From Sphingobium sp. AP49 (lineage in GTDB: Bacteria; Pseudomonadota; Alphaproteobacteria; Sphingomonadales; Sphingomonadaceae), in assembly GCF_000281715.2 (NCBI RefSeq), contig NZ_CP124576.1, positions 1,433,501-1,497,500 of the forward strand: a stretch of DNA of 64,000 nucleotides. Reading direction: 5' to 3'. Both the position numbers and the translations under genes were made by a program. Positions 1-64,000 of this stretch are shown here, piece by piece (position 1 is the stretch's first letter; each line of letters starts with the position of its first letter). The notes below the pieces were generated by a model. The model did not search any database, was not told the DNA's origin, and saw only the letters and a list, made by a program, of their open reading frames with translations.

Positions 1-324
1 GCCGTTGAAATCAAACTGGTCCGGCCGGTCGATCGCGTTGCCGATCTGGCGCCAATGGACCATGTCGGTCGATTGGAAGACCGGTAGCCCCGGATAATGG
101 GCGAAGGAGGAGTTGACGAGATAATAGGTCTCGCCGACCCGCGTTATGGACGGGTCGGGATAATAGCCCGACAGGATCGGGTTGCGATATTCGTCCGGGC
201 CGGGTGTCACCTGCTCCTGGGCGCGACCCTCATAGCGAAAATCGCTGAAGCTGGCGGGGCCTGCCAGGGCCGGGCCGGCAATGGCGGCCAGCAACAGCAA
301 GGCGGCACGACGGGTCTTGCGCAT
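1..324 (-). CDS. Secreted glycoside hydrolase family 43 protein, 5' part only
   Basis: The first 108 codons of a gene that runs off the left edge. Residues 1-22 form a Sec signal peptide (RRAALLLLAAIAGPALA), so the enzyme is exported. The motif YYPDPSI follows; its Asp57 matches the general-base Asp of GH43 beta-xylosidases and arabinofuranosidases. YYLVNSSFAHYPGLPVF and the STDMVHW segment are also typical of this family's first propeller blade. The start at 324 is preceded by GGAGGAGA at a good distance. A perfect LacI-type operator lies about 40 bases upstream, which suggests induction by a pentose or pentoside. The likely role is release of xylose or arabinose from plant oligosaccharides. 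The family call is firm; the exact substrate cannot be read from this fragment. Confidence 0.85.
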   Translation of the reverse strand, partial: MRKTRRAALLLLAAIAGPALAGPASFSDFRYEGRAQEQVTPGPDEYRNPILSGYYPDPSITRVGETYYLVNSSFAHYPGLPVFQSTDMVHWRQIGNAIDRPDQFDFNG

Positions 325-364
325 ATCCTCTCCTCCCATTTTTGCCGAGCATAGGAGAGAGGAA

Positions 365-380
365 TTGATAGCGCTATCAA
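365..380. promoter_or_regulatory. LacI/GalR-type operator
   Basis: TTGATAGCGCTATCAA is a perfect 16-bp palindrome with the central CG step typical of LacI-family operators. It lies 41 bases upstream of the GH43 start codon, where a repressor would block transcription. It also lies beyond the stop codon of the DUF3052 gene, so control of the GH43 gene is the natural reading. The binding protein is not in the window. Confidence 0.65.
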
Positions 381-395
381 AAATCCGAAAGCGCG

Positions 396-800
396 TCAGC
401 GCGCGGACTTGCGGATCATCAGCTTCAGCCCCGACCAGACTGCATCGACCGCGCAAACCTTGACGTCGACCAGATCGGTCGCCGGCAGGATGACCGCGCG
501 AATGGCATCCTCGGTGATGTCGGTCGGCACCTTCGACGCCTTCTTGGGCCAGCTTACCCACAGGAAGCCGGCCGGCGCGAGAAAAGGCCTTAGATATGTC
601 AATTTCGCTGTCATCTTCGCGCGATCGGTGACGAAGATATGGGCCGCATCGATCGGCGCTTCCGGCGCGGAAAGCCGGATCACACCACTCTCGCCAATCT
701 CCGCCGCGACGCTGTCGGGCATGCCGTCCCACCAGGCGCGCAGCCCGGGCTTCAGGCTCAGCTTCTTGGCCAAAGGCGTACCCGAATAACCGCCGCTCAT
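396..800 (-). CDS. DUF3052 family protein
   Basis: 134 residues. The sequence from MSGGYSGTPL, with the WWDGMP segment and the later LWVSWPKKAS, is the pattern of the DUF3052 family, whose function is unknown. No signal peptide or membrane segment is visible, so the protein is probably cytoplasmic. The start at 800 is chosen because it gives a family-length protein and overlaps the upstream membrane-protein gene by four bases (ATGA), which indicates translational coupling. A longer reading of the same frame runs through the upstream gene and is not credible. Confidence 0.75.
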   Translation of the reverse strand: MSGGYSGTPLAKKLSLKPGLRAWWDGMPDSVAAEIGESGVIRLSAPEAPIDAAHIFVTDRAKMTAKLTYLRPFLAPAGFLWVSWPKKASKVPTDITEDAIRAVILPATDLVDVKVCAVDAVWSGLKLMIRKSAR

Positions 801-1270
801 CGCCTGCGCCCGGCAGCGATGAGGGCGATTGGCAGGCCGACCAAAATGCAGTGGGAAAAGAGCTGGTTGCCAATGTTCCAAGCGATCCGCCCGATTGGCA
901 GCGCGGCATAGGCGGCGGGCAACCACATCGCCGGCCAACGCCAGGGCCGCACGATCCAGTACATGATGCCCCATAGCAGCAACCCATAAAGCAGGCCGGC
1001 GACGATCGGGTGACGGCGCAGGGCAGGGCGCCGCTGTGCAATCAGCATATAGGCGCCCGCCATGCAGGCCATGATCGCAAAATGCACGGCCAGGCCGACG
1101 ATCGCCCAGAGCCCGACGGGATCGCCCTTGGCGGTGTCGCCGAACGGCCCGCTGGCGACGAATTGCAGCACGGCTAGCGGCTGCATGCCCGCCATGCCGG
1201 CGAAGACGAAAGCAGACAGGATATCGAGTGTGCCGGCGACCCATGTCGCCCGGATGATCCTCTCGCGCAT
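797..1270 (-). CDS. Four-helix inner-membrane protein of unknown function
   Basis: 157 residues with about four hydrophobic segments (roughly 10-30, 52-78, 88-110 and 132-155). Basic residues sit between them and at the C-terminus (AAGRRR), as in an inner-membrane protein. I do not recognise a characterised family; it resembles small YagU-like or DUF1440-like membrane proteins only in general topology. Its stop overlaps the start of the DUF3052 gene, so the two are probably made from one transcript and may act together. Confidence 0.65.
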   Translation of the reverse strand: MRERIIRATWVAGTLDILSAFVFAGMAGMQPLAVLQFVASGPFGDTAKGDPVGLWAIVGLAVHFAIMACMAGAYMLIAQRRPALRRHPIVAGLLYGLLLWGIMYWIVRPWRWPAMWLPAAYAALPIGRIAWNIGNQLFSHCILVGLPIALIAAGRRR

Positions 1271-1320
1271 GCGGCGCTCCCCATTTCTCGGGGCGGATCA
1301 TAGCAGATTGCCAGTATCTT

Positions 1321-1351
1321 GTCCCGCCGGATGCGCTGCACCCGGCGGGAC
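1321..1351 (-). terminator. Hairpin terminator downstream of purL
   Basis: GTCCCGCCGG and CCGGCGGGAC form a perfect 10-bp GC-rich stem around an 11-nt loop, beginning 10 bases after the purL stop. A run of five T residues lies on the plus-strand side only, so on the minus strand the hairpin lacks a strong U tract. It may act as a stem-stabilised 3' end, or terminate readthrough on the plus strand. Confidence 0.55.
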
Positions 1352-1360
1352 AGAAGGTTT

Positions 1361-3538
1361 TTAGAGTTCGCTGTCCATCAGCGCCGGGAAGAAGCCCTCA
1401 TGCGCGGTGCGCAGCGCGTCGATCGACACGCCGGCCACGCTGTCGCCGCCGACGGTGCCGATCTTGACCGCGCCAGCAATCTCGACGCCGGCCGGCGCCG
1501 TGACGACATAGCGGCTCTGGTCTTCGCCGAACGCCGAAGCGGTGGTCAGCGCCACGTCCAGCGTCGCGCCGATCTTGCCGGCCAGCGCCATTTCCGCGAT
1601 CGTGACGATCAGGCCACCGTCGGAAATGTCATGCACGGCATTGACCGTGCCCGCCAAAACCAGCGCGCGGACGGCGTCGCCATTGGCGCGCTCGACGGCC
1701 AGGTCGACCTTGGGCGCGTTACCCGCCTCGCGGCCGGCAATCTCGCGCAGCCAGATGCTCTGGCCGAGGTGGGTGCCTTCGCCGCCGACCAGCCAGATCG
1801 CGTCGCCCTCATTCTTGAACGCCACGGTCGCCATCACGTCGATGTCGGCCAGCAGGCCGATGCCGCCGATCGCCGGGGTCGGCAGGATCGCCGAGCCACC
1901 GCCGGTCGCCTTGGATTCATTGTAGAGGCTGACATTGCCCGACACGATCGGGAAGTCGAACGCGCGGCAGGCGTCGCCCATGCCCTCCAGGCAGCCGGTC
2001 AGCTGCGCCATGATTTCGGGGCGCTGCGGATTGGCGAAGTTGAGGCAGTTGGTGACCGCCAGCGGGGTCGATCCGACCGCGCTCAGGTTGCGATAGCATT
2101 CTGCGATCGCCTGCTTGCCGCCTTCATAGGGGTCGGCATAGCAATAGCGCGGGGTGCAGTCGGTGCTGATGGCAATGCCCTTGCTGCTGCCATGGACGCG
2201 GACCACCGCGGCGTCGCCGCCGGGGCGCTGCACCGTGTCGGCGCCGACCATATGGTCATACTGCTCCCAGATCCAGCGACGGCTGGCGATGTCGGGGCTG
2301 CCCATCAGTGTGATGAGGTCAGCGCCGATGTCGGCGCTCTCGGCGATCTCGCCCAGCGGCTCGACCTTCGACCAGATCTTATACTCGTCCTTCGGCATCG
2401 AGGGACGATCATAGAGCGGCGCATCGTCGGCCAGCGGCGCGAGCGGAATGTCGCAGACGATCTCGCCCTTATGCTCCAGCACCATGCGGCCGGTGTCGGT
2501 GACATGGCCAATGACGGCGAAGTCCAGTTCCCACTTCCTGAAGATCGCCTCGGCAAAGGCTTCGCGGCCGGGCTTCAGCACCATGAGCATGCGCTCCTGG
2601 CTTTCCGACAGCATCATCTCATAGGTGGTCATGCCGGTTTCGCGCTGCGGCACGTCATCCATCTTGAGGTGGAGGCCAACGCCGCCCTTCGACGCCATTT
2701 CGACGCTGGAGGAGGTGAGACCGGCGGCGCCCATGTCCTGGATGGCGACGATCGCGTCCGACGCCATCAGTTCCAGGCACGCCTCGATCAGCAGCTTTTC
2801 GGTGAAGGGGTCGCCGACCTGGACGGTGGGGCGCTTCTCTTCGCTATCCTCGCCGAAATCGGCCGACGCCATGGTCGCGCCATGGATGCCGTCGCGGCCG
2901 GTCTTGGAGCCGACATAGACGATCGGGTTGCCGACGCCGCTGGCGGCCGAATAGAAGATCTTGTCGGTGTCGGCGATGCCCACGGTCATCGCATTGACCA
3001 GGATATTGCCGTCATAGGCGGGGTGGAAATTCACCTCGCCGCCCACGGTCGGCACGCCGACGCAATTGCCATAGCCGCCAATGCCATGGACCACGCCGCT
3101 GATGAGATGCTTCATCTTGGGGTGGTCGGGCCGGCCGAAGCGCAGCGCGTTCATATTGGCCACCGGGCGGGCGCCCATGGTGAACACGTCGCGCAGGATG
3201 CCGCCGACGCCGGTCGCGGCGCCCTGATAGGGCTCGATGTAGCTGGGGTGGTTGTGGCTTTCCATCTTGAAGATGGCGGCCTGGCCATCGCCGATGTCGA
3301 CCACGCCGGCATTCTCGCCGGGGCCACAGATCACCTGCGGACCCTTGGTGGGCAGCTTCATCAGGTGAATTTTGGAGGATTTGTAAGAGCAATGCTCGGA
3401 CCACATGACCGAGAAGATGCCGAGTTCCGTCAGGTTCGGTTCACGGCCGATCGCTTTGAGGACGCGATCATATTCTTCGGGGGACAGACCGTGCTCGGCA
3501 ACGATCTGCGGGGTGATCTGGGGGGCGCTGCTGGACAT
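1361..3538 (-). CDS. purL: Phosphoribosylformylglycinamidine synthase subunit PurL
   Basis: 725 residues. It catalyses the ATP-dependent conversion of FGAR to FGAM in de novo purine synthesis. The length is that of the small PurL, which works with separate PurS and PurQ (the glutaminase), not the fused enzyme of about 1,300 residues. Visible signatures are [12 protein letters not shown] near residue 45, the [12 protein letters not shown] region, ESHNHPS, and two AIRS-like halves each with a glycine-rich DISDGGL-type or [15 protein letters not shown] motif. purS and purQ are not in this window. The gene stands alone on the minus strand between its own 3' hairpin and the terminator of the lipoprotein gene. 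Confidence 0.97.
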
Positions 3539-3618
3539 GAGCGCGCCTTTAGCCGCGTGGCGCGGGATTCACAATGGCCCGGTGCATGCCTTGGACGTGA
3601 CCATTGGGACAAAATGAA

Positions 3619-3648
3619 AGGGCCGGCCCCTAGGGAAGGACCGGCCCT
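3619..3648 (-). terminator. Rho-independent terminator of the MliC-like gene
   Basis: AGGGCCGG and CCGGCCCT form a perfect 8-bp stem around a 14-nt loop. On the minus strand the stem is followed by TTCATTTTG. It lies 25 bases after the lipoprotein stop and ahead of purL, so it separates the two genes. Confidence 0.75.
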
Positions 3649-3673
3649 GTGAAAAATCGAAAATCCTGTCGGA

Positions 3674-4057
3674 TCAGACGTGGCAGGCCTGGGCGCTCTT
3701 GCCCGGCACCGTGATGGTGACGTCGTTGCCCGAACCCTTGACTTCATAGCCGCCCTCGGCGGTGAAGGGCTGGCCAGCTTCGGCGGCCTTCAGCATGGTG
3801 GGCGAGCCATTCTTTTCGGTGCGCAGGATCGCGCTCTTGTCGTCGCTCATATAGTCGACGAAGAACAGGCTGTTGTCCTTGCAGCGGAACTGCTTGTTGG
3901 CCTTGACCGAAGGCGGCAGCTCAACCGGCGCGGCATTGGCCAGCTGGGCAGCCATCGGATCGGCGGGGCCGCCGACGACTTCGGGTTCGTCCTTCTTGTT
4001 GCAGGCAGAGAGCAGGCTGACGGCCGCAACGGCGATAAGGGGGAGATAATATTTCAT
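3674..4057 (-). CDS. MliC-like lipoprotein (C-type lysozyme inhibitor family)
   Basis: 127 residues. The N-terminus MKYYLPLIAVAAVSLLSAC carries a lipobox, so Cys19 should be lipidated and the protein anchored in the envelope. The mature part has the MliC/PliC layout: an FRC segment near residue 58, the hydrophobic strand LFFVDYMSD, a central PTMLK, the YEVKG region and a C-terminal cysteine that can pair with the first. Members bind and block host C-type lysozyme. The start at 4057 has AGAAGGA just upstream; an in-frame ATG 39 bases further up would spoil the signal peptide. Its own terminator follows. Family assignment is from motif order and size. Confidence 0.7.
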   Translation of the reverse strand: MKYYLPLIAVAAVSLLSACNKKDEPEVVGGPADPMAAQLANAAPVELPPSVKANKQFRCKDNSLFFVDYMSDDKSAILRTEKNGSPTMLKAAEAGQPFTAEGGYEVKGSGNDVTITVPGKSAQACHV

Positions 4058-4090
4058 AGCGGTCCTTCTATGTGCACTTGCGATATGATG

Positions 4091-4155
4091 CGTCAACGCA
4101 AAACTGCCCGAATTCCGCCACGCCTGTGCAATGACGTCATGACGTTTGCGTGACG
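4091..4155. promoter_or_regulatory. Nested inverted repeats between divergent genes
   Basis: The gap between the divergent lipoprotein and xseB genes holds CGTCAACGCAAAAC (4091-4104), which is an imperfect inverted match to GTTTGCGTGACG (4144-4155). It also holds the perfect palindrome ATGACGTCAT (4131-4140), so TGACG occurs three times within 25 bases. This could be an operator for either gene. No regulator is recognised. Confidence 0.35.
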
Positions 4156-4202
4156 AAGGGCCGCTTTGGCCGGCTTCGCCATGTGATGCGCTTCATGCGG
4201 GC

Positions 4203-4228
4203 TTGACCGCACGAACGGGGGCGGTCAA
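4203..4228 (+). promoter_or_regulatory. 5' leader hairpin before xseB
   Basis: TTGACCGC and GCGGTCAA pair perfectly over 8 bp around a 10-nt loop, ending 9 bases before the xseB start codon. It would lie at or close to the ribosome-binding region (GCAGG) and could modulate translation of xseB. No T tract follows, so it is not a terminator. Confidence 0.35.
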
Positions 4229-4237
4229 TGCAGGCGC

Positions 4238-4495
4238 ATGGCTGAGGAAAGCACCCCGCAACCCGATTTGTCGCATCTCTCCTTCGAGGATGCGCTGCGT
4301 GCACTCGAATCGATCGTACGCCGCCTGGAAAGCGGCGACGTGCCACTTGATGAGTCGATTTCGCTCTATGCCCAGGGGGAGGAGCTGCGCAAGCGCTGCA
4401 CCGAACGGCTGCAGGCGGCTGAGGCGCGGATCAGCAAGTTGACGGTCGATGCCGGTGGTGCGGTGACCGGCGCCACCCCCTTCGGTGCGGATTGA
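4238..4495 (+). CDS. xseB: Exodeoxyribonuclease VII small subunit
   Basis: 85 residues, the usual XseB length. The core LSFEDALRALESIVRRLESG followed by VPLDESISLYAQGEELRKRC is diagnostic of the family. XseB subunits form coiled coils on XseA and make a processive nuclease that degrades single-stranded DNA to acid-soluble oligomers in the cytoplasm. xseA is not nearby. The gene is the first of an xseB-ispA-coaD group on the plus strand; its stop TGA overlaps a possible TTG start of ispA. Confidence 0.95.
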   Translation: MAEESTPQPDLSHLSFEDALRALESIVRRLESGDVPLDESISLYAQGEELRKRCTERLQAAEARISKLTVDAGGAVTGATPFGAD

Positions 4496-4503
4496 TCCCG
4501 ACC

Positions 4504-5430
4504 ATGGAAGGCGGCGGCGCCGCAGGCCTGGAGCAGAGCGCAACCGCGCTGATTACGGCCCATGCGGCAGTGCTGGCGGCAGAGGTGGATCGCGCGTTTG
4601 ACGCGCTGCTGACGGTGCCGGACGATGCGCGTCGCCGCCTTTATGATGCGATGCGTCATGCGGCGATCGGCGGTGGCAAGCGGTTGCGCCCGCTGCTGGT
4701 GCAGGCGACCAGCGACCTGTTCAACATTTCGCGCGAATCCGCGCTGCGCGTCGGCCTCGCCGTTGAGTGCATCCATGTCTATTCGCTGGTGCATGATGAT
4801 CTGCCGGCGATGGATGATGACGACATGCGGCGTGGCAAGCCGACCGTGCACAAGGCCTTCGACGAGGCGACGGCGATCCTCGCTGGCGACTGTCTGCATG
4901 ATCTTGCCTTCGAGATATTGGCCGACGAACAGACCCATCCGGATGCGTTTGTTCGCATCGAGCTGGTGAAGGCGCTGGCGCTGGCCAGCGGCCCAGCCGG
5001 CATGGCCGGTGGCCAGATGATGGATCTGGAAGCGGAACAGGCCCGGTTCGACCTGGCGACGGTCACGCGGCTGCAAAATCTCAAGACCGGGGCCTTGATC
5101 GGCTTTTGCGTGGACGCCGCGGCCATCATGGCGCGCATCCCGGTGGACGCGCGCACTGGTCTGCACGGCTATGCACGCGACATCGGCCTTGCCTTCCAGA
5201 TCGCCGACGATCTGCTGGATGTCGAAGGCAATTTGCAACTCGCCGGCAAGGCGCTGGGCAAGGATGCGGCGGCGGGCAAGGAAACCTTCGTGTCGCTGCT
5301 CGGTATCGACCGGGCGCGGGAACAGGGGCGCTTGCTCGTTGAACAGGCCAAGGCGCATCTGCATGGTCATGGCGCGGAAGCGGACCTGCTACGTGCCATC
5401 GCCGACTATATTGTGGAAAGGGACCGTTAA
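4504..5430 (+). CDS. ispA: Farnesyl diphosphate synthase (polyprenyl synthetase)
   Basis: 308 residues from the ATG at 4504. It condenses IPP with DMAPP and GPP to make FPP, the precursor of undecaprenyl phosphate, quinone tails and carotenoids. The first aspartate-rich motif is DDLPAMDDDDMRRG beginning at Asp98, preceded by the IspA-type context HVYSLVH. The second is DDLLD at 235-239. GGKRLRP near residue 57 binds IPP. A TTG at 4492 overlapping the xseB stop would add four residues; neither start has a strong ribosome-binding site, so the ATG is preferred but not certain. The xseB-ispA order is common in proteobacteria. No dxs follows; coaD begins three bases after the stop. Confidence 0.93.
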   Translation: MEGGGAAGLEQSATALITAHAAVLAAEVDRAFDALLTVPDDARRRLYDAMRHAAIGGGKRLRPLLVQATSDLFNISRESALRVGLAVECIHVYSLVHDDLPAMDDDDMRRGKPTVHKAFDEATAILAGDCLHDLAFEILADEQTHPDAFVRIELVKALALASGPAGMAGGQMMDLEAEQARFDLATVTRLQNLKTGALIGFCVDAAAIMARIPVDARTGLHGYARDIGLAFQIADDLLDVEGNLQLAGKALGKDAAAGKETFVSLLGIDRAREQGRLLVEQAKAHLHGHGAEADLLRAIADYIVERDR

Positions 5431-5433
5431 GCC

Positions 5434-5952
5434 ATGAGCACCGGCAAGCAACGGATAGGCGTCTATCCCGGTACCTTCGACCCTATCACCCTGGGCCATA
5501 TGGACATCATCCGGCGTGGCGCGAAGCTGGTCGACAAGCTGGTGATCGGCGTCACCACCAATATCAGCAAGTCGCCGATGTTCAGCGATGAAGAACGGCT
5601 GGACATGGTCCGCCGCGAATGTGCGGATATCGATACCGAAATCGTCGTCACCGGCTTCAACTCGCTGCTGATGGACTTCGCCGAATCGCAGGGCGCCAGC
5701 GTCATCATCCGTGGCCTGCGCGCGGTCGCCGATTTTGAATATGAATATCAGATGGCGGGCATGAACCAGCAGATCAACAGCCGGGTGGAAACCGTCTTTC
5801 TGATGGCGGACGTGTCGCTGCAGCCGATCGCCTCGCGCCTGGTCAAGGAAATCGCCCTCTATGGCGGGCCGATCCACAAATTCGTCAGCCCGCCGGTGCG
5901 CGCGGAGGTGGAGGCGCGGGTGACCGCGCTTGGCCGCAAGGGGCAGGGCTGA
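5434..5952 (+). CDS. coaD: Phosphopantetheine adenylyltransferase
   Basis: 172 residues. CoaD transfers AMP from ATP to 4'-phosphopantetheine, the penultimate step of coenzyme A synthesis. The nucleotidyltransferase signature VYPGTFDPITLGHMDII is near the N-terminus, with the TxGH motif that binds ATP. The substrate-site ISRGLRAVADFEYE-like segment (here IIRGLRAVADFEYE) and the C-terminal IASRLVKEIA, which corresponds to the ISSTxVR-type motif, are present. The gene begins three bases after ispA, so the two are co-transcribed. Length and motifs are standard. Confidence 0.96.
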   Translation: MSTGKQRIGVYPGTFDPITLGHMDIIRRGAKLVDKLVIGVTTNISKSPMFSDEERLDMVRRECADIDTEIVVTGFNSLLMDFAESQGASVIIRGLRAVADFEYEYQMAGMNQQINSRVETVFLMADVSLQPIASRLVKEIALYGGPIHKFVSPPVRAEVEARVTALGRKGQG

Positions 5953-6015
5953 TAGCCGTCGGATCAGGCGCATTTCAGCCTGCGTTCAGTTGCCAATCGC
6001 GATCAGCGCGCTATC

Positions 6016-6031
6016 AGGGCCGCTTGGCCCT
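6016..6031 (+). other. Small stem-loop between coaD and the cyclophilin gene
   Basis: AGGGCC and GGCCCT form a 6-bp stem around GCTT. Only two T residues follow, so it is at best a weak terminator or attenuator at the end of the xseB-ispA-coaD unit. Confidence 0.3.
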
Positions 6032-6063
6032 TCCGGGCAAGAGATCAAGGAAAGTTCATTCCC

Positions 6064-6837
6064 ATGCGTTTCACTTCGGCGCTCAAGACCATGGCGATCG
6101 GCCTCGCCCTTACTGCGTCCAGCCTGGCCTTCGCTCAGGGTGGCGGCGGCGGTGGTGGCGGTGCGGAGGATATGAAGAAGGCGGAAACGGCGGCCAAGGC
6201 CGAACAGAACGCCAAGTCGCTGGGCACCGAACTGACCCCCAAGCTGCCGCCTGCAACCATTCCGGCCGATCCGCAGAATATCTGGGACCTCGATCTTTCC
6301 ACCGGTGGCCGCGTGCGGATCCAGTTGCGTCCGGACATCGCCCCCAATCATGTCGAGCGGATCAAGGAACTGACCCGGCAGGGCTTCTATAATGGCCTCA
6401 AATTCCACCGCGTCATCCCGGGTTTCATGGCCCAGGGTGGCGATCCCAAGGGGGATGGCACCGGCGGCTCGACGCTCCCGGATCTCAAGGCCGAATTCAA
6501 CCCGATGCCGCATCTGCGTGGCACCTTGTCGATGGCCCGCGCCCAGAGCGATGACAGTGCCAACAGCCAGTTCTTCATCGTGCTGCTGCCGCGCATGCAG
6601 CTCGACAAGAAATATACCGTCTTCGGCCGCGTGATCGAGGGCATGCAATATGTCGACGCGATCCATGAGGGCGAACCGCCGGCCGACCCGAGCGTCATTC
6701 TTCAGGCCTCGATCGAAAGCGATGGCAAGCCGCCGGTGCTGGCACCGCCGCCCCCGCCGCCGGCGCCCGAACCCTCGATCCTGCCGTCGAAGAAGCCGGC
6801 CGCCCCGGCCAAGAAGCCGGCACCCAAGAAGAAGTGA
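6064..6837 (+). CDS. Periplasmic cyclophilin-type peptidyl-prolyl isomerase
   Basis: 257 residues. A signal peptide ([24 protein letters not shown]) is followed by a glycine-rich linker, then a cyclophilin domain from about residue 75 to 220. The catalytic arginine is in [15 protein letters not shown] (Arg116), and NSQFFIVL and the FGRVIEGM segment complete the active-site groove. The last 40 residues are proline- and lysine-rich ([20 protein letters not shown]), which may contact the cell wall or membrane surface. The enzyme would catalyse prolyl cis/trans isomerisation of exported proteins. Its position just upstream of queA is seen in many sphingomonads. Confidence 0.92.
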
Positions 6838-6862
6838 GCTAGCGCCCGGAAGGGCCATCGCC

Positions 6863-7891
6863 ATGCGTGTAGACCTGTTCGATTTCGACCTGCCGGCGGA
6901 GAATATCGCCCTCCGTCCGGCTAGCCCGCGCGATTCAGCGCGCCTGCTGCTGGTGCCCGGCGAACAGGCGATGGAGGATCGCATCGTCCGCGACCTGCCT
7001 TCGCTGCTGCGTGCCGGCGATGTGCTGGTCTTCAACGACACCCGTGTCATCCCCGCCCAGCTTGAAGGCATGCGGGGCGATGCGCGGATCGGCGCGACCC
7101 TGCACAAGCGGCTGGGGCTGCGCCAATGGCAGGCCTTCCTGCGCAATGCCAAGCGGGTGCGCGATGGCGACCGGATCGATTTCGGCGCCGGCGTCACGGC
7201 GATTGCCGGTCCGCGCGATGCGGATGGTGGCGTGACCCTCAGTTTCGAGGGCGACGAACCGGTGGAAGTGCTGCTGGAGCGTGCCGGCCGTATGCCGCTG
7301 CCGCCCTATATCGCCAGCAAGCGCCCGACCGACGCGCGCGATCGCAGCGACTACCAGACCATGTTCGCGCGCGAGGATGGGGCGGTCGCCGCGCCGACTG
7401 CCGCTCTGCACTTCACGCCCGACCTGATGGTCGCCATTGCCGCTGCCGGTATCGGGACGGAAACCCTGACCCTGCACGTTGGTGCGGGCACTTTCCTGCC
7501 GGTCAAGGCGGACGATACCGACGATCACCGCATGCACGCGGAATGGGGGCGGATTGACCAGGAAACGGCTGATCGGTTGAATGCGGTGCGTCGGTCCGGC
7601 GGACGCCTGATCGCGGTCGGCACCACCTCGCTGCGCCTGCTGGAAAGCGCCACGGGCGAGGATGGCATTATTCGCCCCTTCGCCGACGAAACCCGCATCT
7701 TCATCACCCCAGGATATCGTTTCCGCGCGGTTGACGGGCTGATGACCAATTTTCACCTGCCCAAATCGACCCTGTTCATGCTGGTAAGTGCTTTGATGGG
7801 CACGGAAAAAATGCAATCCGTGTACAGCCACGCAATCGAGGAAGGCTACCGCTTCTACAGCTATGGGGACTCCAGCCTGCTGCTGCCCTGA
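6863..7891 (+). CDS. queA: S-adenosylmethionine:tRNA ribosyltransferase-isomerase
   Basis: 342 residues, the usual QueA size. It transfers and isomerises the ribosyl group of SAM onto 7-aminomethyl-7-deazaguanine in tRNA to give epoxyqueuosine. Signatures include the N-terminal [42 protein letters not shown], the [11 protein letters not shown] block, [15 protein letters not shown] and the C-terminal [14 protein letters not shown]. The start at 6863 fits the family; the open frame continues upstream into the cyclophilin gene without merit. tgt, the usual partner, is not next to it: the following gene is convergent. Confidence 0.96.
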
Positions 7892-7899
7892 TCCGGGTT

Positions 7900-8571
7900 C
7901 TAGGGGGCGAGGGCGGCGATGCCCTTTCCGCTCATCATCGCACCGATCACCAGCAACAGGACGGCCATCACCGCCGCATTATGCTGGGTAAGCCAGACAC
8001 GCATCTCGTCCAGCCAGGGACGAACCCGTCGTTCCGCAAGGAAATAGCCCAATATGGGCAGCCATATCGTGACAGCCGCGATCAGCAGGTAGATGATGAC
8101 GGTGAATATGGTCTGGCCTGGTGGCAGATGATGGGCTCCAAAACTGATCCCCGCAGCCATGCCGACGGTGAGGTTTTTGGGATTGGCCGCATAGATGCCA
8201 AAGCCCAGTCCGGCCGCCGCCAATGGTCCCATATGCTCGACCGCCGCCAGCCAGTGTGGCAGTGTCGCGACTTCGCCTGGTGCCGGCCGCACGCGCCATT
8301 CGTGCCATGCCAGGCCGAGCAGCAGGACGCCGACCACCAGCTTGACCATCGCGGCACCATGTCCTTTGCCGCCACTGCCCAGGCCAAGGTCGGAGAGCCA
8401 GGAAAATAGCAGCAAAGCGCCCACGATGGCGGCCAGCCAGCCGACCAAAAAGACAGGCGCCGTCAGGCGGGCCTGCGGCGACATCAGCAGAACGATCATC
8501 GCGATGATCGGCAAGGGGCTGATCGACACGCCAACCGCCAGCGGCAGAAGCTCGCCTATTGCCTCAAACAT
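7900..8571 (-). CDS. GAP-family (Sap-like) integral membrane protein
   Basis: 223 residues with about six hydrophobic segments. The start MFEAIGELLPLAVGVSISPLPIIAMIVLL and the conserved NPKNL in the middle (AANPKNLTVGMAAG) are marks of the GAP family. This family includes the mycobacterial GPL/sulfolipid-addressing proteins and is distantly related to LysE-type exporters. The cellular substrate is unknown. It is convergent with queA with only eight bases between the stops. A role in export of a small molecule or lipid is family-level inference. Confidence 0.75.
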   Translation of the reverse strand: MFEAIGELLPLAVGVSISPLPIIAMIVLLMSPQARLTAPVFLVGWLAAIVGALLLFSWLSDLGLGSGGKGHGAAMVKLVVGVLLLGLAWHEWRVRPAPGEVATLPHWLAAVEHMGPLAAAGLGFGIYAANPKNLTVGMAAGISFGAHHLPPGQTIFTVIIYLLIAAVTIWLPILGYFLAERRVRPWLDEMRVWLTQHNAAVMAVLLLVIGAMMSGKGIAALAP

Positions 8572-8692
8572 ATGTCATGCCCCCTCCTGCGGCGGATATC
8601 CGCTACTCTATGGCGCGCCCTTTGGTACGGCCATCCTGCAAATCCCCGAGTTCATGGCAGGCAATTCCCAGCGCAGCGGGACGTGATTTGCG

Positions 8693-9883
8693 TCAAAAGG
8701 CTTCGGCAATTCCCACATAGGCGCCATGATCATTCTTCCCCACGGCAAAATCGACGCGTAATTGGACATCGTTGCTGCGGAACGGGCGATATCGCACGCC
8801 GGCGCCGGCAGCAGGCAGCAGATTACCTCTGCTCCAGATATCACCCGCCGATGGTGCGATCCCGCCCAGCCCGACAAAGCCGGTAGCGCCCCATCGGCCC
8901 GCAATATGCTGGCGCAGTTCGGCTTGCACTGCCCAACTGGCGCCGTCGCGGTAGCGGCCGGTGGGATAGCCGCGCAGGTCATTGGTCGCGCCAAACTGAC
9001 ATAGATCATAATAGGGGACGTCCCCACCGGCAGCGCACAGGGCGCCGCGCGTCGCCAGGACTGTGCCACTGCCGATCGGCATATAGGCGTTGCCGGCAAG
9101 CTGCAGCTTGTTGTGGTGATAGCTGTCGCCCAGCGCCTTAAGACCGAACAGCCAACTGGCACTGACGTAGAAGCCCCGTTTGGGCTGCATCGGGCTGTCA
9201 CGCGTATCATAGACGAAGCTGGGGCCTAATGCGGACATGCTGCTGTGCATTTGGTCTTCGGGCGGGGTGGGGGGCGCACCGTCCGGCTCCTGCGGCACTG
9301 CGTCGGTCACGCGAAACCGATAGCGCAGGCCAGCATAGCCGTCGGGAAAGAGGCGGATCAGGCCCTGAAGGTCGATGTCGAACTGCCGGCTCTTGAGCTC
9401 CAGCCTGTCACCCTCGTCACCTGCATCCCTGCCGATGCCATAATAGTTGGTGCGGTCGTCCATATAGGACAGGCTGGCATTCACGCGGACCCGGTCCTGG
9501 CCGAACGACATGGAATGGAAGCCGGCAATGCCTTTGGTGCCGCGGGTCGTATAGACCACACCGCCACCGCTGATCCACTGGTCAGGTTCGGCATTTGGGT
9601 TGTAAAAAGCGATCGCGCCGACCGCCAGGCCGGTGCCGGTCGCCGGATTGGACAGCGGCACGGGTGCGATCAGCAGGTCGACCTTCTTGCGTTTTCCTTC
9701 TTGAGCGGCCGTCGATTCGTCCCCTTCCGCAGGGGCAGCGGCTGGAGGAGCAGGGGCATTGGAGGGAGGCTGCGCCAGGAGCGGCGACGTCAGCAGCAGC
9801 GTCGCCCAGGCACATGAGCACAAGCCCGCACCGCGACGCGGCATGGTCATGCGGTCGGCACAGGCTGATAATCCGGCGGCCAT
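8693..9883 (-). CDS. BamA/TamA-family outer-membrane barrel without POTRA domains
   Basis: 396 residues. A signal peptide of the form CAWATLLLTSPLLAQ is followed by a proline/alanine-rich stretch and then a surface-antigen (Omp85) barrel: FVYDTRDSPMQPKRGFYVSASW, the TNDLRGYPTGRYRD segment that matches the L6 RGY motif, and a terminal aromatic (IAEAF). There is no room for POTRA domains, so this is one of the short, standalone Omp85-like barrels of unknown cargo. The start at 9883 has GAGGG just upstream; in-frame ATGs at 9850 and 9844 would give a more compact signal peptide. Confidence 0.75.
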   Translation of the reverse strand: MAAGLSACADRMTMPRRGAGLCSCAWATLLLTSPLLAQPPSNAPAPPAAAPAEGDESTAAQEGKRKKVDLLIAPVPLSNPATGTGLAVGAIAFYNPNAEPDQWISGGGVVYTTRGTKGIAGFHSMSFGQDRVRVNASLSYMDDRTNYYGIGRDAGDEGDRLELKSRQFDIDLQGLIRLFPDGYAGLRYRFRVTDAVPQEPDGAPPTPPEDQMHSSMSALGPSFVYDTRDSPMQPKRGFYVSASWLFGLKALGDSYHHNKLQLAGNAYMPIGSGTVLATRGALCAAGGDVPYYDLCQFGATNDLRGYPTGRYRDGASWAVQAELRQHIAGRWGATGFVGLGGIAPSAGDIWSRGNLLPAAGAGVRYRPFRSNDVQLRVDFAVGKNDHGAYVGIAEAF

Positions 9884-10060
9884 GGTCCCTCATCGACCAT
9901 CGGGTGGCGCTCGACCATCGGGGGAAACACCGATGACGGTGCGGTCGCATCGCGGTCGCACGCTCTCTCGGGGTAATCCGGCGGCTATATTGGTGTTTCG
10001 CCCGATTGGCGCAGGCGGGGAAGCAGCGAACCTGCACTCGTCCCTAATGAAAGGAAGGCC

Positions 10061-10903
10061 ATGTCCAGCCTGGCGAATGCCCTCGACCAATTGCCGATCC
10101 TGCTGATCGGGCTGCTGCTATTCTGTTCGATGGTGGCAGCGACGCTGATCGGCTATTTCCTGCGCAAACGGACCCACCCTCAGGATGGCACTGCGGGCAA
10201 GTCGGATGATGGCGGCTCGGACGCCTATATCATTTCGGCTGTGCTGGGTCTGCTGGCCCTGCTGCTGGGTTTCACCTTCTCGCTGGCAGTCAACCGTTAT
10301 GAGGCGCGACGTGCCCTGGTTCTGCAGGAATCGAACGCAATCGGCACCAGCTATTTGCGGGCACAGGCGCTACCGGAGCCGCACCGGTCGCGTTTGTCGA
10401 AGATATTGGTCGACTATACCGAAAATCGCCTGTCCCTGTCGGCCAATAGCCGCACGGAGAAGGTGACGCCGCTGCTCGCGCGCAACGACCAGTTGCTGAC
10501 CGATCTCTGGTCCGCGACCCTGGCAGCCAATGATGCTGTGCGCACGACGCCCTTCTCTGTCTCGCTGCTCTCGACCGTGAACGAGGTGATCGACATGGAT
10601 GCCTCCCGAAAGGCTGCGCGCACGGTACGCGTCCCGACCGAGGTGTTTCTGGTCCTGTGGGTATATGTCGCCGTGACGGCCGGAATCATGGGGTATGCCC
10701 GATCCCAGACGCAGGGTCGCGTCTTGGCAGGGCTGCTCTTCGTACTGCTGACCATGTCCTACATGTTGATCCTCGACATAGATCGTCCGGGCATGGGCGG
10801 GATCCAGGAAGGGCAGGGGCCGATGCTCCAACTGCGGGAGTCGCTGCGACAGCAGCCGCCCGGCACCTTCGATACGTGGCGCCACGGGGCCACGCCATCC
10901 TGA
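10061..10903 (+). CDS. DUF4239 (bestrophin-like) membrane protein
   Basis: 280 residues. Two N-terminal membrane segments (about 10-30 and 58-78, the second with VLGLLALLLGFTFSLAVNRYEARR) and two more near 185-205 and 212-232 enclose a helical middle region. VNRYEARRALVLQESNAIGT is the hallmark of the DUF4239 family, sometimes called bestrophin-like; function is unproven. AAGGAAGG precedes the start. It is divergent from the BamA-like gene and ends about 250 bases before the giant adhesin gene. Confidence 0.78.
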   Translation: MSSLANALDQLPILLIGLLLFCSMVAATLIGYFLRKRTHPQDGTAGKSDDGGSDAYIISAVLGLLALLLGFTFSLAVNRYEARRALVLQESNAIGTSYLRAQALPEPHRSRLSKILVDYTENRLSLSANSRTEKVTPLLARNDQLLTDLWSATLAANDAVRTTPFSVSLLSTVNEVIDMDASRKAARTVRVPTEVFLVLWVYVAVTAGIMGYARSQTQGRVLAGLLFVLLTMSYMLILDIDRPGMGGIQEGQGPMLQLRESLRQQPPGTFDTWRHGATPS

Positions 10904-11155
10904 CACGGACAAGGGGAATGGTCGGCTTTTCGCACGATTGGAGGAATTTCAGGGATACCTAGGGTTCTTCCCGATGGTCTTTTGTCTGGAAGCCGCGATG
11001 CTGAAGGGGTCTTTTCGGGGTTGGATTGTCGCGACATATCCGAACGATATCCACAATCGGCCGAAGAAAAGGCGTTGGACTACTGGTTTTGACGACCCTC
11101 TCCGCAGGCAGCTGTTGGTTGCACGAGGGGGCATTGTGGAAAGGTGGCCGCGATT
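10904..11155 (+). other. Leader region of the two-partner secretion locus
   Basis: About 250 bases without a credible gene between the DUF4239 gene and tpsA. It must hold the tpsA promoter, but I find no convincing -35/-10 pair. Two CATATCC/GATATCC half-repeats at about 11034-11055 are the only motif that stands out. GGAAAGG at 11138-11144 serves as ribosome-binding site for the ATG at 11156. Confidence 0.4.
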
Positions 11156-14100
11156 ATGCAGCGACGCACATCCATGCGATCCAGGCTGTTACTCGGCAGC
11201 GTTCTCGCTCACATGCCCGTGGCGGACGCTGTACCGGGAAAGGCCGGCCATGTCGCTCGGCCACTGGCGGCGGGTATGTTCGCCACCTTGCTCGCGTTCG
11301 CAACCCCATCGGCCTTTGCCCAGTCCGCGCCACCGGCGTTGCCCACCGGCGGCGTGTTCGTCAACGGTTCGGGTCAGATCAGCCAGTCCTCGCCTGCCGG
11401 GCTGTCGATCACCCAGACCAGCAATCGCGGCGTCATCGACTGGCGCGATTTCTCGATCGGGACCGAGCATCAGGTCAGCATTCAAAATGGTAATGGCGCG
11501 ACGCTGAACCGCGTCACCGGCGGCGCGCTTTCGCGAATCGAAGGCATGTTGAGCGCGACTGGGTCAGTCTATCTGATGAACCCCAACGGGGTGATCGTCG
11601 GTCCGGGCGGCAAGGTCGCAACCGGCGGGGATTTCGTCGCGACCACGCGCACGATTGATGCGGACAGCTTCATGGCTGGCGGTGCGCTGGCCATTCGCGG
11701 CACATCGGACGGCACGATCAGCAATGCCGGTTCGATCGTTTCGCAGGGGGGCAGCGTGGTGATGATCGCGCGCGCCGTGACCAACACCGGCAGCATCAGC
11801 GCGGCGGCGGGCCGGGTCGATCTCGCGGCGGCGGACCAGGTGCTGCTGGCCACCACCGACGGCAAGGCGGACGGCCTGTATGTCGCGGTCGGCGGTGGCC
11901 GGGGCGACATCAGCCAGGGCGGCGTGATCCAGGCGGCGGCGGTTGCGCTGCAGGCGGCGCACGGCAATGTCTTCGCGCTGGCGGGCAATCGCGATGGCCT
12001 GATCCAGGCGACGGGGACGGCAACGATCGACGGCCAGCTCTGGCTGACCGCGCCGCAGGGCAAGGTCGAGGTGGCGGGAACGCTCAAGGCCGGCAATGCA
12101 GACGGCACCGGCGGCAAGATATTGGTGAATGGCGCGGATGTTGCGCTGACCAGCACGGCCTATGTCTCGGCCTCGGGGCGCAGCGGCGGCGAAGTCGTCA
12201 TCGGCGCGGAAAGCTATGCCACCGGCAAGGGGCTGGCGAACAGCACGCGGATTGCTGACGGCGCGCAGATCAGCGCGGGGGGCGTTGAGGGCGGCGGCCG
12301 GATCGAGACATCGGGCAAGGCGTTCAGCGTCGGCGCGGCGAAGATCGATGCGGGCAAGGGCGGTCAGTGGCTGATCGACCCCGATGATCTGGTGATCGAT
12401 GCGGCAGCGGCGACGACGATCGTCGGTTCGTTGAACGGCGGGACCGACGTGCTGCAGCAGACGACGGCGGGCGGTACCGGTGGCAATGGCGACATCACGG
12501 TCGCGGCGGATCTGGTCTGGACCGGGACCGGCGATCTGACGCTGAACGCCTATCGCGACATTGCGGTCAACAACCAGATCACGGGTGGCGGCACCGTCAC
12601 GATGACGGCCGGGCGCGACATCGGCATCAATGCGGCGGTGACCGCCACCGGCGTGACCGGCACGGCGACCGGCGTGACCACGATCTCGGCCGGCGGCATC
12701 AGCGCGACGGCCGGCGATATTACGCTCACGACCGCCAGTTTCGTCAATCAGGCCGGGGCCAGTGGGCTCTCCGCATCTGGGCGCTGGCTGGTCTATTCGG
12801 GCGATCCGGCCAATGACGCGACTGGCGGACTGACGCCCGATTTCTATCAATATAATGCGCCGGGCGGCACCGCGCCGGCCGATGGCGGCAATGGCCTGCT
12901 CTACAGCATCGCCCCCACCGTCAGCTTCACCTTGGGCGCGGTAACCAAGGATTATGACGGCACCACCGATGCGGTGCTGGACGACAGCAATGTGACCGTC
13001 ACCGGCCTTATCAACGGCGATGATTTTACGCTCGATGGCAGCTATGCCGACAAGAATGCCGGCACCGGCATCAACGTCACCGCCACCAATTTCGAGGCGA
13101 ACCAGGGTGGCATCGCCGTCTATGGCTATAATGTCACCACGCCCAGCGTGACGGCCGCCGTCGGCACGATCAATCGCAAGGCGCTGACCGCCGCGATCAT
13201 CGGCACGCCGACCAAGACCTATAACGCCACCACGGCGGTGGCGCTTTCCAGTGCGAATTTCGCGCTGACCGGGGTGGCGTCGGGCGAAAGCATAATCATC
13301 AACAGCGCCGCGACCGCCGCCTATGACAGCGCCAATGCCGGCAATCGCACCGTCGACGCGACCTTCCAGACGTCGAGCTTCACCCTGGGCAGCGGCGCGC
13401 TGCTTTCCAACTATATTCTGCCGACCAGCGCGACCGGCGCGGGCCTCATTAACCAGGCATCGATCCTGGTCAACGGCATCACCGCCAATGACAAGGTCTA
13501 TGACGGCAGCACGGGCGCACTTCTGAATACCAGCAGCGCCAGCATCTATGGCATTATCGGCAGCGATGACGTCACGCTCGACCTGTCGGGTGCGACCGGC
13601 AATTTCGCCACCAAGAATGTCGGCACGGCGATTGCCGTCACGGGTGCGGGCTTCAGTCTGACCGGGGCGGATGCGGCCAATTACGCCATTTCCCAGCCGT
13701 CCGACCTCGCCGCCAACATCACCGCTGCGAACCTGCTGGTCACCGGCCTGACAGCCAACGACAAGGTCTATGACGGCACTAATTTCGCGTCGGTCAACAC
13801 CAATGGCCTGATCGTCAGCGGCCTGATCTTCGGCGATGATGTGACGCCCGTCGCCGATAGCGGCGCACAGATTACCTTTGCCCAGAAGAATGTCGGTGCC
13901 GACATTGGCGTCACGATCAGCGGCATTTCGCTGTCGGGGGCGGATGCGGGCAATTATAATCTTGATTTCGCCTCGACCCTGACCGCCGACATCACGCCGC
14001 GGCCCATCACCATCACCAACAACGGAATGCCGACCAAGGTCTATGACGGCACCACCAGCGCCTTCGTGTCGCAGGCGGACGTCGGCCTGAGCAATATCGT

Positions 14101-17100
14101 CGCGGGCGAAAGCATCACGATCAACCAGGCTTCCGGGTTGAACTATGCGTCGAAGAATGTCGGCACCTGGGACATCAATGTCTCGCTCAATCCGTCCGAC
14201 TATCAGGCGGGCGCCAACACGCTGCTGTCCAACTACAGCCTGCCGACCCTGGGCACGATCCAGGGTGAGATCACGCCGGCGCCGCTCAATATCATCATCG
14301 TCGGCAATCCGACCAAGACCTATGACGGCAATGCCAATGCGTCGCTCGGCCCGTCCAATTTCGAGGTGGACGGCTTCGTCACCGGCGAAGGGGCGAGCAT
14401 CAACCAGACCAGCGGCCAATATGCCGCATCGGATGCGGGCGTCTGGCAGGTCAGCGCGACGCTGGACGCCAGCAATTTCGACACCGATCCCGGCACTTTG
14501 ATGTCGAACTACATCATCCCCTCGCCGGTGACGGGTTTTGGCACGATCGTGCGCCGCAACCTGGGTCCGGGGGTGGTGACGGTCGACATCACCGGCAATC
14601 CGACCAAATATTATGACGGCACCAATGTCGCGACGCTGACCAGTTCCGACTACACGCTGGGCGGGTTCATCGCCGGCGAAGGCGCGACCATCACCGAAAC
14701 GGTCGGCCAGTATAGCGACGTCAATGCCGGCCAGTGGGCGGTGACCGTCCAGCTCGATTCCAGCGATTTCGATCCGGATCAGGGCACCAATCTCGACAAT
14801 TATACCCTGCCCACCAGCGCGACCGGCATCGGCACGATCCTGCGCGCGCCGCTGACCGCAGCGATCATCGGCAATCCGACCCGCGTATATAACGGCACCA
14901 CGCGCATCGCGCTCCAGCCGGGCAATTTCGCGATCTCTGGCGTGGTATCGGGCGAAAGCATTACCGTGTCGCCGGGCAATATCGGCACGTTCGACCTGCG
15001 CGACGCGGGCAGCCGGGTCGCATCGGCCAGCTTCACCGGCAATGCCGACTTCGTGGCGGGGGCGGGCACGCTGCTCACCAACTATGTCCTGCCGGTCGAC
15101 GCCAGCGGGCCGGGCACCATTACCCAGGCACCGCTCAACATCCTGAATGTCGGCGCGCAGAACAAGGTTTATGACCAGACCACGCTGGCGACGCTGACCG
15201 GCACGGCGACCCTGTTCGGCCTGGTCAGTGGCGATGATGTGACGCTGAGCAGCGCTGGCTCCACCGGTACCTTCGCCACCCCCAATGTCGGTAACGGCAT
15301 CGTCGTTACCGTTGCGGGCTATAGCATTTCGGGCGCGGATACCGCCAATTACCAGCTGTTCCAGCCGACCGGCATCACCGCGAACATTACCCGGCGCGGG
15401 CTGACGATCGACAATTTGACGGCGCTGGACAAGCTTTACGACGGCACCACCGACGCCACGCTTGGCGGCACGGCGACGCTGGTCGGCGTGTTGTCGGGCG
15501 ATGACGTTGCGCTCGATGGCGGCAGTTCGACCGCGCACTTCCTGCAGAAGAATGTCGGCACCGACCTGCGCGTGCAGGTCGGCGGCTATGATCTGGCAGG
15601 GGCGCAGGCGGGCAATTATGCGTTGACGCAGCCGACGGGGCTGACCGCCGATATCAATGCCCGGCCGCTCAGCGGGGCGATCATCGGCAATCCGACCAAG
15701 ACCTATGACGGCACGACCCAGGTGTCGCTGGGCAGCGGCAATTATACGCTGACCGGCTTCATCGCGGGCGAAGGTGGCTCGATCACCCAGTCCGCCGGCG
15801 CCGCCTATGACAGCGCCAATGCCGGCGCACGCATCGTGACCGCCAGCCTGGTCACCTCAGACTTCGTGGTGCAATCGGGCACCCTCCTCAGCAACTATCT
15901 GCTGCCGACCAGCATTTCGGGGGCAGGCACGATCAACCAGGCGACGCTGACAGCGTCGATCGTCAACAATCCGACGAAGGTCTATGATTCCACCACCTTC
16001 GCGGCGTTGACCAGTGGCGACTATAGCATAAGCGGATTCGTCGGTGGCGAAGGAGCCACGATCACCCAGACCGTGGGCGCCTATGATAATAAGAGCGTTG
16101 GCTATCACACGGTGATTGCCACGCTGGGTTCGGGCGATTTCACGGCTGATACGGGGACGACACTCGCCAACTATGTCCTGCCGGTCGAGGCGACGGGCTT
16201 TGGCACCATCACGCCCGCCACCCTGCAGGTCGTCGGCATTCTTGCCTTGGACAAGGTCTATGACGGCAACACGGTTGCACAATTGGACAGCAGTGGCGGC
16301 GGCCTGACCGGTATCTATGCCGGTGATACCGTCAATCTGGTTTCCACCGGCGCTTCCGGTCAGTTCGCGACCAAGAATGTCGGCACCAACATCGCCGTGA
16401 CGGCATCGGGCTATGACATTTCGGGCGGCGATTCCGCCAATTACGTCGTGTTGCAGCCGGTCGGGCTGATGGCCGACATATTTGTGAAGGATATCAGCCT
16501 GGCATCGGTGACCAAGGTCTATGATGCCCTGACGCCGGTACCGACGGTCGACGCCGCCTATACGCTGTCCGGGGTGGTCGGCGGTGATGATGTCGGCGTC
16601 AACGCCAGCGGGATCGTCGGCAATTATGCCGACAAGAATGTCGGTACCAACAAGAATGTCGACATCATCTCCGGCGTCGCGCTTAAGGGCGCAGACGCGA
16701 CCAATTATAATATCGCAGCGGATTTCCAGGGCGCGATCGGCATCATCACCCCGGCCACGCTGACGGTCATCGGTGCGGTGGCGCTGAACAAAATCTATGA
16801 CCAGACCACGGCGGCAGAGATCGACAACAGCAATACGAGCCTGCAAGGCATATTGCAGACGGATCTGGTCACCCTCAACCCCTCGGCGTTGGCGAGCCCC
16901 ATCGTCGCGGGGGCCTTTGCCAACGCCAATGCCGGCACCAACAAGGCGGTCACGACCAACGCCTACACCATCGGTGGCGACGATGCGGGCAATTATACGC
17001 TGGTCCAGCCCCAGGGGCTGACCGCGACCATTTTCCAGAAGGAAATCACGCTCGATTCCGTCACCAAAATCTATAATGGCACCACCGCCCTGCCGACCGC

Positions 17101-20100
17101 ATCCAGCGGCTATGTGTTCAGCGGCGTCATCAGTGGCGACACGGTCACGGCCAATGCATCGGCTGCGACGGGGCAATATAATGACGGCAAGGATGTCGGG
17201 AACGACATGTCCGTCACCGTCAACGGCCTGACGCTGGGCGGCACCAGCGGCGCCAATTATTATATCAATGATGTCACCGCCGATATCGGCTTCATCACCC
17301 CCAGGGCGCTGACCGTTGCCATCACCGGCAACCCGACCAAGATCTATGATGGCACCGATGCAGCGACCCTGACGGATACAGACTATACGCTGACCGGCTT
17401 CGTGACGGGCGAGGGCGCGACCATTACCCAGACGTCGGGTACCTATGCCTCGATCCATCAGGGCAGCTGGAACGTCTCCACGACGCTCGGGCTGGGGGAT
17501 TATGATGCCGATATCGGCACATTGCTCACCAATTATAGTCTGCCCGGCACTGCCTCCGGCAATGGGACCATCACCCCGCGGACCCTGACGATCAATGGCG
17601 TTGTCGCCGATAACAAGGTCTATGACGGCAGCGTTGTTGCGACGCTCGACAATAGCGGCGCCACGCTTGCGACCATCGTCGCTGGTGACAGCGTCTCGCT
17701 CAACTATTCCGCTGCGACCGCGACGTTCGACAACCGCAATGTCGGTACGGGCAAGACCGTCACCGCGACCGGTTACACGCTCGATAATAATCCGTTCGGC
17801 GACTATGTGCTGGACCAGCCGGTCCTGTTGAGCGCAGACATCACTTCCGCGCTGCTCGTGCTGACCCGCGTCAGTCGTATCTATGACGCGACAGTCAACC
17901 TGCCGACCGATGCGTCGGCCTACACGCTGTCGGGCATTGTCGGGACCGATGCGGTGACCGTCGATGCGGCGGCAGCGGCCGCCAGCGGCAATTATGCCGA
18001 CAAGAATGTGGACAATGACATCCTCGTCACCATCGGCAACCTGCAGTTGACGGGTGCGGATGCGGGCAATTATGCGATCGCCTCGTCGATCCAGGACCAG
18101 CGAATCGGCGTGATTACGCCCAAGGCTCTTGCCGCGACGATCATCGGCAATCCCACCAAGATCTATGACGGCACCCGCACCGCGACTCTGGGCAGCGGCA
18201 ATTACCAGCTCAACGGCTTCGTTGGTGGCGAAGGCGCGGTCATTACCCAGACCGCGGGCTTATATGATATCAAGGATGCCGGCGGGCGCACCATAACCGC
18301 CGCCCTGACCGGCGGCGACTTTGCCGCCAATGTTGGGACGCTGCTCACCAACTATGTGCTGCCGGACGAGGCCGTTGGCGCAGGGGTGATCAATCGCAAG
18401 CTGCTGTCGGTCGCGCTGGTTGGCTATCCGACGAAAATCTACGATGGTACGACCACGGCGACGCTGACCGACGCGAATTTCGATCTGACCGGCTTCGTTG
18501 CGGGCGAGGATGCAGCGGTTACGCAGAGCATCGGCAGCTATGACAGCAAGAATGCTGGCGTGCGCACCGTCACGGCCGCGCTCATTGCCAGCGATTTCAG
18601 CCCGATCGGCGGCACGCTTCTGGGCAACTATGTGTTGCCGGTCAGCGCTACGGGTGCGGGCCAGATCGACCAGGCGATGTTGACCGCCAGCATCATCGGC
18701 ACCCCGACCAAGACCTATGATGGAACGCGGGCGATTGCCCTCACCTCGGGCAATTACCAGCTCAACGGCTTCGTCACCGGCGAAGGCGCCACCGTGACCG
18801 AGGCCAACGGCCTCTTCGTGTCGCCGAATGCCGGCATGCGGGTGGTTAATGCAGCACTGGACCCCGGCGACTTTGCTGCGGATTCGGGCACGTTGCTGGC
18901 TAATTATGTGCTGCCGACCCTGGCCAGTGGCAATGGCAGGATCAACCAGAAGGCGCTCAGCGCCATCATCATCGGCAACCCGACCAAGACCTATGACGGC
19001 GGCGATACCGCGACCCTGGCATCGGGCAATTATGAACTGACCGGCTTCGTGGGCATTGAGGGGGCGAGCGTCACCCAGAGCGCAGGCCGATATGACAGCG
19101 CGAACGCCGGCGCGCGCACCGTCACGGCATCGCTTGCGGTGGGCGATTTCGCTGCCGATGCCGGCACCACGCTCAGCAACTATGTGCTGCCGACCGAGGC
19201 AAGCGGCGCGGGGACGATCAATCGGAAAGCACTGGCCGCCGCGATCATCGGCACCCCGACCAAGGTGTATGACGGGAATAGTGTCGCGACGCTGACCTCT
19301 GCCAATTACAGCCTGACGGGCTTTGTGGGCACCGAGGGCGCGAGCGTGACCGAGACGGTGGGCGCCTATGACAGCGCCAATGCCGGCGGCCGCACGGTCA
19401 CGGCGCAGCTGGACAGCGCAGACTTCACCGCCAACACGGGCACATTGCTGGCCAACTATGTGCTGCCGACTGGTGCCGTGGGCGCGGGTCTGATCAACCG
19501 CGCGGTATTGACGGCGTCGATCGTCGGTATCCCGACCAAGACCTATGACGCGACCACTACCGCAACGCTTGACAGCGGCAATTTCCAGCTCGTCGGTTTC
19601 GTGACTGGCGAAGGGGCGATTGTCACGCAGGACAGTGGTAATTATGCCTCCGCCGATGCAGGCTTCCGCCTCATAACTGCCTCCCTTATGGTCGGTGATT
19701 TCGTGCCGACCGGTGCGACTCTCCTGTCCAATTATGTGTTGCCTACCAGCGCGACGGGCATGGGACTGATCGAGCGGGCAACGCTCTCCGCCTCGATCAT
19801 TGGTAATCCGACCAAGACCTATGATGGCACCACGCTGGCGACCCTGACCTCCGGTAATTATGCGTTGACCGGTTTTGTAGGCGGGCAGGGTGCGACGATC
19901 ATCGAGACGGTCGGCACATATAGTTCGGCCAATGCCGGCGGCCGAACGGTGACCGCGCAGCTGGGTAGCGCAGACTTCAGCGCCAACAGCGGCACCACGC
20001 TCGGCAACTATGTGCTGCCGACCAGCGCATCGGGGGCGGGTACGATCAGCCAGGCGACGCTGCTGGCGTCGATCATCGGCAACCCGACCAAGGTGTATGA

Positions 20101-23100
20101 CGGCAATGCCGTGGCGACGCTCACCTCGGCCAACTATGCGCTGACCGGCTTCGTCACGGGCGAAGGCGCGAGCGTGACCGAGACGGTGGGCGCCTATGAC
20201 AGCGCCAATGCCGGCGGCCGCACCGTGACGGCGCAGCTGGGGGCCAGCGACTTCACCGCCAACAGCGGCACCACGCTCGGCAACTACATCCTGCCGACCA
20301 GCGCCTCGGGCGCAGGTACGATCAGCCAGGCGACCTTGCTGGCATCGATCATCGGCAATCCGACCAAGGTCTATGACGGCAACACCGTAGCAACGCTCAC
20401 CAGCGCCAACTATGCGCTGACGGGCTTCGTGACGGGTGAAGGCGCGAGCGTGACCGAGACGGTGGGCGCCTATGACAGCGCCAACGCCGGCGGCCGCACC
20501 GTGACGGCGCAGCTGGGCGCCAGCGACTTCACCGCAAACAGCGGCACCACGCTCGGCAACTACATCCTGCCGACGAGCGCCTCGGGCGCGGGGACGATCA
20601 GCCAGGCGACCTTGCTGGCATCGATCATCGGCAATCCGACCAAGACCTATGACGGCAACACCGTGGCGACGCTGACGTCGGCCAATTATGCGCTGACGGG
20701 CTTCATCAGTGGTGAAGGTGCGAGCGTGACCGAGACGGTCGGCGCCTATGACAGCGCCAATGCCGGCGGCCGCACCGTAACCGCGCAGCTGGGCGCCGGC
20801 GACTTCAGCGCCAACACGGGCACGCTGCTGGCGAACTATGTGCTGCCGACGAGCGCATCGGGCGCGGGGACGATCAGCCAGGCGAGCTTGCTGGCGTCGA
20901 TCATCGGCAATCCGACCAAGGTGTATGACGGCAACGCCATCGCTACCCTGACGTCCGCCAACTATGCGCTGACCGGCTTCGTCACGGGTGAAGGCGCGAG
21001 CGTGACCGAGACGGTGGGCACCTATGACAGCGCCAACGCCGGCGGCCGCACCGTGACGGTGCAGCTGGGGGCGAACGACTTCACCGCCAACAGCGGCACG
21101 CTGCTGGCGAACTATGTGCTGCCGACCAGCGCGTCGGGTGCAGGGACGATCAGCCAGGCGACGCTGCTGGCATCGATCATCGGCAATCCGACCAAGACCT
21201 ATGACGGCAATGCCGTAGCAACGCTCACCAGCGCCAACTATGCGCTGACCGGCTTCATCACGGGTGAAGGCGCGAGCGTGACCGAGACGGTGGGTGCCTA
21301 TGACAGCGCCAATGCCGGTGGCCGCACCGTGACCGCGCAGCTGGGGGCCAGCGACTTCACCGCCAACACGGGCACCACGCTCGGCAACTATGTGCTGCCG
21401 ACGAGCGCATCGGGCGCGGGTACGATCAGCCAGGCGACCTTGCTGGCGTCGATCATCGGCAACCCGACCAAGGTGTATGACGGCAACACCGTGGCGACGC
21501 TTACCAGCGCCAACTATGCGCTGACCGGCTTCGTCACGGGCGAAGGCGCGAGCGTGACCGAGACGGTGGGCGCCTATGACAGCGCCAACGCCGGTGGCCG
21601 AACGGTGACCGCGCAGCTGGGGGCCAGCGACTTCACCGCCAGCACGGGCACCACGCTCGGCAACTATGTGCTGCCGACCAGCGCGTCGGGTGCAGGGACG
21701 ATCAGCCAGGCGACCTTGCTGGCATCGATCATCGGCAACCCGACCAAGACCTATGACGGCAATGCCGTAGCAACGCTCACCAGCGCCAACTATGCGCTGA
21801 CCGGCTTCGTCACGGGCGAAGGCGCGAGCGTGACCGAGACGGTGGGCGCCTATGACAGCGCCAACGCCGGCGGCCGAACGGTGACCGCGCAGCTGGGGGC
21901 CAGCGACTTCACCGCCAACACGGGCACCACGCTCGGCAACTATGTGCTGCCGACCAGCGCGTCGGGTGCAGGGACGATCAGCCAGGCGACGCTGCTGGCA
22001 TCGATCATCGGCAATCCGACCAAGACCTATGACGGTAACAGCGTGGCGACGCTCACCAGCGCCAACTACGCGCTGACCGGCTTCGTTATGGGCGAAGGCG
22101 CAAGCGTGACCGAGACGGTGGGTGCCTATGACAGCGCCAATGCCGGTGGCCGCACCGTGACCGCGCAGCTGGGGACCAGCGATTTCACCGCCAACAGCGG
22201 TACGACGCTCAGCAACTATGTGCTGCCGACCAGCGCGTCGGGTGCAGGGACGATCAGCCAGGCGACCTTGCTGGCGTCGATCATCGGCAATCCGACCAAG
22301 ACCTATGACGGTAACAGCGTGGCGACGCTCACCAGCGCCAACTATGCGCTGACCGGCTTCGTCACGGGTGAAGGCGCGAGCGTGACCGAGACGGTGGGCG
22401 CCTATGACAGCGCCAACGCCGGTGGCCGCACCGTGACTGCGCAGCTGGGCGCCAGCGACTTCACCGCCAACAGCGGCACGCTGCTCGGCAACTATGTGCT
22501 GCCGACGAGCGCGTCGGGTGCGGGTACGATCAGCCAGGCGACACTGCTGGCGTCGATCATCGGCAACCCGACCAAGACCTATGACGGCAACACCGTGGCC
22601 ACCCTGACGTCCGCCAACTATGCGCTGACCGGCTTCATCAGTGGCGAAGGCGCGAGCGTGACCGAGACGGTGGGCGCCTATGACAGCGCCAACGCCGGCG
22701 GCCGCACCGTGACCGCGCAGCTGGGGGCGAACGATTTCAGCGCCAACAGCGGCACGCTGCTGGCGAACTATGTGCTGCCGACGAGCGCCTCGGGCGCGGG
22801 TACGATCAGCCAGGCGACGCTGCTGGCATCGATCATCGGCAATCCGACCAAGGTCTATGACGGCAATGCCGTGGCGACGCTGACGTCGGCCAATTATGCG
22901 CTGACGGGCTTCATCAGTGGTGAAGGTGCGAGCGTGACCGAGACGGTGGGCACCTATGACAGCGCCAACGCCGGCGGCCGAACGGTGACCGCGCAGCTGG
23001 GGGCCAGCGACTTCAGCGCCAACAGCGGCACCACGCTCGGCAACTACATCCTGCCGACCAGCGCATCGGGCGCAGGTACGATCAGCCAGGCGACCTTGCT

Positions 23101-26100
23101 GGCATCGATCATCGGCAACCCGACCAAGGTGTATGACGGCAACGCCATCGCTACCCTGACGTCCGCCAACTATGCGCTGACCGGCTTCGTCACGGGTGAA
23201 GGCGCGAGCGTGACCGAGACGGTGGGCACCTATGACAGCGCCAATGCCGGCGGTCGCACGGTCACGGCGCAGCTGGGGACGAACGACTTCACCGCAAACA
23301 GCGGCACGCTGCTGGCGAACTATGTGCTGCCGACCAGCGCGTCGGGTGCAGGGACGATCAGCCAGGCGACGCTGCTGGCCTCGATCATCGGCAATCCGAC
23401 CAAGACCTATGACGGCAACACCGTGGCCACCCTGACGTCGGCCAACTACAGCCTGACGGGCTTCGTCACGGGTGAAGGCGCGAGCGTGACCGAGACGGTC
23501 GGTGCCTATGACAGCGCCAACGCCGGCGGCCGCACCGTGACGGTGCAGCTGGGGGCGAACGACTTCACCGCCAACAGCGGCACGCTGCTGGCGAACTATG
23601 TGCTGCCGACCAGCGCGTCGGGTGCGGGGACGATCAGCCAGGCGACCTTGCTGGCATCGATCATCGGCAATCCGACCAAGACCTATGACGGCAACACCGT
23701 GGCGACGCTGACGTCGGCCAATTATGCGCTGACGGGCTTCATCAGTGGTGAAGGTGCGAGCGTGACCGAGACGGTCGGCGCCTATGACAGCGCCAATGCC
23801 GGCGGCCGCACCGTAACCGCGCAGCTGGGCGCCGGCGACTTCAGCGCCAACACGGGCACGCTGCTGGCGAACTACATCCTGCCGACCAGCGCGTCGGGTG
23901 CAGGTACGATCAGCCAGGCGACCTTGCTGGCATCGATCATCGGCAATCCGACCAAGGTCTATGACGGTAACAGCGTAGCAACGCTCACCAGCGCCAACTA
24001 TGCGCTGACGGGCTTCGTGACGGGTGAAGGCGCGAGCGTGACCGAGACGGTGGGCGCCTATGACAGCGCCAATGCCGGCGGCCGCACGGTCACGGCGCAG
24101 CTGGGTAGCGCTGACTTCACCGCCAACACGGGCACGCTGCTGGCGAACTATGTGCTGCCGACGAGCGCGTCGGGCGCGGGTACGATCAGCCAGGCGACCT
24201 TGCTGGCGTCGATCATCGGCAATCCGAACAAGACCTATGACGGCAACACCGTGGCGACGCTCACCAGCGCTAACTATGCGCTGACCGGCTTCGTTATGGG
24301 CGAAGGCGCAAGCGTGACCGAGACGGTGGGCACCTATGACAGCGCCAACGCCGGTGGCCGCACCGTGACGGCGCAGCTGGGCGCCAGCGACTTCACCGCC
24401 AACACGGGCACGACGCTCGGCAACTATGTGCTGCCGACCAGCGCGTCGGGCGCGGGTACGATCAGCCAGGCGACGCTGCTGGCATCGATCATCGGCAATC
24501 CGACCAAGGTCTATGACGGCAATGCCGTAGCGACGCTGACGTCGGCCAATTATGCGCTGACGGGCTTCATCAGTGGTGAAGGTGCGAGCGTGACCGAGAC
24601 GGTGGGCACCTATGACAGCGCCAATGCCGGCGGTCGCACGGTCACGGCGCAGCTGGGGACGAACGACTTCACCGCCAACAGCGGTACGACGCTCAGCAAC
24701 TATGTGCTGCCGACGAGCGCATCGGGTGCAGGGACGATCAGCCAGGCGACCTTGCTGGCATCGATCATCGGCAATCCGACCAAGGTCTATGACGGCAACA
24801 GCGTGGCGACGCTTACCAGCGCCAACTATGCGCTGACCGGCTTTGTGGGTACCGAAGGCGCGAGCGTGACCGAGACGGTGGGCGCCTATGACAGCGCCAA
24901 TGCCGGCGGCCGCACTGTGACCGCGCAGCTGGGGGCCAGCGACTTCACCGCCAACAGCGGCACCACGCTCGGCAACTACATCCTGCCGACCAGCGCATCG
25001 GGCGCAGGGACGATCAGCCAGGCGACGCTGCTGGCATCGATCATCGGCAACCCGACCAAGACCTATGACGGCAACACCGTGGCCGCCCTGACGTCCGCCA
25101 ACTATGCGCTGACCGGCTTCGTCACGGGCGAAGGCGCGAGCGTGACCGAGACGGTGGGCACCTATGACAGCGCCAATGCCGGCGGTCGCACGGTCACGGC
25201 GCAGCTGGGGACGAACGACTTCACCGCAAACAGCGGCACGCTGCTGGCGAACTATGTGCTGCCGACGAGCGCGTCGGGTGCAGGGACGATCAGCCAGGCG
25301 ACGCTGCTGGCCTCGATCATCGGCAACCCGACCAAGACCTATGACGGCAACACCGTGGCCACCCTGACGTCGGCCAACTACAGCCTGACGGGCTTCGTCA
25401 CGGGTGAAGGCGCGAGCGTGACCGAGACGGTCGGTGCCTATGACAGCGCCAACGCCGGCGGCCGCACCGTGACGGTGCAGCTGGGGGCGAACGACTTCAC
25501 CGCCAACAGCGGCACCACGCTCGGCAACTACATCCTGCCGACGAGCGCGTCGGGTGCAGGGACGATCAGCCAGGCGACGCTGCTGGCATCGATCATCGGC
25601 AATCCGACCAAGACCTATGACGGCAATGCCGTAGCAACGCTCACCAGCGCCAACTATGCGCTGACCGGCTTCGTCACGGGCGAAGGCGCGAGCGTGACCG
25701 AGACGGTGGGCACCTATGACAGCGCCAATGCCGGCGGTCGCACGGTCACGGCGCAGCTGGGGACGAACGACTTCACCGCAAACAGCGGCACGCTGCTGGC
25801 GAACTATGTGCTGCCGACGAGCGCGTCGGGTGCAGGGACGATCAGCCAGGCGACGCTGCTGGCCTCGATCATCGGCAACCCGACCAAGACCTATGACGGC
25901 AACACCGTGGCCACCCTGACGTCGGCCAACTACAGCCTGACGGGCTTCGTCACGGGTGAAGGCGCGAGCGTGACCGAGACGGTCGGTGCCTATGACAGCG
26001 CCAATGCCGGCGGCCGCACTGTGACCGCGCAGCTGGGGGCCAACGACTTCACCGCCAACAGCGGCACGCTGCTGGCGAACTATGTGCTGCCGACGAGCGC

Positions 26101-28954
26101 GTCGGGTGCAGGGACGATCAGCCAGGCGACGCTGCTGGCGTCGATCATCGGCAATCCGACCAAGACCTATGACGGCAATGCCGTAGCAACGCTCACCAGC
26201 GCCAACTATGCGCTGACCGGCTTCGTCACGGGCGAAGGCGCGAGCGTGACCGAGACGGTGGGCGCCTATGACAGCGCCAACGCCGGCGGCCGCACCGTGA
26301 CGGCGCAGCTGGGGGCCAGCGACTTCACCGCCAACACGGGCACGCTGCTGGCGAACTATGTGCTGCCGACCAGCGCATCGGGCGCGGGTACGATCAGCCA
26401 GGCGACGCTGCTGGCATCGATCATCGGCAACCCGACCAAGACCTATGACGGCAACAGCGTAGCAACGCTCACCAGCGCCAACTATGCGCTGACGGGTTTC
26501 GTGACCGGCGAAGGCGCGAGCGTGACCGAGACGGTGGGCGCCTATGACAGCGCCAATGCCGGCGGCCGCACCGTGACCGCGCAGCTGGGCGCCGGCGACT
26601 TCACCGCCAACAGCGGCACCACGCTCAGCAACTATGTGCTGCCGACCAGCGCATCGGGCGCGGGTACGATCAGCCAGGCGACGCTGCTGGCATCGATCAT
26701 CGGCAACCCGACCAAGACCTATGACGGCAACAGCGTAGCAACGCTCACCAGCGCCAACTATGCGCTGACGGGTTTCGTGACCGGCGAAGGCGCGAGCGTG
26801 ACCGAGACGGTGGGCGCCTATGACAGCGCCAATGCCGGCGGCCGCACCGTGACCGCGCAGCTGGGCGCCGGCGACTTCACCGCCAACAGCGGCACCACGC
26901 TCAGCAACTATGTGCTGCCGACCAGCGCATCGGGCGCGGGTACGATCAGCCAGGCGACGCTGCTGGCATCGATCATCGGCAACCCGACCAAGACCTATGA
27001 CGGCAACAGCGTAGCAACGCTCACCAGCGCCAACTATGCGCTGACCGGCTTCGTCACGGGTGAAGGTGCGAGCGTGACCGAGACGGTGGGCGCCTATGAC
27101 AGCGCCAATGCCGGCGGCCGCACCGTGACCGCGCAGCTGGGCGCCGGCGACTTCACCGCCAACAGCGGCACCACGCTCAGCAACTATGTGCTGCCGACGA
27201 GCGCATCGGGCGCGGGTACGATCAGCCAGGCGACCTTGCTGGCGTCGATCATCGGCAATCCGACCAAGGTGTATGACGGCAATGCCGTAGCAACGCTCAC
27301 CAGCGCCAACTATGCGCTGACCGGCTTCGTCACGGGTGAAGGCGCGAGCGTGACCGAGACGGTGGGCGCCTATGACAGCGCCAACGCCGGCGGCCGCACG
27401 GTCACGGCGCAGCTGGGGGCCAGCGACTTCACCGCCAACAGCGGCACGACGCTCGGCAACTATGTGCTGCCGACCAGCGCATCGGGCGCGGGTACGATCA
27501 GCCAGGCGACGCTGCTGGCCTCGATCATCGGCAACCCGACCAAGACCTATGACGGCAACAGCGTAGCAACGCTCACCAGCGCCAACTATGCGCTGACCGG
27601 CTTCGTCACGGGCGAAGGCGCGAGCGTGACCGAGACGGTGGGTGCCTATGACAGCGCCAATGCCGGCGGCCGCACGGTCACGGCGCAGCTGGGCGCCAGC
27701 GACTTCACCGCCAACAGCGGTACGCTGCTCGGCAACTATGTGCTGCCGACGAGCGCTGTGGGTGTGGGTACGATCCTGGCGCGGCCGATCAGCGCGCGCG
27801 TAGGTGTCGAGATTGTCGGCAATCCGACGAAAACCTATGATGGCACAACGCTAGCGACACTGAGGCCGGAAAATTATGCGTTGGAGGGCTTTATTGGCAC
27901 GGATGGCGCAACGGTCACCCAGGCGGTGGGTAGCTATGCCGACAATAATGCGGGCGTCCATCTGATTACGGCGCTGTTGTCCCTGTCCGATTTCCTTCCC
28001 GATGCCGGCACTGACCTAGCCAATTATATAATGCCCGAGCGTGCGATCGGTCCCGGTACGATCAATCCCGCCCCTCTTGCAGCGATGCTGATTGGCAACC
28101 CGACCAAGACCTATGACGGCAATGCCGTAGCAACGCTCACCAGCGCCAACTATGCGCTGACCGGCTTCGTCACGGGTGAAGGCGCGAGCGTGACCGAGAC
28201 GGTGGGCGCCTATGACAGCGCCAATGCCGGCGGCCGCACCGTGACGGCGCAGCTGGGCGCCAGCGACTTCACCGCTAATACGGGCACGCTGCTCACTAAC
28301 TACATCCTGCCGACCAGCGCATCGGGTGCGGGGACGATTGATCGGGCCGCTCTGGCAGCGGCGATCACGGGCTATCCGACGAAAAGCTTTGACGGCAATA
28401 GCATCGCCACGCTCACTTCGTCGGATTATACGCTGACGGGCTTCGTCGCGGGCGAAGGGGCCACTGTCACACAGACGCAGGCTAGCTATGCAGCGCCGAC
28501 GGTCGGCGTGCATCAGGTTCGCGCCACGCTCGATGCCGGCGACTATAGTGCCAACAATGGGACATTGCTCAGCAACTATAATCTGCCGGCAATTGCGACC
28601 GGGCCGGGCGAGATCACGCCCCCCACGCCAGAACCGCCCACGCCCTGTGTCGTTCCGACCTCGATCAATTGCACTATCCACGGCTTTGCCGCGCTGCTCG
28701 GCGTACGGCGTTTCTATGTGCCCTATCCTTCGCCCTATTCCATCTATTTTGGTTATACCAATGCCATGGCCGGCCTGCCCAGCGTCCTGCGGCAGAGCAG
28801 CGTGACGCCGATCCCCGGCGGCTTGCTGATCCGCACCGGCATGCCGATTATCAACACCCCCGAACAGGTCCTGCTGCAGGGCGCGACCGGAAAGGAATAT
28901 CGCCTCATGTTCCCGCCGCAGCAGCCCTTGATCTGGCCCGAGGCACAACCGTGA
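11156..28954 (+). CDS. Giant TpsA-type adhesin with FHA N-domain and about 57 YDG repeats
   Basis: 5,932 residues. After a long signal sequence (hydrophobic core PLAAGMFATLLAFATPSAFA, cleavage near residue 55) comes the filamentous-hemagglutinin TPS domain, about 57-300. It begins LPTGGVFVNGSGQIS and carries MNPNGVIVGPGG at 141-152, which the TpsB partner recognises. A beta-helical segment follows to about 590. The rest is YDG/MBG-type beta-sandwich units: 26 diverged copies, 28 near-identical 92-residue copies (residues 2969-5544) and three more. A proline-rich hinge (PPTPEPPTP) leads to a tail of about 105 residues with Cys5831 and Cys5839, the only cysteines I noticed. It should be exported by TpsB and act as a surface adhesin or matrix fibre. 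GTG at 11144 is an alternative start. Confidence 0.93.
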   Translation: MQRRTSMRSRLLLGSVLAHMPVADAVPGKAGHVARPLAAGMFATLLAFATPSAFAQSAPPALPTGGVFVNGSGQISQSSPAGLSITQTSNRGVIDWRDFSIGTEHQVSIQNGNGATLNRVTGGALSRIEGMLSATGSVYLMNPNGVIVGPGGKVATGGDFVATTRTIDADSFMAGGALAIRGTSDGTISNAGSIVSQGGSVVMIARAVTNTGSISAAAGRVDLAAADQVLLATTDGKADGLYVAVGGGRGDISQGGVIQAAAVALQAAHGNVFALAGNRDGLIQATGTATIDGQLWLTAPQGKVEVAGTLKAGNADGTGGKILVNGADVALTSTAYVSASGRSGGEVVIGAESYATGKGLANSTRIADGAQISAGGVEGGGRIETSGKAFSVGAAKIDAGKGGQWLIDPDDLVIDAAAATTIVGSLNGGTDVLQQTTAGGTGGNGDITVAADLVWTGTGDLTLNAYRDIAVNNQITGGGTVTMTAGRDIGINAAVTATGVTGTATGVTTISAGGISATAGDITLTTASFVNQAGASGLSASGRWLVYSGDPANDATGGLTPDFYQYNAPGGTAPADGGNGLLYSIAPTVSFTLGAVTKDYDGTTDAVLDDSNVTVTGLINGDDFTLDGSYADKNAGTGINVTATNFEANQGGIAVYGYNVTTPSVTAAVGTINRKALTAAIIGTPTKTYNATTAVALSSANFALTGVASGESIIINSAATAAYDSANAGNRTVDATFQTSSFTLGSGALLSNYILPTSATGAGLINQASILVNGITANDKVYDGSTGALLNTSSASIYGIIGSDDVTLDLSGATGNFATKNVGTAIAVTGAGFSLTGADAANYAISQPSDLAANITAANLLVTGLTANDKVYDGTNFASVNTNGLIVSGLIFGDDVTPVADSGAQITFAQKNVGADIGVTISGISLSGADAGNYNLDFASTLTADITPRPITITNNGMPTKVYDGTTSAFVSQADVGLSNIVAGESITINQASGLNYASKNVGTWDINVSLNPSDYQAGANTLLSNYSLPTLGTIQGEITPAPLNIIIVGNPTKTYDGNANASLGPSNFEVDGFVTGEGASINQTSGQYAASDAGVWQVSATLDASNFDTDPGTLMSNYIIPSPVTGFGTIVRRNLGPGVVTVDITGNPTKYYDGTNVATLTSSDYTLGGFIAGEGATITETVGQYSDVNAGQWAVTVQLDSSDFDPDQGTNLDNYTLPTSATGIGTILRAPLTAAIIGNPTRVYNGTTRIALQPGNFAISGVVSGESITVSPGNIGTFDLRDAGSRVASASFTGNADFVAGAGTLLTNYVLPVDASGPGTITQAPLNILNVGAQNKVYDQTTLATLTGTATLFGLVSGDDVTLSSAGSTGTFATPNVGNGIVVTVAGYSISGADTANYQLFQPTGITANITRRGLTIDNLTALDKLYDGTTDATLGGTATLVGVLSGDDVALDGGSSTAHFLQKNVGTDLRVQVGGYDLAGAQAGNYALTQPTGLTADINARPLSGAIIGNPTKTYDGTTQVSLGSGNYTLTGFIAGEGGSITQSAGAAYDSANAGARIVTASLVTSDFVVQSGTLLSNYLLPTSISGAGTINQATLTASIVNNPTKVYDSTTFAALTSGDYSISGFVGGEGATITQTVGAYDNKSVGYHTVIATLGSGDFTADTGTTLANYVLPVEATGFGTITPATLQVVGILALDKVYDGNTVAQLDSSGGGLTGIYAGDTVNLVSTGASGQFATKNVGTNIAVTASGYDISGGDSANYVVLQPVGLMADIFVKDISLASVTKVYDALTPVPTVDAAYTLSGVVGGDDVGVNASGIVGNYADKNVGTNKNVDIISGVALKGADATNYNIAADFQGAIGIITPATLTVIGAVALNKIYDQTTAAEIDNSNTSLQGILQTDLVTLNPSALASPIVAGAFANANAGTNKAVTTNAYTIGGDDAGNYTLVQPQGLTATIFQKEITLDSVTKIYNGTTALPTASSGYVFSGVISGDTVTANASAATGQYNDGKDVGNDMSVTVNGLTLGGTSGANYYINDVTADIGFITPRALTVAITGNPTKIYDGTDAATLTDTDYTLTGFVTGEGATITQTSGTYASIHQGSWNVSTTLGLGDYDADIGTLLTNYSLPGTASGNGTITPRTLTINGVVADNKVYDGSVVATLDNSGATLATIVAGDSVSLNYSAATATFDNRNVGTGKTVTATGYTLDNNPFGDYVLDQPVLLSADITSALLVLTRVSRIYDATVNLPTDASAYTLSGIVGTDAVTVDAAAAAASGNYADKNVDNDILVTIGNLQLTGADAGNYAIASSIQDQRIGVITPKALAATIIGNPTKIYDGTRTATLGSGNYQLNGFVGGEGAVITQTAGLYDIKDAGGRTITAALTGGDFAANVGTLLTNYVLPDEAVGAGVINRKLLSVALVGYPTKIYDGTTTATLTDANFDLTGFVAGEDAAVTQSIGSYDSKNAGVRTVTAALIASDFSPIGGTLLGNYVLPVSATGAGQIDQAMLTASIIGTPTKTYDGTRAIALTSGNYQLNGFVTGEGATVTEANGLFVSPNAGMRVVNAALDPGDFAADSGTLLANYVLPTLASGNGRINQKALSAIIIGNPTKTYDGGDTATLASGNYELTGFVGIEGASVTQSAGRYDSANAGARTVTASLAVGDFAADAGTTLSNYVLPTEASGAGTINRKALAAAIIGTPTKVYDGNSVATLTSANYSLTGFVGTEGASVTETVGAYDSANAGGRTVTAQLDSADFTANTGTLLANYVLPTGAVGAGLINRAVLTASIVGIPTKTYDATTTATLDSGNFQLVGFVTGEGAIVTQDSGNYASADAGFRLITASLMVGDFVPTGATLLSNYVLPTSATGMGLIERATLSASIIGNPTKTYDGTTLATLTSGNYALTGFVGGQGATIIETVGTYSSANAGGRTVTAQLGSADFSANSGTTLGNYVLPTSASGAGTISQATLLASIIGNPTKVYDGNAVATLTSANYALTGFVTGEGASVTETVGAYDSANAGGRTVTAQLGASDFTANSGTTLGNYILPTSASGAGTISQATLLASIIGNPTKVYDGNTVATLTSANYALTGFVTGEGASVTETVGAYDSANAGGRTVTAQLGASDFTANSGTTLGNYILPTSASGAGTISQATLLASIIGNPTKTYDGNTVATLTSANYALTGFISGEGASVTETVGAYDSANAGGRTVTAQLGAGDFSANTGTLLANYVLPTSASGAGTISQASLLASIIGNPTKVYDGNAIATLTSANYALTGFVTGEGASVTETVGTYDSANAGGRTVTVQLGANDFTANSGTLLANYVLPTSASGAGTISQATLLASIIGNPTKTYDGNAVATLTSANYALTGFITGEGASVTETVGAYDSANAGGRTVTAQLGASDFTANTGTTLGNYVLPTSASGAGTISQATLLASIIGNPTKVYDGNTVATLTSANYALTGFVTGEGASVTETVGAYDSANAGGRTVTAQLGASDFTASTGTTLGNYVLPTSASGAGTISQATLLASIIGNPTKTYDGNAVATLTSANYALTGFVTGEGASVTETVGAYDSANAGGRTVTAQLGASDFTANTGTTLGNYVLPTSASGAGTISQATLLASIIGNPTKTYDGNSVATLTSANYALTGFVMGEGASVTETVGAYDSANAGGRTVTAQLGTSDFTANSGTTLSNYVLPTSASGAGTISQATLLASIIGNPTKTYDGNSVATLTSANYALTGFVTGEGASVTETVGAYDSANAGGRTVTAQLGASDFTANSGTLLGNYVLPTSASGAGTISQATLLASIIGNPTKTYDGNTVATLTSANYALTGFISGEGASVTETVGAYDSANAGGRTVTAQLGANDFSANSGTLLANYVLPTSASGAGTISQATLLASIIGNPTKVYDGNAVATLTSANYALTGFISGEGASVTETVGTYDSANAGGRTVTAQLGASDFSANSGTTLGNYILPTSASGAGTISQATLLASIIGNPTKVYDGNAIATLTSANYALTGFVTGEGASVTETVGTYDSANAGGRTVTAQLGTNDFTANSGTLLANYVLPTSASGAGTISQATLLASIIGNPTKTYDGNTVATLTSANYSLTGFVTGEGASVTETVGAYDSANAGGRTVTVQLGANDFTANSGTLLANYVLPTSASGAGTISQATLLASIIGNPTKTYDGNTVATLTSANYALTGFISGEGASVTETVGAYDSANAGGRTVTAQLGAGDFSANTGTLLANYILPTSASGAGTISQATLLASIIGNPTKVYDGNSVATLTSANYALTGFVTGEGASVTETVGAYDSANAGGRTVTAQLGSADFTANTGTLLANYVLPTSASGAGTISQATLLASIIGNPNKTYDGNTVATLTSANYALTGFVMGEGASVTETVGTYDSANAGGRTVTAQLGASDFTANTGTTLGNYVLPTSASGAGTISQATLLASIIGNPTKVYDGNAVATLTSANYALTGFISGEGASVTETVGTYDSANAGGRTVTAQLGTNDFTANSGTTLSNYVLPTSASGAGTISQATLLASIIGNPTKVYDGNSVATLTSANYALTGFVGTEGASVTETVGAYDSANAGGRTVTAQLGASDFTANSGTTLGNYILPTSASGAGTISQATLLASIIGNPTKTYDGNTVAALTSANYALTGFVTGEGASVTETVGTYDSANAGGRTVTAQLGTNDFTANSGTLLANYVLPTSASGAGTISQATLLASIIGNPTKTYDGNTVATLTSANYSLTGFVTGEGASVTETVGAYDSANAGGRTVTVQLGANDFTANSGTTLGNYILPTSASGAGTISQATLLASIIGNPTKTYDGNAVATLTSANYALTGFVTGEGASVTETVGTYDSANAGGRTVTAQLGTNDFTANSGTLLANYVLPTSASGAGTISQATLLASIIGNPTKTYDGNTVATLTSANYSLTGFVTGEGASVTETVGAYDSANAGGRTVTAQLGANDFTANSGTLLANYVLPTSASGAGTISQATLLASIIGNPTKTYDGNAVATLTSANYALTGFVTGEGASVTETVGAYDSANAGGRTVTAQLGASDFTANTGTLLANYVLPTSASGAGTISQATLLASIIGNPTKTYDGNSVATLTSANYALTGFVTGEGASVTETVGAYDSANAGGRTVTAQLGAGDFTANSGTTLSNYVLPTSASGAGTISQATLLASIIGNPTKTYDGNSVATLTSANYALTGFVTGEGASVTETVGAYDSANAGGRTVTAQLGAGDFTANSGTTLSNYVLPTSASGAGTISQATLLASIIGNPTKTYDGNSVATLTSANYALTGFVTGEGASVTETVGAYDSANAGGRTVTAQLGAGDFTANSGTTLSNYVLPTSASGAGTISQATLLASIIGNPTKVYDGNAVATLTSANYALTGFVTGEGASVTETVGAYDSANAGGRTVTAQLGASDFTANSGTTLGNYVLPTSASGAGTISQATLLASIIGNPTKTYDGNSVATLTSANYALTGFVTGEGASVTETVGAYDSANAGGRTVTAQLGASDFTANSGTLLGNYVLPTSAVGVGTILARPISARVGVEIVGNPTKTYDGTTLATLRPENYALEGFIGTDGATVTQAVGSYADNNAGVHLITALLSLSDFLPDAGTDLANYIMPERAIGPGTINPAPLAAMLIGNPTKTYDGNAVATLTSANYALTGFVTGEGASVTETVGAYDSANAGGRTVTAQLGASDFTANTGTLLTNYILPTSASGAGTIDRAALAAAITGYPTKSFDGNSIATLTSSDYTLTGFVAGEGATVTQTQASYAAPTVGVHQVRATLDAGDYSANNGTLLSNYNLPAIATGPGEITPPTPEPPTPCVVPTSINCTIHGFAALLGVRRFYVPYPSPYSIYFGYTNAMAGLPSVLRQSSVTPIPGGLLIRTGMPIINTPEQVLLQGATGKEYRLMFPPQQPLIWPEAQP
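12928..20059 (+). repeat. 26 diverged YDG units of tpsA
   Basis: Tandem in-frame units of two kinds. One kind of about 75-90 residues has NDKVYDG or VTKVYD and a later KNVGT...GADAGNY block. The other of about 92 residues has IIGNPTKTYDG, a GFVAGEGA block and LLSNYVLPTSA. The two kinds are mixed without strict alternation. DNA identity between neighbours is low, so this part is old compared with the array that follows. The unit at about 19245-19515 already has the sequence of the later array. Confidence 0.85.
20060..27787 (+). repeat. 28-copy near-identical 276-bp tandem array within tpsA
   Basis: 28 units of exactly 276 bp (92 codons) fill 7,728 bp without any length variant; the sum matches the coordinates exactly. 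Each unit begins LLASIIGNPTK and ends GAGTISQAT. Differences are confined to about a dozen residues: T/V before YDGN, then A/T/S at the next site, FVTGEG versus FISGEG, GAYD versus GTYD, TAQL versus TVQL, the GAS/GAN/GAG/GTN/GSA site, and TTLG/LLAN/TTLS before NY. These variants occur in shuffled combinations, as expected from recombination between copies. Being a multiple of three, gain or loss of units keeps the frame. Confidence 0.95.
27788..28617 (+). repeat. Last three YDG units of tpsA
   Basis: A diverged unit (NPTKTYDGTTLATLRPENY), then one whose core from about 28095 to 28270 has the sequence of the main array, then a second diverged unit (YPTKSFDGNSIATL) before the proline-rich hinge. 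The middle unit is therefore an isolated array-type copy between two old ones. Confidence 0.85.
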
Positions 28955-30687
28955 AGTGCTGTCCTGTTACGCCAACGCTGATTTTCCTTGCCTGTGCCAG
29001 CGTCGGCGCGCTGATCGCCATGCCCGCCGCCGCGCAGGATTTCCGCCGCGTCGTGCCCAAACTGCCGCCGGCAACGCCCCCCACGCCGGTGACCGTGCCG
29101 GATGAAGCCGTGCCGACCGGTCTGGACCAGAGCGTGCTGCTATCCGATCTCAAGGGCGTGGTCTTCGTCAACGGCACTGCCGCGGTGCAGGCGGGTGGTG
29201 TCGCCCCGGCGGACGTCCCTGGCGGTGTAGCCGCCCGCGATCTGCCACTGCTGGCGAACGCAGATTTCGCTGCGCGCGTTCAGCCCTATCTAGGCCGCCC
29301 GTTGACACGGGCGGATATGGAGGCGATCGCCCAGCTGGCGCGCGATGCCTATCGCGACGCCGAACAACCCTTCATGGAAGTCAGCGTGCCGCCGCAAAAT
29401 GTGCAAAGCGGCGTCGTCCAGTTCGTGGTCACCCCTTATCATGTCGGCACGGTCAATGTGACGGGAAACCGCCATTTCTCGACCCGACTGATCCAGGGCA
29501 TGGGCGATCTCAAGCCCGGACAGCCGCTCAGCCTGCCGCGCATGCGCAAGGCGCTGGACGATTATAACCAGAATCCGTTTCTGACCATCAATGCCATTGC
29601 CAGCCCCGGCGACAGTACCGGAGCGACGGACATCAATCTGGAAGCGAAGGACCGATTCCCGCTGCGTGCCTACGCCGGTTACGACAATCAGGGGACGCCG
29701 CTGCTGGGCCGGGACGAATGGTATGTCGGCCTCAACTGGGGCAATGTGCTCGGATCGGGCATGATCCTGTCCTATCAGTTCACCCGCAGTTTCGAGGGGC
29801 ATTATACCTCGCATTCGGCGAGCAATGTCATTCCGCTCGGCCCGGACGACCGGATATTGCTGTTCGGGGCTTATGCGACCCAGCAACCCGATCTGGGCGA
29901 GATATTCGACAGCAAGGGCCATTCGGGTCAGATCAGCGGACGCTGGGCGCATGACCTGCCCGGGTCGGATATCATCAAGCATAATATTCAGATTGGCGTC
30001 GATTATAAGCGGACCGACAATAATCTCGATTTCCTGGGCTTCCGTGTGCTCGACACGGCGGTGGAGGTCTTTCAGATTCCGATCACCTATAGCGGCACCT
30101 TCATCGACAATGGCGGACGCACGGTGGTGGAAGCGACGGTGGTTTTCTCGCCTGGCGACGTCACACCGCATAATGACGATGCTTCGCTGAATCAGTTGGT
30201 CCCTTTTTCCAACGCGACCTATGGCTATTGGCGACTGTCCGCGACGCGTACGACCTTTTTGGGCAGCGATGTCAGCTGGGTGGCGCGCGCCATGTTCCAG
30301 GGGGCAACCGGCAATCTTCCCTATAGCGAGCAACTGAGCGGAGGCGGCATCGGCAGCGTGCGCGGCTATGATCCCAATACGGCGATGGGCAGTGAGGGGC
30401 TAATCCTGAGTTCGGAAATCCGCAGCCCCGCCTTCAGCCTGCTTGGTGACAAGGCGGACGACCATCTGCAGTTTGGTATATTCGCCGACTATGCCCGGCT
30501 ATGGCAGCGCAAGCCTTATCCCGACCTGCCGCATGCGGACGAGATCGCCAGTGTCGGCTTCAACGTCAATTATACGGTCGGTCGCTATCTCGACCTGCAG
30601 TTGCAGGTCGGCCAGCAGTTGATGAATGCGCCGTTCAACGATGACAAGAAGATGCGAGCATCGGTCATCGCGACGGTAGGATTCTAG
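28951..30687 (+). CDS. TpsB-type outer-membrane secretion protein (ShlB/FhaC family)
   Basis: 578 residues from a GTG that overlaps the tpsA stop (GTGA), so translation is coupled. A signal peptide (LIFLACASVGALIAMPAAAQ) and a proline-rich linker are followed by two POTRA domains, about 67-163 and 165-222 (VGTVNVTGNRHFS opens the second). A 16-strand barrel follows with the L6 motif VRGYDP at 470-475 and a terminal Phe. It should bind the TPS domain of the adjacent adhesin in the periplasm and translocate it to the surface. The open frame upstream of the GTG lies inside tpsA and is not used. The stop codon is supplied by the repeat element that follows. Confidence 0.93.
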   Translation: MKCCPVTPTLIFLACASVGALIAMPAAAQDFRRVVPKLPPATPPTPVTVPDEAVPTGLDQSVLLSDLKGVVFVNGTAAVQAGGVAPADVPGGVAARDLPLLANADFAARVQPYLGRPLTRADMEAIAQLARDAYRDAEQPFMEVSVPPQNVQSGVVQFVVTPYHVGTVNVTGNRHFSTRLIQGMGDLKPGQPLSLPRMRKALDDYNQNPFLTINAIASPGDSTGATDINLEAKDRFPLRAYAGYDNQGTPLLGRDEWYVGLNWGNVLGSGMILSYQFTRSFEGHYTSHSASNVIPLGPDDRILLFGAYATQQPDLGEIFDSKGHSGQISGRWAHDLPGSDIIKHNIQIGVDYKRTDNNLDFLGFRVLDTAVEVFQIPITYSGTFIDNGGRTVVEATVVFSPGDVTPHNDDASLNQLVPFSNATYGYWRLSATRTTFLGSDVSWVARAMFQGATGNLPYSEQLSGGGIGSVRGYDPNTAMGSEGLILSSEIRSPAFSLLGDKADDHLQFGIFADYARLWQRKPYPDLPHADEIASVGFNVNYTVGRYLDLQLQVGQQLMNAPFNDDKKMRASVIATVGF

Positions 30688-30790
30688 AGCATTTTCGAAG
30701 CAGATGGCATCATCTGCTGGCTCGGAAAATGCGGAAAACAAAAGAAAAATAGAGCGTGATCCGATTCGGTATGAACGGATTGCGCTCTAG
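30684..30790. repeat. 107-bp MITE-like palindromic element between convergent genes
   Basis: The element is bounded by CTAGAGC (30684-30690) and GCTCTAG (30784-30790), a perfect terminal inverted repeat. Inside are two hairpins: GCATTTTC...GAAAATGC (30689-30732, with AGCAGATG/CATCTGCT nested inside) and a 13-bp stem with two G-U pairs (30751-30763 with 30776-30788). An A-rich spacer lies between them. Its ends form the TAG stop codons of tpsB and, on the other strand, of the LysR gene. The hairpins probably also act as a bidirectional terminator. No protein is encoded. Confidence 0.75.
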
Positions 30791-31665
30791 GCGCCAGGCC
30801 TGAACGCAACGGTGGCCAGCATCTCCAATATGAGCGGGGGGGTATCACGCACAGCGGCGGCGCGCGGGCCGAACAACAGCCCCACCGTCCGCCGCTCGCC
30901 AAAGTCGCGCAGCGTTGCCCGGGCCATGCCGGGCCAGCCATGGCCGTCCGGCATCACCGTGACGCCCAGGCCCGCCGCCACCATCTGCATCACCCGCTCG
31001 TCGTTGGTCGAGCGATAGGCAAAATGCGGGCGGATGCCGCGATCGACGAAATAGCGGCTGGTCGCCGACAGCGCCTCGCAATGGCGGCGCACGATCATCG
31101 TCTCGCCGGCCAGTTCCTCCGCCGCGATCGTCTCGCGCCCGGCGAGGCGATGATCGGCGGGCAGGGCCAGGCCATAGCCTTCCTCGGCCAGAATCCGGGC
31201 GGCATAGCGTTCCTCCGCCCCCGGCCGCACCAACGTCAGCGCCACGTCGATCCGCTCGGCATCCAGGCGCCCCAGCAATTCGCGCTCCGATCCCGGAATG
31301 AACTCCACCCGGCCGCGCGCCTCGGCCGGGCAGGCGGCGACCGCTGCCGCCACCGGCGCACCGGCGATGCTGGTCAGCAGGCCGATGCGCAGCGTCTGTA
31401 TCTCAGCTGCCTGCGCGCCGGCCTGTTCGGCCAGGTTGAACTCGCGCTCGATCCGCCGGGCGTGGCTCAGCAGGCGACTGCCCGCCTCGGTCAGTTCCAC
31501 GCGTTGGTTGCTGCGCAGGAACAAAGGCGCGCCGACCGCCTGTTCCAGCTTGGCGATGCCGACCGACAGGGTCGGCTGCGACACCAGGCAATGTGCCGCC
31601 GCACGGGAGAAATTGCCCTGGTCCACGACCGCCAGGAAATAGCGCAGCAGATAGCGTTCGATCAT
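30787..31665 (-). CDS. LysR-family transcriptional regulator
   Basis: 292 residues. The winged helix-turn-helix is at about 5-62: YFLAVVDQGNFSRAAAHCLV, SQPTLSVGIAKLEQ, and LFLRSNQRVELTEAG. A periplasmic-binding-protein-like effector domain runs from about 90 to 290. It is divergent from the isovaleryl-CoA dehydrogenase gene with 85 bases between start codons, the usual position of a regulator of the neighbouring pathway, so leucine or isovalerate catabolism is the likely target. Liu clusters in pseudomonads use a MerR-type LiuR, so this would be a different type of control. Its stop codon comes from the MITE-like element. Confidence 0.9.
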   Translation of the reverse strand: MIERYLLRYFLAVVDQGNFSRAAAHCLVSQPTLSVGIAKLEQAVGAPLFLRSNQRVELTEAGSRLLSHARRIEREFNLAEQAGAQAAEIQTLRIGLLTSIAGAPVAAAVAACPAEARGRVEFIPGSERELLGRLDAERIDVALTLVRPGAEERYAARILAEEGYGLALPADHRLAGRETIAAEELAGETMIVRRHCEALSATSRYFVDRGIRPHFAYRSTNDERVMQMVAAGLGVTVMPDGHGWPGMARATLRDFGERRTVGLLFGPRAAAVRDTPPLILEMLATVAFRPGA

Positions 31666-31678
31666 AGATGGAAACTAT
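31664..31678. promoter_or_regulatory. LysR-type box (ATAG-N7-CTAT)
   Basis: An interrupted palindrome that fits the T-N11-A rule for LysR regulators. It overlaps the start codon of the LysR gene and lies about 73 bases upstream of the dehydrogenase start. That is the expected place for autorepression and divergent activation. Confidence 0.45.
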
Positions 31679-31750
31679 ACATTCCTGCCCGTGGTTTCAA
31701 TTTTTCCCTTGCCGCGTTCAGGGCTAGGATACGGCGCAGGAGAGATGCCA

Positions 31751-32896
31751 ATGAGTGATTTCGATTTCGCCCTGGGTGAGCATGCGGACATGATCCGCGA
31801 AAGCACCGCCCGTTTCGCCGCCGATCATATCGCCCCGCTGGCGGCAGAGATCGACGCCAAGGACTGGTTTCCCCGCGACCTGTGGCCCGCCATGGGCGCG
31901 CTTGGCCTGCACGGCATCACCGTGGATGAGGCGGATGGCGGCCTGGGCCTGGGTTATCTGGAGCATGTGGTGGCGCAGGAGGAAGTGGCGCGGGCCTCCG
32001 CCTCCATAGGTCTCAGCTATGGCGCGCATTCCAATCTCTGCGTCAACCAGATCCGCCGCTGGGGCAATGACGCGCAGAAGGCGCGCTATCTGCCCAAGCT
32101 GATTTCCGGCGAGCATGTCGGCAGCCTTGCCATGTCGGAGGCTGGCGCCGGGTCCGATGTCGTGTCGATGAAGCTGAAGGCCGAGAAGAAGGGCGATCGC
32201 TACGTCCTCAACGGCACGAAGTTCTGGATCACCAATGCGACCGAGGCCGACACGCTGGTCGTCTATGCCAAGACCGGCGAGGGCTCCAAGGGCATCACCA
32301 CCTTCCTGATCGAGAAGGGCTATAAAGGCTTTTCGATCGGCCAGAAGATCGACAAGGTCGGCATGCGCGGCAGCCCGACCGCCGAACTGGTGTTCGACGA
32401 TTGCGAAGTGCCCGAAGAGAATATCATGGGGCCGCTCAACGGCGGCGCGGGCGTGCTGATGTCGGGCCTCGACTATGAGCGCACCGTGCTTGCCGGCATC
32501 CAGCTCGGCATCATGCAGGCCTGCCTCGACACGGTGCTGCCCTATGTCCGCGAGCGCAGGCAGTTCGGCAAGCCGATCGGCGCGTTCCAGCTGATGCAGG
32601 CCAAGGTCGCCGACATGTATGTCGCGCTCAACAGTGCGCGCGCCTATGTCTATGCCGTGGCGCGCGCCTGCGACGCGGGCAAGGCCACACGCTTCGACGC
32701 GGCCGGCGCCATCCTGCTCGCCAGCGAAAATGCGATGAAGGTCGCGCTGGAAGCGGTGCAGGCGCTGGGCGGCGCGGGTTACACGAAGGACTGGCCGGTC
32801 GAGCGTTATATGCGCGACGCCAAATTGCTCGACATTGGTGCCGGCACCAACGAGATCCGCCGGATGCTGATCGGCCGCGAACTGATCGGCGCGTGA
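31751..32896 (+). CDS. liuA: Isovaleryl-CoA dehydrogenase
   Basis: 381 residues. It oxidises isovaleryl-CoA to 3-methylcrotonyl-CoA with FAD and passes electrons to ETF. Acyl-CoA dehydrogenase signatures are [22 protein letters not shown], and the C-terminal [17 protein letters not shown]. The catalytic base of this subfamily, a glutamate in the helix G motif [11 protein letters not shown], is present as Glu243. That placement separates isovaleryl-CoA dehydrogenases from most other acyl-CoA dehydrogenases. The ATG at 31751 is chosen because AGGAG lies eight bases upstream; an ATG six bases earlier would be too close to it. First gene of the leucine cluster. Confidence 0.92.
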
Positions 32897-32897
32897 T

Positions 32898-33236
32898 TCA
32901 GCTCCGCCCGACGAACAGGAAGCCGACCGCCGCCATGATGCAGGCAAAGGCGGCCGCGTGGCGCCAATGGAGCGGCTCGCCCAACACCGTCACCATGAAG
33001 ATGCCGAAGATCACGAGGGCGATGGCTTCCTGCGCGATCTTGAGTTGTCCGGCGGACCAGCCATGGGCAAAGCCGATGCGGTTGGCGGGCACCGCCAGGC
33101 AATATTCGACGAAGGCGATCGCCCAGCTGATCAGGATGACCAGCATCAGCGGTTTGTTCATGCCGCCCTTGAGGTGCCAGTACCAGGCGGTGGTCATGAA
33201 CAGGTTGGAGAGGATGAGGAGAATGATGGTGGGCAT
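32898..33236 (-). CDS. DUF486 (DMT-superfamily) small membrane protein
   Basis: 112 residues with four hydrophobic helices. The pattern [12 protein letters not shown], then [17 protein letters not shown] and a C-terminal GVGF-like FLFVGRS, is typical of DUF486, a small drug/metabolite-transporter relative without known substrate. It sits on the strand opposite to the catabolic genes, with its stop one base from the liuA stop and its start 39 bases from liuB. It therefore splits liuA from liuB, and liuB must have its own promoter within or just upstream of this gene. Confidence 0.8.
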
Positions 33237-33275
33237 ATCTGCTCTGTGGCACGCGGACGCCGGGAAGGCGAGGGC

Positions 33276-34877
33276 ATGAGCGCACCGGTTCTGGACAGCA
33301 AGCTGTCACCCGATGGCGAAGGCTTTCGCGCCAATGCCGCGCATAATCGCGCGCTGGCGGAGGAATTGCGCGCCAAGGTTGCCGACGCGGCCTTGGGCGG
33401 ATCGCCGGCGGCGCGGGACAAGCACACCGGACGCGGCAAGCTGCTCCCCCGCGACCGCGTCGAGCGGTTGCTCGATCCCGGCTCGCCCTTCCTGGAGATC
33501 GGCCAGCTCGCCGCCACTGGCCAATATGGCGACGAGGTGCCCGGCGCCGGCATGATTGCCGGCATCGGCCGGGTGTCGGGGCGCCAGGTGATGATCGCCT
33601 GCAATGACGCCACGGTGAAGGGCGGCACTTACTATCCCGTCACGGTGAAGAAGCATCTGCGCGCGCAGGAAATCGCGCTCGAAAACCGGCTGCCGTGCGT
33701 CTATCTGGTCGACAGTGGCGGCGCCAACCTGTCCAACCAGGCGGAGGTTTTCCCCGATCGCGACCATTTCGGCCGCATCTTCTACAATCAGGCGAACCTG
33801 TCGGCGCGCGGCATTCCGCAGATCGCCTGCGTCATGGGCAGTTGCACCGCCGGCGGCGCCTATGTTCCGGCGATGTCGGACGAGACGGTGATCGTCCGCA
33901 ACCAGGGCACCATCTTTCTCGCCGGCCCGCCGCTGGTGCAGGCGGCGACCGGTGAGGTCATCAGCTCGGAGGATCTGGGCGGCGGCGACCTGCATGGCCG
34001 CAAGTCGGGCGTGGTCGATCATGTCGCGGACAGTGACGAGCATGCGCTGTCGATCGTGCGCGACATCGTCTCGACCCTGCAGCCCGACCGCCAGAGCGAC
34101 CTCAACCTGCGCGACCCGCGCCCGCCGAAGTGCGATCCGGCCGATCTCTATGGCATCATCCCCCAGGATGTGCGCGCGCCCTATGATGTGCGCGAAGTGA
34201 TTGCGCGGATCGTCGACGGCAGCGAATTTCACGAGTTCAAGCCGCTCTACGGCACCACGCTGGTCTGCGGCTTTGCCCATATCTGGGGCATGCCGGTGGC
34301 GATCCTGGCGAACAACGGCGTGCTGTTCAGCGAAAGCGCGCAGAAGGGCGCCCATTTCATCGAGCTGGCCTGCCAGCGGCGCATTCCCCTGCTGTTCCTC
34401 CAGAATATCTCCGGCTTCATGGTCGGCGGCAAATATGAGGCGGAGGGGATCGCCAAGCATGGCGCCAAGCTGGTGACGGCGGTGGCCACGGCACAGGTGC
34501 CCAAGGTGACCGTGCTGATCGGCGGCAGCTTCGGCGCGGGCAATTACGGCATGTGTGGCCGCGCCTATCAGCCGCGCTTCCTCTTCACCTGGCCCAATAG
34601 CCGGATCAGCGTGATGGGTGGCGAGCAGGCGGCGAGCGTGCTGGCGACCGTCCACCGCGACGCCGCCAAATGGACGCCGGAACAGGCCGAAGCCTTCAAG
34701 GCGCCGGTGCGCCAGAAATATGAGGATGAAGGCAATCCCTATTTCGCAACCTCGCGCCTGTGGGACGACGGCGTGATCGACCCGGCCCAGACCCGCGACG
34801 TGCTCGGGTTGGCCTTCGCCGCCGCGCTCAATGCGCCAGTCGACGATCGCGCGCAGTTCGGCGTGTTCCGGATGTGA
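33276..34877 (+). CDS. liuB: 3-Methylcrotonyl-CoA carboxylase, beta (carboxyltransferase) subunit
   Basis: 533 residues, the usual length. It transfers the carboxyl group from biotin to 3-methylcrotonyl-CoA, giving 3-methylglutaconyl-CoA. Features are [30 protein letters not shown] near the N-terminus (each half family-typical), [19 protein letters not shown] as the acyl-CoA oxyanion hole of the N-terminal crotonase half, and [12 protein letters not shown] and [11 protein letters not shown] in the C-terminal half. The start at 33276 has GGAAGGCGAGGG upstream. It needs the LiuD subunit, encoded after the REP/GIY-YIG insertion. Confidence 0.93.
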
Positions 34878-34954
34878 TCGGGGTGGCGGAAAGGATGCTC
34901 CCTTCATTCCTCGCCGAGTTCGCCTCGGGGAGGGGGACCGCCTCTCGCTCCCTC

Positions 34955-34983
34955 CGTCATGCTGAACTTGTTTCAGCATCCAT
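34955..34983. repeat. REP-like palindrome, left copy
   Basis: A 29-base unit whose core, ATGCTGAA-CTTGT-TTCAGCAT, is a perfect 8-bp stem with a 5-nt loop. It is an exact inverted copy of 35314-35342. It lies 77 bases after the liuB stop, and its right half encodes the last two residues and the TGA stop of the GIY-YIG gene on the opposite strand. Confidence 0.85.
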
Positions 34984-35290
34984 CGGGGGGCAAGGCTGGA
35001 AGCCCGATGGCGGGCGCAAGGTCCGCCCAACACGGATTGTCGCTCTCGATCAGGTTGATCTTCCATTGCCGGTGCCAGCGCTTGAGTTGCTTCTCGCGCA
35101 GGATGGCGGCCTCCATGCTGCCGAACATCTCGAACCGGACGAGGCGATGGACAGCATGGCGGCTAGTGAAACCGGCAATGCTATCGGTGCGATGCTGGTA
35201 AAGTCTGCCGACAAGGTCGGACGTTACGCCGATGTAGAGCGTGCCATAGGGCTTGCTGCTCAAAATATAGACGCAAGGCTGTCTTTCCAT
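34973..35290 (-). CDS. GIY-YIG nuclease-domain protein flanked by inverted REP repeats
   Basis: 105 residues, the minimal single-domain size (COG2827-like). The GIY position reads VYIL (7-10), the YIG position LYIG (18-21), and the catalytic Arg is Arg29 in DLVGRLYQHR. The metal-binding Glu is Glu66 in AAILREKQLKRW, and Asn79 and the NPCWADL end are also family-typical, so the active site looks intact. The domain should nick or cut DNA. The start at 35290 gives a compact domain; an in-frame ATG at 35338, inside the right REP copy, would add 16 residues encoded by the repeat. The stop codon is inside the left REP copy. It lies antisense between the two carboxylase genes. Confidence 0.85.
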   Translation of the reverse strand: MERQPCVYILSSKPYGTLYIGVTSDLVGRLYQHRTDSIAGFTSRHAVHRLVRFEMFGSMEAAILREKQLKRWHRQWKINLIESDNPCWADLAPAIGLPALPPDGC

Positions 35291-35313
35291 CGCAATGCCC
35301 AGCCTGCGGCGAA

Positions 35314-35342
35314 ATGGATGCTGAAACAAGTTCAGCATGACG
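35314..35342. repeat. REP-like palindrome, right copy
   Basis: An exact inverted copy of the unit at 34955-34983, with the same 8-bp stem and 5-nt loop. It lies 24 bases before the GIY-YIG start and 16 bases before the liuD GTG. Its CATG gives in-frame ATG codons in both directions: 35337 for liuD and 35338 for the nuclease. Confidence 0.85.
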
Positions 35343-35357
35343 AATTGGGAGACTGTG

Positions 35358-37199
35358 GTGCTTGAATCCCTCCTCATCGCCAATCGTGGCGAAATTGCCT
35401 GTCGGGTGATCCGCACCGCGCGACGGCTGGGTATCCGCACGATCGCGGTCTATTCCGATGCCGATGCCGACGCGCTGCATGTGCGCGAGGCGGACGAGGC
35501 GGTGCATATCGGCCCGTCGCCGGTACGCGAATCCTATCTGGTCGGCGACCGCATTATCGCGACAGCGAAAGCGACAGGGGCACAGGCGATTCACCCCGGC
35601 TATGGCTTCCTGTCGGAAAATGCCGAGTTCGCGCAGGCGGTGATCGACGCGGGCCTGATCTGGGTCGGTCCCAACCCGTCCTCCATCACTGCCATGGGCC
35701 TGAAGGACGCGGCCAAGAAACTGATGCAGGATGCCGGCGTCCCCACCACGCCCGGCTATCTGGGCGAAGACCAGTCGCCCGAGCGGCTGGCGGCGGAGGC
35801 CGAGGCGATCGGCTATCCTGTCCTTATCAAGGCGGTCGCCGGCGGCGGCGGCAAGGGCATGCGCAAGGTCGATGCCGCCGCTGACTTCGCTGACGCCTTA
35901 TTGTCCTGCCGGCGCGAGGCGGCGTCCAGCTTCGGCAACGACCAGGTGCTGCTGGAAAAATGGATCACCAACCCGCGCCATGTCGAGGTGCAGGTGTTCG
36001 GCGACCGCCACGGTAATGTCGTCCACCTGTTCGAGCGCGACTGTTCGCTCCAGCGTCGCCACCAGAAGGTGATCGAGGAAGCGCCCGCGCCGGGCATGGA
36101 TGAAGCGACCCGCGCGGCCGTGTGCCAGGCGGCGGTCAATGCGGCCAAGGCGGTCGACTATGTCGGCGCCGGCACGATCGAGTTCATTGCCGATGGCTCG
36201 GATGGGCTGCGTGCCGACCGCATCTGGTTCATGGAGATGAACACCCGGCTTCAGGTCGAACATCCCGTGACCGAGGAGATTACCGGCCAGGATCTGGTCG
36301 AATGGCAGTTGCGGGTCGCGTCGGGCGAACCGCTGCCCCGGACGCAGGATCAACTGTCGATCAATGGCTGGGCGATGGAAGCGCGCCTCTATGCCGAGGA
36401 TCCGGTCAAGGGCTTCCTGCCCTCGATCGGCACGCTCGACACGTTCGAACTGGGCAGCGGCGCGCGCATCGACACCGGCGTCGAGGAAGGGGCGGCCATT
36501 TCGCCCTATTATGATCCAATGATCGCCAAGGTCATCGCCCATGGCGACACGCGCGACGCGGCGCGGCTGCGGCTGGCGGCGGCGCTTGATGATACGGTGA
36601 TCTGGCCGCTGCGCACCAATGCGGGCTTTCTGGTCAAGGCGCTGGAGAATGCGGATTTCGCGGCGGCCCGGCTCGACACCGGCCTGATCGCGCGTGAGGG
36701 CGATGCGCTGTTGCCGCCGGCCGATCCGTCCGACGCGGCACTGGCCGATGCGGCCGGGGCGCTGACGCCGGGCGGGGCGCTGGCGGGCTTCCGCCTCAAT
36801 GCGCCGGTCCGGGCGGAGGCGAATTTCCTGCTGAACGGCCATCCCCATGCCGTGCGCTATGATCCGCGTCTGGGCGACGCCCGGCCGCTGGAAGATGTGC
36901 TGATTGCCGAGGGCGGGCAGGTCTGGGAAATGACGCCCTGGCGTGTTGCCGGTGGCGCTGGCGGTGCCGCATCCGACGGCGCGATCCTGTCGCCCATGCC
37001 CGGCCGCATCATTGCCGTGGCGGTGACGGCGGGGCAGGCGGTGATCAAGGGGCAGAAGCTGCTGACGCTGGAGGCGATGAAGATGGAGCATAGCCTGGTT
37101 GCGCCGTTCGACGGCGTGGTCGCAGACCTGAACGCGGCCGAGGGCGGGCAGGTGAGCGAGGGCGTGCTGCTGGCCCGGATAGATCAGGCCGAGGGCTGA
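35358..37199 (+). CDS. liuD: 3-Methylcrotonyl-CoA carboxylase, alpha (biotin carboxylase/carrier) subunit
   Basis: 613 residues. The biotin carboxylase domain (about 1-445) opens LLIANRGEIACRVIRTARRLG and has the ATP-grasp loop AVAGGGGKGMRKV, the RDCSLQRRHQKVIEEAPAP-type block (here ERDCSLQRRHQK) and the MNTRLQVEHPVTE motif. The C-terminal biotin carrier domain has EAMKMEHS with the biotinyl lysine at Lys575. It carboxylates its own biotin with bicarbonate and ATP for LiuB. I prefer the GTG at 35358, six bases after GGGAG. A GTG at 35355 and an ATG at 35337, which lies inside the REP repeat, are alternatives. Confidence 0.93.
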   Translation: MLESLLIANRGEIACRVIRTARRLGIRTIAVYSDADADALHVREADEAVHIGPSPVRESYLVGDRIIATAKATGAQAIHPGYGFLSENAEFAQAVIDAGLIWVGPNPSSITAMGLKDAAKKLMQDAGVPTTPGYLGEDQSPERLAAEAEAIGYPVLIKAVAGGGGKGMRKVDAAADFADALLSCRREAASSFGNDQVLLEKWITNPRHVEVQVFGDRHGNVVHLFERDCSLQRRHQKVIEEAPAPGMDEATRAAVCQAAVNAAKAVDYVGAGTIEFIADGSDGLRADRIWFMEMNTRLQVEHPVTEEITGQDLVEWQLRVASGEPLPRTQDQLSINGWAMEARLYAEDPVKGFLPSIGTLDTFELGSGARIDTGVEEGAAISPYYDPMIAKVIAHGDTRDAARLRLAAALDDTVIWPLRTNAGFLVKALENADFAAARLDTGLIAREGDALLPPADPSDAALADAAGALTPGGALAGFRLNAPVRAEANFLLNGHPHAVRYDPRLGDARPLEDVLIAEGGQVWEMTPWRVAGGAGGAASDGAILSPMPGRIIAVAVTAGQAVIKGQKLLTLEAMKMEHSLVAPFDGVVADLNAAEGGQVSEGVLLARIDQAEG

Positions 37200-37226
37200 G
37201 CCGATCCGGCTTCATGGAATGATAAT

Positions 37227-37240
37227 TGCACTATTGTGCA
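37227..37240. promoter_or_regulatory. Inverted repeat TGCAC-TATT-GTGCA upstream of the MaoC gene
   Basis: A perfect 5-bp inverted repeat in an unusually AT-rich 60-base gap between liuD and the hydratase gene, ending 21 bases before the start codon. It is a plausible operator for an internal promoter. The bound protein is unknown. Confidence 0.4.
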
Positions 37241-37261
37241 TATTTATATAAAGGGCGACAT

Positions 37262-37714
37262 ATGGCGGGCAGGCATTTTGACGAATGGCAGGTGGGCGAC
37301 CGGATCGCGCATGAACTGCGCCGCACGGTGACCGAGACCGACAATCTGCTGTTCACGACGATGACCCATAATCCCCAGCCGCTGCATCTGGATGCCGAGG
37401 CGGCCAAGGCGTCGGAATTCGGCCAGATCCTGGTCAACGGCACTTTCAGCTTCGCGCTGATGATCGGCCTGTCGGTGGGAGATACCACCATGGGCACGCT
37501 GGTCGCGAACCTGGGCTATGACAAGCTCGTCATGCCCAAGCCGGTGTTCATCGGCGATACGCTGCGCTGCGAGACCGAGGTCACAGACCTCAAGGAAAGC
37601 CGCTCGCGTCCCGAGGCCGGCATCGTCACCTTCACCCATCGCCTGCTCAACCAGCGGGACGAGATTGTCTGCCAGTGCCTGCGCATGGCGTTGCTCAAGA
37701 AGAGGTCTGCATGA
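37262..37714 (+). CDS. MaoC-type hydratase of the leucine cluster
   Basis: 150 residues, a single hot-dog fold. The hydratase-2 signature appears as THNPQPLHLDAEAAKASEFG, with the Asn-Pro and His of the active site, followed by ILVNGTFSFALMIGL. In Mycobacterium tuberculosis the similar gene Rv2499c lies in the same gene set (acyl-CoA dehydrogenase, MCC subunits, CitE-like lyase). By analogy this enzyme would hydrate 3-methylglutaconyl-CoA with (R) stereochemistry, or mesaconyl/itaconyl-type CoA esters. The stop overlaps the next start (ATGA), so the hydratase and lyase are translationally coupled. The specific substrate is inference. Confidence 0.8.
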   Translation: MAGRHFDEWQVGDRIAHELRRTVTETDNLLFTTMTHNPQPLHLDAEAAKASEFGQILVNGTFSFALMIGLSVGDTTMGTLVANLGYDKLVMPKPVFIGDTLRCETEVTDLKESRSRPEAGIVTFTHRLLNQRDEIVCQCLRMALLKKRSA

Positions 37715-38544
37715 AACTCCGCTCGCTGCTCTTTGTCCCGGGCGATCGCCCCGAACGGTTCGACAAGGCAGCGGCGAGCGGCGCGGATGCGATCATCCTC
37801 GACCTGGAGGATTCGGTTGCACCCGAGCGCAAGGGCTATGCCCGTGATGCGATCGCTGCATGGCTTGCGGGCGCGCGCAATTGCACCGCCTTCGTCCGGG
37901 TCAATCCGCTGGAGGGCGGGCAGACCGCCGACGATCTGGCCGTCATCCTGCCGGCCGCGCCCGATGGCATCATGCTGCCCAAGGCGGAAGGAGCGGCCAG
38001 CATCCTGACGCTGGAGGAACTGGCCGGACATGGGCGTCTGCCGCCAATCCTGCCCATCGCCACGGAAACGCCGGCCGCCCTGTTCGAGCTGGGCAGCTAT
38101 CGCAGCGTTCGTGATCGGCTTGCCGGCCTGACCTGGGGCGCGGAGGATCTGCCCGCCTCGATCGGCGCCACCAGCGCCCGCGAAGCCGATGGCCGCTATA
38201 CCGCGCCGATCGAGATGGCGCGCAGCCTGACTCTGTTCGCGGCCCATGCCGCCGGCGTCGCGGCGATCGATACGGTCTTTCCCCGGATCGACGCGATGGA
38301 CGATCTGGCTGCCTATGTCGGCCGGGCGCGGCGCGACGGCTTTACCGGCATGATGGCGATCCACCCGGTTCAGGTGGCGGCGATCAATGCCGGCTTCACC
38401 CCGACTTCGGCGGAGGTCGATCATGCCCGCGCCGTGGTCGATGCCTTTGCCGCCAATCCGGGTGCCGGCGTGCTGAAGCTCGACGGCAAGATGATCGATC
38501 GCCCGCATCTGGTGCAGGCGCAGCGGGTGCTGGCGGCAATATGA
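37711..38544 (+). CDS. CitE-like beta-hydroxyacyl-CoA lyase
   Basis: 277 residues of the HpcH/HpaI-CitE TIM-barrel family. LRSLLFVPGDRPERFDKA and AIILDLEDSV carry the metal-site and phosphate-binding residues; VRVNPLEGG, PIATETPAAL and the GAEDL segment follow. No citrate lyase alpha or gamma genes are present, so it is not part of a citrate lyase complex. The mycobacterial relative Rv2498c cleaves (R)-HMG-CoA and (S)-citramalyl-CoA, and has the same neighbours. Here it would end the leucine pathway by releasing acetyl-CoA and acetoacetate. No conventional HMG-CoA lyase is nearby. Last gene of the unit; a strong terminator follows two bases after the stop. Confidence 0.82.
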   Translation: MKLRSLLFVPGDRPERFDKAAASGADAIILDLEDSVAPERKGYARDAIAAWLAGARNCTAFVRVNPLEGGQTADDLAVILPAAPDGIMLPKAEGAASILTLEELAGHGRLPPILPIATETPAALFELGSYRSVRDRLAGLTWGAEDLPASIGATSAREADGRYTAPIEMARSLTLFAAHAAGVAAIDTVFPRIDAMDDLAAYVGRARRDGFTGMMAIHPVQVAAINAGFTPTSAEVDHARAVVDAFAANPGAGVLKLDGKMIDRPHLVQAQRVLAAI

Positions 38545-38545
38545 A

Positions 38546-38572
38546 AAAGGCCCGGCACGCGGCCGGGCCTTT
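38546..38572. terminator. Bidirectional rho-independent terminator
   Basis: AAAGGCCCGGC and GCCGGGCCTTT form a perfect 11-bp stem around ACGCG. The A and T ends give a U tract in both directions. It lies between the convergent CitE-like and DUF2171 genes and should serve both. Confidence 0.85.
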
Positions 38573-38589
38573 CATTCCACCGTCCCGAT

Positions 38590-39498
38590 TTAGCGGTAAC
38601 GGCTCTTTTCATAGTTGGTCGACCCGGCGCCATAGGTGCCGCGCGTCTGGTCGCGATCGCCGAACAGCGCCTGCTGCTCGCGCTCGGTGCGCCAGGCGTG
38701 CTGTGCTTCATCGCCGGTCTTTTCCAGTGTCACCTTGGTCGCATCGACCGACTTGATCCAGGACGAGGGGATGGAGTGGTGGACACCGCCCGCATCGCTG
38801 TCGCTCTTGGTCAGGATGATGCGATCGCCGCGCAGCTTGTCGACCGTGCCGACATGCTCGCCATCGCTGCCGACCACTTCCATATGCTCGCGCACCTGCA
38901 TGGCAGCCTGACGCTGCTCGCCGCGACGGGTGCGCCATGTGCCGAACTCGCTGTTGAAGCGGTCGCGATTTTCGCGCTGATATTCGGCATAATCGCGGTC
39001 CAGCTCGTCGATCCGCTGCTGGCGCCAGCTATGGTAGTTGCTGTCATGGTGGGCGCCATAATCCTGCTGCGGGCCAAAGGCGTAGTTGCGATAGCCATGA
39101 TCTTCGCTGCCATAGCCGCTGCGCTCGCCGGTATAGGGCTTGAAGCCGCGGCCGGGCAGATAGTTGCTGCCCGAGGCCGAGGCATAGCCTAGCCGGCTCG
39201 ACTGGTCGCGCGGGTCGCCATAGGGGCGATTATAATATTCGTCATATTCGCGGCGACGTTCGGCCTCGTCATCGCCGAACCAGCTGCGAATCTCGTCGCC
39301 GGCCCGATCAAAGAAACCGCGTTCATCCGGGTCATAGTCGGCCGGGTAGGGGCGAGCGCCTGGCCCGCTGAACTGGCCGCGCATGCCATAACGATAGGCG
39401 CGCTCGTCGCGCGTCGCCCGATAGCGATCGCTCCCGCGATCCCAGTCGGAGGAATAGCGATCATCACCACCATAGCGGCGTCCGCCTTGATAACCCAT
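38590..39498 (-). CDS. DUF2171 protein with SWFGD-type disordered N-terminus
   Basis: 302 residues. The N-terminal two-thirds is rich in Arg, Gly, Tyr and Asp (RYGGDDRYSSDWDRGSDRY) and includes IRSWFGDDEAERRR, the SWFGD motif shared by sphingomonad stress-type proteins. Residues about 205-265 are a DUF2171 domain (HMEVVGSDGEHVGTVDKL, then HSIPSSWIKSV), related to PRC-barrel proteins. No signal peptide is present. The start at 39498 has GGAGAAGG upstream; longer frames are not supported. Such proteins are often induced in stationary phase. I looked for an EcfG-type promoter and did not find one. Confidence 0.75.
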   Translation of the reverse strand: MGYQGGRRYGGDDRYSSDWDRGSDRYRATRDERAYRYGMRGQFSGPGARPYPADYDPDERGFFDRAGDEIRSWFGDDEAERRREYDEYYNRPYGDPRDQSSRLGYASASGSNYLPGRGFKPYTGERSGYGSEDHGYRNYAFGPQQDYGAHHDSNYHSWRQQRIDELDRDYAEYQRENRDRFNSEFGTWRTRRGEQRQAAMQVREHMEVVGSDGEHVGTVDKLRGDRIILTKSDSDAGGVHHSIPSSWIKSVDATKVTLEKTGDEAQHAWRTEREQQALFGDRDQTRGTYGAGSTNYEKSRYR

Positions 39499-39709
39499 TG
39501 TCCTTCTCCTTGTCCTTTTGCAGGGTCTCTGTTCCGGCGGTGCTCTTTCAACACCGTCGCAGCACCAATGAGTGGCCAGAGGCATCGTTCCGGGCGTTAC
39601 GCAGGGGAAACGTCGCTGCTTTCCAACGTCCCATCGGGCATCGGATTGCCCCTTTTCCGTGGGGTTGATCGAGATCAGGCGTGCCCACGCAATTGTGGAT
39701 AAAAGACCG

Positions 39710-39738
39710 TTGCAAGCCACGAATCCCTCGCCTATAGG
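39710..39738 (+). promoter_or_regulatory. Sigma-70-type promoter of tRNA-Ala
   Basis: TTGCAA (39710-39715) and TATAGG (39733-39738) are separated by exactly 17 bases, and the tRNA begins 12 bases after the -10 element. This is one of the two clearest promoters in the window. Confidence 0.7.
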
Positions 39739-39749
39739 CGAACCACCCT

Positions 39750-39824
<75 letters not shown>

Positions 39825-39825
<1 letters not shown>

Positions 39826-39844
39826 ACCCCCTTCATCGGGGGTT
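39825..39844 (+). terminator. Hairpin after tRNA-Ala
   Basis: AACCCCC and GGGGGTT form a 7-bp stem around TTCATC, starting at the last base of the tRNA. Only two T residues lie at its end, so termination would depend on the stem. Confidence 0.5.
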
Positions 39845-39890
39845 GTCCAGGGACTTTACCGTTGCCGCCAATGCGGCCTAGAGCGGTTTC

Positions 39891-40661
39891 ATGACAATAT
39901 TGGATGATGGCAGCCGCGCCGCGGCCACTGCGGTAATCGTGCGCGATGTCGCCGATGGCCCGCCCGAACTGCTGATGATGGAGCGGGCCGCGACCATGGC
40001 CTTTGCCGCCGGCGCGCTGGTTTTTCCCGGTGGCGGCGTCGATGCGCGCGACCTTGCGTTGGCGGAACGGGTCGCGGGGGACCTGCCGCGGGACGAGGCG
40101 GCGGCACGGATCGCTGCGATCCGCGAGACGATCGAGGAAAGCGGATTGGGGATCGCGCTGTCCGGCCAGATTGAGGCCGATGCACTGATCGCAATCCGGG
40201 CCGGATTGCTGACCGGCGACGCCCTTGGCGACCTGTTGGCGGAGCATGGCATCGATCTGGCGCTGGACGAACTGGAACCCTTTGCGCGCTGGCACCCGTC
40301 GCCGCGCGAAAAGGCGATCCGGGTCTATGATACGCGCTTCTACCTCGCCCGCGCGCCCGACGGGCAGGTGGCGCAAGTCGACGCGACCGAGAATGTCCGT
40401 CTGTTCTGGAGCAGCGCGGCGGCGACGCTGGCGCGCTGTGATGCGGGCGAGGGGCACATCATCTTTCCTACCCGGCGCAATCTGGAGCGGCTGGCCCAGT
40501 TCGCCAGCCATGCCGAACTGGTCGCCCATGCGCGTGGCATTCCGGTGGAAAAGGTGCGCCCCTGGTTCGAGGACCGCGATGGCGAGCCGCATCTGTGCAT
40601 CCCAGGCCATCTGGGCTATCCCGTCACTTCGGAACCAATGCGGCAGGTCCGGCGTGGTTAG
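39891..40661 (+). CDS. Nudix hydrolase
   Basis: 256 residues. The Nudix box is spread as GGGVDAR...REtIEESGL: the gap between GGG and REXXEESG is longer than the 23-residue classic box, as in the NUDT19/RP2-like subfamily. AAATAVIVRD opens the domain and LLMMERAATMAFAAGALVFP precedes the box. The family splits nucleoside diphosphates linked to another moiety, often CoA or sugar nucleotides; the substrate is not predicted. It starts about 65 bases after the tRNA and may read through from it. The next gene starts three bases after its stop. Confidence 0.85.
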   Translation: MTILDDGSRAAATAVIVRDVADGPPELLMMERAATMAFAAGALVFPGGGVDARDLALAERVAGDLPRDEAAARIAAIRETIEESGLGIALSGQIEADALIAIRAGLLTGDALGDLLAEHGIDLALDELEPFARWHPSPREKAIRVYDTRFYLARAPDGQVAQVDATENVRLFWSSAAATLARCDAGEGHIIFPTRRNLERLAQFASHAELVAHARGIPVEKVRPWFEDRDGEPHLCIPGHLGYPVTSEPMRQVRRG

Positions 40662-40664
40662 GGG

Positions 40665-41393
40665 ATGCGCCGCCTCCATCTGACCCTTCGTGCCCTTGTC
40701 ATCTTCGCTGTCATCCTTGGCCTGCTCTGGACCGGCTATGCGCTGCTGCGCCAGCGGCCGCAGGACCTGCCCTGGACCAAGCTCGACCTTGCCCAGCCGG
40801 TGGGCCTCTTCACCGGCCGCAAGCTTGCCGCGCTGACCGGTGACCGGGCGCAATGTCTGGCACTGCTCGAACAGGCCGGGGTCGCTTACACGCCAATGCA
40901 GCGGGGCGGGGGCGAGGGGCAGTGCGGCTACGCCGACGCGGTCCGGCTGAAGGGGGAAAGGGGCGCGATCGGATTGTCACCGGCCGGGGTGGCACCGTCC
41001 TGCCCGGTGGCCGCAGCCTTGCGTGTCTGGGAATGGCAGGTGGTACAGCCCGCCGCCCAGCGCCTGTTCGGCCAGCCTGTGCGCAGTATCACGCATTTCG
41101 GCTCCTATAGCTGCCGCCGCATGTACGGCCGCAGCCAAGGGGACTTCAGCGAACATGCGACCGCCGATGCGATCGACATTTCCGGTTTCACCCTAGCCGA
41201 CGGCCGGCGGATCAGCGTGATCGGCGACTGGAAAGGGCAGGGGAAGGACGCCGCCTTCCTGCATGCAGTGCGCGACGGTGCCTGTGGCCTGTTCTCGACC
41301 GTGCTCTCGCCCGACTATAATGCCGCCCATCGCGATCATTTCCACCTCGACCAGGCGGAACGGGGCGCGACCGGATGGCGCGCCTGCCGTTAG
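40665..41393 (+). CDS. Extensin-family protein (LAS-type peptidase-like)
   Basis: 242 residues. One N-terminal membrane anchor (about 9-27, LRALVIFAVILGLLWTGYAL) places the rest in the periplasm. The extensin-like C-terminal domain has SEHATADAIDISGFTLADG and DYNAAHRDHFHLD, which together supply the His/Asp/His pattern of zinc D,D-peptidase-like folds. Six cysteines in the domain may form disulfides (for example QCGYAD, SCPVAAA, SYSCRRMYG). A role in peptidoglycan trimming is likely from the fold but not proven. It is co-transcribed with the Nudix gene and convergent with trpE, nine bases apart. Confidence 0.85.
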   Translation: MRRLHLTLRALVIFAVILGLLWTGYALLRQRPQDLPWTKLDLAQPVGLFTGRKLAALTGDRAQCLALLEQAGVAYTPMQRGGGEGQCGYADAVRLKGERGAIGLSPAGVAPSCPVAAALRVWEWQVVQPAAQRLFGQPVRSITHFGSYSCRRMYGRSQGDFSEHATADAIDISGFTLADGRRISVIGDWKGQGKDAAFLHAVRDGACGLFSTVLSPDYNAAHRDHFHLDQAERGATGWRACR

Positions 41394-41402
41394 GCGGGCA
41401 TC

Positions 41403-42932
41403 TTACTGGCCGTAGCCCGCTTCCCGCGCCAGGCTGACTGCCTCGCGCGCGGCGGCGAGCAGGGCGCCGCTCTTCGCCTCGCATTCGCGCTGCTCATATT
41501 CGGCGGTCGAATCGGCGACAATGCCGGCGCCGGCCTGAACATGCATCACGCCATCCTTCAGCACGGCGGTGCGCAGCACGATGCAACTGTCCATATTGCC
41601 GTCCGGTCCGAAATAGCCGACGCCGCCGGCATAGGCACCGCGCGTTTCCGGCTCCAGCTCGGCGATGATCTCGCAGGCGCGGACCTTGGGGGCGCCGGAT
41701 ACGGTGCCCGCAGGGAAGCCGGCGAACAGCGCGTCGATCGCATCCTTCTCGGGGGCGAGCTGGCCGACCACGTTCGACACGATGTGCATCACATGGCTAT
41801 AGAATTCGACCGTATAGCTGTCGGTGACCGTGACGCTGCCGGCGGTCGCCACGCGGCCGACATCGTTGCGGCCGAGGTCCAGCAGCATCAGATGCTCGGC
41901 CCGTTCCTTGGGATCGGCCAGCAGGCTTTCGCGATTGGCCGCATCTTCGACCGCATTCCTGCCGCGCGGGCGGGTGCCGGCGATCGGGCGGATCGTCACT
42001 TCGCCGTCACGGGCGCGGACCAGGATTTCCGGGCTCGACCCGATCAGCGCGAAGCCGGGCAGGTCGAGATAATAGAGGAAGGGCGACGGGTTGATCCGGC
42101 GCAGCGCGCGATAAAGCGCGATCGGCGGCAGGGTGAAGGGGCTGGTGAAGCGCTGCGCCAGCACCACCTGAAAGATGTCGCCGGCGACGATATAGTCCTT
42201 GGCGCGATCGACCATCTGCGCGTAGCGGCCCGGTGCCAGCACCGGCGTCACCACGACATCTGCGATCTCGGCCGGGGCAGGCACGGCGGGCAGCGGCGCG
42301 GCAAGGCGCGCGGCGGTCGCGTCGATCCGTTCCAGCGCCTGCGCAATCGCCCGATCGACGGCTTCCGCATCGCCGGCCTGATCCTTCCACACCGGCGCGA
42401 CCAGGAATAGCGCGTCGGCCAGCCGGTCGAACACCAGGATGACGGTCGGCCGGACGAACAACATGTCGGGAAGCTGGATCGGATTGGGCGAGGGGCGGGG
42501 CAGTTTTTCGACCAGGCCCACCGTCTCATAGCCGAAATAGCCCACCAGGCAGGCGAGCGCCGCCGGCAGAGCGGGGTCCAGGTCGGCGCGGCATTCGCCG
42601 ACCAGCGCACGCAGCGCCTCCAGCGCCCCTTTTTCCGCAGGCACGAAGGCATCGCGATCGCGCGCCCATTGGCGGTTGATTTCGCCCTTGTCGCCCTCTG
42701 CGCGGTAGACCAGGTCGGGCGCGAGGCCGATCAGGCTGTAGCGGCCACGCACCGCGCCGCCCTCGACCGATTCCAGCAGGAAATCGCCCCGGTCCGACTC
42801 GAACAGCTTGAGTGCGGCGGAAATGGGGGTGTCGGTGTCGGCGATCTGCCGCCGCCACACCAGACCCGAACGGCCTGCCGCCAAAGCGGCGCGTGCGCCG
42901 GATACGCCGTCATTCCCGCCCAGGATCGCCAT
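41403..42932 (-). CDS. trpE: Anthranilate synthase component I
   Basis: 509 residues. It makes anthranilate from chorismate with ammonia delivered by TrpG, the first committed step of tryptophan synthesis. The N-terminal domain holds the tryptophan-site type segment LLESVEGGAVRGRYSLIG. The catalytic domain has GDIFQVVLAQRF, IRPIAGTRPRGR, DLGRNDVGRV, FPAGTVSGAPKVRA and the C-terminal QAGAGIVADSTAEYE. It begins one base after the ppiD stop, so the two share a transcript. trpG, trpD and trpC do not follow; the downstream neighbour is convergent. Confidence 0.95.
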   Translation of the reverse strand: MAILGGNDGVSGARAALAAGRSGLVWRRQIADTDTPISAALKLFESDRGDFLLESVEGGAVRGRYSLIGLAPDLVYRAEGDKGEINRQWARDRDAFVPAEKGALEALRALVGECRADLDPALPAALACLVGYFGYETVGLVEKLPRPSPNPIQLPDMLFVRPTVILVFDRLADALFLVAPVWKDQAGDAEAVDRAIAQALERIDATAARLAAPLPAVPAPAEIADVVVTPVLAPGRYAQMVDRAKDYIVAGDIFQVVLAQRFTSPFTLPPIALYRALRRINPSPFLYYLDLPGFALIGSSPEILVRARDGEVTIRPIAGTRPRGRNAVEDAANRESLLADPKERAEHLMLLDLGRNDVGRVATAGSVTVTDSYTVEFYSHVMHIVSNVVGQLAPEKDAIDALFAGFPAGTVSGAPKVRACEIIAELEPETRGAYAGGVGYFGPDGNMDSCIVLRTAVLKDGVMHVQAGAGIVADSTAEYEQRECEAKSGALLAAAREAVSLAREAGYGQ

Positions 42933-42933
42933 C

Positions 42934-44883
42934 TTACTGAGCGCCGTTGTTGGTGGCGCTCAGGGCCTTCTGCGCATCGGCGACGGCGGAGGGCTTTCGG
43001 GTTACGCTCATGTCCTTCTCGATCGCCCGCTCGAACTGTTCGCCATATTCCTGGCCGACCACGTCGCTCAGCTGGGTGCGAACCTGGCTCAGCAATTCGG
43101 GCTGGCCGGCGGCATCGCCGCGCTGGATGGCGTTGAGCTGGACCACGAACTGGCCGCGATCCTGGCTGATCGGCAGCGTCTTCACACTGTTGACCGCCAT
43201 CGAGAACAGGATGGCGATTTCCGCCGGCGGGCGCTGTTCGCCGCGCATCAGGTCGGCGCGGCGACCGCCAACGACCTGCGGCGCCGGCAGCTTGACGCCG
43301 GCCTGGGCGACCGCGTCGGCCAGCTTCATGCCCTTGGCGACCTTGGCACGAATCTCGTCCGCGACCTTCTTCGCCTTCTCATTGCCCTGGTTAAGCTTGT
43401 ACTGGACCAGCACCAGCGCCTTGATCTTGGCCAGTGGCGGCGGCGCGGGGGCAACGATGTCGCCCGGTGCGACCAGCGCATAACGCTTGTCGGCGGTGAT
43501 GGGGACCAGTTGGGCATCGTCATCGGCGCTCATCGCAAAGGCCGGTGCCAGCAACGGCCGCAGGTCGGTCGAAGGCTGATAGGCCTCATCTTCCACCTGC
43601 TTGCCGGTCGATACGACCAGGGGCGATGTTTCGAGCTTCAGGCCATTATCCTTGACCACCTCGTCAAAGGTGCCGCCATTGGCGATCTGGTCTTCCACCT
43701 TGCCGGTGAAATCGGACAGCAGCTGCTTTTCCTTCTGCGTGCGCAGCGTCGCGACGATCTCGTCACGCACGACGGCCAGCGGACGGGCGGGCGTGGTCGT
43801 CACGGCGGTTACGCGCAGCACGAGCCAGCCCAGCGATCCGCGCACCGGTCCCACCAGTTCACCCTGCTTGGCGGCAAAGGCGGCGTCGGCCACCGGCTTG
43901 GAGGCGGTGGCGGTCAGCGCCTCGCGGCTCTGATCGGCGAGGGTCGACACGGCCAGGCCTGCGCCCTGGGCGGCGGCGGCCAGCGTCTTGCCGCCCTTCA
44001 CCTGGTCGACGACCGCCTTGGCAGCCGCCTGGGTCGGCAGGACCAGCTGTTCGACGGACCGGTTTTCCCTGGCGGCATAGGCCGCCTTATTCTGGTTGTA
44101 GGCGGCGGCGATTTCCGCGTCTGTCGGTTGTGCGGCCTGGGCAAAGCGCTCGCCGTCGATCACGGCGTAACGGATGCGGCGCTGTTCGGGGATGGTGTAG
44201 CGTGCGGCGTTCTTCTTGTAGAAGTCGGCCAGCTGGGCGTCGGTCGGATCCTTGCCGTCGACAAAGGCCATCGCCGGGATTGCGGCAATGCTGCCCTGAC
44301 GCGCTTCCAGCAGCAGCGAGGCATAGGGCAGGACCAGGCTGTCGGACAGCTTCACGCCCAGGCCCAGCGGCGCCAGCATCTGGCGCTGCAGGATTTCACG
44401 GCTGATATCGTCGCGCAGCGCCGCTTCGGTGATGCGTTCGCGTTGCAGCAGCTGACGGAAATTTTCCTGGCTGAAGTTGCCGGCGGCATCCTGGAAGGCG
44501 GGAATCTGCGCGATCTGTGCATCGACCAGCCGCTTGCTGATATGGACGCCCTGATCCTTTGAAAACGCGTTGAGGGTCAGCGCTGCGACCAGCTGGTCAT
44601 AGACCTGCTTGCCGCCGCCCTGGGCGAAGAAGTCGCCGATCTGCAACGTCGGGGTCGACCGACGCGCATTTTCAAAGACGCGCTGGATGCGGTCCTGCAG
44701 TTCCGTCGAGGTCAGGCGCGATCCGCCGGCCTTGGCAACGGTATCGCCGCTGCCCAGTGCAGAGCCGAACTTGCCGCTGCTGATGTCGCCCATGATGAAG
44801 GCGGCCGCGATGACGCCCAGGAAGAGGATCGCGAAGAGCGCGCCAAATTTGGAGCGAATGAAACTGCGGAAGACAGAAAGCAT
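42934..44883 (-). CDS. ppiD: PpiD-like membrane-anchored peptidyl-prolyl isomerase
   Basis: 649 residues. One N-terminal membrane helix (about 13-33, FGALFAILFLGVIAAAFIMG) anchors the chaperone, with the body in the periplasm. A SurA_N-like helical domain (about 40-190) is followed by a parvulin/PpiC domain near 270-370 (ENRSVEQLVLPTQ ... GPVRGSLGWLVLRV) and a second helical region. It would help fold outer-membrane and periplasmic proteins near the Sec translocon. The start at 44883 is chosen because the membrane anchor follows at once; a longer frame runs antisense into tpiA. It is the first gene of a ppiD-trpE unit. Confidence 0.88.
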   Translation of the reverse strand: MLSVFRSFIRSKFGALFAILFLGVIAAAFIMGDISSGKFGSALGSGDTVAKAGGSRLTSTELQDRIQRVFENARRSTPTLQIGDFFAQGGGKQVYDQLVAALTLNAFSKDQGVHISKRLVDAQIAQIPAFQDAAGNFSQENFRQLLQRERITEAALRDDISREILQRQMLAPLGLGVKLSDSLVLPYASLLLEARQGSIAAIPAMAFVDGKDPTDAQLADFYKKNAARYTIPEQRRIRYAVIDGERFAQAAQPTDAEIAAAYNQNKAAYAARENRSVEQLVLPTQAAAKAVVDQVKGGKTLAAAAQGAGLAVSTLADQSREALTATASKPVADAAFAAKQGELVGPVRGSLGWLVLRVTAVTTTPARPLAVVRDEIVATLRTQKEKQLLSDFTGKVEDQIANGGTFDEVVKDNGLKLETSPLVVSTGKQVEDEAYQPSTDLRPLLAPAFAMSADDDAQLVPITADKRYALVAPGDIVAPAPPPLAKIKALVLVQYKLNQGNEKAKKVADEIRAKVAKGMKLADAVAQAGVKLPAPQVVGGRRADLMRGEQRPPAEIAILFSMAVNSVKTLPISQDRGQFVVQLNAIQRGDAAGQPELLSQVRTQLSDVVGQEYGEQFERAIEKDMSVTRKPSAVADAQKALSATNNGAQ

Positions 44884-45090
44884 GTGGGAGTCCGGTTCTG
44901 CGGCAATGTGGCGGCCCGCTTTAGGGGCGGAACGAGGCGGCGGCAAGTGCGGCCGTCGCCGCCGGTCTGGACAAATGCGGCACCGCCGTCCATCGGCGTG
45001 CTGTCGGGTGGTCGTTCCGTGGAGACGCGGCGCAGTTCGCGGGAATGACGGCCGGACGCGTGCAGCAATAAGATAAGGGGAATTCAACCG

Positions 45091-45834
45091 ATGAGCAGGC
45101 GCAAGCTGGTGGTCGGCAACTGGAAGATGAACGGGATGCGCGAGCATCTGGACGAGGTTGAGGCGATCGGCCGCATCGCGGCGGCCCATCCCGACGTGGA
45201 AGTGGGCCTGTGCCTGCCCGCGACTCTCATCATGGCAGGTTCGCAACTCAGGGGGGCGGCCTTCATCGGCGCGCAGAACTGTCATATGGACATGAGTGGC
45301 GCCTATACCGGGTCGCTGTCGGCCGAGATGCTGGTGGAGGCCGGGGCGACCTGGGTCATCACCGGTCATAGCGAACGGCGCGAGGCGCGTGGCGAGACCA
45401 ATGCCGATGTCGCCGCCAAGTCGGTCGCGGCGCATGCCGCCGGCATGAAGGTGATCCTGTGTGTCGGCGAGGCGTTGGCGATCCGCGATGCCGGGCAGGC
45501 CGACGAGGTCGTGTCGGCGCAGTTGCTCGCATCGCTGCCGGAAGGCGCCACCGCCGACTGGCTGGCGGTCGCCTATGAACCGATCTGGGCGATCGGCACT
45601 GGCCGCATTCCGACGATGGAGGCGATCCAGTCGATGCACGCCACGCTGCGCGCCGCGCTTGCCAGCCGCATTGGCCAGGATCAGGCCGATGTGATGCGCA
45701 TTCTTTATGGTGGCTCGATGAACGGCGACAATGCTGCTGAAATCATGGCGCTCCCCGATGTCGATGGCGGCCTGGTCGGTGGTGCAAGCCTCAGCGCCGC
45801 GAAGTTTGAACCGGTGATCGCTGCGGCCGGTTGA
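45091..45834 (+). CDS. tpiA: Triosephosphate isomerase
   Basis: 247 residues. It interconverts dihydroxyacetone phosphate and glyceraldehyde 3-phosphate. VVGNWKMNG holds the substrate-binding Asn and Lys, ITGHSERR the electrophilic His, and AYEPIWAIGTG the catalytic Glu; the phosphate loop YGGSMNGDNAAEIM and GGASL near the end are intact. AAGGGGA precedes the start. It is divergent from ppiD across 207 bases, and secG follows after about 160 bases, the tpiA-secG-pyrG order seen in many alphaproteobacteria. Confidence 0.97.
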   Translation: MSRRKLVVGNWKMNGMREHLDEVEAIGRIAAAHPDVEVGLCLPATLIMAGSQLRGAAFIGAQNCHMDMSGAYTGSLSAEMLVEAGATWVITGHSERREARGETNADVAAKSVAAHAAGMKVILCVGEALAIRDAGQADEVVSAQLLASLPEGATADWLAVAYEPIWAIGTGRIPTMEAIQSMHATLRAALASRIGQDQADVMRILYGGSMNGDNAAEIMALPDVDGGLVGGASLSAAKFEPVIAAAG

Positions 45835-45997
45835 TTCGCCCGTTGATTCCCATGGCCGATGACCGGAGCGGACGGGCAGTCGTTCGCCCCGGTTCCGTCG
45901 TCATCACGCGCTAATGCAGGCTCGCCGGTTGCCCCGGCGGCCCATCATCGCTATGTGCGCGCCAACGCACTCCTTCACTGGACAGAAAAACACCGCA

Positions 45998-46381
45998 ATG
46001 TTCACTTTCCTTCTCGTCGTGCAGGCCATTGTCGCTGCCTTGCTGGTCACCGTGATTCTGATGCAGAAATCGGAAGGCGGCGGCCTGGGCGTCGGCGGCA
46101 GCCCGGCGGGCTTCATGTCTGCGCGCGGCGCGGCGGATTTCCTGACGCGTTCGACCACGGTGCTGGCCAGCCTCTTCGTCCTGCTGTCGATCGTGATGGC
46201 CGTGATCGCATCGGTTCGGCATGCGTCCAGCGACATCGACACCTCGCTGGTCAAGTCGGCGCCCACCACGCAGGCGCCGGTGACGGCGCCCGCGACCGGC
46301 AATGCCGATCCGCTGGCCGGTGCAGCCAGTGCCGCTGGCAATGGTTCGGCTGCGAACGGCGCGGTTCCGCTCGCTAACTGA
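45998..46381 (+). CDS. secG: Preprotein translocase subunit SecG
   Basis: 127 residues. Two membrane helices (about 3-22 and 53-75) are separated by the conserved cytoplasmic loop LMQKSEGGGLGVGGSPAG. The C-terminal 50 residues are a low-complexity tail of Ala, Pro, Thr and Gly, longer than in E. coli SecG but common in sphingomonads. SecG supports the SecYE channel during SecA-driven export. The start at 45998 gives the helix directly. Confidence 0.92.
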   Translation: MFTFLLVVQAIVAALLVTVILMQKSEGGGLGVGGSPAGFMSARGAADFLTRSTTVLASLFVLLSIVMAVIASVRHASSDIDTSLVKSAPTTQAPVTAPATGNADPLAGAASAAGNGSAANGAVPLAN

Positions 46382-46471
46382 CCTTTTCGTCGTTCATCGC
46401 CATATTTTTTGCGAGCGTGCGGATTCGCGCGCTTGCTCAACTTGTTTGTATAGGGCTAAGCCTCTTCTCCC

Positions 46472-48103
46472 ATGACGCGGTATATTTTCATCACCGGCGG
46501 CGTGGTCTCCTCGCTTGGTAAGGGCCTTATGGCCGCATCCTTGGCAGCGCTGTTGCAGGCGCGGGGCTATCGCGTGCGAATCCGGAAATTCGACCCTTAT
46601 CTCAACGTCGATCCGGGCACGATGTCGCCCTATCAGCATGGCGAAGTCTATGTGACCGACGACGGCGCTGAGACGGATCTCGATCTTGGCCATTATGAAC
46701 GCTTTACCGGCGTTTCGGCCCGCCAGTCGGACAATGTCACGCAGGGCCGGGTCTATCAGACCATCATCCAGCGCGAACGGCGCGGCGACTATCTGGGCGC
46801 GACCGTCCAGGTGATCCCGCACGTCACCGACGAGATCAAGGCGTTCGCCACCGCGGAGACCGAGGATCTGGATTTCGTGCTGTGCGAAATCGGCGGCACC
46901 GTCGGCGACATCGAATCGCTGCCCTTCATGGAAGCGATTCGCCAGCTCCATAATGATCTGGATCGCGGCCAGTCGATCTTCGTCCATGTGACCCTGGTGC
47001 CCTATCTCGCGGCAGCCGGCGAACTGAAGACCAAGCCGACCCAGCACAGCGTGCGCGAACTGACTTCGCTCGGCATCCAGCCCGACATCCTGCTGTGCCG
47101 CGCCGAGCACCCGCTGCCCGAGAGCGAGCGCAAGAAGATCGCCCTCTTCTGCAATGTCCGTCCCGAAGCGGTCATTCCGGCGCTCGACGCCAAGAGCATC
47201 TATGCCGTGCCCGAGCAATATCATGCCGAGGGTCTCGACAACGAAGTGCTGCGCGCCTTCGGTATCACCGATGCGCCCGCGCCGTCGATGGACCGCTGGA
47301 CCGACATCATGGATCGCCAGCTCAACCCCGAAGGCGAAGTGACGATCGGCGTGGTCGGCAAATATGTCGGCCTGCTCGACGCCTACAAGTCGCTGCACGA
47401 AGCGCTGCACCATGGCGGCCTGGCCAACCGGGTGAAGGTCAACATCAAGTGGATCGACGCCGAACTGTTCGAGAAGGGCGACGACCTCGCCGCCAGCCTT
47501 GAACCGATGCACGGCATCCTCGTCCCCGGCGGCTTCGGCGTGCGCGGGTCGGAAGGCAAGATCGCCTCGGTCAAGTTCGCGCGCGAACGCGACGTGCCCT
47601 TCTTTGGTATCTGTCTCGGCATGCAGATGGCCTGCATCGAAGGCGCGCGGAACACGGCGGGGATCGAAAATGCCTCGACCACCGAGTTTGGCGAAACCAG
47701 CGAACCGGTCGTCGGCCTGATCACCGAATGGATGAGCGCGGAAGGCCTGCAAAAGCGCACCGCCGAGACCGATCTGGGCGGCACCATGCGCCTGGGCGCC
47801 TATCCGGCCAAGCTTGCCGGGAACAGCGTCGTCGCCGGCGTCTATGGCGCGACCGAGATCAGCGAACGGCACCGCCACCGCTATGAGGTCAATGCCGGCT
47901 ATCGCGAGCCGCTGGAAAAGGGCGGCCTGATCTTCTCGGGCATGTCGCCGGACGGCACGCTGCCCGAAATCGTCGAGCGGCCCGACCATCCCTGGTTCGT
48001 GGGCGTGCAGTTCCACCCGGAACTCAAGTCCAAGCCCTTCGACCCGCACCCGCTCTTCGCCAGCTTCATCGAAGCGGCGGTCAAGCAGAGCCGGCTGGTA
48101 TAA
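46472..48103 (+). CDS. pyrG: CTP synthase
   Basis: 543 residues. It aminates UTP to CTP with glutamine and ATP. The synthetase domain (1-270) begins [19 protein letters not shown], with the P-loop-like [10 protein letters not shown] and the CTP/UTP site [19 protein letters not shown]. The class I glutamine amidotransferase domain (about 295-540) has the nucleophile Cys381 in [15 protein letters not shown] and the His-Glu pair in FHPELKS. Its position after tpiA-secG is normal. A strong terminator follows the stop at once. Confidence 0.97.
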
Positions 48104-48106
48104 AAG

Positions 48107-48128
48107 AACGGGGCCGAAAGGCCCCGTT
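48107..48128. terminator. Bidirectional rho-independent terminator
   Basis: AACGGGGCC and GGCCCCGTT pair over 9 bp around the stable loop GAAA, followed by TCTCGTTT. It lies between the convergent pyrG and oxidoreductase genes, three bases after the pyrG stop. Confidence 0.85.
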
Positions 48129-48135
48129 TCTCGTT

Positions 48136-49248
48136 TCAGCCTTTGGCCGCGTCGAACAGATTGCGATATTGGCGCGGCTGGCAGCGCAGATATTGCGGCG
48201 CTGCCTTCACCGATGCACCCAGATGCGCGGCGGCATGCCAGGGCCAGCGCGGATCGTAGAGGATGGTGCGGGCGATCGCGATCAGATCGGCGTCGCCGGT
48301 GCCGATGATCGCCTCCGCCTGCTCGAAATTGGTGATCAGGCCCACGGCGATCACCGGCATGTCGACCGCCTGCTTGACCGCGCGGGCCAGCGGCACCTGA
48401 TAGCTCGGCCCGACCGGAATATCCTGGCGCGGGTCGAGGCCACCGCTCGACACATGGATGGCGCTGCATCCGCGCGCCTCCAGCGCCTTGGCGAACGTGA
48501 TCGTCTGTTCGACGTCCCAGCCCGCTTCGACCCAGTCGGTGCCGGACACGCGCATCGTTACCGGCTTGTGCGCCGGCAAGGCGGCGCGCACCGCGTCGAA
48601 AATCTCCAGCGGCAGGCGCATCCGGTTTTCCAGGCTGCCGCCATAGTCATCGTCGCGCCGGTTGGAGAGGGGGGAGAGGAACTGGTGCAGCAAATAGCCA
48701 TGGGCGCCATGGAGCTGGACCGCGTCGATGCCGATCGCATCGGCCCGCTTCGCCGCCGCGACAAAGGCATCGCGCAGCCGATCGATCCCGGCCTTGTCCA
48801 GCGCCATCGGCGCATTGGTGCCCGGCGTGAAGGGCAGGGCGGAGGGGGCGACCGTCTGCCAGCCATTTACGGCATCAGGGGCGATCTGCGCACCACCCTT
48901 CCACGGTACTTCCGTCGACGCCTTGCGCCCGGCAGGGCCGAGCTGGATCGCGATCGGCATATCGCTGTGGCGGCGCACGCCGTCCAGCACGCGCTGCATC
49001 GCCGCCTGGGTCGCATCGTCCCACAGGCCGACATCGGCGTGGCTGATCCGTCCTTCGGGCAGCACGGCGGTCGCCTCGATCGTCAGCAGCGCCGCGCCCG
49101 ACAGGGCAAGCTGGCCAAGATGGATCAGGTGCCAGTCGGTCATCTGGCCGTCGACGGCAGAATATTGGCACATCGGCGCGATCACGATGCGGTTGTCGAG
49201 GGCAAGGCTGCCGACATGAAAGGGCTGGAACAGGGCAGGGGCGCTCAT
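48136..49248 (-). CDS. Old-yellow-enzyme NADH:flavin oxidoreductase (YqjM-like)
   Basis: 370 residues. An FMN TIM barrel that reduces activated C=C bonds with NAD(P)H. PMCQYSAVDGQMTDWH contains Cys27, the flavin-tuning cysteine of the YqjM (thermophilic-like) subclass. HGAHGYLLHQFLSPLSNRR has the His/Asn-type substrate site, followed by DDDYGGSLENRMR. The C-terminus has GDADLIAIARTILYDPRWPWHAA. The start at 49248 has GGAGA ten bases upstream; earlier in-frame ATGs add only a low-complexity extension. It is a single-gene unit, divergent from the TonB receptor gene. Physiological substrate unknown. Confidence 0.9.
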   Translation of the reverse strand: MSAPALFQPFHVGSLALDNRIVIAPMCQYSAVDGQMTDWHLIHLGQLALSGAALLTIEATAVLPEGRISHADVGLWDDATQAAMQRVLDGVRRHSDMPIAIQLGPAGRKASTEVPWKGGAQIAPDAVNGWQTVAPSALPFTPGTNAPMALDKAGIDRLRDAFVAAAKRADAIGIDAVQLHGAHGYLLHQFLSPLSNRRDDDYGGSLENRMRLPLEIFDAVRAALPAHKPVTMRVSGTDWVEAGWDVEQTITFAKALEARGCSAIHVSSGGLDPRQDIPVGPSYQVPLARAVKQAVDMPVIAVGLITNFEQAEAIIGTGDADLIAIARTILYDPRWPWHAAAHLGASVKAAPQYLRCQPRQYRNLFDAAKG

Positions 49249-49428
49249 GCAGGTCTCCGGGAGGGGGAAAGGAGTGGGCGCAAGATAGGGGGCGGAACCT
49301 CCGGTCGAAAGGGGCGGCGTGCCCGACATAAATTGGCAACGTCATCGTCATCGCTTTGACGCCATTGTGCAACGCCGTTGTCGCGCCCTGGCCCTAGTCG
49401 CGGCCCCAATCATAAAGGGGTCTCATCC

Positions 49429-51969
49429 ATGAAAATCATCCTTCCCAGCACGATCAGCCTGTTCGCGCTCGCGATCGCGGGCATCGCCCATGCCGAGGAG
49501 CCCGCGCCCGAGGAGGCCGGGGATATCGTCGTCACCGGCCAGCGCGCGCAGCAGCAGCGCGCCATCGATGAAAAGCGTGCGGCGCTCGGCCTGGTCGAGG
49601 TGACCGCCTCGGACGAGATGGGGCAGCTCCCCGACAAGAATGTGGCCGAAGCGGTCGAGCGCCTGCCCGGCGTCGGCGTCCAATATGATCAGGGCGAAGG
49701 GCGCTATGTCGCGGTGCGCGGCGTGCCCTCCAGCCTCAACGGCTATACGCTCAATGGCTTTGAGATCGGCAATCCCGACGGCAATACCCGCGCTTTGCCG
49801 CTCGATATCCTGTCGGGCCAGCTGCTCAACCGGGTCGAGGTGGCGAAGGTCAAGACCGCAGACCTCACCGGCCAGGGCATCGGCGCGACCATCAACCTGG
49901 TTACCCAGACCGCGTTCGATTTCGACAAGCCCTTCATCTTCCAGGCCAATGGCCAGGTCGGCTGGCAACAGACCTACAAGGATGATAATCCGATCAAGGG
50001 CGACGTCACCGTCGGCGCCCGCTTTGGCGCGGACCAGCAGTTCGGCATATTGCTGGGCGCCAGCTATTCCGACCGCACCTATGGCAGCGACGGCATCTAT
50101 CCCGACGACTGGGCGCCCGACGATCAGGCCGCACGCGGCGGCGTGCCGATCAACATCAAATATACCGACTATCGGCTGAAGCGCGAACGGATCGGGGCCG
50201 CCGGCTCGCTCGACTGGCATGGCGATCGCGTCCAGCTCTATGTCCGCGGCGTCTATTCCAAATTCACCGAGGATGAATATCGCCAGCGCTTCCGCCTCGA
50301 TTTCTCCGACATCGATTGGGACGCCAATGGTCTGACCGGTGTCGCATCGACCAGCGAGCAGCGTTCGGATCTGCGCACCGAATATAAGGAAAAGTCGGTC
50401 CTGTCCTTCATGGCCGGCGGCAAGGCGGACCTGAGCGATGACTGGTCGCTCGATTTCGGCGCGGCGCGCACCCGCAACGAGGTGATCGAGCCCAACCAGC
50501 TCTGGCAGTTCCGGGGCAATCCCGGCGCGGTCGCGGTCGATTTCACCGACAAGCTGTTCACCGCCGTTCCCGTCAACGGCTATCTCTCGCCCTCGGGCCT
50601 GGGCTTCCGCCAATATACGCAGCAGGACGAATATGGCCTGGAAAAGATCTGGCAGGGCCGGCTCGACCTGACGGGGAAGCTGCCGACGATCGGCCAGAAC
50701 AGCTTCGTCAAGGTCGGCGCCAATGGCCGCTGGACCGACAAGAGCTTCGATTCCGCCAACGACGTCTATGGTCGCGGCACCACCGCCAATCGCTTCACCC
50801 TGGATGGCCTTGCCGGCGACTCCGTCACCGTCAATCTCGGCAATGGTCACACCTATCTGCTGTCGCCCGCGATCGACGAGGATCTGATCAAGGCCTATAC
50901 CAGCGGCAGGCTGGGCGGTCCGCAGTTCGTGCTGGATCAGGCGACCTCGCTCGCCAACCAGACGCTGGGCGATTTCAGCCTGCAGGAAAATGTCTTTGCC
51001 GGTTACGGCATGGCCAATCTCGACTTCGGCACCATTTCGGTCACCGCCGGTCTGCGCGTGGAGCGGACCGAACTCGACATCACCGGCTATCTGCTGGAGG
51101 ATGATGTGGTGACGCCGACCAGCGGCAAGCGCCATTATACCAACTGGCTGCCCAGCCTGGTGGTGCGCATCACGCCCACTGACGACACCGTGTTCCGCCT
51201 GGCCTATTCGCGCAGCGTCGGCCGGCCGCAATATAGCGACCTTTCGCCCGGCGGTGAGGTCAGCGTGGAAGGCGAGGGCGAGATCAGTGTCAGTTCCGGC
51301 AACCCCGCGCTCAAGCCCTATGTCGCCGATGCGATCGACATGACCGGCGAATATTATTTCGCGCCCGGCGGCCTGCTGACGTTCGGCGCCTTTGCCAAGT
51401 TCATCCAGAACCCGATCTTTACCCAGAACTATACGGTTCTCAATGGCAGCTTCGGCGGCCAGAGCTATGACCGGATCGACTATAGCCAGACCCTCAATGC
51501 CGATCGCGGCGACATCATCGGGGTAGAGGCCGCATATCAGCAGCAGTTCAGCTTCCTGCCCGGCCTTCTTTCCGGCTTCGGCGTCAACCTCAACATCGCG
51601 CTGATCCAGTCCAGCCTGCGCATGCCCGATCGCGGCACGATCCGCTTCCCCGAACAGTCCAACCTGCTCTGGGGCGCGCAGCTCTTCTACCAGAAGGGGA
51701 TTGTCGAAGGCTCGATCGCCTATCACCATACCGGTCGTGCGCTGATCGCCGCCGGGGACGAGGCCTTGACCGACAATTATAATGACGATCTGCGCCGGCT
51801 CGATGCCAAGATCAGCGTCGACATCACGAAGAATGTGCGCGTCTTTGCCGAGGCACAGAATCTGACCGATGAGCCGACCCGCCAATATCAGGCCGGCAAT
51901 CGCGACTGGGTGACCCAGAATGAGCGCTATGGCCGCACCTTCTTCGTTGGGGGATCGCTGAAATGGTAA
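49429..51969 (+). CDS. TonB-dependent outer-membrane receptor
   Basis: 846 residues. A signal peptide (IILPSTISLFALAIAGIAHA) is followed by a TonB box (DIVVTGQR), a plug domain (about 55-170: QLPDKNVAEAVERLPGVGVQ, RGVPSSLNGYTLNGFEI) and a 22-strand barrel ending in GSLKW with a terminal aromatic. This plug sequence is of the kind common in Caulobacter and sphingomonad receptors for sugars or other organic compounds rather than siderophores; the ligand is not predicted. AAAGGGG precedes the start. No riboswitch or Fur-like site was recognised upstream. The last seven bases overlap the next gene. Confidence 0.92.
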   Translation: MKIILPSTISLFALAIAGIAHAEEPAPEEAGDIVVTGQRAQQQRAIDEKRAALGLVEVTASDEMGQLPDKNVAEAVERLPGVGVQYDQGEGRYVAVRGVPSSLNGYTLNGFEIGNPDGNTRALPLDILSGQLLNRVEVAKVKTADLTGQGIGATINLVTQTAFDFDKPFIFQANGQVGWQQTYKDDNPIKGDVTVGARFGADQQFGILLGASYSDRTYGSDGIYPDDWAPDDQAARGGVPINIKYTDYRLKRERIGAAGSLDWHGDRVQLYVRGVYSKFTEDEYRQRFRLDFSDIDWDANGLTGVASTSEQRSDLRTEYKEKSVLSFMAGGKADLSDDWSLDFGAARTRNEVIEPNQLWQFRGNPGAVAVDFTDKLFTAVPVNGYLSPSGLGFRQYTQQDEYGLEKIWQGRLDLTGKLPTIGQNSFVKVGANGRWTDKSFDSANDVYGRGTTANRFTLDGLAGDSVTVNLGNGHTYLLSPAIDEDLIKAYTSGRLGGPQFVLDQATSLANQTLGDFSLQENVFAGYGMANLDFGTISVTAGLRVERTELDITGYLLEDDVVTPTSGKRHYTNWLPSLVVRITPTDDTVFRLAYSRSVGRPQYSDLSPGGEVSVEGEGEISVSSGNPALKPYVADAIDMTGEYYFAPGGLLTFGAFAKFIQNPIFTQNYTVLNGSFGGQSYDRIDYSQTLNADRGDIIGVEAAYQQQFSFLPGLLSGFGVNLNIALIQSSLRMPDRGTIRFPEQSNLLWGAQLFYQKGIVEGSIAYHHTGRALIAAGDEALTDNYNDDLRRLDAKISVDITKNVRVFAEAQNLTDEPTRQYQAGNRDWVTQNERYGRTFFVGGSLKW

Positions 51970-52784
51970 GGCGCGTCCTGATCGGCGCCGGCTTGCTGGC
52001 GCTGGCCGGCGCGGCGGGCGCGCAGCAGGCGACGGATGCGCCGTCGCCGCCGCCATCCCCGGTCAGCCTGCGGATCAAGGCGGAGGAGGCGCATCAGGGC
52101 GCGGCGTCGGATGGCACCTATGTCTATGCGATCGACAATGACCGGATCGGCAAATATCGCATTGCCGACGGCCGGCGCGTCGCCCAGTGGCAGGGGGAGC
52201 GCCGCCTTTATCCGCACATGAACAGCTGCACCGTGGTCGGCACCGAACTGGTCTGCGCCGCATCCAACTATCCTGCCGTGCCGCAGACCAGCGCAGTCGA
52301 GATTTTCGACACGAGGACGCTGAAGCATGTCCACAGTATCAGCCTGGGCTTTGGTCCCGGATCGCTGACGGTGATGGATCGCCATGACGGCAAATGGTGG
52401 GCGGTCTTCGCCAATTATGAGGGCAAGGGCGGCGAGCCGGGCCGCGACTATCGCTATACCCTGCTGGTGCGGATGGACGATGCTTTCCGGGCGGAGGCAA
52501 GCTGGGCCTTCCCGGCCGATGTGCTGGCCCGCTTTGCGCCGAAAAGCTGCTCGGGCCTTAGCTGGGGCGCCGACGGGCTGATCTATGCCACCGGCCATGA
52601 CCGGCCCGAAGTCTATGCGCTGAAACTGCCCGAGGCGGGATCGGTGCTGGAGCATGTCGGCACGCTCGGCATCGCGACGCCCGGTCAGGCGATCGACTGG
52701 GATCCGAAAAGCCCTCGGCGTCTATGGTCGATTGGCCGCGGCGCAGGCGAAATGGTCGCGAGTGAGATGCCGGCGGTCCAATAA
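51963..52784 (+). CDS. Periplasmic propeller-like protein paired with the TonB receptor
   Basis: 273 residues. A short signal peptide (MVRRVLIGAGLLALAGAAGAQ) is followed by repeated strands of the YVYAIDNDRIGKYRI and AVEIFDTRTLKHVHSISLG type, as in WD40/SMP-30-like beta propellers. Two cysteines (SCTVV, LVCAAS) may form a disulfide. No catalytic motif is recognised. It overlaps the receptor gene by seven bases, so translation is coupled and the two products likely act on the same compound. A convergent terminator follows. No named family is claimed. Confidence 0.65.
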   Translation: MVRRVLIGAGLLALAGAAGAQQATDAPSPPPSPVSLRIKAEEAHQGAASDGTYVYAIDNDRIGKYRIADGRRVAQWQGERRLYPHMNSCTVVGTELVCAASNYPAVPQTSAVEIFDTRTLKHVHSISLGFGPGSLTVMDRHDGKWWAVFANYEGKGGEPGRDYRYTLLVRMDDAFRAEASWAFPADVLARFAPKSCSGLSWGADGLIYATGHDRPEVYALKLPEAGSVLEHVGTLGIATPGQAIDWDPKSPRRLWSIGRGAGEMVASEMPAVQ

Positions 52785-52801
52785 TCCGCCATGGCCTTGC
52801 A

Positions 52802-52835
52802 GAAGCCGGGCACCCGATCCAGGGTGCCCGGCTTC
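52802..52835. terminator. Bidirectional terminator between convergent genes
   Basis: GAAGCCGGGCACCC and GGGTGCCCGGCTTC pair perfectly over 14 bp around GATCCA, the longest perfect stem seen between genes here. No long T run follows on either strand. It lies three bases beyond the stop of the PQQ dehydrogenase gene. Confidence 0.75.
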
Positions 52836-52838
52836 CGA

Positions 52839-53984
52839 TCAGGCTGGCGTCAGTTTGAGCAACCGGCCCTGCGACTTGCCGCCATCCTCCAGCAGCCACA
52901 GCGCGCCATCCGGCCCCTGTTCGACCTCGCGGATGCGCGCGCCCATGTCCCACTGGTCGGCCTTGGACGCATTCTCGCCGTCCAGCTTGACCCGCACCAG
53001 CGACTGGCTCGACAGGCCGCCGATGAACAGCGACCCCTTCCATTGCGGGAACAGATCGCCCGAATAATAGATCAGGCCGCCCGGCGAGATCACCGGGTTC
53101 CACCAGACCTTGGGCGCCTCGTAACCATCGCCCGGCTTGTGATCGGGAATGTCGCGGCCGTCATAATGGCTGCCGTTCGACGCCTTGGGCCAGCCATAGT
53201 TGAGGCCGGGCTTGATCAGGTTGACCTCGTCGCCGCCCTGCGGCCCCATTTCCTGTTCCCACAGGCGCCCGTCCTTGTCGAACGCGATGCCCAGCAGGTT
53301 GCGATGGCCATAGGACCAGACCGCCGGGTTGAAGCCCTTGGCCGCCAGCGGGTTGCCCGCCGCCGGCGTGCCGTCGAGATTGAGGCGCAGCACCTTGCCC
53401 AGGGTTGACTTGGGATCCTGGGCCGGATCGAACTTCTGCCGCTCGCCATTGGTGAAGAACAGATATTTGCCGTCGGGGGAAAAGGCGATGCGGCCGGAAT
53501 AATGGCCATTGCCCTCGACATAGTCGCTGGCGCGGAAGATGGTCTTCACGTTGGCGAGCCGGGTCGTGCCGTCGCTTGCCTGGTCGAAGATGCCGGTGGC
53601 CAGCGCCACGCCCTTGCCGCCGGACCGATCGCCCTGGCCGACCTCGGAAAAGCTGAAATAGACCTTCTTGTCCCGGGCGAATGTGGGCGAGAGGACGATG
53701 TCCATCAGCGCGCCCTGGCCGGCGCTGTCGACTGCAGGAATGCCCTCGATCGGGATTTTGGTGCCGTTCTTGGGATCGAACAGAATCATCTCACCGGCCT
53801 TCTCCGTGACCAGCATCCGGCCGTCGGGCAGGAAGGTCATCGCCCAGGGCGCGGTGAAGTCGGCGATGACCGACGTCTTGAACGGCTTGGCGGCGGCCGT
53901 GGTCGCGGCATTCTGGCCCGTCGCGTCGCCGGCCGAGCAGGCCAGCAGCGCGAGAGGGAGGGTGACGGCCATCACGCGAAGCAT
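52839..53984 (-). CDS. PQQ-dependent aldose sugar dehydrogenase, lipoprotein
   Basis: 381 residues. The N-terminus (LPLALLACSAGD) has a lipobox, so the protein is probably tethered in the envelope. The soluble glucose/sorbosone dehydrogenase propeller follows: APWAMTFLPDGRMLVTEKAG, GQGALMDIVLSPTF, GNGHYSGRIAFSPDGKYLF, SYGHRNLLGIAFD, EMGPQGGDEVNLI and NYGWP. The His-Arg-Asn and downstream acidic positions match the PQQ and calcium site of YliI-type enzymes. It would oxidise aldoses and pass electrons to the respiratory chain. It is a single-gene unit convergent with the receptor pair. Confidence 0.9.
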   Translation of the reverse strand: MLRVMAVTLPLALLACSAGDATGQNAATTAAAKPFKTSVIADFTAPWAMTFLPDGRMLVTEKAGEMILFDPKNGTKIPIEGIPAVDSAGQGALMDIVLSPTFARDKKVYFSFSEVGQGDRSGGKGVALATGIFDQASDGTTRLANVKTIFRASDYVEGNGHYSGRIAFSPDGKYLFFTNGERQKFDPAQDPKSTLGKVLRLNLDGTPAAGNPLAAKGFNPAVWSYGHRNLLGIAFDKDGRLWEQEMGPQGGDEVNLIKPGLNYGWPKASNGSHYDGRDIPDHKPGDGYEAPKVWWNPVISPGGLIYYSGDLFPQWKGSLFIGGLSSQSLVRVKLDGENASKADQWDMGARIREVEQGPDGALWLLEDGGKSQGRLLKLTPA

Positions 53985-54145
53985 GGGATTCTCCTTACTA
54001 GACTGTTGGGAAAAGGCCGATCGCCGGCGCGGGTTCCATGCCGCTATCCTCGACGGGTTGGGGGTGGGGATGCAAGCCCGCTTTGGCGATAGGCCGATTT
54101 CTTAAGCTTCCAGGATTAAGCGGAAGGGCGAAAGGGGGAAGGACG

Positions 54146-55261
54146 GTGCTGCACGGCGTATCGGATTTCGATGCCGCGTGCGCGCAGGCTGCGGCCTTGC
54201 GCGTTGAAACGCTGCGTCTCGACGCCGCGATTGACGTGGCGCGGGTCGCGCGGGCCTGGGACAGGCTGGAGGCGCGGGCGCAATGGCCGACCCAGACACG
54301 GCTCTTCGCCGCGACGCTCAGCCGGTTGCCGGCGGGGGCGGATGCACAGATGCTCGGTGCCTGGCTGGGCGATGATCTGGTTGGTCTGCTCTCGCTCAGC
54401 CGCGACCCGGGCTATTTCGCTCGTTGGCATATGGTCGGCGCCCGTGAGACCTACGAGCCAGGCGACATCTTGTGCAACGGTTCGGTCGGCACGGCGGGAG
54501 TGGCGGATGAACTCGTCGGCTTGCGTCGCCCCCTCTATCTGGATCGCATATCGGCGGGTTCTCCGTTGATTGCGGCGATGGCCGCAGCGATGCGCGGGCG
54601 CGGCCGGCTGGTCGTTCGGCCGGCCATGGCGTGCCCCTTTATCACACTGGACGATAGCTGGCGGGATCCCGAAAGTCGCTTTAATGCCGGTCGCCGATCG
54701 GATTTCCGGCGCGCGCGCCGTCGGGCCGAGGGGATGGGAATACTCACGTTCGAGACCCTCTCGCCGGGCGCTGCCGATTTCGACACCCTGTTTGACGAGG
54801 CCGTGCGGGTCGAGGCGCTGGGCTGGAAATGCGCGGCCGGGACGGCGATCGCCACCGATCCGCGCCAGGCCGCGATTTTCCGGACATTCTTTCGGGCCGC
54901 TGCAGAGCGCGGCGATTTTCGCCTATCCTTCATGCGGATCGACGGCCAGGCTGTGGCGATGCAGATGGCGCTGCTCTGGAACAGCCGCTACTGGCTGTTC
55001 AAGATCGGTCACGACGCGAGCTTCAACGCCTGTTCGCCCGGTGGATTGCTGATGCTCCATGCGCTGGGCTGGGCGGCCGCCGCCCGCATGCAGACCTTCG
55101 AGTTTCTCGGGGTGGCCGAACCCTGGATCAGGCAGCTATGGACCCAGGAACAGCATGACTGCGTTCAGTTGCGCACCTATCCCTATGGGCTGCGCGGTGC
55201 GGTGGCGCTGGCCGTGGATGGCGGGATCTGGCTGCGGCAGCGGCTGCGACGCGGGCGGTGA
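54146..55261 (+). CDS. FemAB/CelD-type GNAT acyltransferase (BioF2-like)
   Basis: 371 residues from a GTG with a strong ribosome-binding site (GGGGGAAGGA). The basic stretch FNAGRRSDFRRARRRAEGMG, the SFMRIDGQAVAMQMALLWN strand pair and YWLFKIGHDASFNACSPGGLL are the pattern of the Acetyltransf_6 (CelD/BioF2-like) family. It is often found with exopolysaccharide or wall-modification genes. No membrane segment is seen. It shares a GTGA stop/start with the next gene. Acyl donor and acceptor are unknown. A longer frame from 54038 lacks a ribosome-binding site and begins in low-quality sequence. Confidence 0.8.
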   Translation: MLHGVSDFDAACAQAAALRVETLRLDAAIDVARVARAWDRLEARAQWPTQTRLFAATLSRLPAGADAQMLGAWLGDDLVGLLSLSRDPGYFARWHMVGARETYEPGDILCNGSVGTAGVADELVGLRRPLYLDRISAGSPLIAAMAAAMRGRGRLVVRPAMACPFITLDDSWRDPESRFNAGRRSDFRRARRRAEGMGILTFETLSPGAADFDTLFDEAVRVEALGWKCAAGTAIATDPRQAAIFRTFFRAAAERGDFRLSFMRIDGQAVAMQMALLWNSRYWLFKIGHDASFNACSPGGLLMLHALGWAAAARMQTFEFLGVAEPWIRQLWTQEQHDCVQLRTYPYGLRGAVALAVDGGIWLRQRLRRGR

Positions 55262-56109
55262 AGCGGAGCCGCATCTGGCGGATGCTGCGCGACCTGCGCT
55301 ATGGCCTGCCCGGCCTGGTCGGGCGGTCTTTGCCGATCCTCGACGGGCTTGGCGCGGTGACCATCGGCCGTCGGGCGGCGCGATCGGGACGGGCGATCAC
55401 GATCGGCTATTTCGAGGCGGAAGGGGAGGACCCCGACAATATCGTCCTGGCCTATCATCGGGCGCTGGCCGCTTGGCGGGACCGTCCGTTCGATCTCTAT
55501 CTCTCGGTCAAGGCGCCACCGCTGGCCTTTGCGTTCGATCGCCTGCATGCGCTGGCCGCTGCTGCCCGGGCGGCGGGCTGTCCCTTGATGTTCGACGCCC
55601 ATGGTCCTGACCAGGCGGACCGGACGCTCGCTTTGGTCGAACGGCTGTTGCCCGATTTCCCCGGGACGGGGTGTGTCCTGCCCGCCCGCTGGCATCGCAG
55701 CTTCGCCGATGCGGCGCGGTTTCGCGACACGACGGCGCCGTTGCGAATCGTCGCTGGGGAATGGCCCGATCCGGAACGGGATGAACCTGATATCGACCGG
55801 GCCTATGCGATGCTCGTCGAATCGCTGGCTGGACGGCGCGCGCCTGTCGCCGTTGCGACGCACCGGCCTGCGCGCGCTGCCCAGGCGCTGGCAGCGTTGC
55901 AGCGGGCCGGAACGCCATGCGAACTGGAACAATTGCGCGGCTTGCCGGGCCGGCGCTGCCGGACGGTGGCGGCCCGCCTTGATGTGCCGGTGCGTCTCTA
56001 CGTCCCGTTCGGACCGGGCTGGCTACCCTATGCGCTCGACCGGGCGCTGGCCCGGCCTTACCTTGCCGCCTGGCTGCTGCGTGACGGGATGGGGCGCGCC
56101 GACCCCTGA
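55258..56109 (+). CDS. Proline-dehydrogenase-like TIM-barrel protein
   Basis: 283 residues. The order of short motifs follows bacterial PRODH: LYLSVKAPPLAF, MFDAHGPDQADRTLALVERL, LRIVAGEWPDPE (the RLVKGA position), VAVATHRPARAAQA (the ATHN position), CELEQLRGLPG (the FE-LxGM position) and YVPFGPGWLPYALDRALARP (the YLxRRxxE region). In that last region the first of the paired Arg residues is Asp and the Glu is Ala, so the proline-carboxylate site looks altered. It may oxidise another imino compound or lack PRODH activity. GTG start overlaps the upstream stop. The superfamily call rests on motif order; function is open. Confidence 0.65.
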   Translation: MKRSRIWRMLRDLRYGLPGLVGRSLPILDGLGAVTIGRRAARSGRAITIGYFEAEGEDPDNIVLAYHRALAAWRDRPFDLYLSVKAPPLAFAFDRLHALAAAARAAGCPLMFDAHGPDQADRTLALVERLLPDFPGTGCVLPARWHRSFADAARFRDTTAPLRIVAGEWPDPERDEPDIDRAYAMLVESLAGRRAPVAVATHRPARAAQALAALQRAGTPCELEQLRGLPGRRCRTVAARLDVPVRLYVPFGPGWLPYALDRALARPYLAAWLLRDGMGRADP

Positions 56110-56127
56110 ATCGCCGGGTGCACGAAA

Positions 56128-56160
56128 CATGTTGCAGCCCGTTCGCAACATGCCTATATC
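56128..56160 (+). promoter_or_regulatory. Promoter and operator-like palindrome of the rimP-nusA-infB operon
   Basis: TTGCAG (56132-56137) and TATATC (56155-56160) are 17 bases apart, a good sigma-70 promoter about 90 bases upstream of rimP. CATGTTGC (56128-56135) and GCAACATG (56145-56152) form a perfect 8-bp inverted repeat with 9-base spacing across the -35 element and spacer, where a bound protein would block RNA polymerase. The leader is AT-rich just before rimP (ATATTTTTTTC). Confidence 0.6.
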
Positions 56161-56250
56161 GGCCCTGCTTCCTTACATCGTTAAACATGTCGGGGTCGCG
56201 GACGAAACGTCTGCGGCGGCAACAAGCACATATTTTTTTCTGGAGTAAGC

Positions 56251-56775
56251 ATGGCGGATATCGCCGAACTGACCGCGCTGATCGAACCGGAGGTGAAGGC
56301 CCTGGGCTTTGACCTCGTGCGCATCAAGCTATTCGGGTCGGGCGACGAACGCACCCTGCAGATCATGGCCGAAGATCCCAAGACCAAGCAGCTTGTGATC
56401 GAGGATTGTGCCGCGATTTCGCGCCGTCTGTCCGATCTGCTGGACGAGGTCGATCCGATCGAGGAAGCCTATCGGCTGGAAGTCAGTTCGCCGGGCATCG
56501 ACCGGCCGCTCACCCGTCTGCACGACTTTGTCGAGTGGGGCGGGTTCGAGGCGCGCATCACCGTGACCGAGGCGGTCGAGGGCCGCAAGACGTTCAAGGG
56601 CGTGCTTGGCGGGGTCGAGGGTGAGGATATCCAGTTCAAGGATGCCAAGGTCGGTGACGTCGTCATTCCCTTCGCTCTGGTCGACACGGCCAAGCTGGTG
56701 CTGACCGACGCGCTTATTTCTGCTACCATGCCGTTGTCTTCCGAAGGCGCGGACGAAATCGAAACCGAAGGATAA
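56251..56775 (+). CDS. rimP: Ribosome maturation factor RimP
   Basis: 174 residues. RimP assists late assembly of the 30S subunit. The N-terminal domain has LIEPEVKALGFDLVRIKL, and the LEVSSPGIDRPLTRLHDF motif closes it; the C-terminal SH3-like domain covers about 90-165. GGAG lies seven bases before the ATG. First gene of the operon; nusA starts 11 bases after its stop, the arrangement found in nearly all bacteria. Confidence 0.95.
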   Translation: MADIAELTALIEPEVKALGFDLVRIKLFGSGDERTLQIMAEDPKTKQLVIEDCAAISRRLSDLLDEVDPIEEAYRLEVSSPGIDRPLTRLHDFVEWGGFEARITVTEAVEGRKTFKGVLGGVEGEDIQFKDAKVGDVVIPFALVDTAKLVLTDALISATMPLSSEGADEIETEG

Positions 56776-56786
56776 GGGTTCTTTCC

Positions 56787-58361
56787 ATGGCCAACGCCAT
56801 TTCCGCCAACAAGGCCGAACTGATCGCGATCGCCAACAGCGTCGCCAGTGAAAAGATGATCGACAAGGCGATCGTCATCGAGGCGATGGAAGATGCGATC
56901 CAGCGCGCCGCCCGTGCCCGCTATGGTGCCGAGAACGACATCCGTGCCAAGCTGGACCCGGACAGCGGCGACCTGCGCCTGTGGCGCGTCGTCGAAGTGG
57001 TCGATGTGGTCGAGGATTATTTCAAGCAGGTCGACCTCAAGCAGGCGCAGAAGCTGAAGAAGGACGCTATTGTCGGCGACTTCATCGTTGATCCGCTGCC
57101 CGCGATCGACCTTGGTCGTATCGATGCCCAGTCGGCCAAGCAGGTGATCTTCCAGAAGGTCCGCGATGCCGAGCGCGAACGTCAGTTTGACGAGTTCAAG
57201 GATCGCGTCGGCGAAATCATCACCGGCGTCGTGAAGTCGGTCGAATTCGGCCATGTCGTCGTCAATCTGGGTCGCGCGGAAGGCGTGATCCGCCGCGATC
57301 AGCAGATCCCGCGCGAAGTCGTCCGCGTCGGCGACCGCATCCGTTCGGTGATCCTGAACGTGCGCCGCGAAAATCGCGGTCCGCAGATCTTCCTCAGCCG
57401 CGCGCATCCCGAATTCATGAAGAAGCTGTTCGCGCAGGAAGTCCCCGAAATCTATGATGGCGTCATCACCATCATGGCTGCCGCCCGCGATCCGGGCTCG
57501 CGCGCCAAGATCGGCGTCATCAGCCGCGACAGCAGCATCGATCCGGTCGGCGCCTGCGTCGGCATGAAGGGTAGCCGCGTCCAGGCCGTCGTGCAGGAAA
57601 TGCAGGGCGAAAAGATCGACATCATCCCCTGGTCGGAAGATACCGCGACATTCGTCGTCAACGCGCTGCAGCCTGCCCAGGTCGCCCGCGTCGTCATCGA
57701 CGAGGAAGAAGAGCGCATCGAAGTCGTCGTGCCCGACGATCAGCTGTCGCTCGCCATCGGTCGCCGTGGTCAGAATGTCCGTCTCGCCAGCCAGTTGACC
57801 GGCAAGGCGATCGACATCATGACCGAGGCTGACGCGTCCGAGAAGCGCCAGAAGGAATTCGTCGCCCGTTCGGAAATGTTCCAGAACGAGCTGGACGTCG
57901 ACGAGACGCTGTCGCAGCTGCTGGTCGCCGAAGGCTTTGGCGAACTGGAAGAGGTCGCCTATGTCAGCGTCGACGAGCTTGCCTCGATCGAGGGCTTTGA
58001 CGATGATCTGGCCGCCGAGCTGCAGAACCGTGCGCAGGAAGCGCTCGACCGCCGCGAAGCCGCCGCTCGTGAAGAGCGTCAGGCCCTGGGCGTCGAGGAT
58101 GCGCTGGCCGACATGCCGCACCTGACCGAAGCGATGCTGGTCACGCTGGGCAAGGCGGGCGTCAAGACGCTCGACGATCTGGCCGATCTCGCCACCGATG
58201 AGCTGGTGCAGAAGAAGCGTATCGATCAGCGTCGCCGCAAGTCGGACAGCGGCAATGAGGACAAGGGCGGCATCCTGGCGGCCTATGGCCTGTCGGACGA
58301 GCAGGGCAATGAGATCATCATGGCTGCGCGCGCCCACTGGTTCGAAGGCGAGGAGGCCTAA
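56787..58361 (+). CDS. nusA: Transcription termination/antitermination protein NusA
   Basis: 524 residues. The N-terminal RNA-polymerase-binding domain (about 1-130) is followed by the S1 domain (about 135-200, ITGVVKSVEFGHVVVNLGRAEGV) and two KH domains (SRDSSIDPVGACVGMKGSRVQ; LAIGRRGQNVRLASQLTG). A C-terminal part with two helix-hairpin-helix acidic repeats (LVAEGFGELEEVAYVSVDEL; LGKAGVKTLDDLADLATDEL) completes it, as in other alphaproteobacteria. It modulates pausing, intrinsic termination and antitermination. An AGGAGG inside its last codons serves the next gene. Confidence 0.96.
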   Translation: MANAISANKAELIAIANSVASEKMIDKAIVIEAMEDAIQRAARARYGAENDIRAKLDPDSGDLRLWRVVEVVDVVEDYFKQVDLKQAQKLKKDAIVGDFIVDPLPAIDLGRIDAQSAKQVIFQKVRDAERERQFDEFKDRVGEIITGVVKSVEFGHVVVNLGRAEGVIRRDQQIPREVVRVGDRIRSVILNVRRENRGPQIFLSRAHPEFMKKLFAQEVPEIYDGVITIMAAARDPGSRAKIGVISRDSSIDPVGACVGMKGSRVQAVVQEMQGEKIDIIPWSEDTATFVVNALQPAQVARVVIDEEEERIEVVVPDDQLSLAIGRRGQNVRLASQLTGKAIDIMTEADASEKRQKEFVARSEMFQNELDVDETLSQLLVAEGFGELEEVAYVSVDELASIEGFDDDLAAELQNRAQEALDRREAAAREERQALGVEDALADMPHLTEAMLVTLGKAGVKTLDDLADLATDELVQKKRIDQRRRKSDSGNEDKGGILAAYGLSDEQGNEIIMAARAHWFEGEEA

Positions 58362-58367
58362 GTCCAG

Positions 58368-58604
58368 ATGCCGTTCGTCGACATCCGCCTGGCCGGCAGT
58401 GCCACCCGCGAGCAGAAAGCCGCGCTGGTTGCCGACATCACCCAGTCGCTCGTTGAGCGGCTGGGAAAGCCGGCGGCTGCGGTACAGATCAATATCACCG
58501 AATTGTCGACGGAAAATTACGGGGCCGGCGGTCAGTTGATCGCCGACCGCGCACCCGCCACCCCTCATAGGGAGGACGCCAATGTTGCGGTCACTCCCCA
58601 ATGA
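58368..58604 (+). CDS. 4-Oxalocrotonate tautomerase-family small protein
   Basis: 78 residues. MPFVDIRLAGS gives the N-terminal Pro (after Met removal) that is the catalytic base of the tautomerase superfamily. The helix REQKAALVADITQSLVERLG and the strand AVQINITEL match the 4-OT monomer, and the last 18 residues are an extra tail. It would act as a hexamer on enol/keto or halogenated substrates. It lies between nusA and ylxR, served by AGGAGG at the end of nusA, so it is co-transcribed with the translation genes although its chemistry is unrelated. Confidence 0.8.
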   Translation: MPFVDIRLAGSATREQKAALVADITQSLVERLGKPAAAVQINITELSTENYGAGGQLIADRAPATPHREDANVAVTPQ

Positions 58605-58667
58605 GAGGTTAGGCCTTCACGACAGCTTCGGGGTTGCCAGTTCATCCGTTTTCGCGGAGGGGCAGGC

Positions 58668-59381
58668 ATGACCGAACGCAAATGTATTTTGACCGGCGAC
58701 CGAGCCGATCCCGAAACGCTGATCCGTCTGGCCGTCGGGCCGGAAGGGCAGGTGCTTCCCGATATCCGCGCCAAGGCGCCGGGCCGGGGCGCCTGGATCG
58801 GCGTATCCCGCGTCGAGCTTGAGGCCGCGCTGGCCAAGGGCAAGCTCAAGGGCGCGCTGGCGCGGGCCTTCAAGGAAACGAATCTGCACATTCCCGAGGA
58901 CCTCGCCGAAAAGGTGGAGGCCGGGTTGCGGCAGGATCTGCTCAGCCGGTTGGGGCTGGAGGCGAAGGCCTCCATGCTGCTTACCGGATCGGAAAAGATC
59001 GAGGTCGCCTGCCGCAAGGGTATCGTGAAAATGCTGCTTCACGCCGCCGATGCCGGCGCGGACGGCAACCGCAAGCTGGACCAGGCGCTGCGCGTCGGGC
59101 AGGAAGCGGAAGGCACGGATCTTGCGGGTATCGTCTTGCCTGTGGACCGCGGCGCCCTATCTATGGCAATGGGGCGCGATAATGTCGTCCATATCGCGGT
59201 GACCGACTCGCGGGCAGCAGCGCGCCTGCGTACGGCCTTGAGCCGCTTGGAAAGCTATCTGGGTTGCGCTACCGGGGCGCCGGTGCATGGGGAGCAGGAC
59301 TCCGCCGATGCGCTGGGCGTCGTGGTTGCATGGAATGATGCGTCGGCGCCTGCGTCGGCCGATGATGATGTGAAGGGTTAA
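58668..59381 (+). CDS. ylxR: YlxR-L7Ae RNA-binding protein (DUF448)
   Basis: 237 residues. The N-terminal DUF448/YlxR fold has RKCILTGDRADPETLIRLAV and LPDIRAKAPGRGAWI. The region about 95-190 resembles an L7Ae/L30e-type RNA-binding domain (ASMLLTGSEKIEVACRKG ... LLHAADAGADGNRKL), the fused architecture common in alphaproteobacteria. A charged tail ends the protein. GGAGGGG precedes the start. The conserved place between nusA and infB supports a role in ribosome or transcription regulation. Confidence 0.88.
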   Translation: MTERKCILTGDRADPETLIRLAVGPEGQVLPDIRAKAPGRGAWIGVSRVELEAALAKGKLKGALARAFKETNLHIPEDLAEKVEAGLRQDLLSRLGLEAKASMLLTGSEKIEVACRKGIVKMLLHAADAGADGNRKLDQALRVGQEAEGTDLAGIVLPVDRGALSMAMGRDNVVHIAVTDSRAAARLRTALSRLESYLGCATGAPVHGEQDSADALGVVVAWNDASAPASADDDVKG

Positions 59382-59390
59382 GTATAGTCG

Positions 59391-62003
59391 ATGAGTGACA
59401 GCAACGAAGACAAGCCGGTTCTGGGCCGCAAGCCGCTGGGCATCAAGCGGACCGTTGAATCCGGCCAGGTGCAGCAGCAGTTCAGCCATGGCCGCAAGAA
59501 TACGGTCGTGGTTGAGGTGAAGCGGCGCCGCGTCCTGGGCAAGCCGGGGGAAACCACCGGTGCTGCGCCCGTTGCTGCGCCCCAGCCCGATCCGACGCCC
59601 GCACCGGTCGCACCGCGTCCGGCTGCACCCGCGCCTGCGCCCGTGCAGCAGCAGCGTGCGCCTCAACCCGCACCCGCCCGCCAGGCGCCGCCGCAGAGCC
59701 TGATGTCGCGTCAGGAACTGCAGGCCAAGCTGCTGCGCGAGGCCGAGGAAGCCCGCATGACGGCGCTGGAGGATGCCCGTCGTCGTGAAGACGCCGCGCG
59801 TCTGGCCGCGAGCGAAGAGGAAAAGCGCCGGGCCGAGGAAAATCGCCTGGCCGCCGAAGCCGCTTCGGTGGCCGAGGTCGAGGCGCCTGTCGTCGCACCG
59901 GTTGAAGAGCCTGCCGTGGTGGCAGCCGAAACGCCTGCCGCGACGCCGGCCGCGCCGGCTGCGGAAGCCGCAGCACCGGTACAGGCATCGGGTGCACCGG
60001 CTACGACGGCCTCCACCATTCCCCCGCCGCGTCGCTTCACCCCGGTCGCGCCGGTCAAGCGGCCTGAGCCGGCCAAGCCGGATCGCGCCAAGCGGGGCGA
60101 TGATAATCGCCGCCAGTCGGGCAAGCTGACTGTGACCAAGGCCCTGGCCGATGACGACAGCGCCCGTGCCCGCAGCCTCGCCGCGCTCAAGCGTGCTCGC
60201 GAGAAGGAACGGCGCGCCCATTATTCGGGCGGCAGCCAGCCGCGCGAGAAGCAGAGCCGCGACGTCGTGGTGCCCGAAAGCATCACCGTGCAGGAACTGG
60301 CCAACCGTATGGCCGAAAAGGGCGCGGACCTGGTCAAGGCTCTGTTCAAGATGGGCACCGCCGTCACGCTCAACCAGCCGATCGATCAGGATACGGCAGA
60401 GCTGCTGGTCGAGGAATTCGGCCACCGCATCCAGCGCGTGTCCGAAGCGGACGTCGAAATCGGCATCGAGGGTGAGGTTGACGCACCCGAGGCGCTGCAG
60501 CCGCGTCCCCCGGTTGTTACGATCATGGGCCATGTCGATCACGGCAAGACCTCGCTGCTCGACGCATTGCGCGGGACGGACGTGGTGGCCGGCGAAAGCG
60601 GTGGCATCACCCAGCATATCGGCGCCTATCAGGTGACGACCAAGGGCGGTGACGTCATCACCTTCCTCGATACGCCGGGCCATGAAGCCTTCTCGGAAAT
60701 GCGTGCCCGTGGCGCGAACGTCACCGATATCGTCATTCTGGTGGTGGCGGCCGACGATGGCCTGATGCCGCAGACGATCGAGGCGATCAATCACACCAAG
60801 GCGGCCGGCGTTCCGATGATCGTGGCGATCAACAAGAGCGACAAGCCCGAAGCCAATCCGCAGAAGGTGCGCGAGCGTCTGCTGGAGCATGAGATCGTGG
60901 TCGAAGACATGGGCGGCGACGTCCAGGACGTCGAAGTGTCCGCGCTCAAGAAGACCGGCCTTGACGAACTGATCACCAAGATCCTGCTTCAGGCCGAAGT
61001 GATGGAACTGACCGCCAACCCCGATCGCGCCGCTGAAGGCAATGTGATCGAGGCGCAGCTCGACAAGGGCCGTGGCGCGGTTGCGACCATCCTGGTGCGC
61101 AAGGGCACGCTCAAGGTCGGCGACACCTTTGTCGTCGGTGCCGAGAGCGGCAAGGTCCGTGCGATGATCAACGACAAGGGCCAGAATGTGAAGACCGCCG
61201 GTCCCTCGACCCCGGTCGAGGTTCTGGGTCTGTCGGGCGTGCCGATGGCCGGCGACCAGATGACGGTCGTGGAGAATGAGGCGCGTGCCCGCGAAGTCGC
61301 GGCCTATCGCCAGGAACAGGCCACCAAGAAGCGTACCACGGCTGCGCCGACCAGCTTCGAGCATATGTTCTCGGCGCTGAACACCAAGGTCATCGAATAT
61401 CCGGTGGTGGTGAAGGGCGACGTGCAGGGTTCGGTCGAGGCGATCGTCACCTCGCTCAACCGCATCTCGACCGACGAGATCAAGGTGCGCATCCTGCATT
61501 CGGGCGTCGGCGCGATCACCGAAAGCGACGTCACGCTGGCCGCTGCCAGCCGTGCGCCGCTGATCGGCTTCAACGTGCGTCCCAATGCCAAGGCCCGTCA
61601 GCTCGCCGAGCGCGAGAAGATCAGCCTGCGCTACTATGATGTGATCTACGACCTGCTCGAAGAGGTTCGTGGCGAAATGGCTGGCCAGCTCGCCCCCGAA
61701 CGGATCGAGACGATCGTCGGCCGCGCCGAGGTGCTGCAGGTCTTCCCGGCCGGCAAGAAGGACAAGGCGGCTGGTCTGCTCGTCCTCGACGGCATCATTC
61801 GCAAGGGGCTCAATGCGCGCCTCACCCGCGACGATGTCATTGTGTCGCGCACCCACATCGCGTCGCTGCGTCGCTTCAAGGACGATGTGTCCGAAGTCCG
61901 CGCCGGCATGGAATGCGGTGCGGTCCTGCAGGACACCAACGACATCAAGCCGGGCGATACGCTCGAACTGTTTGAAGTCGAAGAGCGCGCGCGCACGCTG
62001 TAA
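59391..62003 (+). CDS. infB: Translation initiation factor IF-2
   Basis: 870 residues. It places fMet-tRNA on the 30S subunit and promotes 50S joining with GTP hydrolysis. A short N-terminal motif ([22 protein letters not shown]2-associated) leads to an Ala/Pro/Glu-rich linker (about 45-235), an IF2_N domain (near 295-345) and the G domain. The G domain has GHVDHGKT at 380-387, [19 protein letters not shown] (NKxD motif) and SALK. Domains II-IV follow, ending with [13 protein letters not shown]. The gene starts nine bases after ylxR. Confidence 0.97.
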
Positions 62004-62017
62004 GTTAAGGCGAACGA

Positions 62018-62145
62018 TCTTTCCTTTCGGGGGAAGGACTTGGGGTGGGACGATTGCGTAAGCAATCGCTTCCACCCTTTCGCTATTCGGCAGTGCTCGC
62101 TACGCTCCTCATCCACCCCGAACCCTCCCGCGAAGGGAGGGGGAG
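62018..62145. repeat. Intergenic composite palindrome between infB and rbfA
   Basis: A G-rich left arm (about 62020-62050, ending GGACTTGGGGTGGGA) is an imperfect inverted match to the right arm at 62112-62145 (TCCACCCCGAACCCTCCCGC and on). Between them lies a perfect hairpin, CGATTGC-GTAA-GCAATCG (62051-62068), within a longer GGGTGG/CCACCC stem. The right arm ends in GGGAGGGGGAG, which also serves as the ribosome-binding site of rbfA. It resembles a REP/MITE-type element. Confidence 0.6.
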
Positions 62146-62155
62146 TTATTGATCT

Positions 62156-62554
62156 ATGTCCAACCAGTCCGAAGGCCCCTCTGTCCGCCTGCTTCGCGTG
62201 GGTGAACAAGTGCGCCATATCCTGTCCGAAATCCTGACGCGTGGTGACGTCCATGACGATGTGCTGGCCAAGCATGTCGTCAGCGTCACCGAAGTGCGGA
62301 TGTCGCCTGACCTGCGCCACGCGACCATCTTCATCAAGCCGCTGCTGGGCAAGGACGAGGAAGCGGTGCTCAAGGCACTGCGCACCAACACCGCCTATCT
62401 CCAGCGCGAAGTCGCGCATCGCATGGCGCTCAAATATGCGGCGAAACTCAAATTCCTGTCGGACGAGAGTTTCGACGAGGGCAGCCATATCGACAAGCTG
62501 CTGCGCGACCCCAAGGTCGCCCGCGATCTGTCGCAGGATGACGGCGAGGCATAA
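62156..62554 (+). CDS. rbfA: 30S ribosome-binding factor A
   Basis: 132 residues. RbfA binds immature 30S subunits near the 5' helix of 16S rRNA and aids cold-sensitive maturation. [19 protein letters not shown], the strand [20 protein letters not shown] and the C-terminal [20 protein letters not shown] are standard for the family. It follows infB as usual, but with an unusually long 152-base gap occupied by a repeat. truB, the usual next gene, is absent. Confidence 0.94.
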
Positions 62555-62631
62555 GCGCATTATCGCCATCGACGGGACGGTGCGGCACCGTTAACAGCGT
62601 CTCACTCGCAATCGAGTGAAGGGGCAGACGC

Positions 62632-63528
62632 ATGAAGATGAGCGGGATAATGAGCATGGCCGCTCTGGCATTGGCCACGCCGGCCATGGCCCGCGAACCC
62701 GTCACGCATCCCGCCGTCATCACCGACCCTGCGCCCGATGTGGCGAATCCCGCACGGATGGATGCCTTCGTCATCCCCTCGGGCGATGGCGCGATGAACG
62801 CGGTCATGTATGTCGCGGCGGGCAGCGGCGTGCATCCGACCCTGCTGCTTCTCCACGGTTTTCCCGGTAACGAGCAGAATCTCGACCTGGCCCAGGCCGC
62901 GCGCCGCGCCGGCTGGAATGTCCTGACGCTGCACTATCGCGGTAGCTGGGGCAGCCCCGGCACCTTCTCCTTCACCAACGCGGCGGAGGATGCGTTCAAC
63001 GCGCTGCTGTTCCTGGAGGAGGCATCGACCGTCGCCCGATATCGCATCGATACCAGCGCGATCGTGGTCGCGGGCCACAGCATGGGTGGTTTCATGGCCG
63101 CCGAGGCCGCCGCTGCTGAGCCACGTGTCGCGGGCCTGTTCCTGATCGATCCCTGGGACCCGGCCCAGACCGTCGCTGCGCTCGCGACGCCGCAGGGCGA
63201 GGCCGGGTGGAAGGCGGAGGTCGCGGGCGACCTGCCACCGCTCGCCGGCGCGAGCTATGACAGCCTGACCGATGAGATAAAGGGCGACACGCAGAAGTTC
63301 GACCTCGGCCGCAAGCTGGTCGGCTATGGCCGTCGCCCGTTGACGATCATCGGCGCGGAACGCGGTATCGGCGCGATGGCGCGCAAGGTCGGGGCTGATG
63401 CCCAGTCGGCAAACCCCAATGCCCGCCTGATGGTCTGGCCCACCGATCACAGCTTTTCCGACAAGCGAATCGCGCTGGCCGATGCGCTGGTGCGTTTCCT
63501 CTCTGGCGTTGCGCCTGCGCTGCGTTAA
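62632..63528 (+). CDS. Secreted alpha/beta hydrolase
   Basis: 298 residues. A signal peptide ([18 protein letters not shown]) is followed by an alpha/beta-hydrolase domain. The oxyanion region [13 protein letters not shown] is followed by the nucleophile elbow [13 protein letters not shown] with Ser150. A candidate Asp is in [11 protein letters not shown], and the catalytic His is likely in the [11 protein letters not shown] segment near the C-terminus. It resembles dipeptidyl-peptidase-like and dienelactone-hydrolase-like esterases. GAAGGGG precedes the ATG at 62632; an ATG two codons later is also possible. It may be read from the rbfA transcript. Substrate unknown. Confidence 0.8.
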
Positions 63529-63538
63529 ACGGCCGCGC

Positions 63539-64000
63539 ATGGCGAAACTCTATTTCTATTATAGTTCGATGAATGCGGGCAAATCGACCACCCTGCTGCA
63601 GTCGAGCTTCAACTATCGTGAACGCGGCATGGAAACCATGTTGTGGACGGCGGCGATCGATGATCGCTATGGTCCAGGGCGGGTCGCTTCGCGCATCGGG
63701 CTGGAGGCGCAGGCGCATCTGTTCGATCCGGATGTCGACATCTTTGCGACCGTCGCCGCCCAGCATGAGCGGACGCCGCTGTCCTGCGTGCTGGTGGACG
63801 AAGCGCAGTTCCTGACGCGCGCGCAGGTGCTGCAGATCGCGGCGCTGTGCGACCGGCTCAATATTCCCGTGCTCTGCTATGGTCTGCGCACCGATTTTCA
63901 GGGCGCCTTGTTCGAGGGCAGCGCCCAACTGCTCGGGCTGGCCGACACGCTGAGCGAGATCAAGACGATCTGCGAATGCGGTCGCAAGGCGACGATGAAT
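63539..64000 (+). CDS. tdk: Thymidine kinase, 5' part
   Basis: The first 154 codons of a gene that continues past the right edge. The P-loop is SSMNAGKST (Gly14-Lys15-Ser16), the DE motif VLVDEAQFL holds the catalytic base Glu88, and [10 protein letters not shown] (Cys145, Cys147) begins the zinc ribbon and lasso of type II thymidine kinases. It phosphorylates thymidine to dTMP in the salvage pathway. The gene starts ten bases after the hydrolase stop, without a strong ribosome-binding site. No fault is seen in the visible part. Confidence 0.93.

Follow-up and report, generated by a model that had tools for sequence, protein, structure and literature searches.

A GIY-YIG nuclease gene bracketed by inverted CGTC-tagged REP hairpins in Sphingobium sp. 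AP49, a candidate nuclease-plus-target unit

We analyzed a 64,000-nucleotide stretch of the Sphingobium sp. AP49 genome (contig NZ_CP124576.1, positions 1,433,501–1,497,500; hereafter, the window), in which a small nuclease gene lies between two host genes of a carboxylase. The upstream gene encodes an acyl-CoA carboxylase carboxyltransferase subunit (33276–34877, + strand; PF01039) and the downstream gene a biotin carboxylase subunit (35361–37199, + strand; PF02786 and PF00364). Between them, on the opposite strand, is a GIY-YIG nuclease gene of 105 codons plus stop (34973–35290, − strand), bracketed by two copies of a 29-nt palindrome, CGTCATGCTGAACTTGTTTCAGCATCCAT, at 34955–34983 (+) and, inverted, at 35314–35342 (−), which are identical at 29 of 29 positions. 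The left copy consists of a CGTC tag, an 8-bp stem (ATGCTGAA), a 5-nt loop (CTTGT) and a CCAT tail; both strands of the unit fold into a hairpin with a 4-nt tail, the 8-bp stem, the 5-nt loop and another 4-nt tail, with CGTC at one end, and the tags of the two copies point outward. Of the 19 inverted repeats reported in the window, none is longer than this repetitive extragenic palindrome (REP) pair, whose 21-nt core occurs twice against 0.00 expected per 64 kb in 100 shuffles. Immediately inside the left REP, a 27-nt extension (34984–35010) is weakly complementary to the corresponding stretch at the right end (35287–35313), the complementarity amounting to 77% across the whole 56 nt. Elsewhere in the window, a 5,936-aa open frame at 11144–28954, which probably encodes a giant repetitive protein, contains a 276-bp (92-aa) repeat in some 40 copies, mostly in tandem and many of them 85–95% identical to one another.

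The two REP copies overlap the ends of the nuclease reading frame. The frame runs from 35290 to 34976 and its TGA stop codon (34975–34973) falls in the left copy, and an in-frame ATG at 35338–35336 falls in the right copy and would open the same frame to a possible longer form of 121 aa (34973–35338, − strand), a length shared by three homologues (P0005, P0006 and P0010). Pfam assigns the protein a GIY-YIG domain alone (PF01541, E = 2 × 10−14), with no second domain, and the conserved catalytic-site residues are intact: Tyr8, Gly21, Arg29, His33, Glu66 and Asn85 are conserved in 98–100% of 176 aligned sequences, with Arg29 and Glu66 each present in 175. The best named homologues are from Sphingobium yanoikuyae (95% identity) and S. 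scionense (93%). The exact bracket, the stop codon and alternative start inside the repeats, and the apparently intact Arg29 and Glu66 had all been described in an earlier sequence-only reading of this locus, and the present analysis agrees with each of them.

We compared 30 orthologous sites, the best-scoring from 94 genomes of the genus, and found several states at the same position. Six sites, including that of the window, carry the GIY-YIG unit, nine carry a DUF559 gene, four fall into other states, and at eleven the host genes abut, the biotin carboxylase gene lying −1 or 8 bp after the carboxyltransferase gene. One site (L125) retains both REP ends with the nuclease gene gone, and at another (L108) parts of the gene start and of the right end survive as remnants. 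At two further sites (L113 and L118) there is an ORF whose N-terminal part looks GIY-YIG-like by eye; these are 118-aa ORFs inserted at the orthologous site (1146–1499 in L113) without visible REPs, and the L113 ORF has no Pfam match. In the window itself, a stretch at 34909–34939 (+ strand), just outside the left REP, looks by eye like a remnant of the outer palindrome found around DUF559 genes when these occupy the site in relatives.

In three genomes (G023, G002 and G024) the unit is 79–83% identical to that of the window and the flanks 82–84%; the corresponding values are 96% and 94–96% for G036, and 75% and 80–82% for G090. The unit is thus about as diverged as its flanks in the first three genomes, as expected of inheritance rather than recent movement, and in our reading the insertion is old, has passed down mostly by vertical inheritance and is also lost in places. 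The dN/dS of the nuclease is 0.05–0.24 over 15 pairs, for some of which synonymous distances are near saturation, and the protein is under purifying selection. The sequence-only reading had suggested comparing orthologous loci for clean insertion; the comparison recovered the unit in present, decayed and absent states, but no clean insertion with a target duplication and no near-identical empty site were found among the eleven empty sites, whose flanks are just 78–89% identical to those of the window. At that level of identity a target duplication is unreadable, and among the closest relatives the site is occupied by the unit in L104, by a remnant in L108 and by a DUF559 unit in L109 and L110. 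No REP dimer was seen at the eleven empty sites, at the same 78–89% flank identity.

Bracketing by inverted repeats extends well beyond this locus. A gene was scored as bracketed when an inverted repeat with a score of at least 16 surrounded it, a later scoring being slightly looser. With the first scoring, 51 of 79 testable loci were bracketed among the best 80 of 555 confirmed loci in GTDB species genomes, a set ranked by similarity and not drawn at random, compared to 12 of 13,515 length-matched random intervals and 2 of 423 other ORFs (80 aa or longer) at the same loci, where none of the 95 short ORFs was bracketed. Under the looser scoring, 52 of the 73 distinct genes that could be tested were bracketed, and the control ORFs again gave 2 of 423; both counts come from the best 80 of 555 loci, which were the sole source of control ORFs. 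When loci from 149 genomes of the family were added, 130 of 176 genes were bracketed. The added loci were top matches, with 40 places picked by hand from the ranked list, mostly in order and with their flanks unseen; 7 of 186 matches were removed as duplicates and 1 of the remaining 179 was untestable, and in the set of 176 a broken gene (L230) was counted once and a 38-aa piece (L155) was left out. The other 46 of the 176 relatives are unbracketed by this measure; one of them is a paralog in the Sphingobium sp. AP49 genome (L005), which scored 10 here because the query ran past its right copy and which a separate scoring shows to be bracketed, at 17. The test proposed in the sequence-only reading, whether genes of this kind are bracketed more often than chance, was thus strongly positive, and the pairing of nuclease and repeat is real and general among the sampled relatives.

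The brackets share a common design. A [CT]GTC[AG] tag is present in both copies of 116 of the 130 bracketing pairs and in at least one copy of 119. Orientation counts and the tree described below used a set of 178 rows, with L230 entered twice and L155 included, of which 131 were bracketed. In these 131 the tags point outward in 107 and inward in 11, and the tag pattern is absent in 13; in outward-tag rows the repeats lie at median distances of 27 bp from the start and 12 bp from the end of the aligned protein. Bracketed relatives span Planctomycetota, Myxococcota, Thermodesulfobacteriota, Cyanobacteriota and beta- and gammaproteobacteria, and the single Chloroflexota locus (L094) is unbracketed. 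A separate set of eight plasmid-collection loci was evenly split, with four bracketed and four not. In the plasmid collection, a bracketed relative on Azospirillum lipoferum plasmid AZO_p3 (L286) lies between sufB and sufC, adjacent genes of one pathway, and an unbracketed relative on Planktothrix agardhii plasmid p1 (L287) has as its neighbours the gene of an MmeI-type restriction enzyme on one side and the DISARM gene drmA on the other. Three records of that collection (NZ_CP119140.1, NZ_CP119142.1 and NZ_AP026896.1) are 2.2–4.9 Mb long and chromosome-like in length.

The Sphingobium sp. AP49 genome (4.51 Mb, a single contig) contains five places that match the window protein, and all five genes are flanked by inverted palindromes, which belong to four types; the pairs are CGTC-tagged at four of the five. 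The first type is that of the window locus (core CTGAACTTGTTTCAG); the second (CCAGCGAAGGCTGG) is shared by two genes, L002 and L004, the stems of L004 differing between its two sides; the third (ATTGCGAGC...GCAAT) occurs at L003; and the fourth, at L005, is a 17-nt palindrome (TCCGTTCGGTTCGAGCC) without a CGTC tag. The window repeat is not abundant in this genome, where a 22-nt form occurs six times in 4.5 Mb and the 15-nt core has 8 exact copies, or 11 with at most one mismatch. The core reaches up to 105 copies in other genomes of the family. We searched this genome for a Y1 (RAYT-type) transposase and obtained no PF01797 match; 5 of 14 control genomes do have matches. A RAYT of its own, acting in trans, is therefore unlikely to have moved these repeats.

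The REP is also found as head-to-head pairs away from the gene-bearing unit. Among 33 pairs less than 150 bp apart, picked by eye from a partial listing together with two of this genome, the start-to-start spacing is 50–64 bp in 27 and exactly 62 bp in 14; close tail-to-tail pairs, of which G210 has at least three, were left out of this count. With one mismatch allowed, this genome has four such dimers, all with 62-bp spacing, two of which sit in a larger inverted duplication with common flanks. Spacer sequences vary from dimer to dimer and the ends are the same as those of the gene-bearing unit, in which the gene takes the place of the spacer. In another genome (G162; L264–L266), some REP dimers share additional flanks on both sides, as if they were within a larger repeat, as judged by eye.

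The type of repeat goes with the lineage of the protein. Repeat classes were drawn up by core after the sequences had been viewed (A 68, B 21, C 14, D 14, E 8 and other 6; n = 131), and on a maximum-likelihood tree of 122 proteins, built on few columns and omitting 9 of the 131 rows that had an internal stop or were shorter than 80 aa, repeat class changed 19 times, compared to a mean of 57.7 when shuffled (0 of 200 shuffles were as low). Because flanking repeats are inherited together with the gene, the tree alone speaks for co-inheritance and is no proof of recognition. As a test independent of linkage, we counted core copies across the 149 family genomes, 105 of which match the protein, defining the window type as a best E-value up to 1 × 10−39; the cut-offs for protein types were chosen after the lists had been viewed. 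All 29 window-type genomes contain the core, and 24 of them have more than two copies, compared to 26 of the 120 others (P = 1.4 × 10−9). In the mismatched control, a non-cognate core exceeded two copies in 10 of the 29 versus 13 of 120 (P = 0.0035). Among the 43 genomes with a second protein type, 13 had more than two copies of the nearer core, versus 10 of the 106 others (P = 0.0024), and the non-cognate window core was equally enriched (23 of 43 versus 27 of 106, P = 0.0012). A joint logistic fit gave the window type a larger coefficient for its cognate core (2.12, P = 1 × 10−5) than for the non-cognate core (1.11, P = 0.006), and the second type a cognate coefficient (1.13, P = 0.003) hardly above the non-cognate one (0.98, P = 0.03). 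More than two core copies also occur in 4 of the 44 genomes without any protein match. Taken as statistical association, these counts support repeat specificity for the window-type protein.

The window repeats have the architecture of a REP class that was described earlier. In the survey by Di Nocera et al. (2013, PMC3733652), CGTC REPs are predominantly alphaproteobacterial and consist of a CGTC (or TGTC or CCTC) tag, an AT-led stem of 8–9 bp, a loop of 4–5 nt and a CCA tail, forming head-to-head dimers with spacers of mostly 20–100 bp; the window repeats share the tag, an AT-led stem of 8 bp, a 5-nt loop, the CCA tail and the head-to-head dimers. The survey describes elements with many copies, to be compared with the 8 exact cores in this genome and up to 105 in others, and equates Neisseria CGTC-1 with dRS3. 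In its words these elements "seem lacking a dedicated transposase"; according to the survey, CGTC units flank neither RAYT genes nor those of other IS200 transposases, and CGTC REPtrons may have disappeared. A class for which the survey gives no dedicated enzyme is paired here with a GIY-YIG gene. The term GIY does not occur in the searched main text of PMC3733652, nor in the searched texts of RepRanger 2025 (PMC12306157) and PMC10319059, and no link between GIY-YIG proteins and REPs was found among the titles and abstract openings listed in the literature searches.

A closer precedent comes from Neisseria. Aligned without gaps over 85 aa, the window protein and a GIY-YIG protein from N. gonorrhoeae share 61% identity, and the gonococcal gene lies among nine dRS3-type matches (at most 3 mismatches) within 1.86 kb. 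Chenal et al. (Nature Communications, 2025) reportedly found that Ssn, a GIY-YIG protein of Neisseria, cuts single-stranded DNA site-specifically at a repeat, NTS, of which there are hundreds of copies; Ssn reportedly modulates natural transformation and founds a family with thousands of homologues. We presume the gonococcal protein to be Ssn and NTS to be dRS3. Like Ssn, the window protein has a single GIY-YIG domain, is homologous to the gonococcal protein and is encoded by a gene associated with its own repeat; unlike the Neisseria case, the gene is tightly bracketed by two copies, the repeat has few copies in this genome, and there are five paralogs with four repeat types. The sequence-only reading knew of no described GIY-YIG system of this kind, which is probably wrong given an Ssn family reported to cut single strands site-specifically at a repeat. 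Judged by homology and repeat architecture, the nuclease–repeat partnership is probably of a kind already known, which the window unit most likely extends to Sphingobium.

Two other comparisons place the unit more precisely. It resembles RAYT REPtrons and REPINs in having an enzyme gene between inverted REPs and gene-free REP dimers elsewhere, and differs from RAYT REPtrons, which have an IS200-like Y1 enzyme and a GTAG tag, in that its enzyme is a GIY-YIG and not an HUH/Y1 protein, its tag is CGTC and the search of this genome for a Y1 transposase was negative. The UPF0213 GIY-YIG proteins (PDB 1zg2) show weak sequence similarity to the window protein (E = 6 × 10−4), and we know of no tie between them and repeats.

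We propose that the locus is a nuclease-plus-target unit, in which an Ssn-type GIY-YIG nuclease gene sits between two inverted CGTC-tagged REPs that would serve as the recognition hairpins of its product, and we regard this as the likely reading. By homology to Neisseria Ssn, the nuclease would recognise the REP as a single-stranded hairpin and cut or nick it. Cleavage of REPs while DNA is being replicated or taken up may bias recombination towards retention of REPs and unit alike, with occasional copying to new sites, and the gene-free inverted REP pairs, most often 62 bp apart, would be non-autonomous derivatives of the unit. The unit would then be a functional analogue, for CGTC REPs, of the RAYT "REPtron". 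Against this proposal count the small number of exact core copies in this genome, the 46 unbracketed relatives and the four unbracketed plasmid-collection loci, the enrichment seen with mismatched cores, and the four genomes that have more than two core copies but no protein match. The suggestion in the sequence-only reading that a GIY-YIG nuclease fills the place of a RAYT holds as far as it concerns a REP class for which the 2013 survey knows no RAYT and a genome in which no Y1 enzyme was found; propagation of the repeats by the nuclease is a further step that we only infer.

A stronger version, in which the nuclease is a true REP mobiliser, taking REP dimers and the unit itself to new sites by excision or copying, in a GIY-YIG-based parallel to RAYT transposition, is possible but doubtful. 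Gene-bearing units and gene-free dimers share ends, bracketed genes occur at five places in this genome and also between sufB and sufC in A. lipoferum, the remnant at the orthologous site L125 has both REP ends without the gene, and relatives at 60–63% identity are found in other phyla. Against it, neither a target duplication nor a near-identical empty site was seen, and the similar divergence of unit and flanks in three genomes argues for inheritance rather than a recent move. In the plasmid collection the DNA of the unit has just two matches, both short and partial, which also speaks against its recent transfer by plasmids. Overall, a mobile unit is a possible reading of the locus.

We consider it rather unlikely that the enzyme serves host housekeeping, trimming REP hairpins at replication forks or in incoming DNA with the REPs near the gene in a regulatory role. 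The low dN/dS and the reported effect of Neisseria Ssn on natural transformation would fit such a function, as would the stop codon and alternative start inside the REPs, through which the hairpins could control expression. A housekeeping gene sits poorly with five copies and four repeat types in one genome, with a patchy distribution in the family (matches in 105 of 149 genomes) and with decay and absence at orthologous sites. Less probable still is a homing-type parasite, whose nuclease gene would have invaded existing REP dimers by cutting and repair copying and so come to lie between two REPs. GIY-YIG is a classic homing nuclease domain and the gene occupies the place of the dimer spacer, but the protein has no second Pfam domain able to act as a DNA-binding part, the empty sites of eleven relatives, with flanks 78–89% identical to those of the window, show abutting genes and no dimer, and purifying selection acts on a protein whose gene has a fixed site; Rfam, moreover, gives no match at the site and thus no known intron. 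That small dispensable genes merely sit amid REP-rich intergenic DNA scarcely deserves credence, since other ORFs at the same loci are almost never bracketed (2 of 423, and 0 of 95 short ones), even if REP types do co-occur across genomes in the mismatched controls.

Other kinds of element were considered and rejected. There was no convincing PADLOC match to a defence system (best E = 0.0098), no Rfam match to an intron or known RNA at 33000–37500 up to E = 1, and no match at E = 1 × 10−5 in 50,697 phage records.

The DUF559 genes that occupy the same orthologous site in nine genomes (L109, L110, L114, L119, L120, L123, L128, L130 and L132) have palindromes that differ by eye from those of the GIY-YIG unit. 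DUF559 (PF04480) genes have matches in 56 of 61 genomes of the genus, and at 24 of 30 top-match loci (L232–L261) they are flanked by G-rich palindromes of several types, compared to 0 of 34 neighbouring ORFs. With their palindromes they are possibly another REP–nuclease system. A literature search on this pairing gave no lead, the term DUF559 being absent among the matches listed.

More broadly, GIY-YIG nucleases might be dedicated, RAYT-independent spreaders of CGTC REPs, so that CGTC REPtrons would be widespread with a GIY-YIG in place of the Y1 enzyme and DUF559 genes with their own palindromes would form a further system. We offer this tentatively, at less than even probability; if true, REP classes would have several unrelated partner nucleases. 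Natural nuclease–hairpin pairs of this kind, such as the five genes and four repeat types in a single genome, are numerous and may be useful for studies of specificity. The pairing would also connect the reported work on Ssn, NTS and transformation with the origin and persistence of REPs. The 2013 survey left CGTC REPs enzymeless (PMC3733652), and the reproducible pairing of nuclease and repeat provides a directly testable candidate partner; the sequence comparisons point to such GIY-YIG enzymes as good candidates for the missing partners of CGTC REPs.
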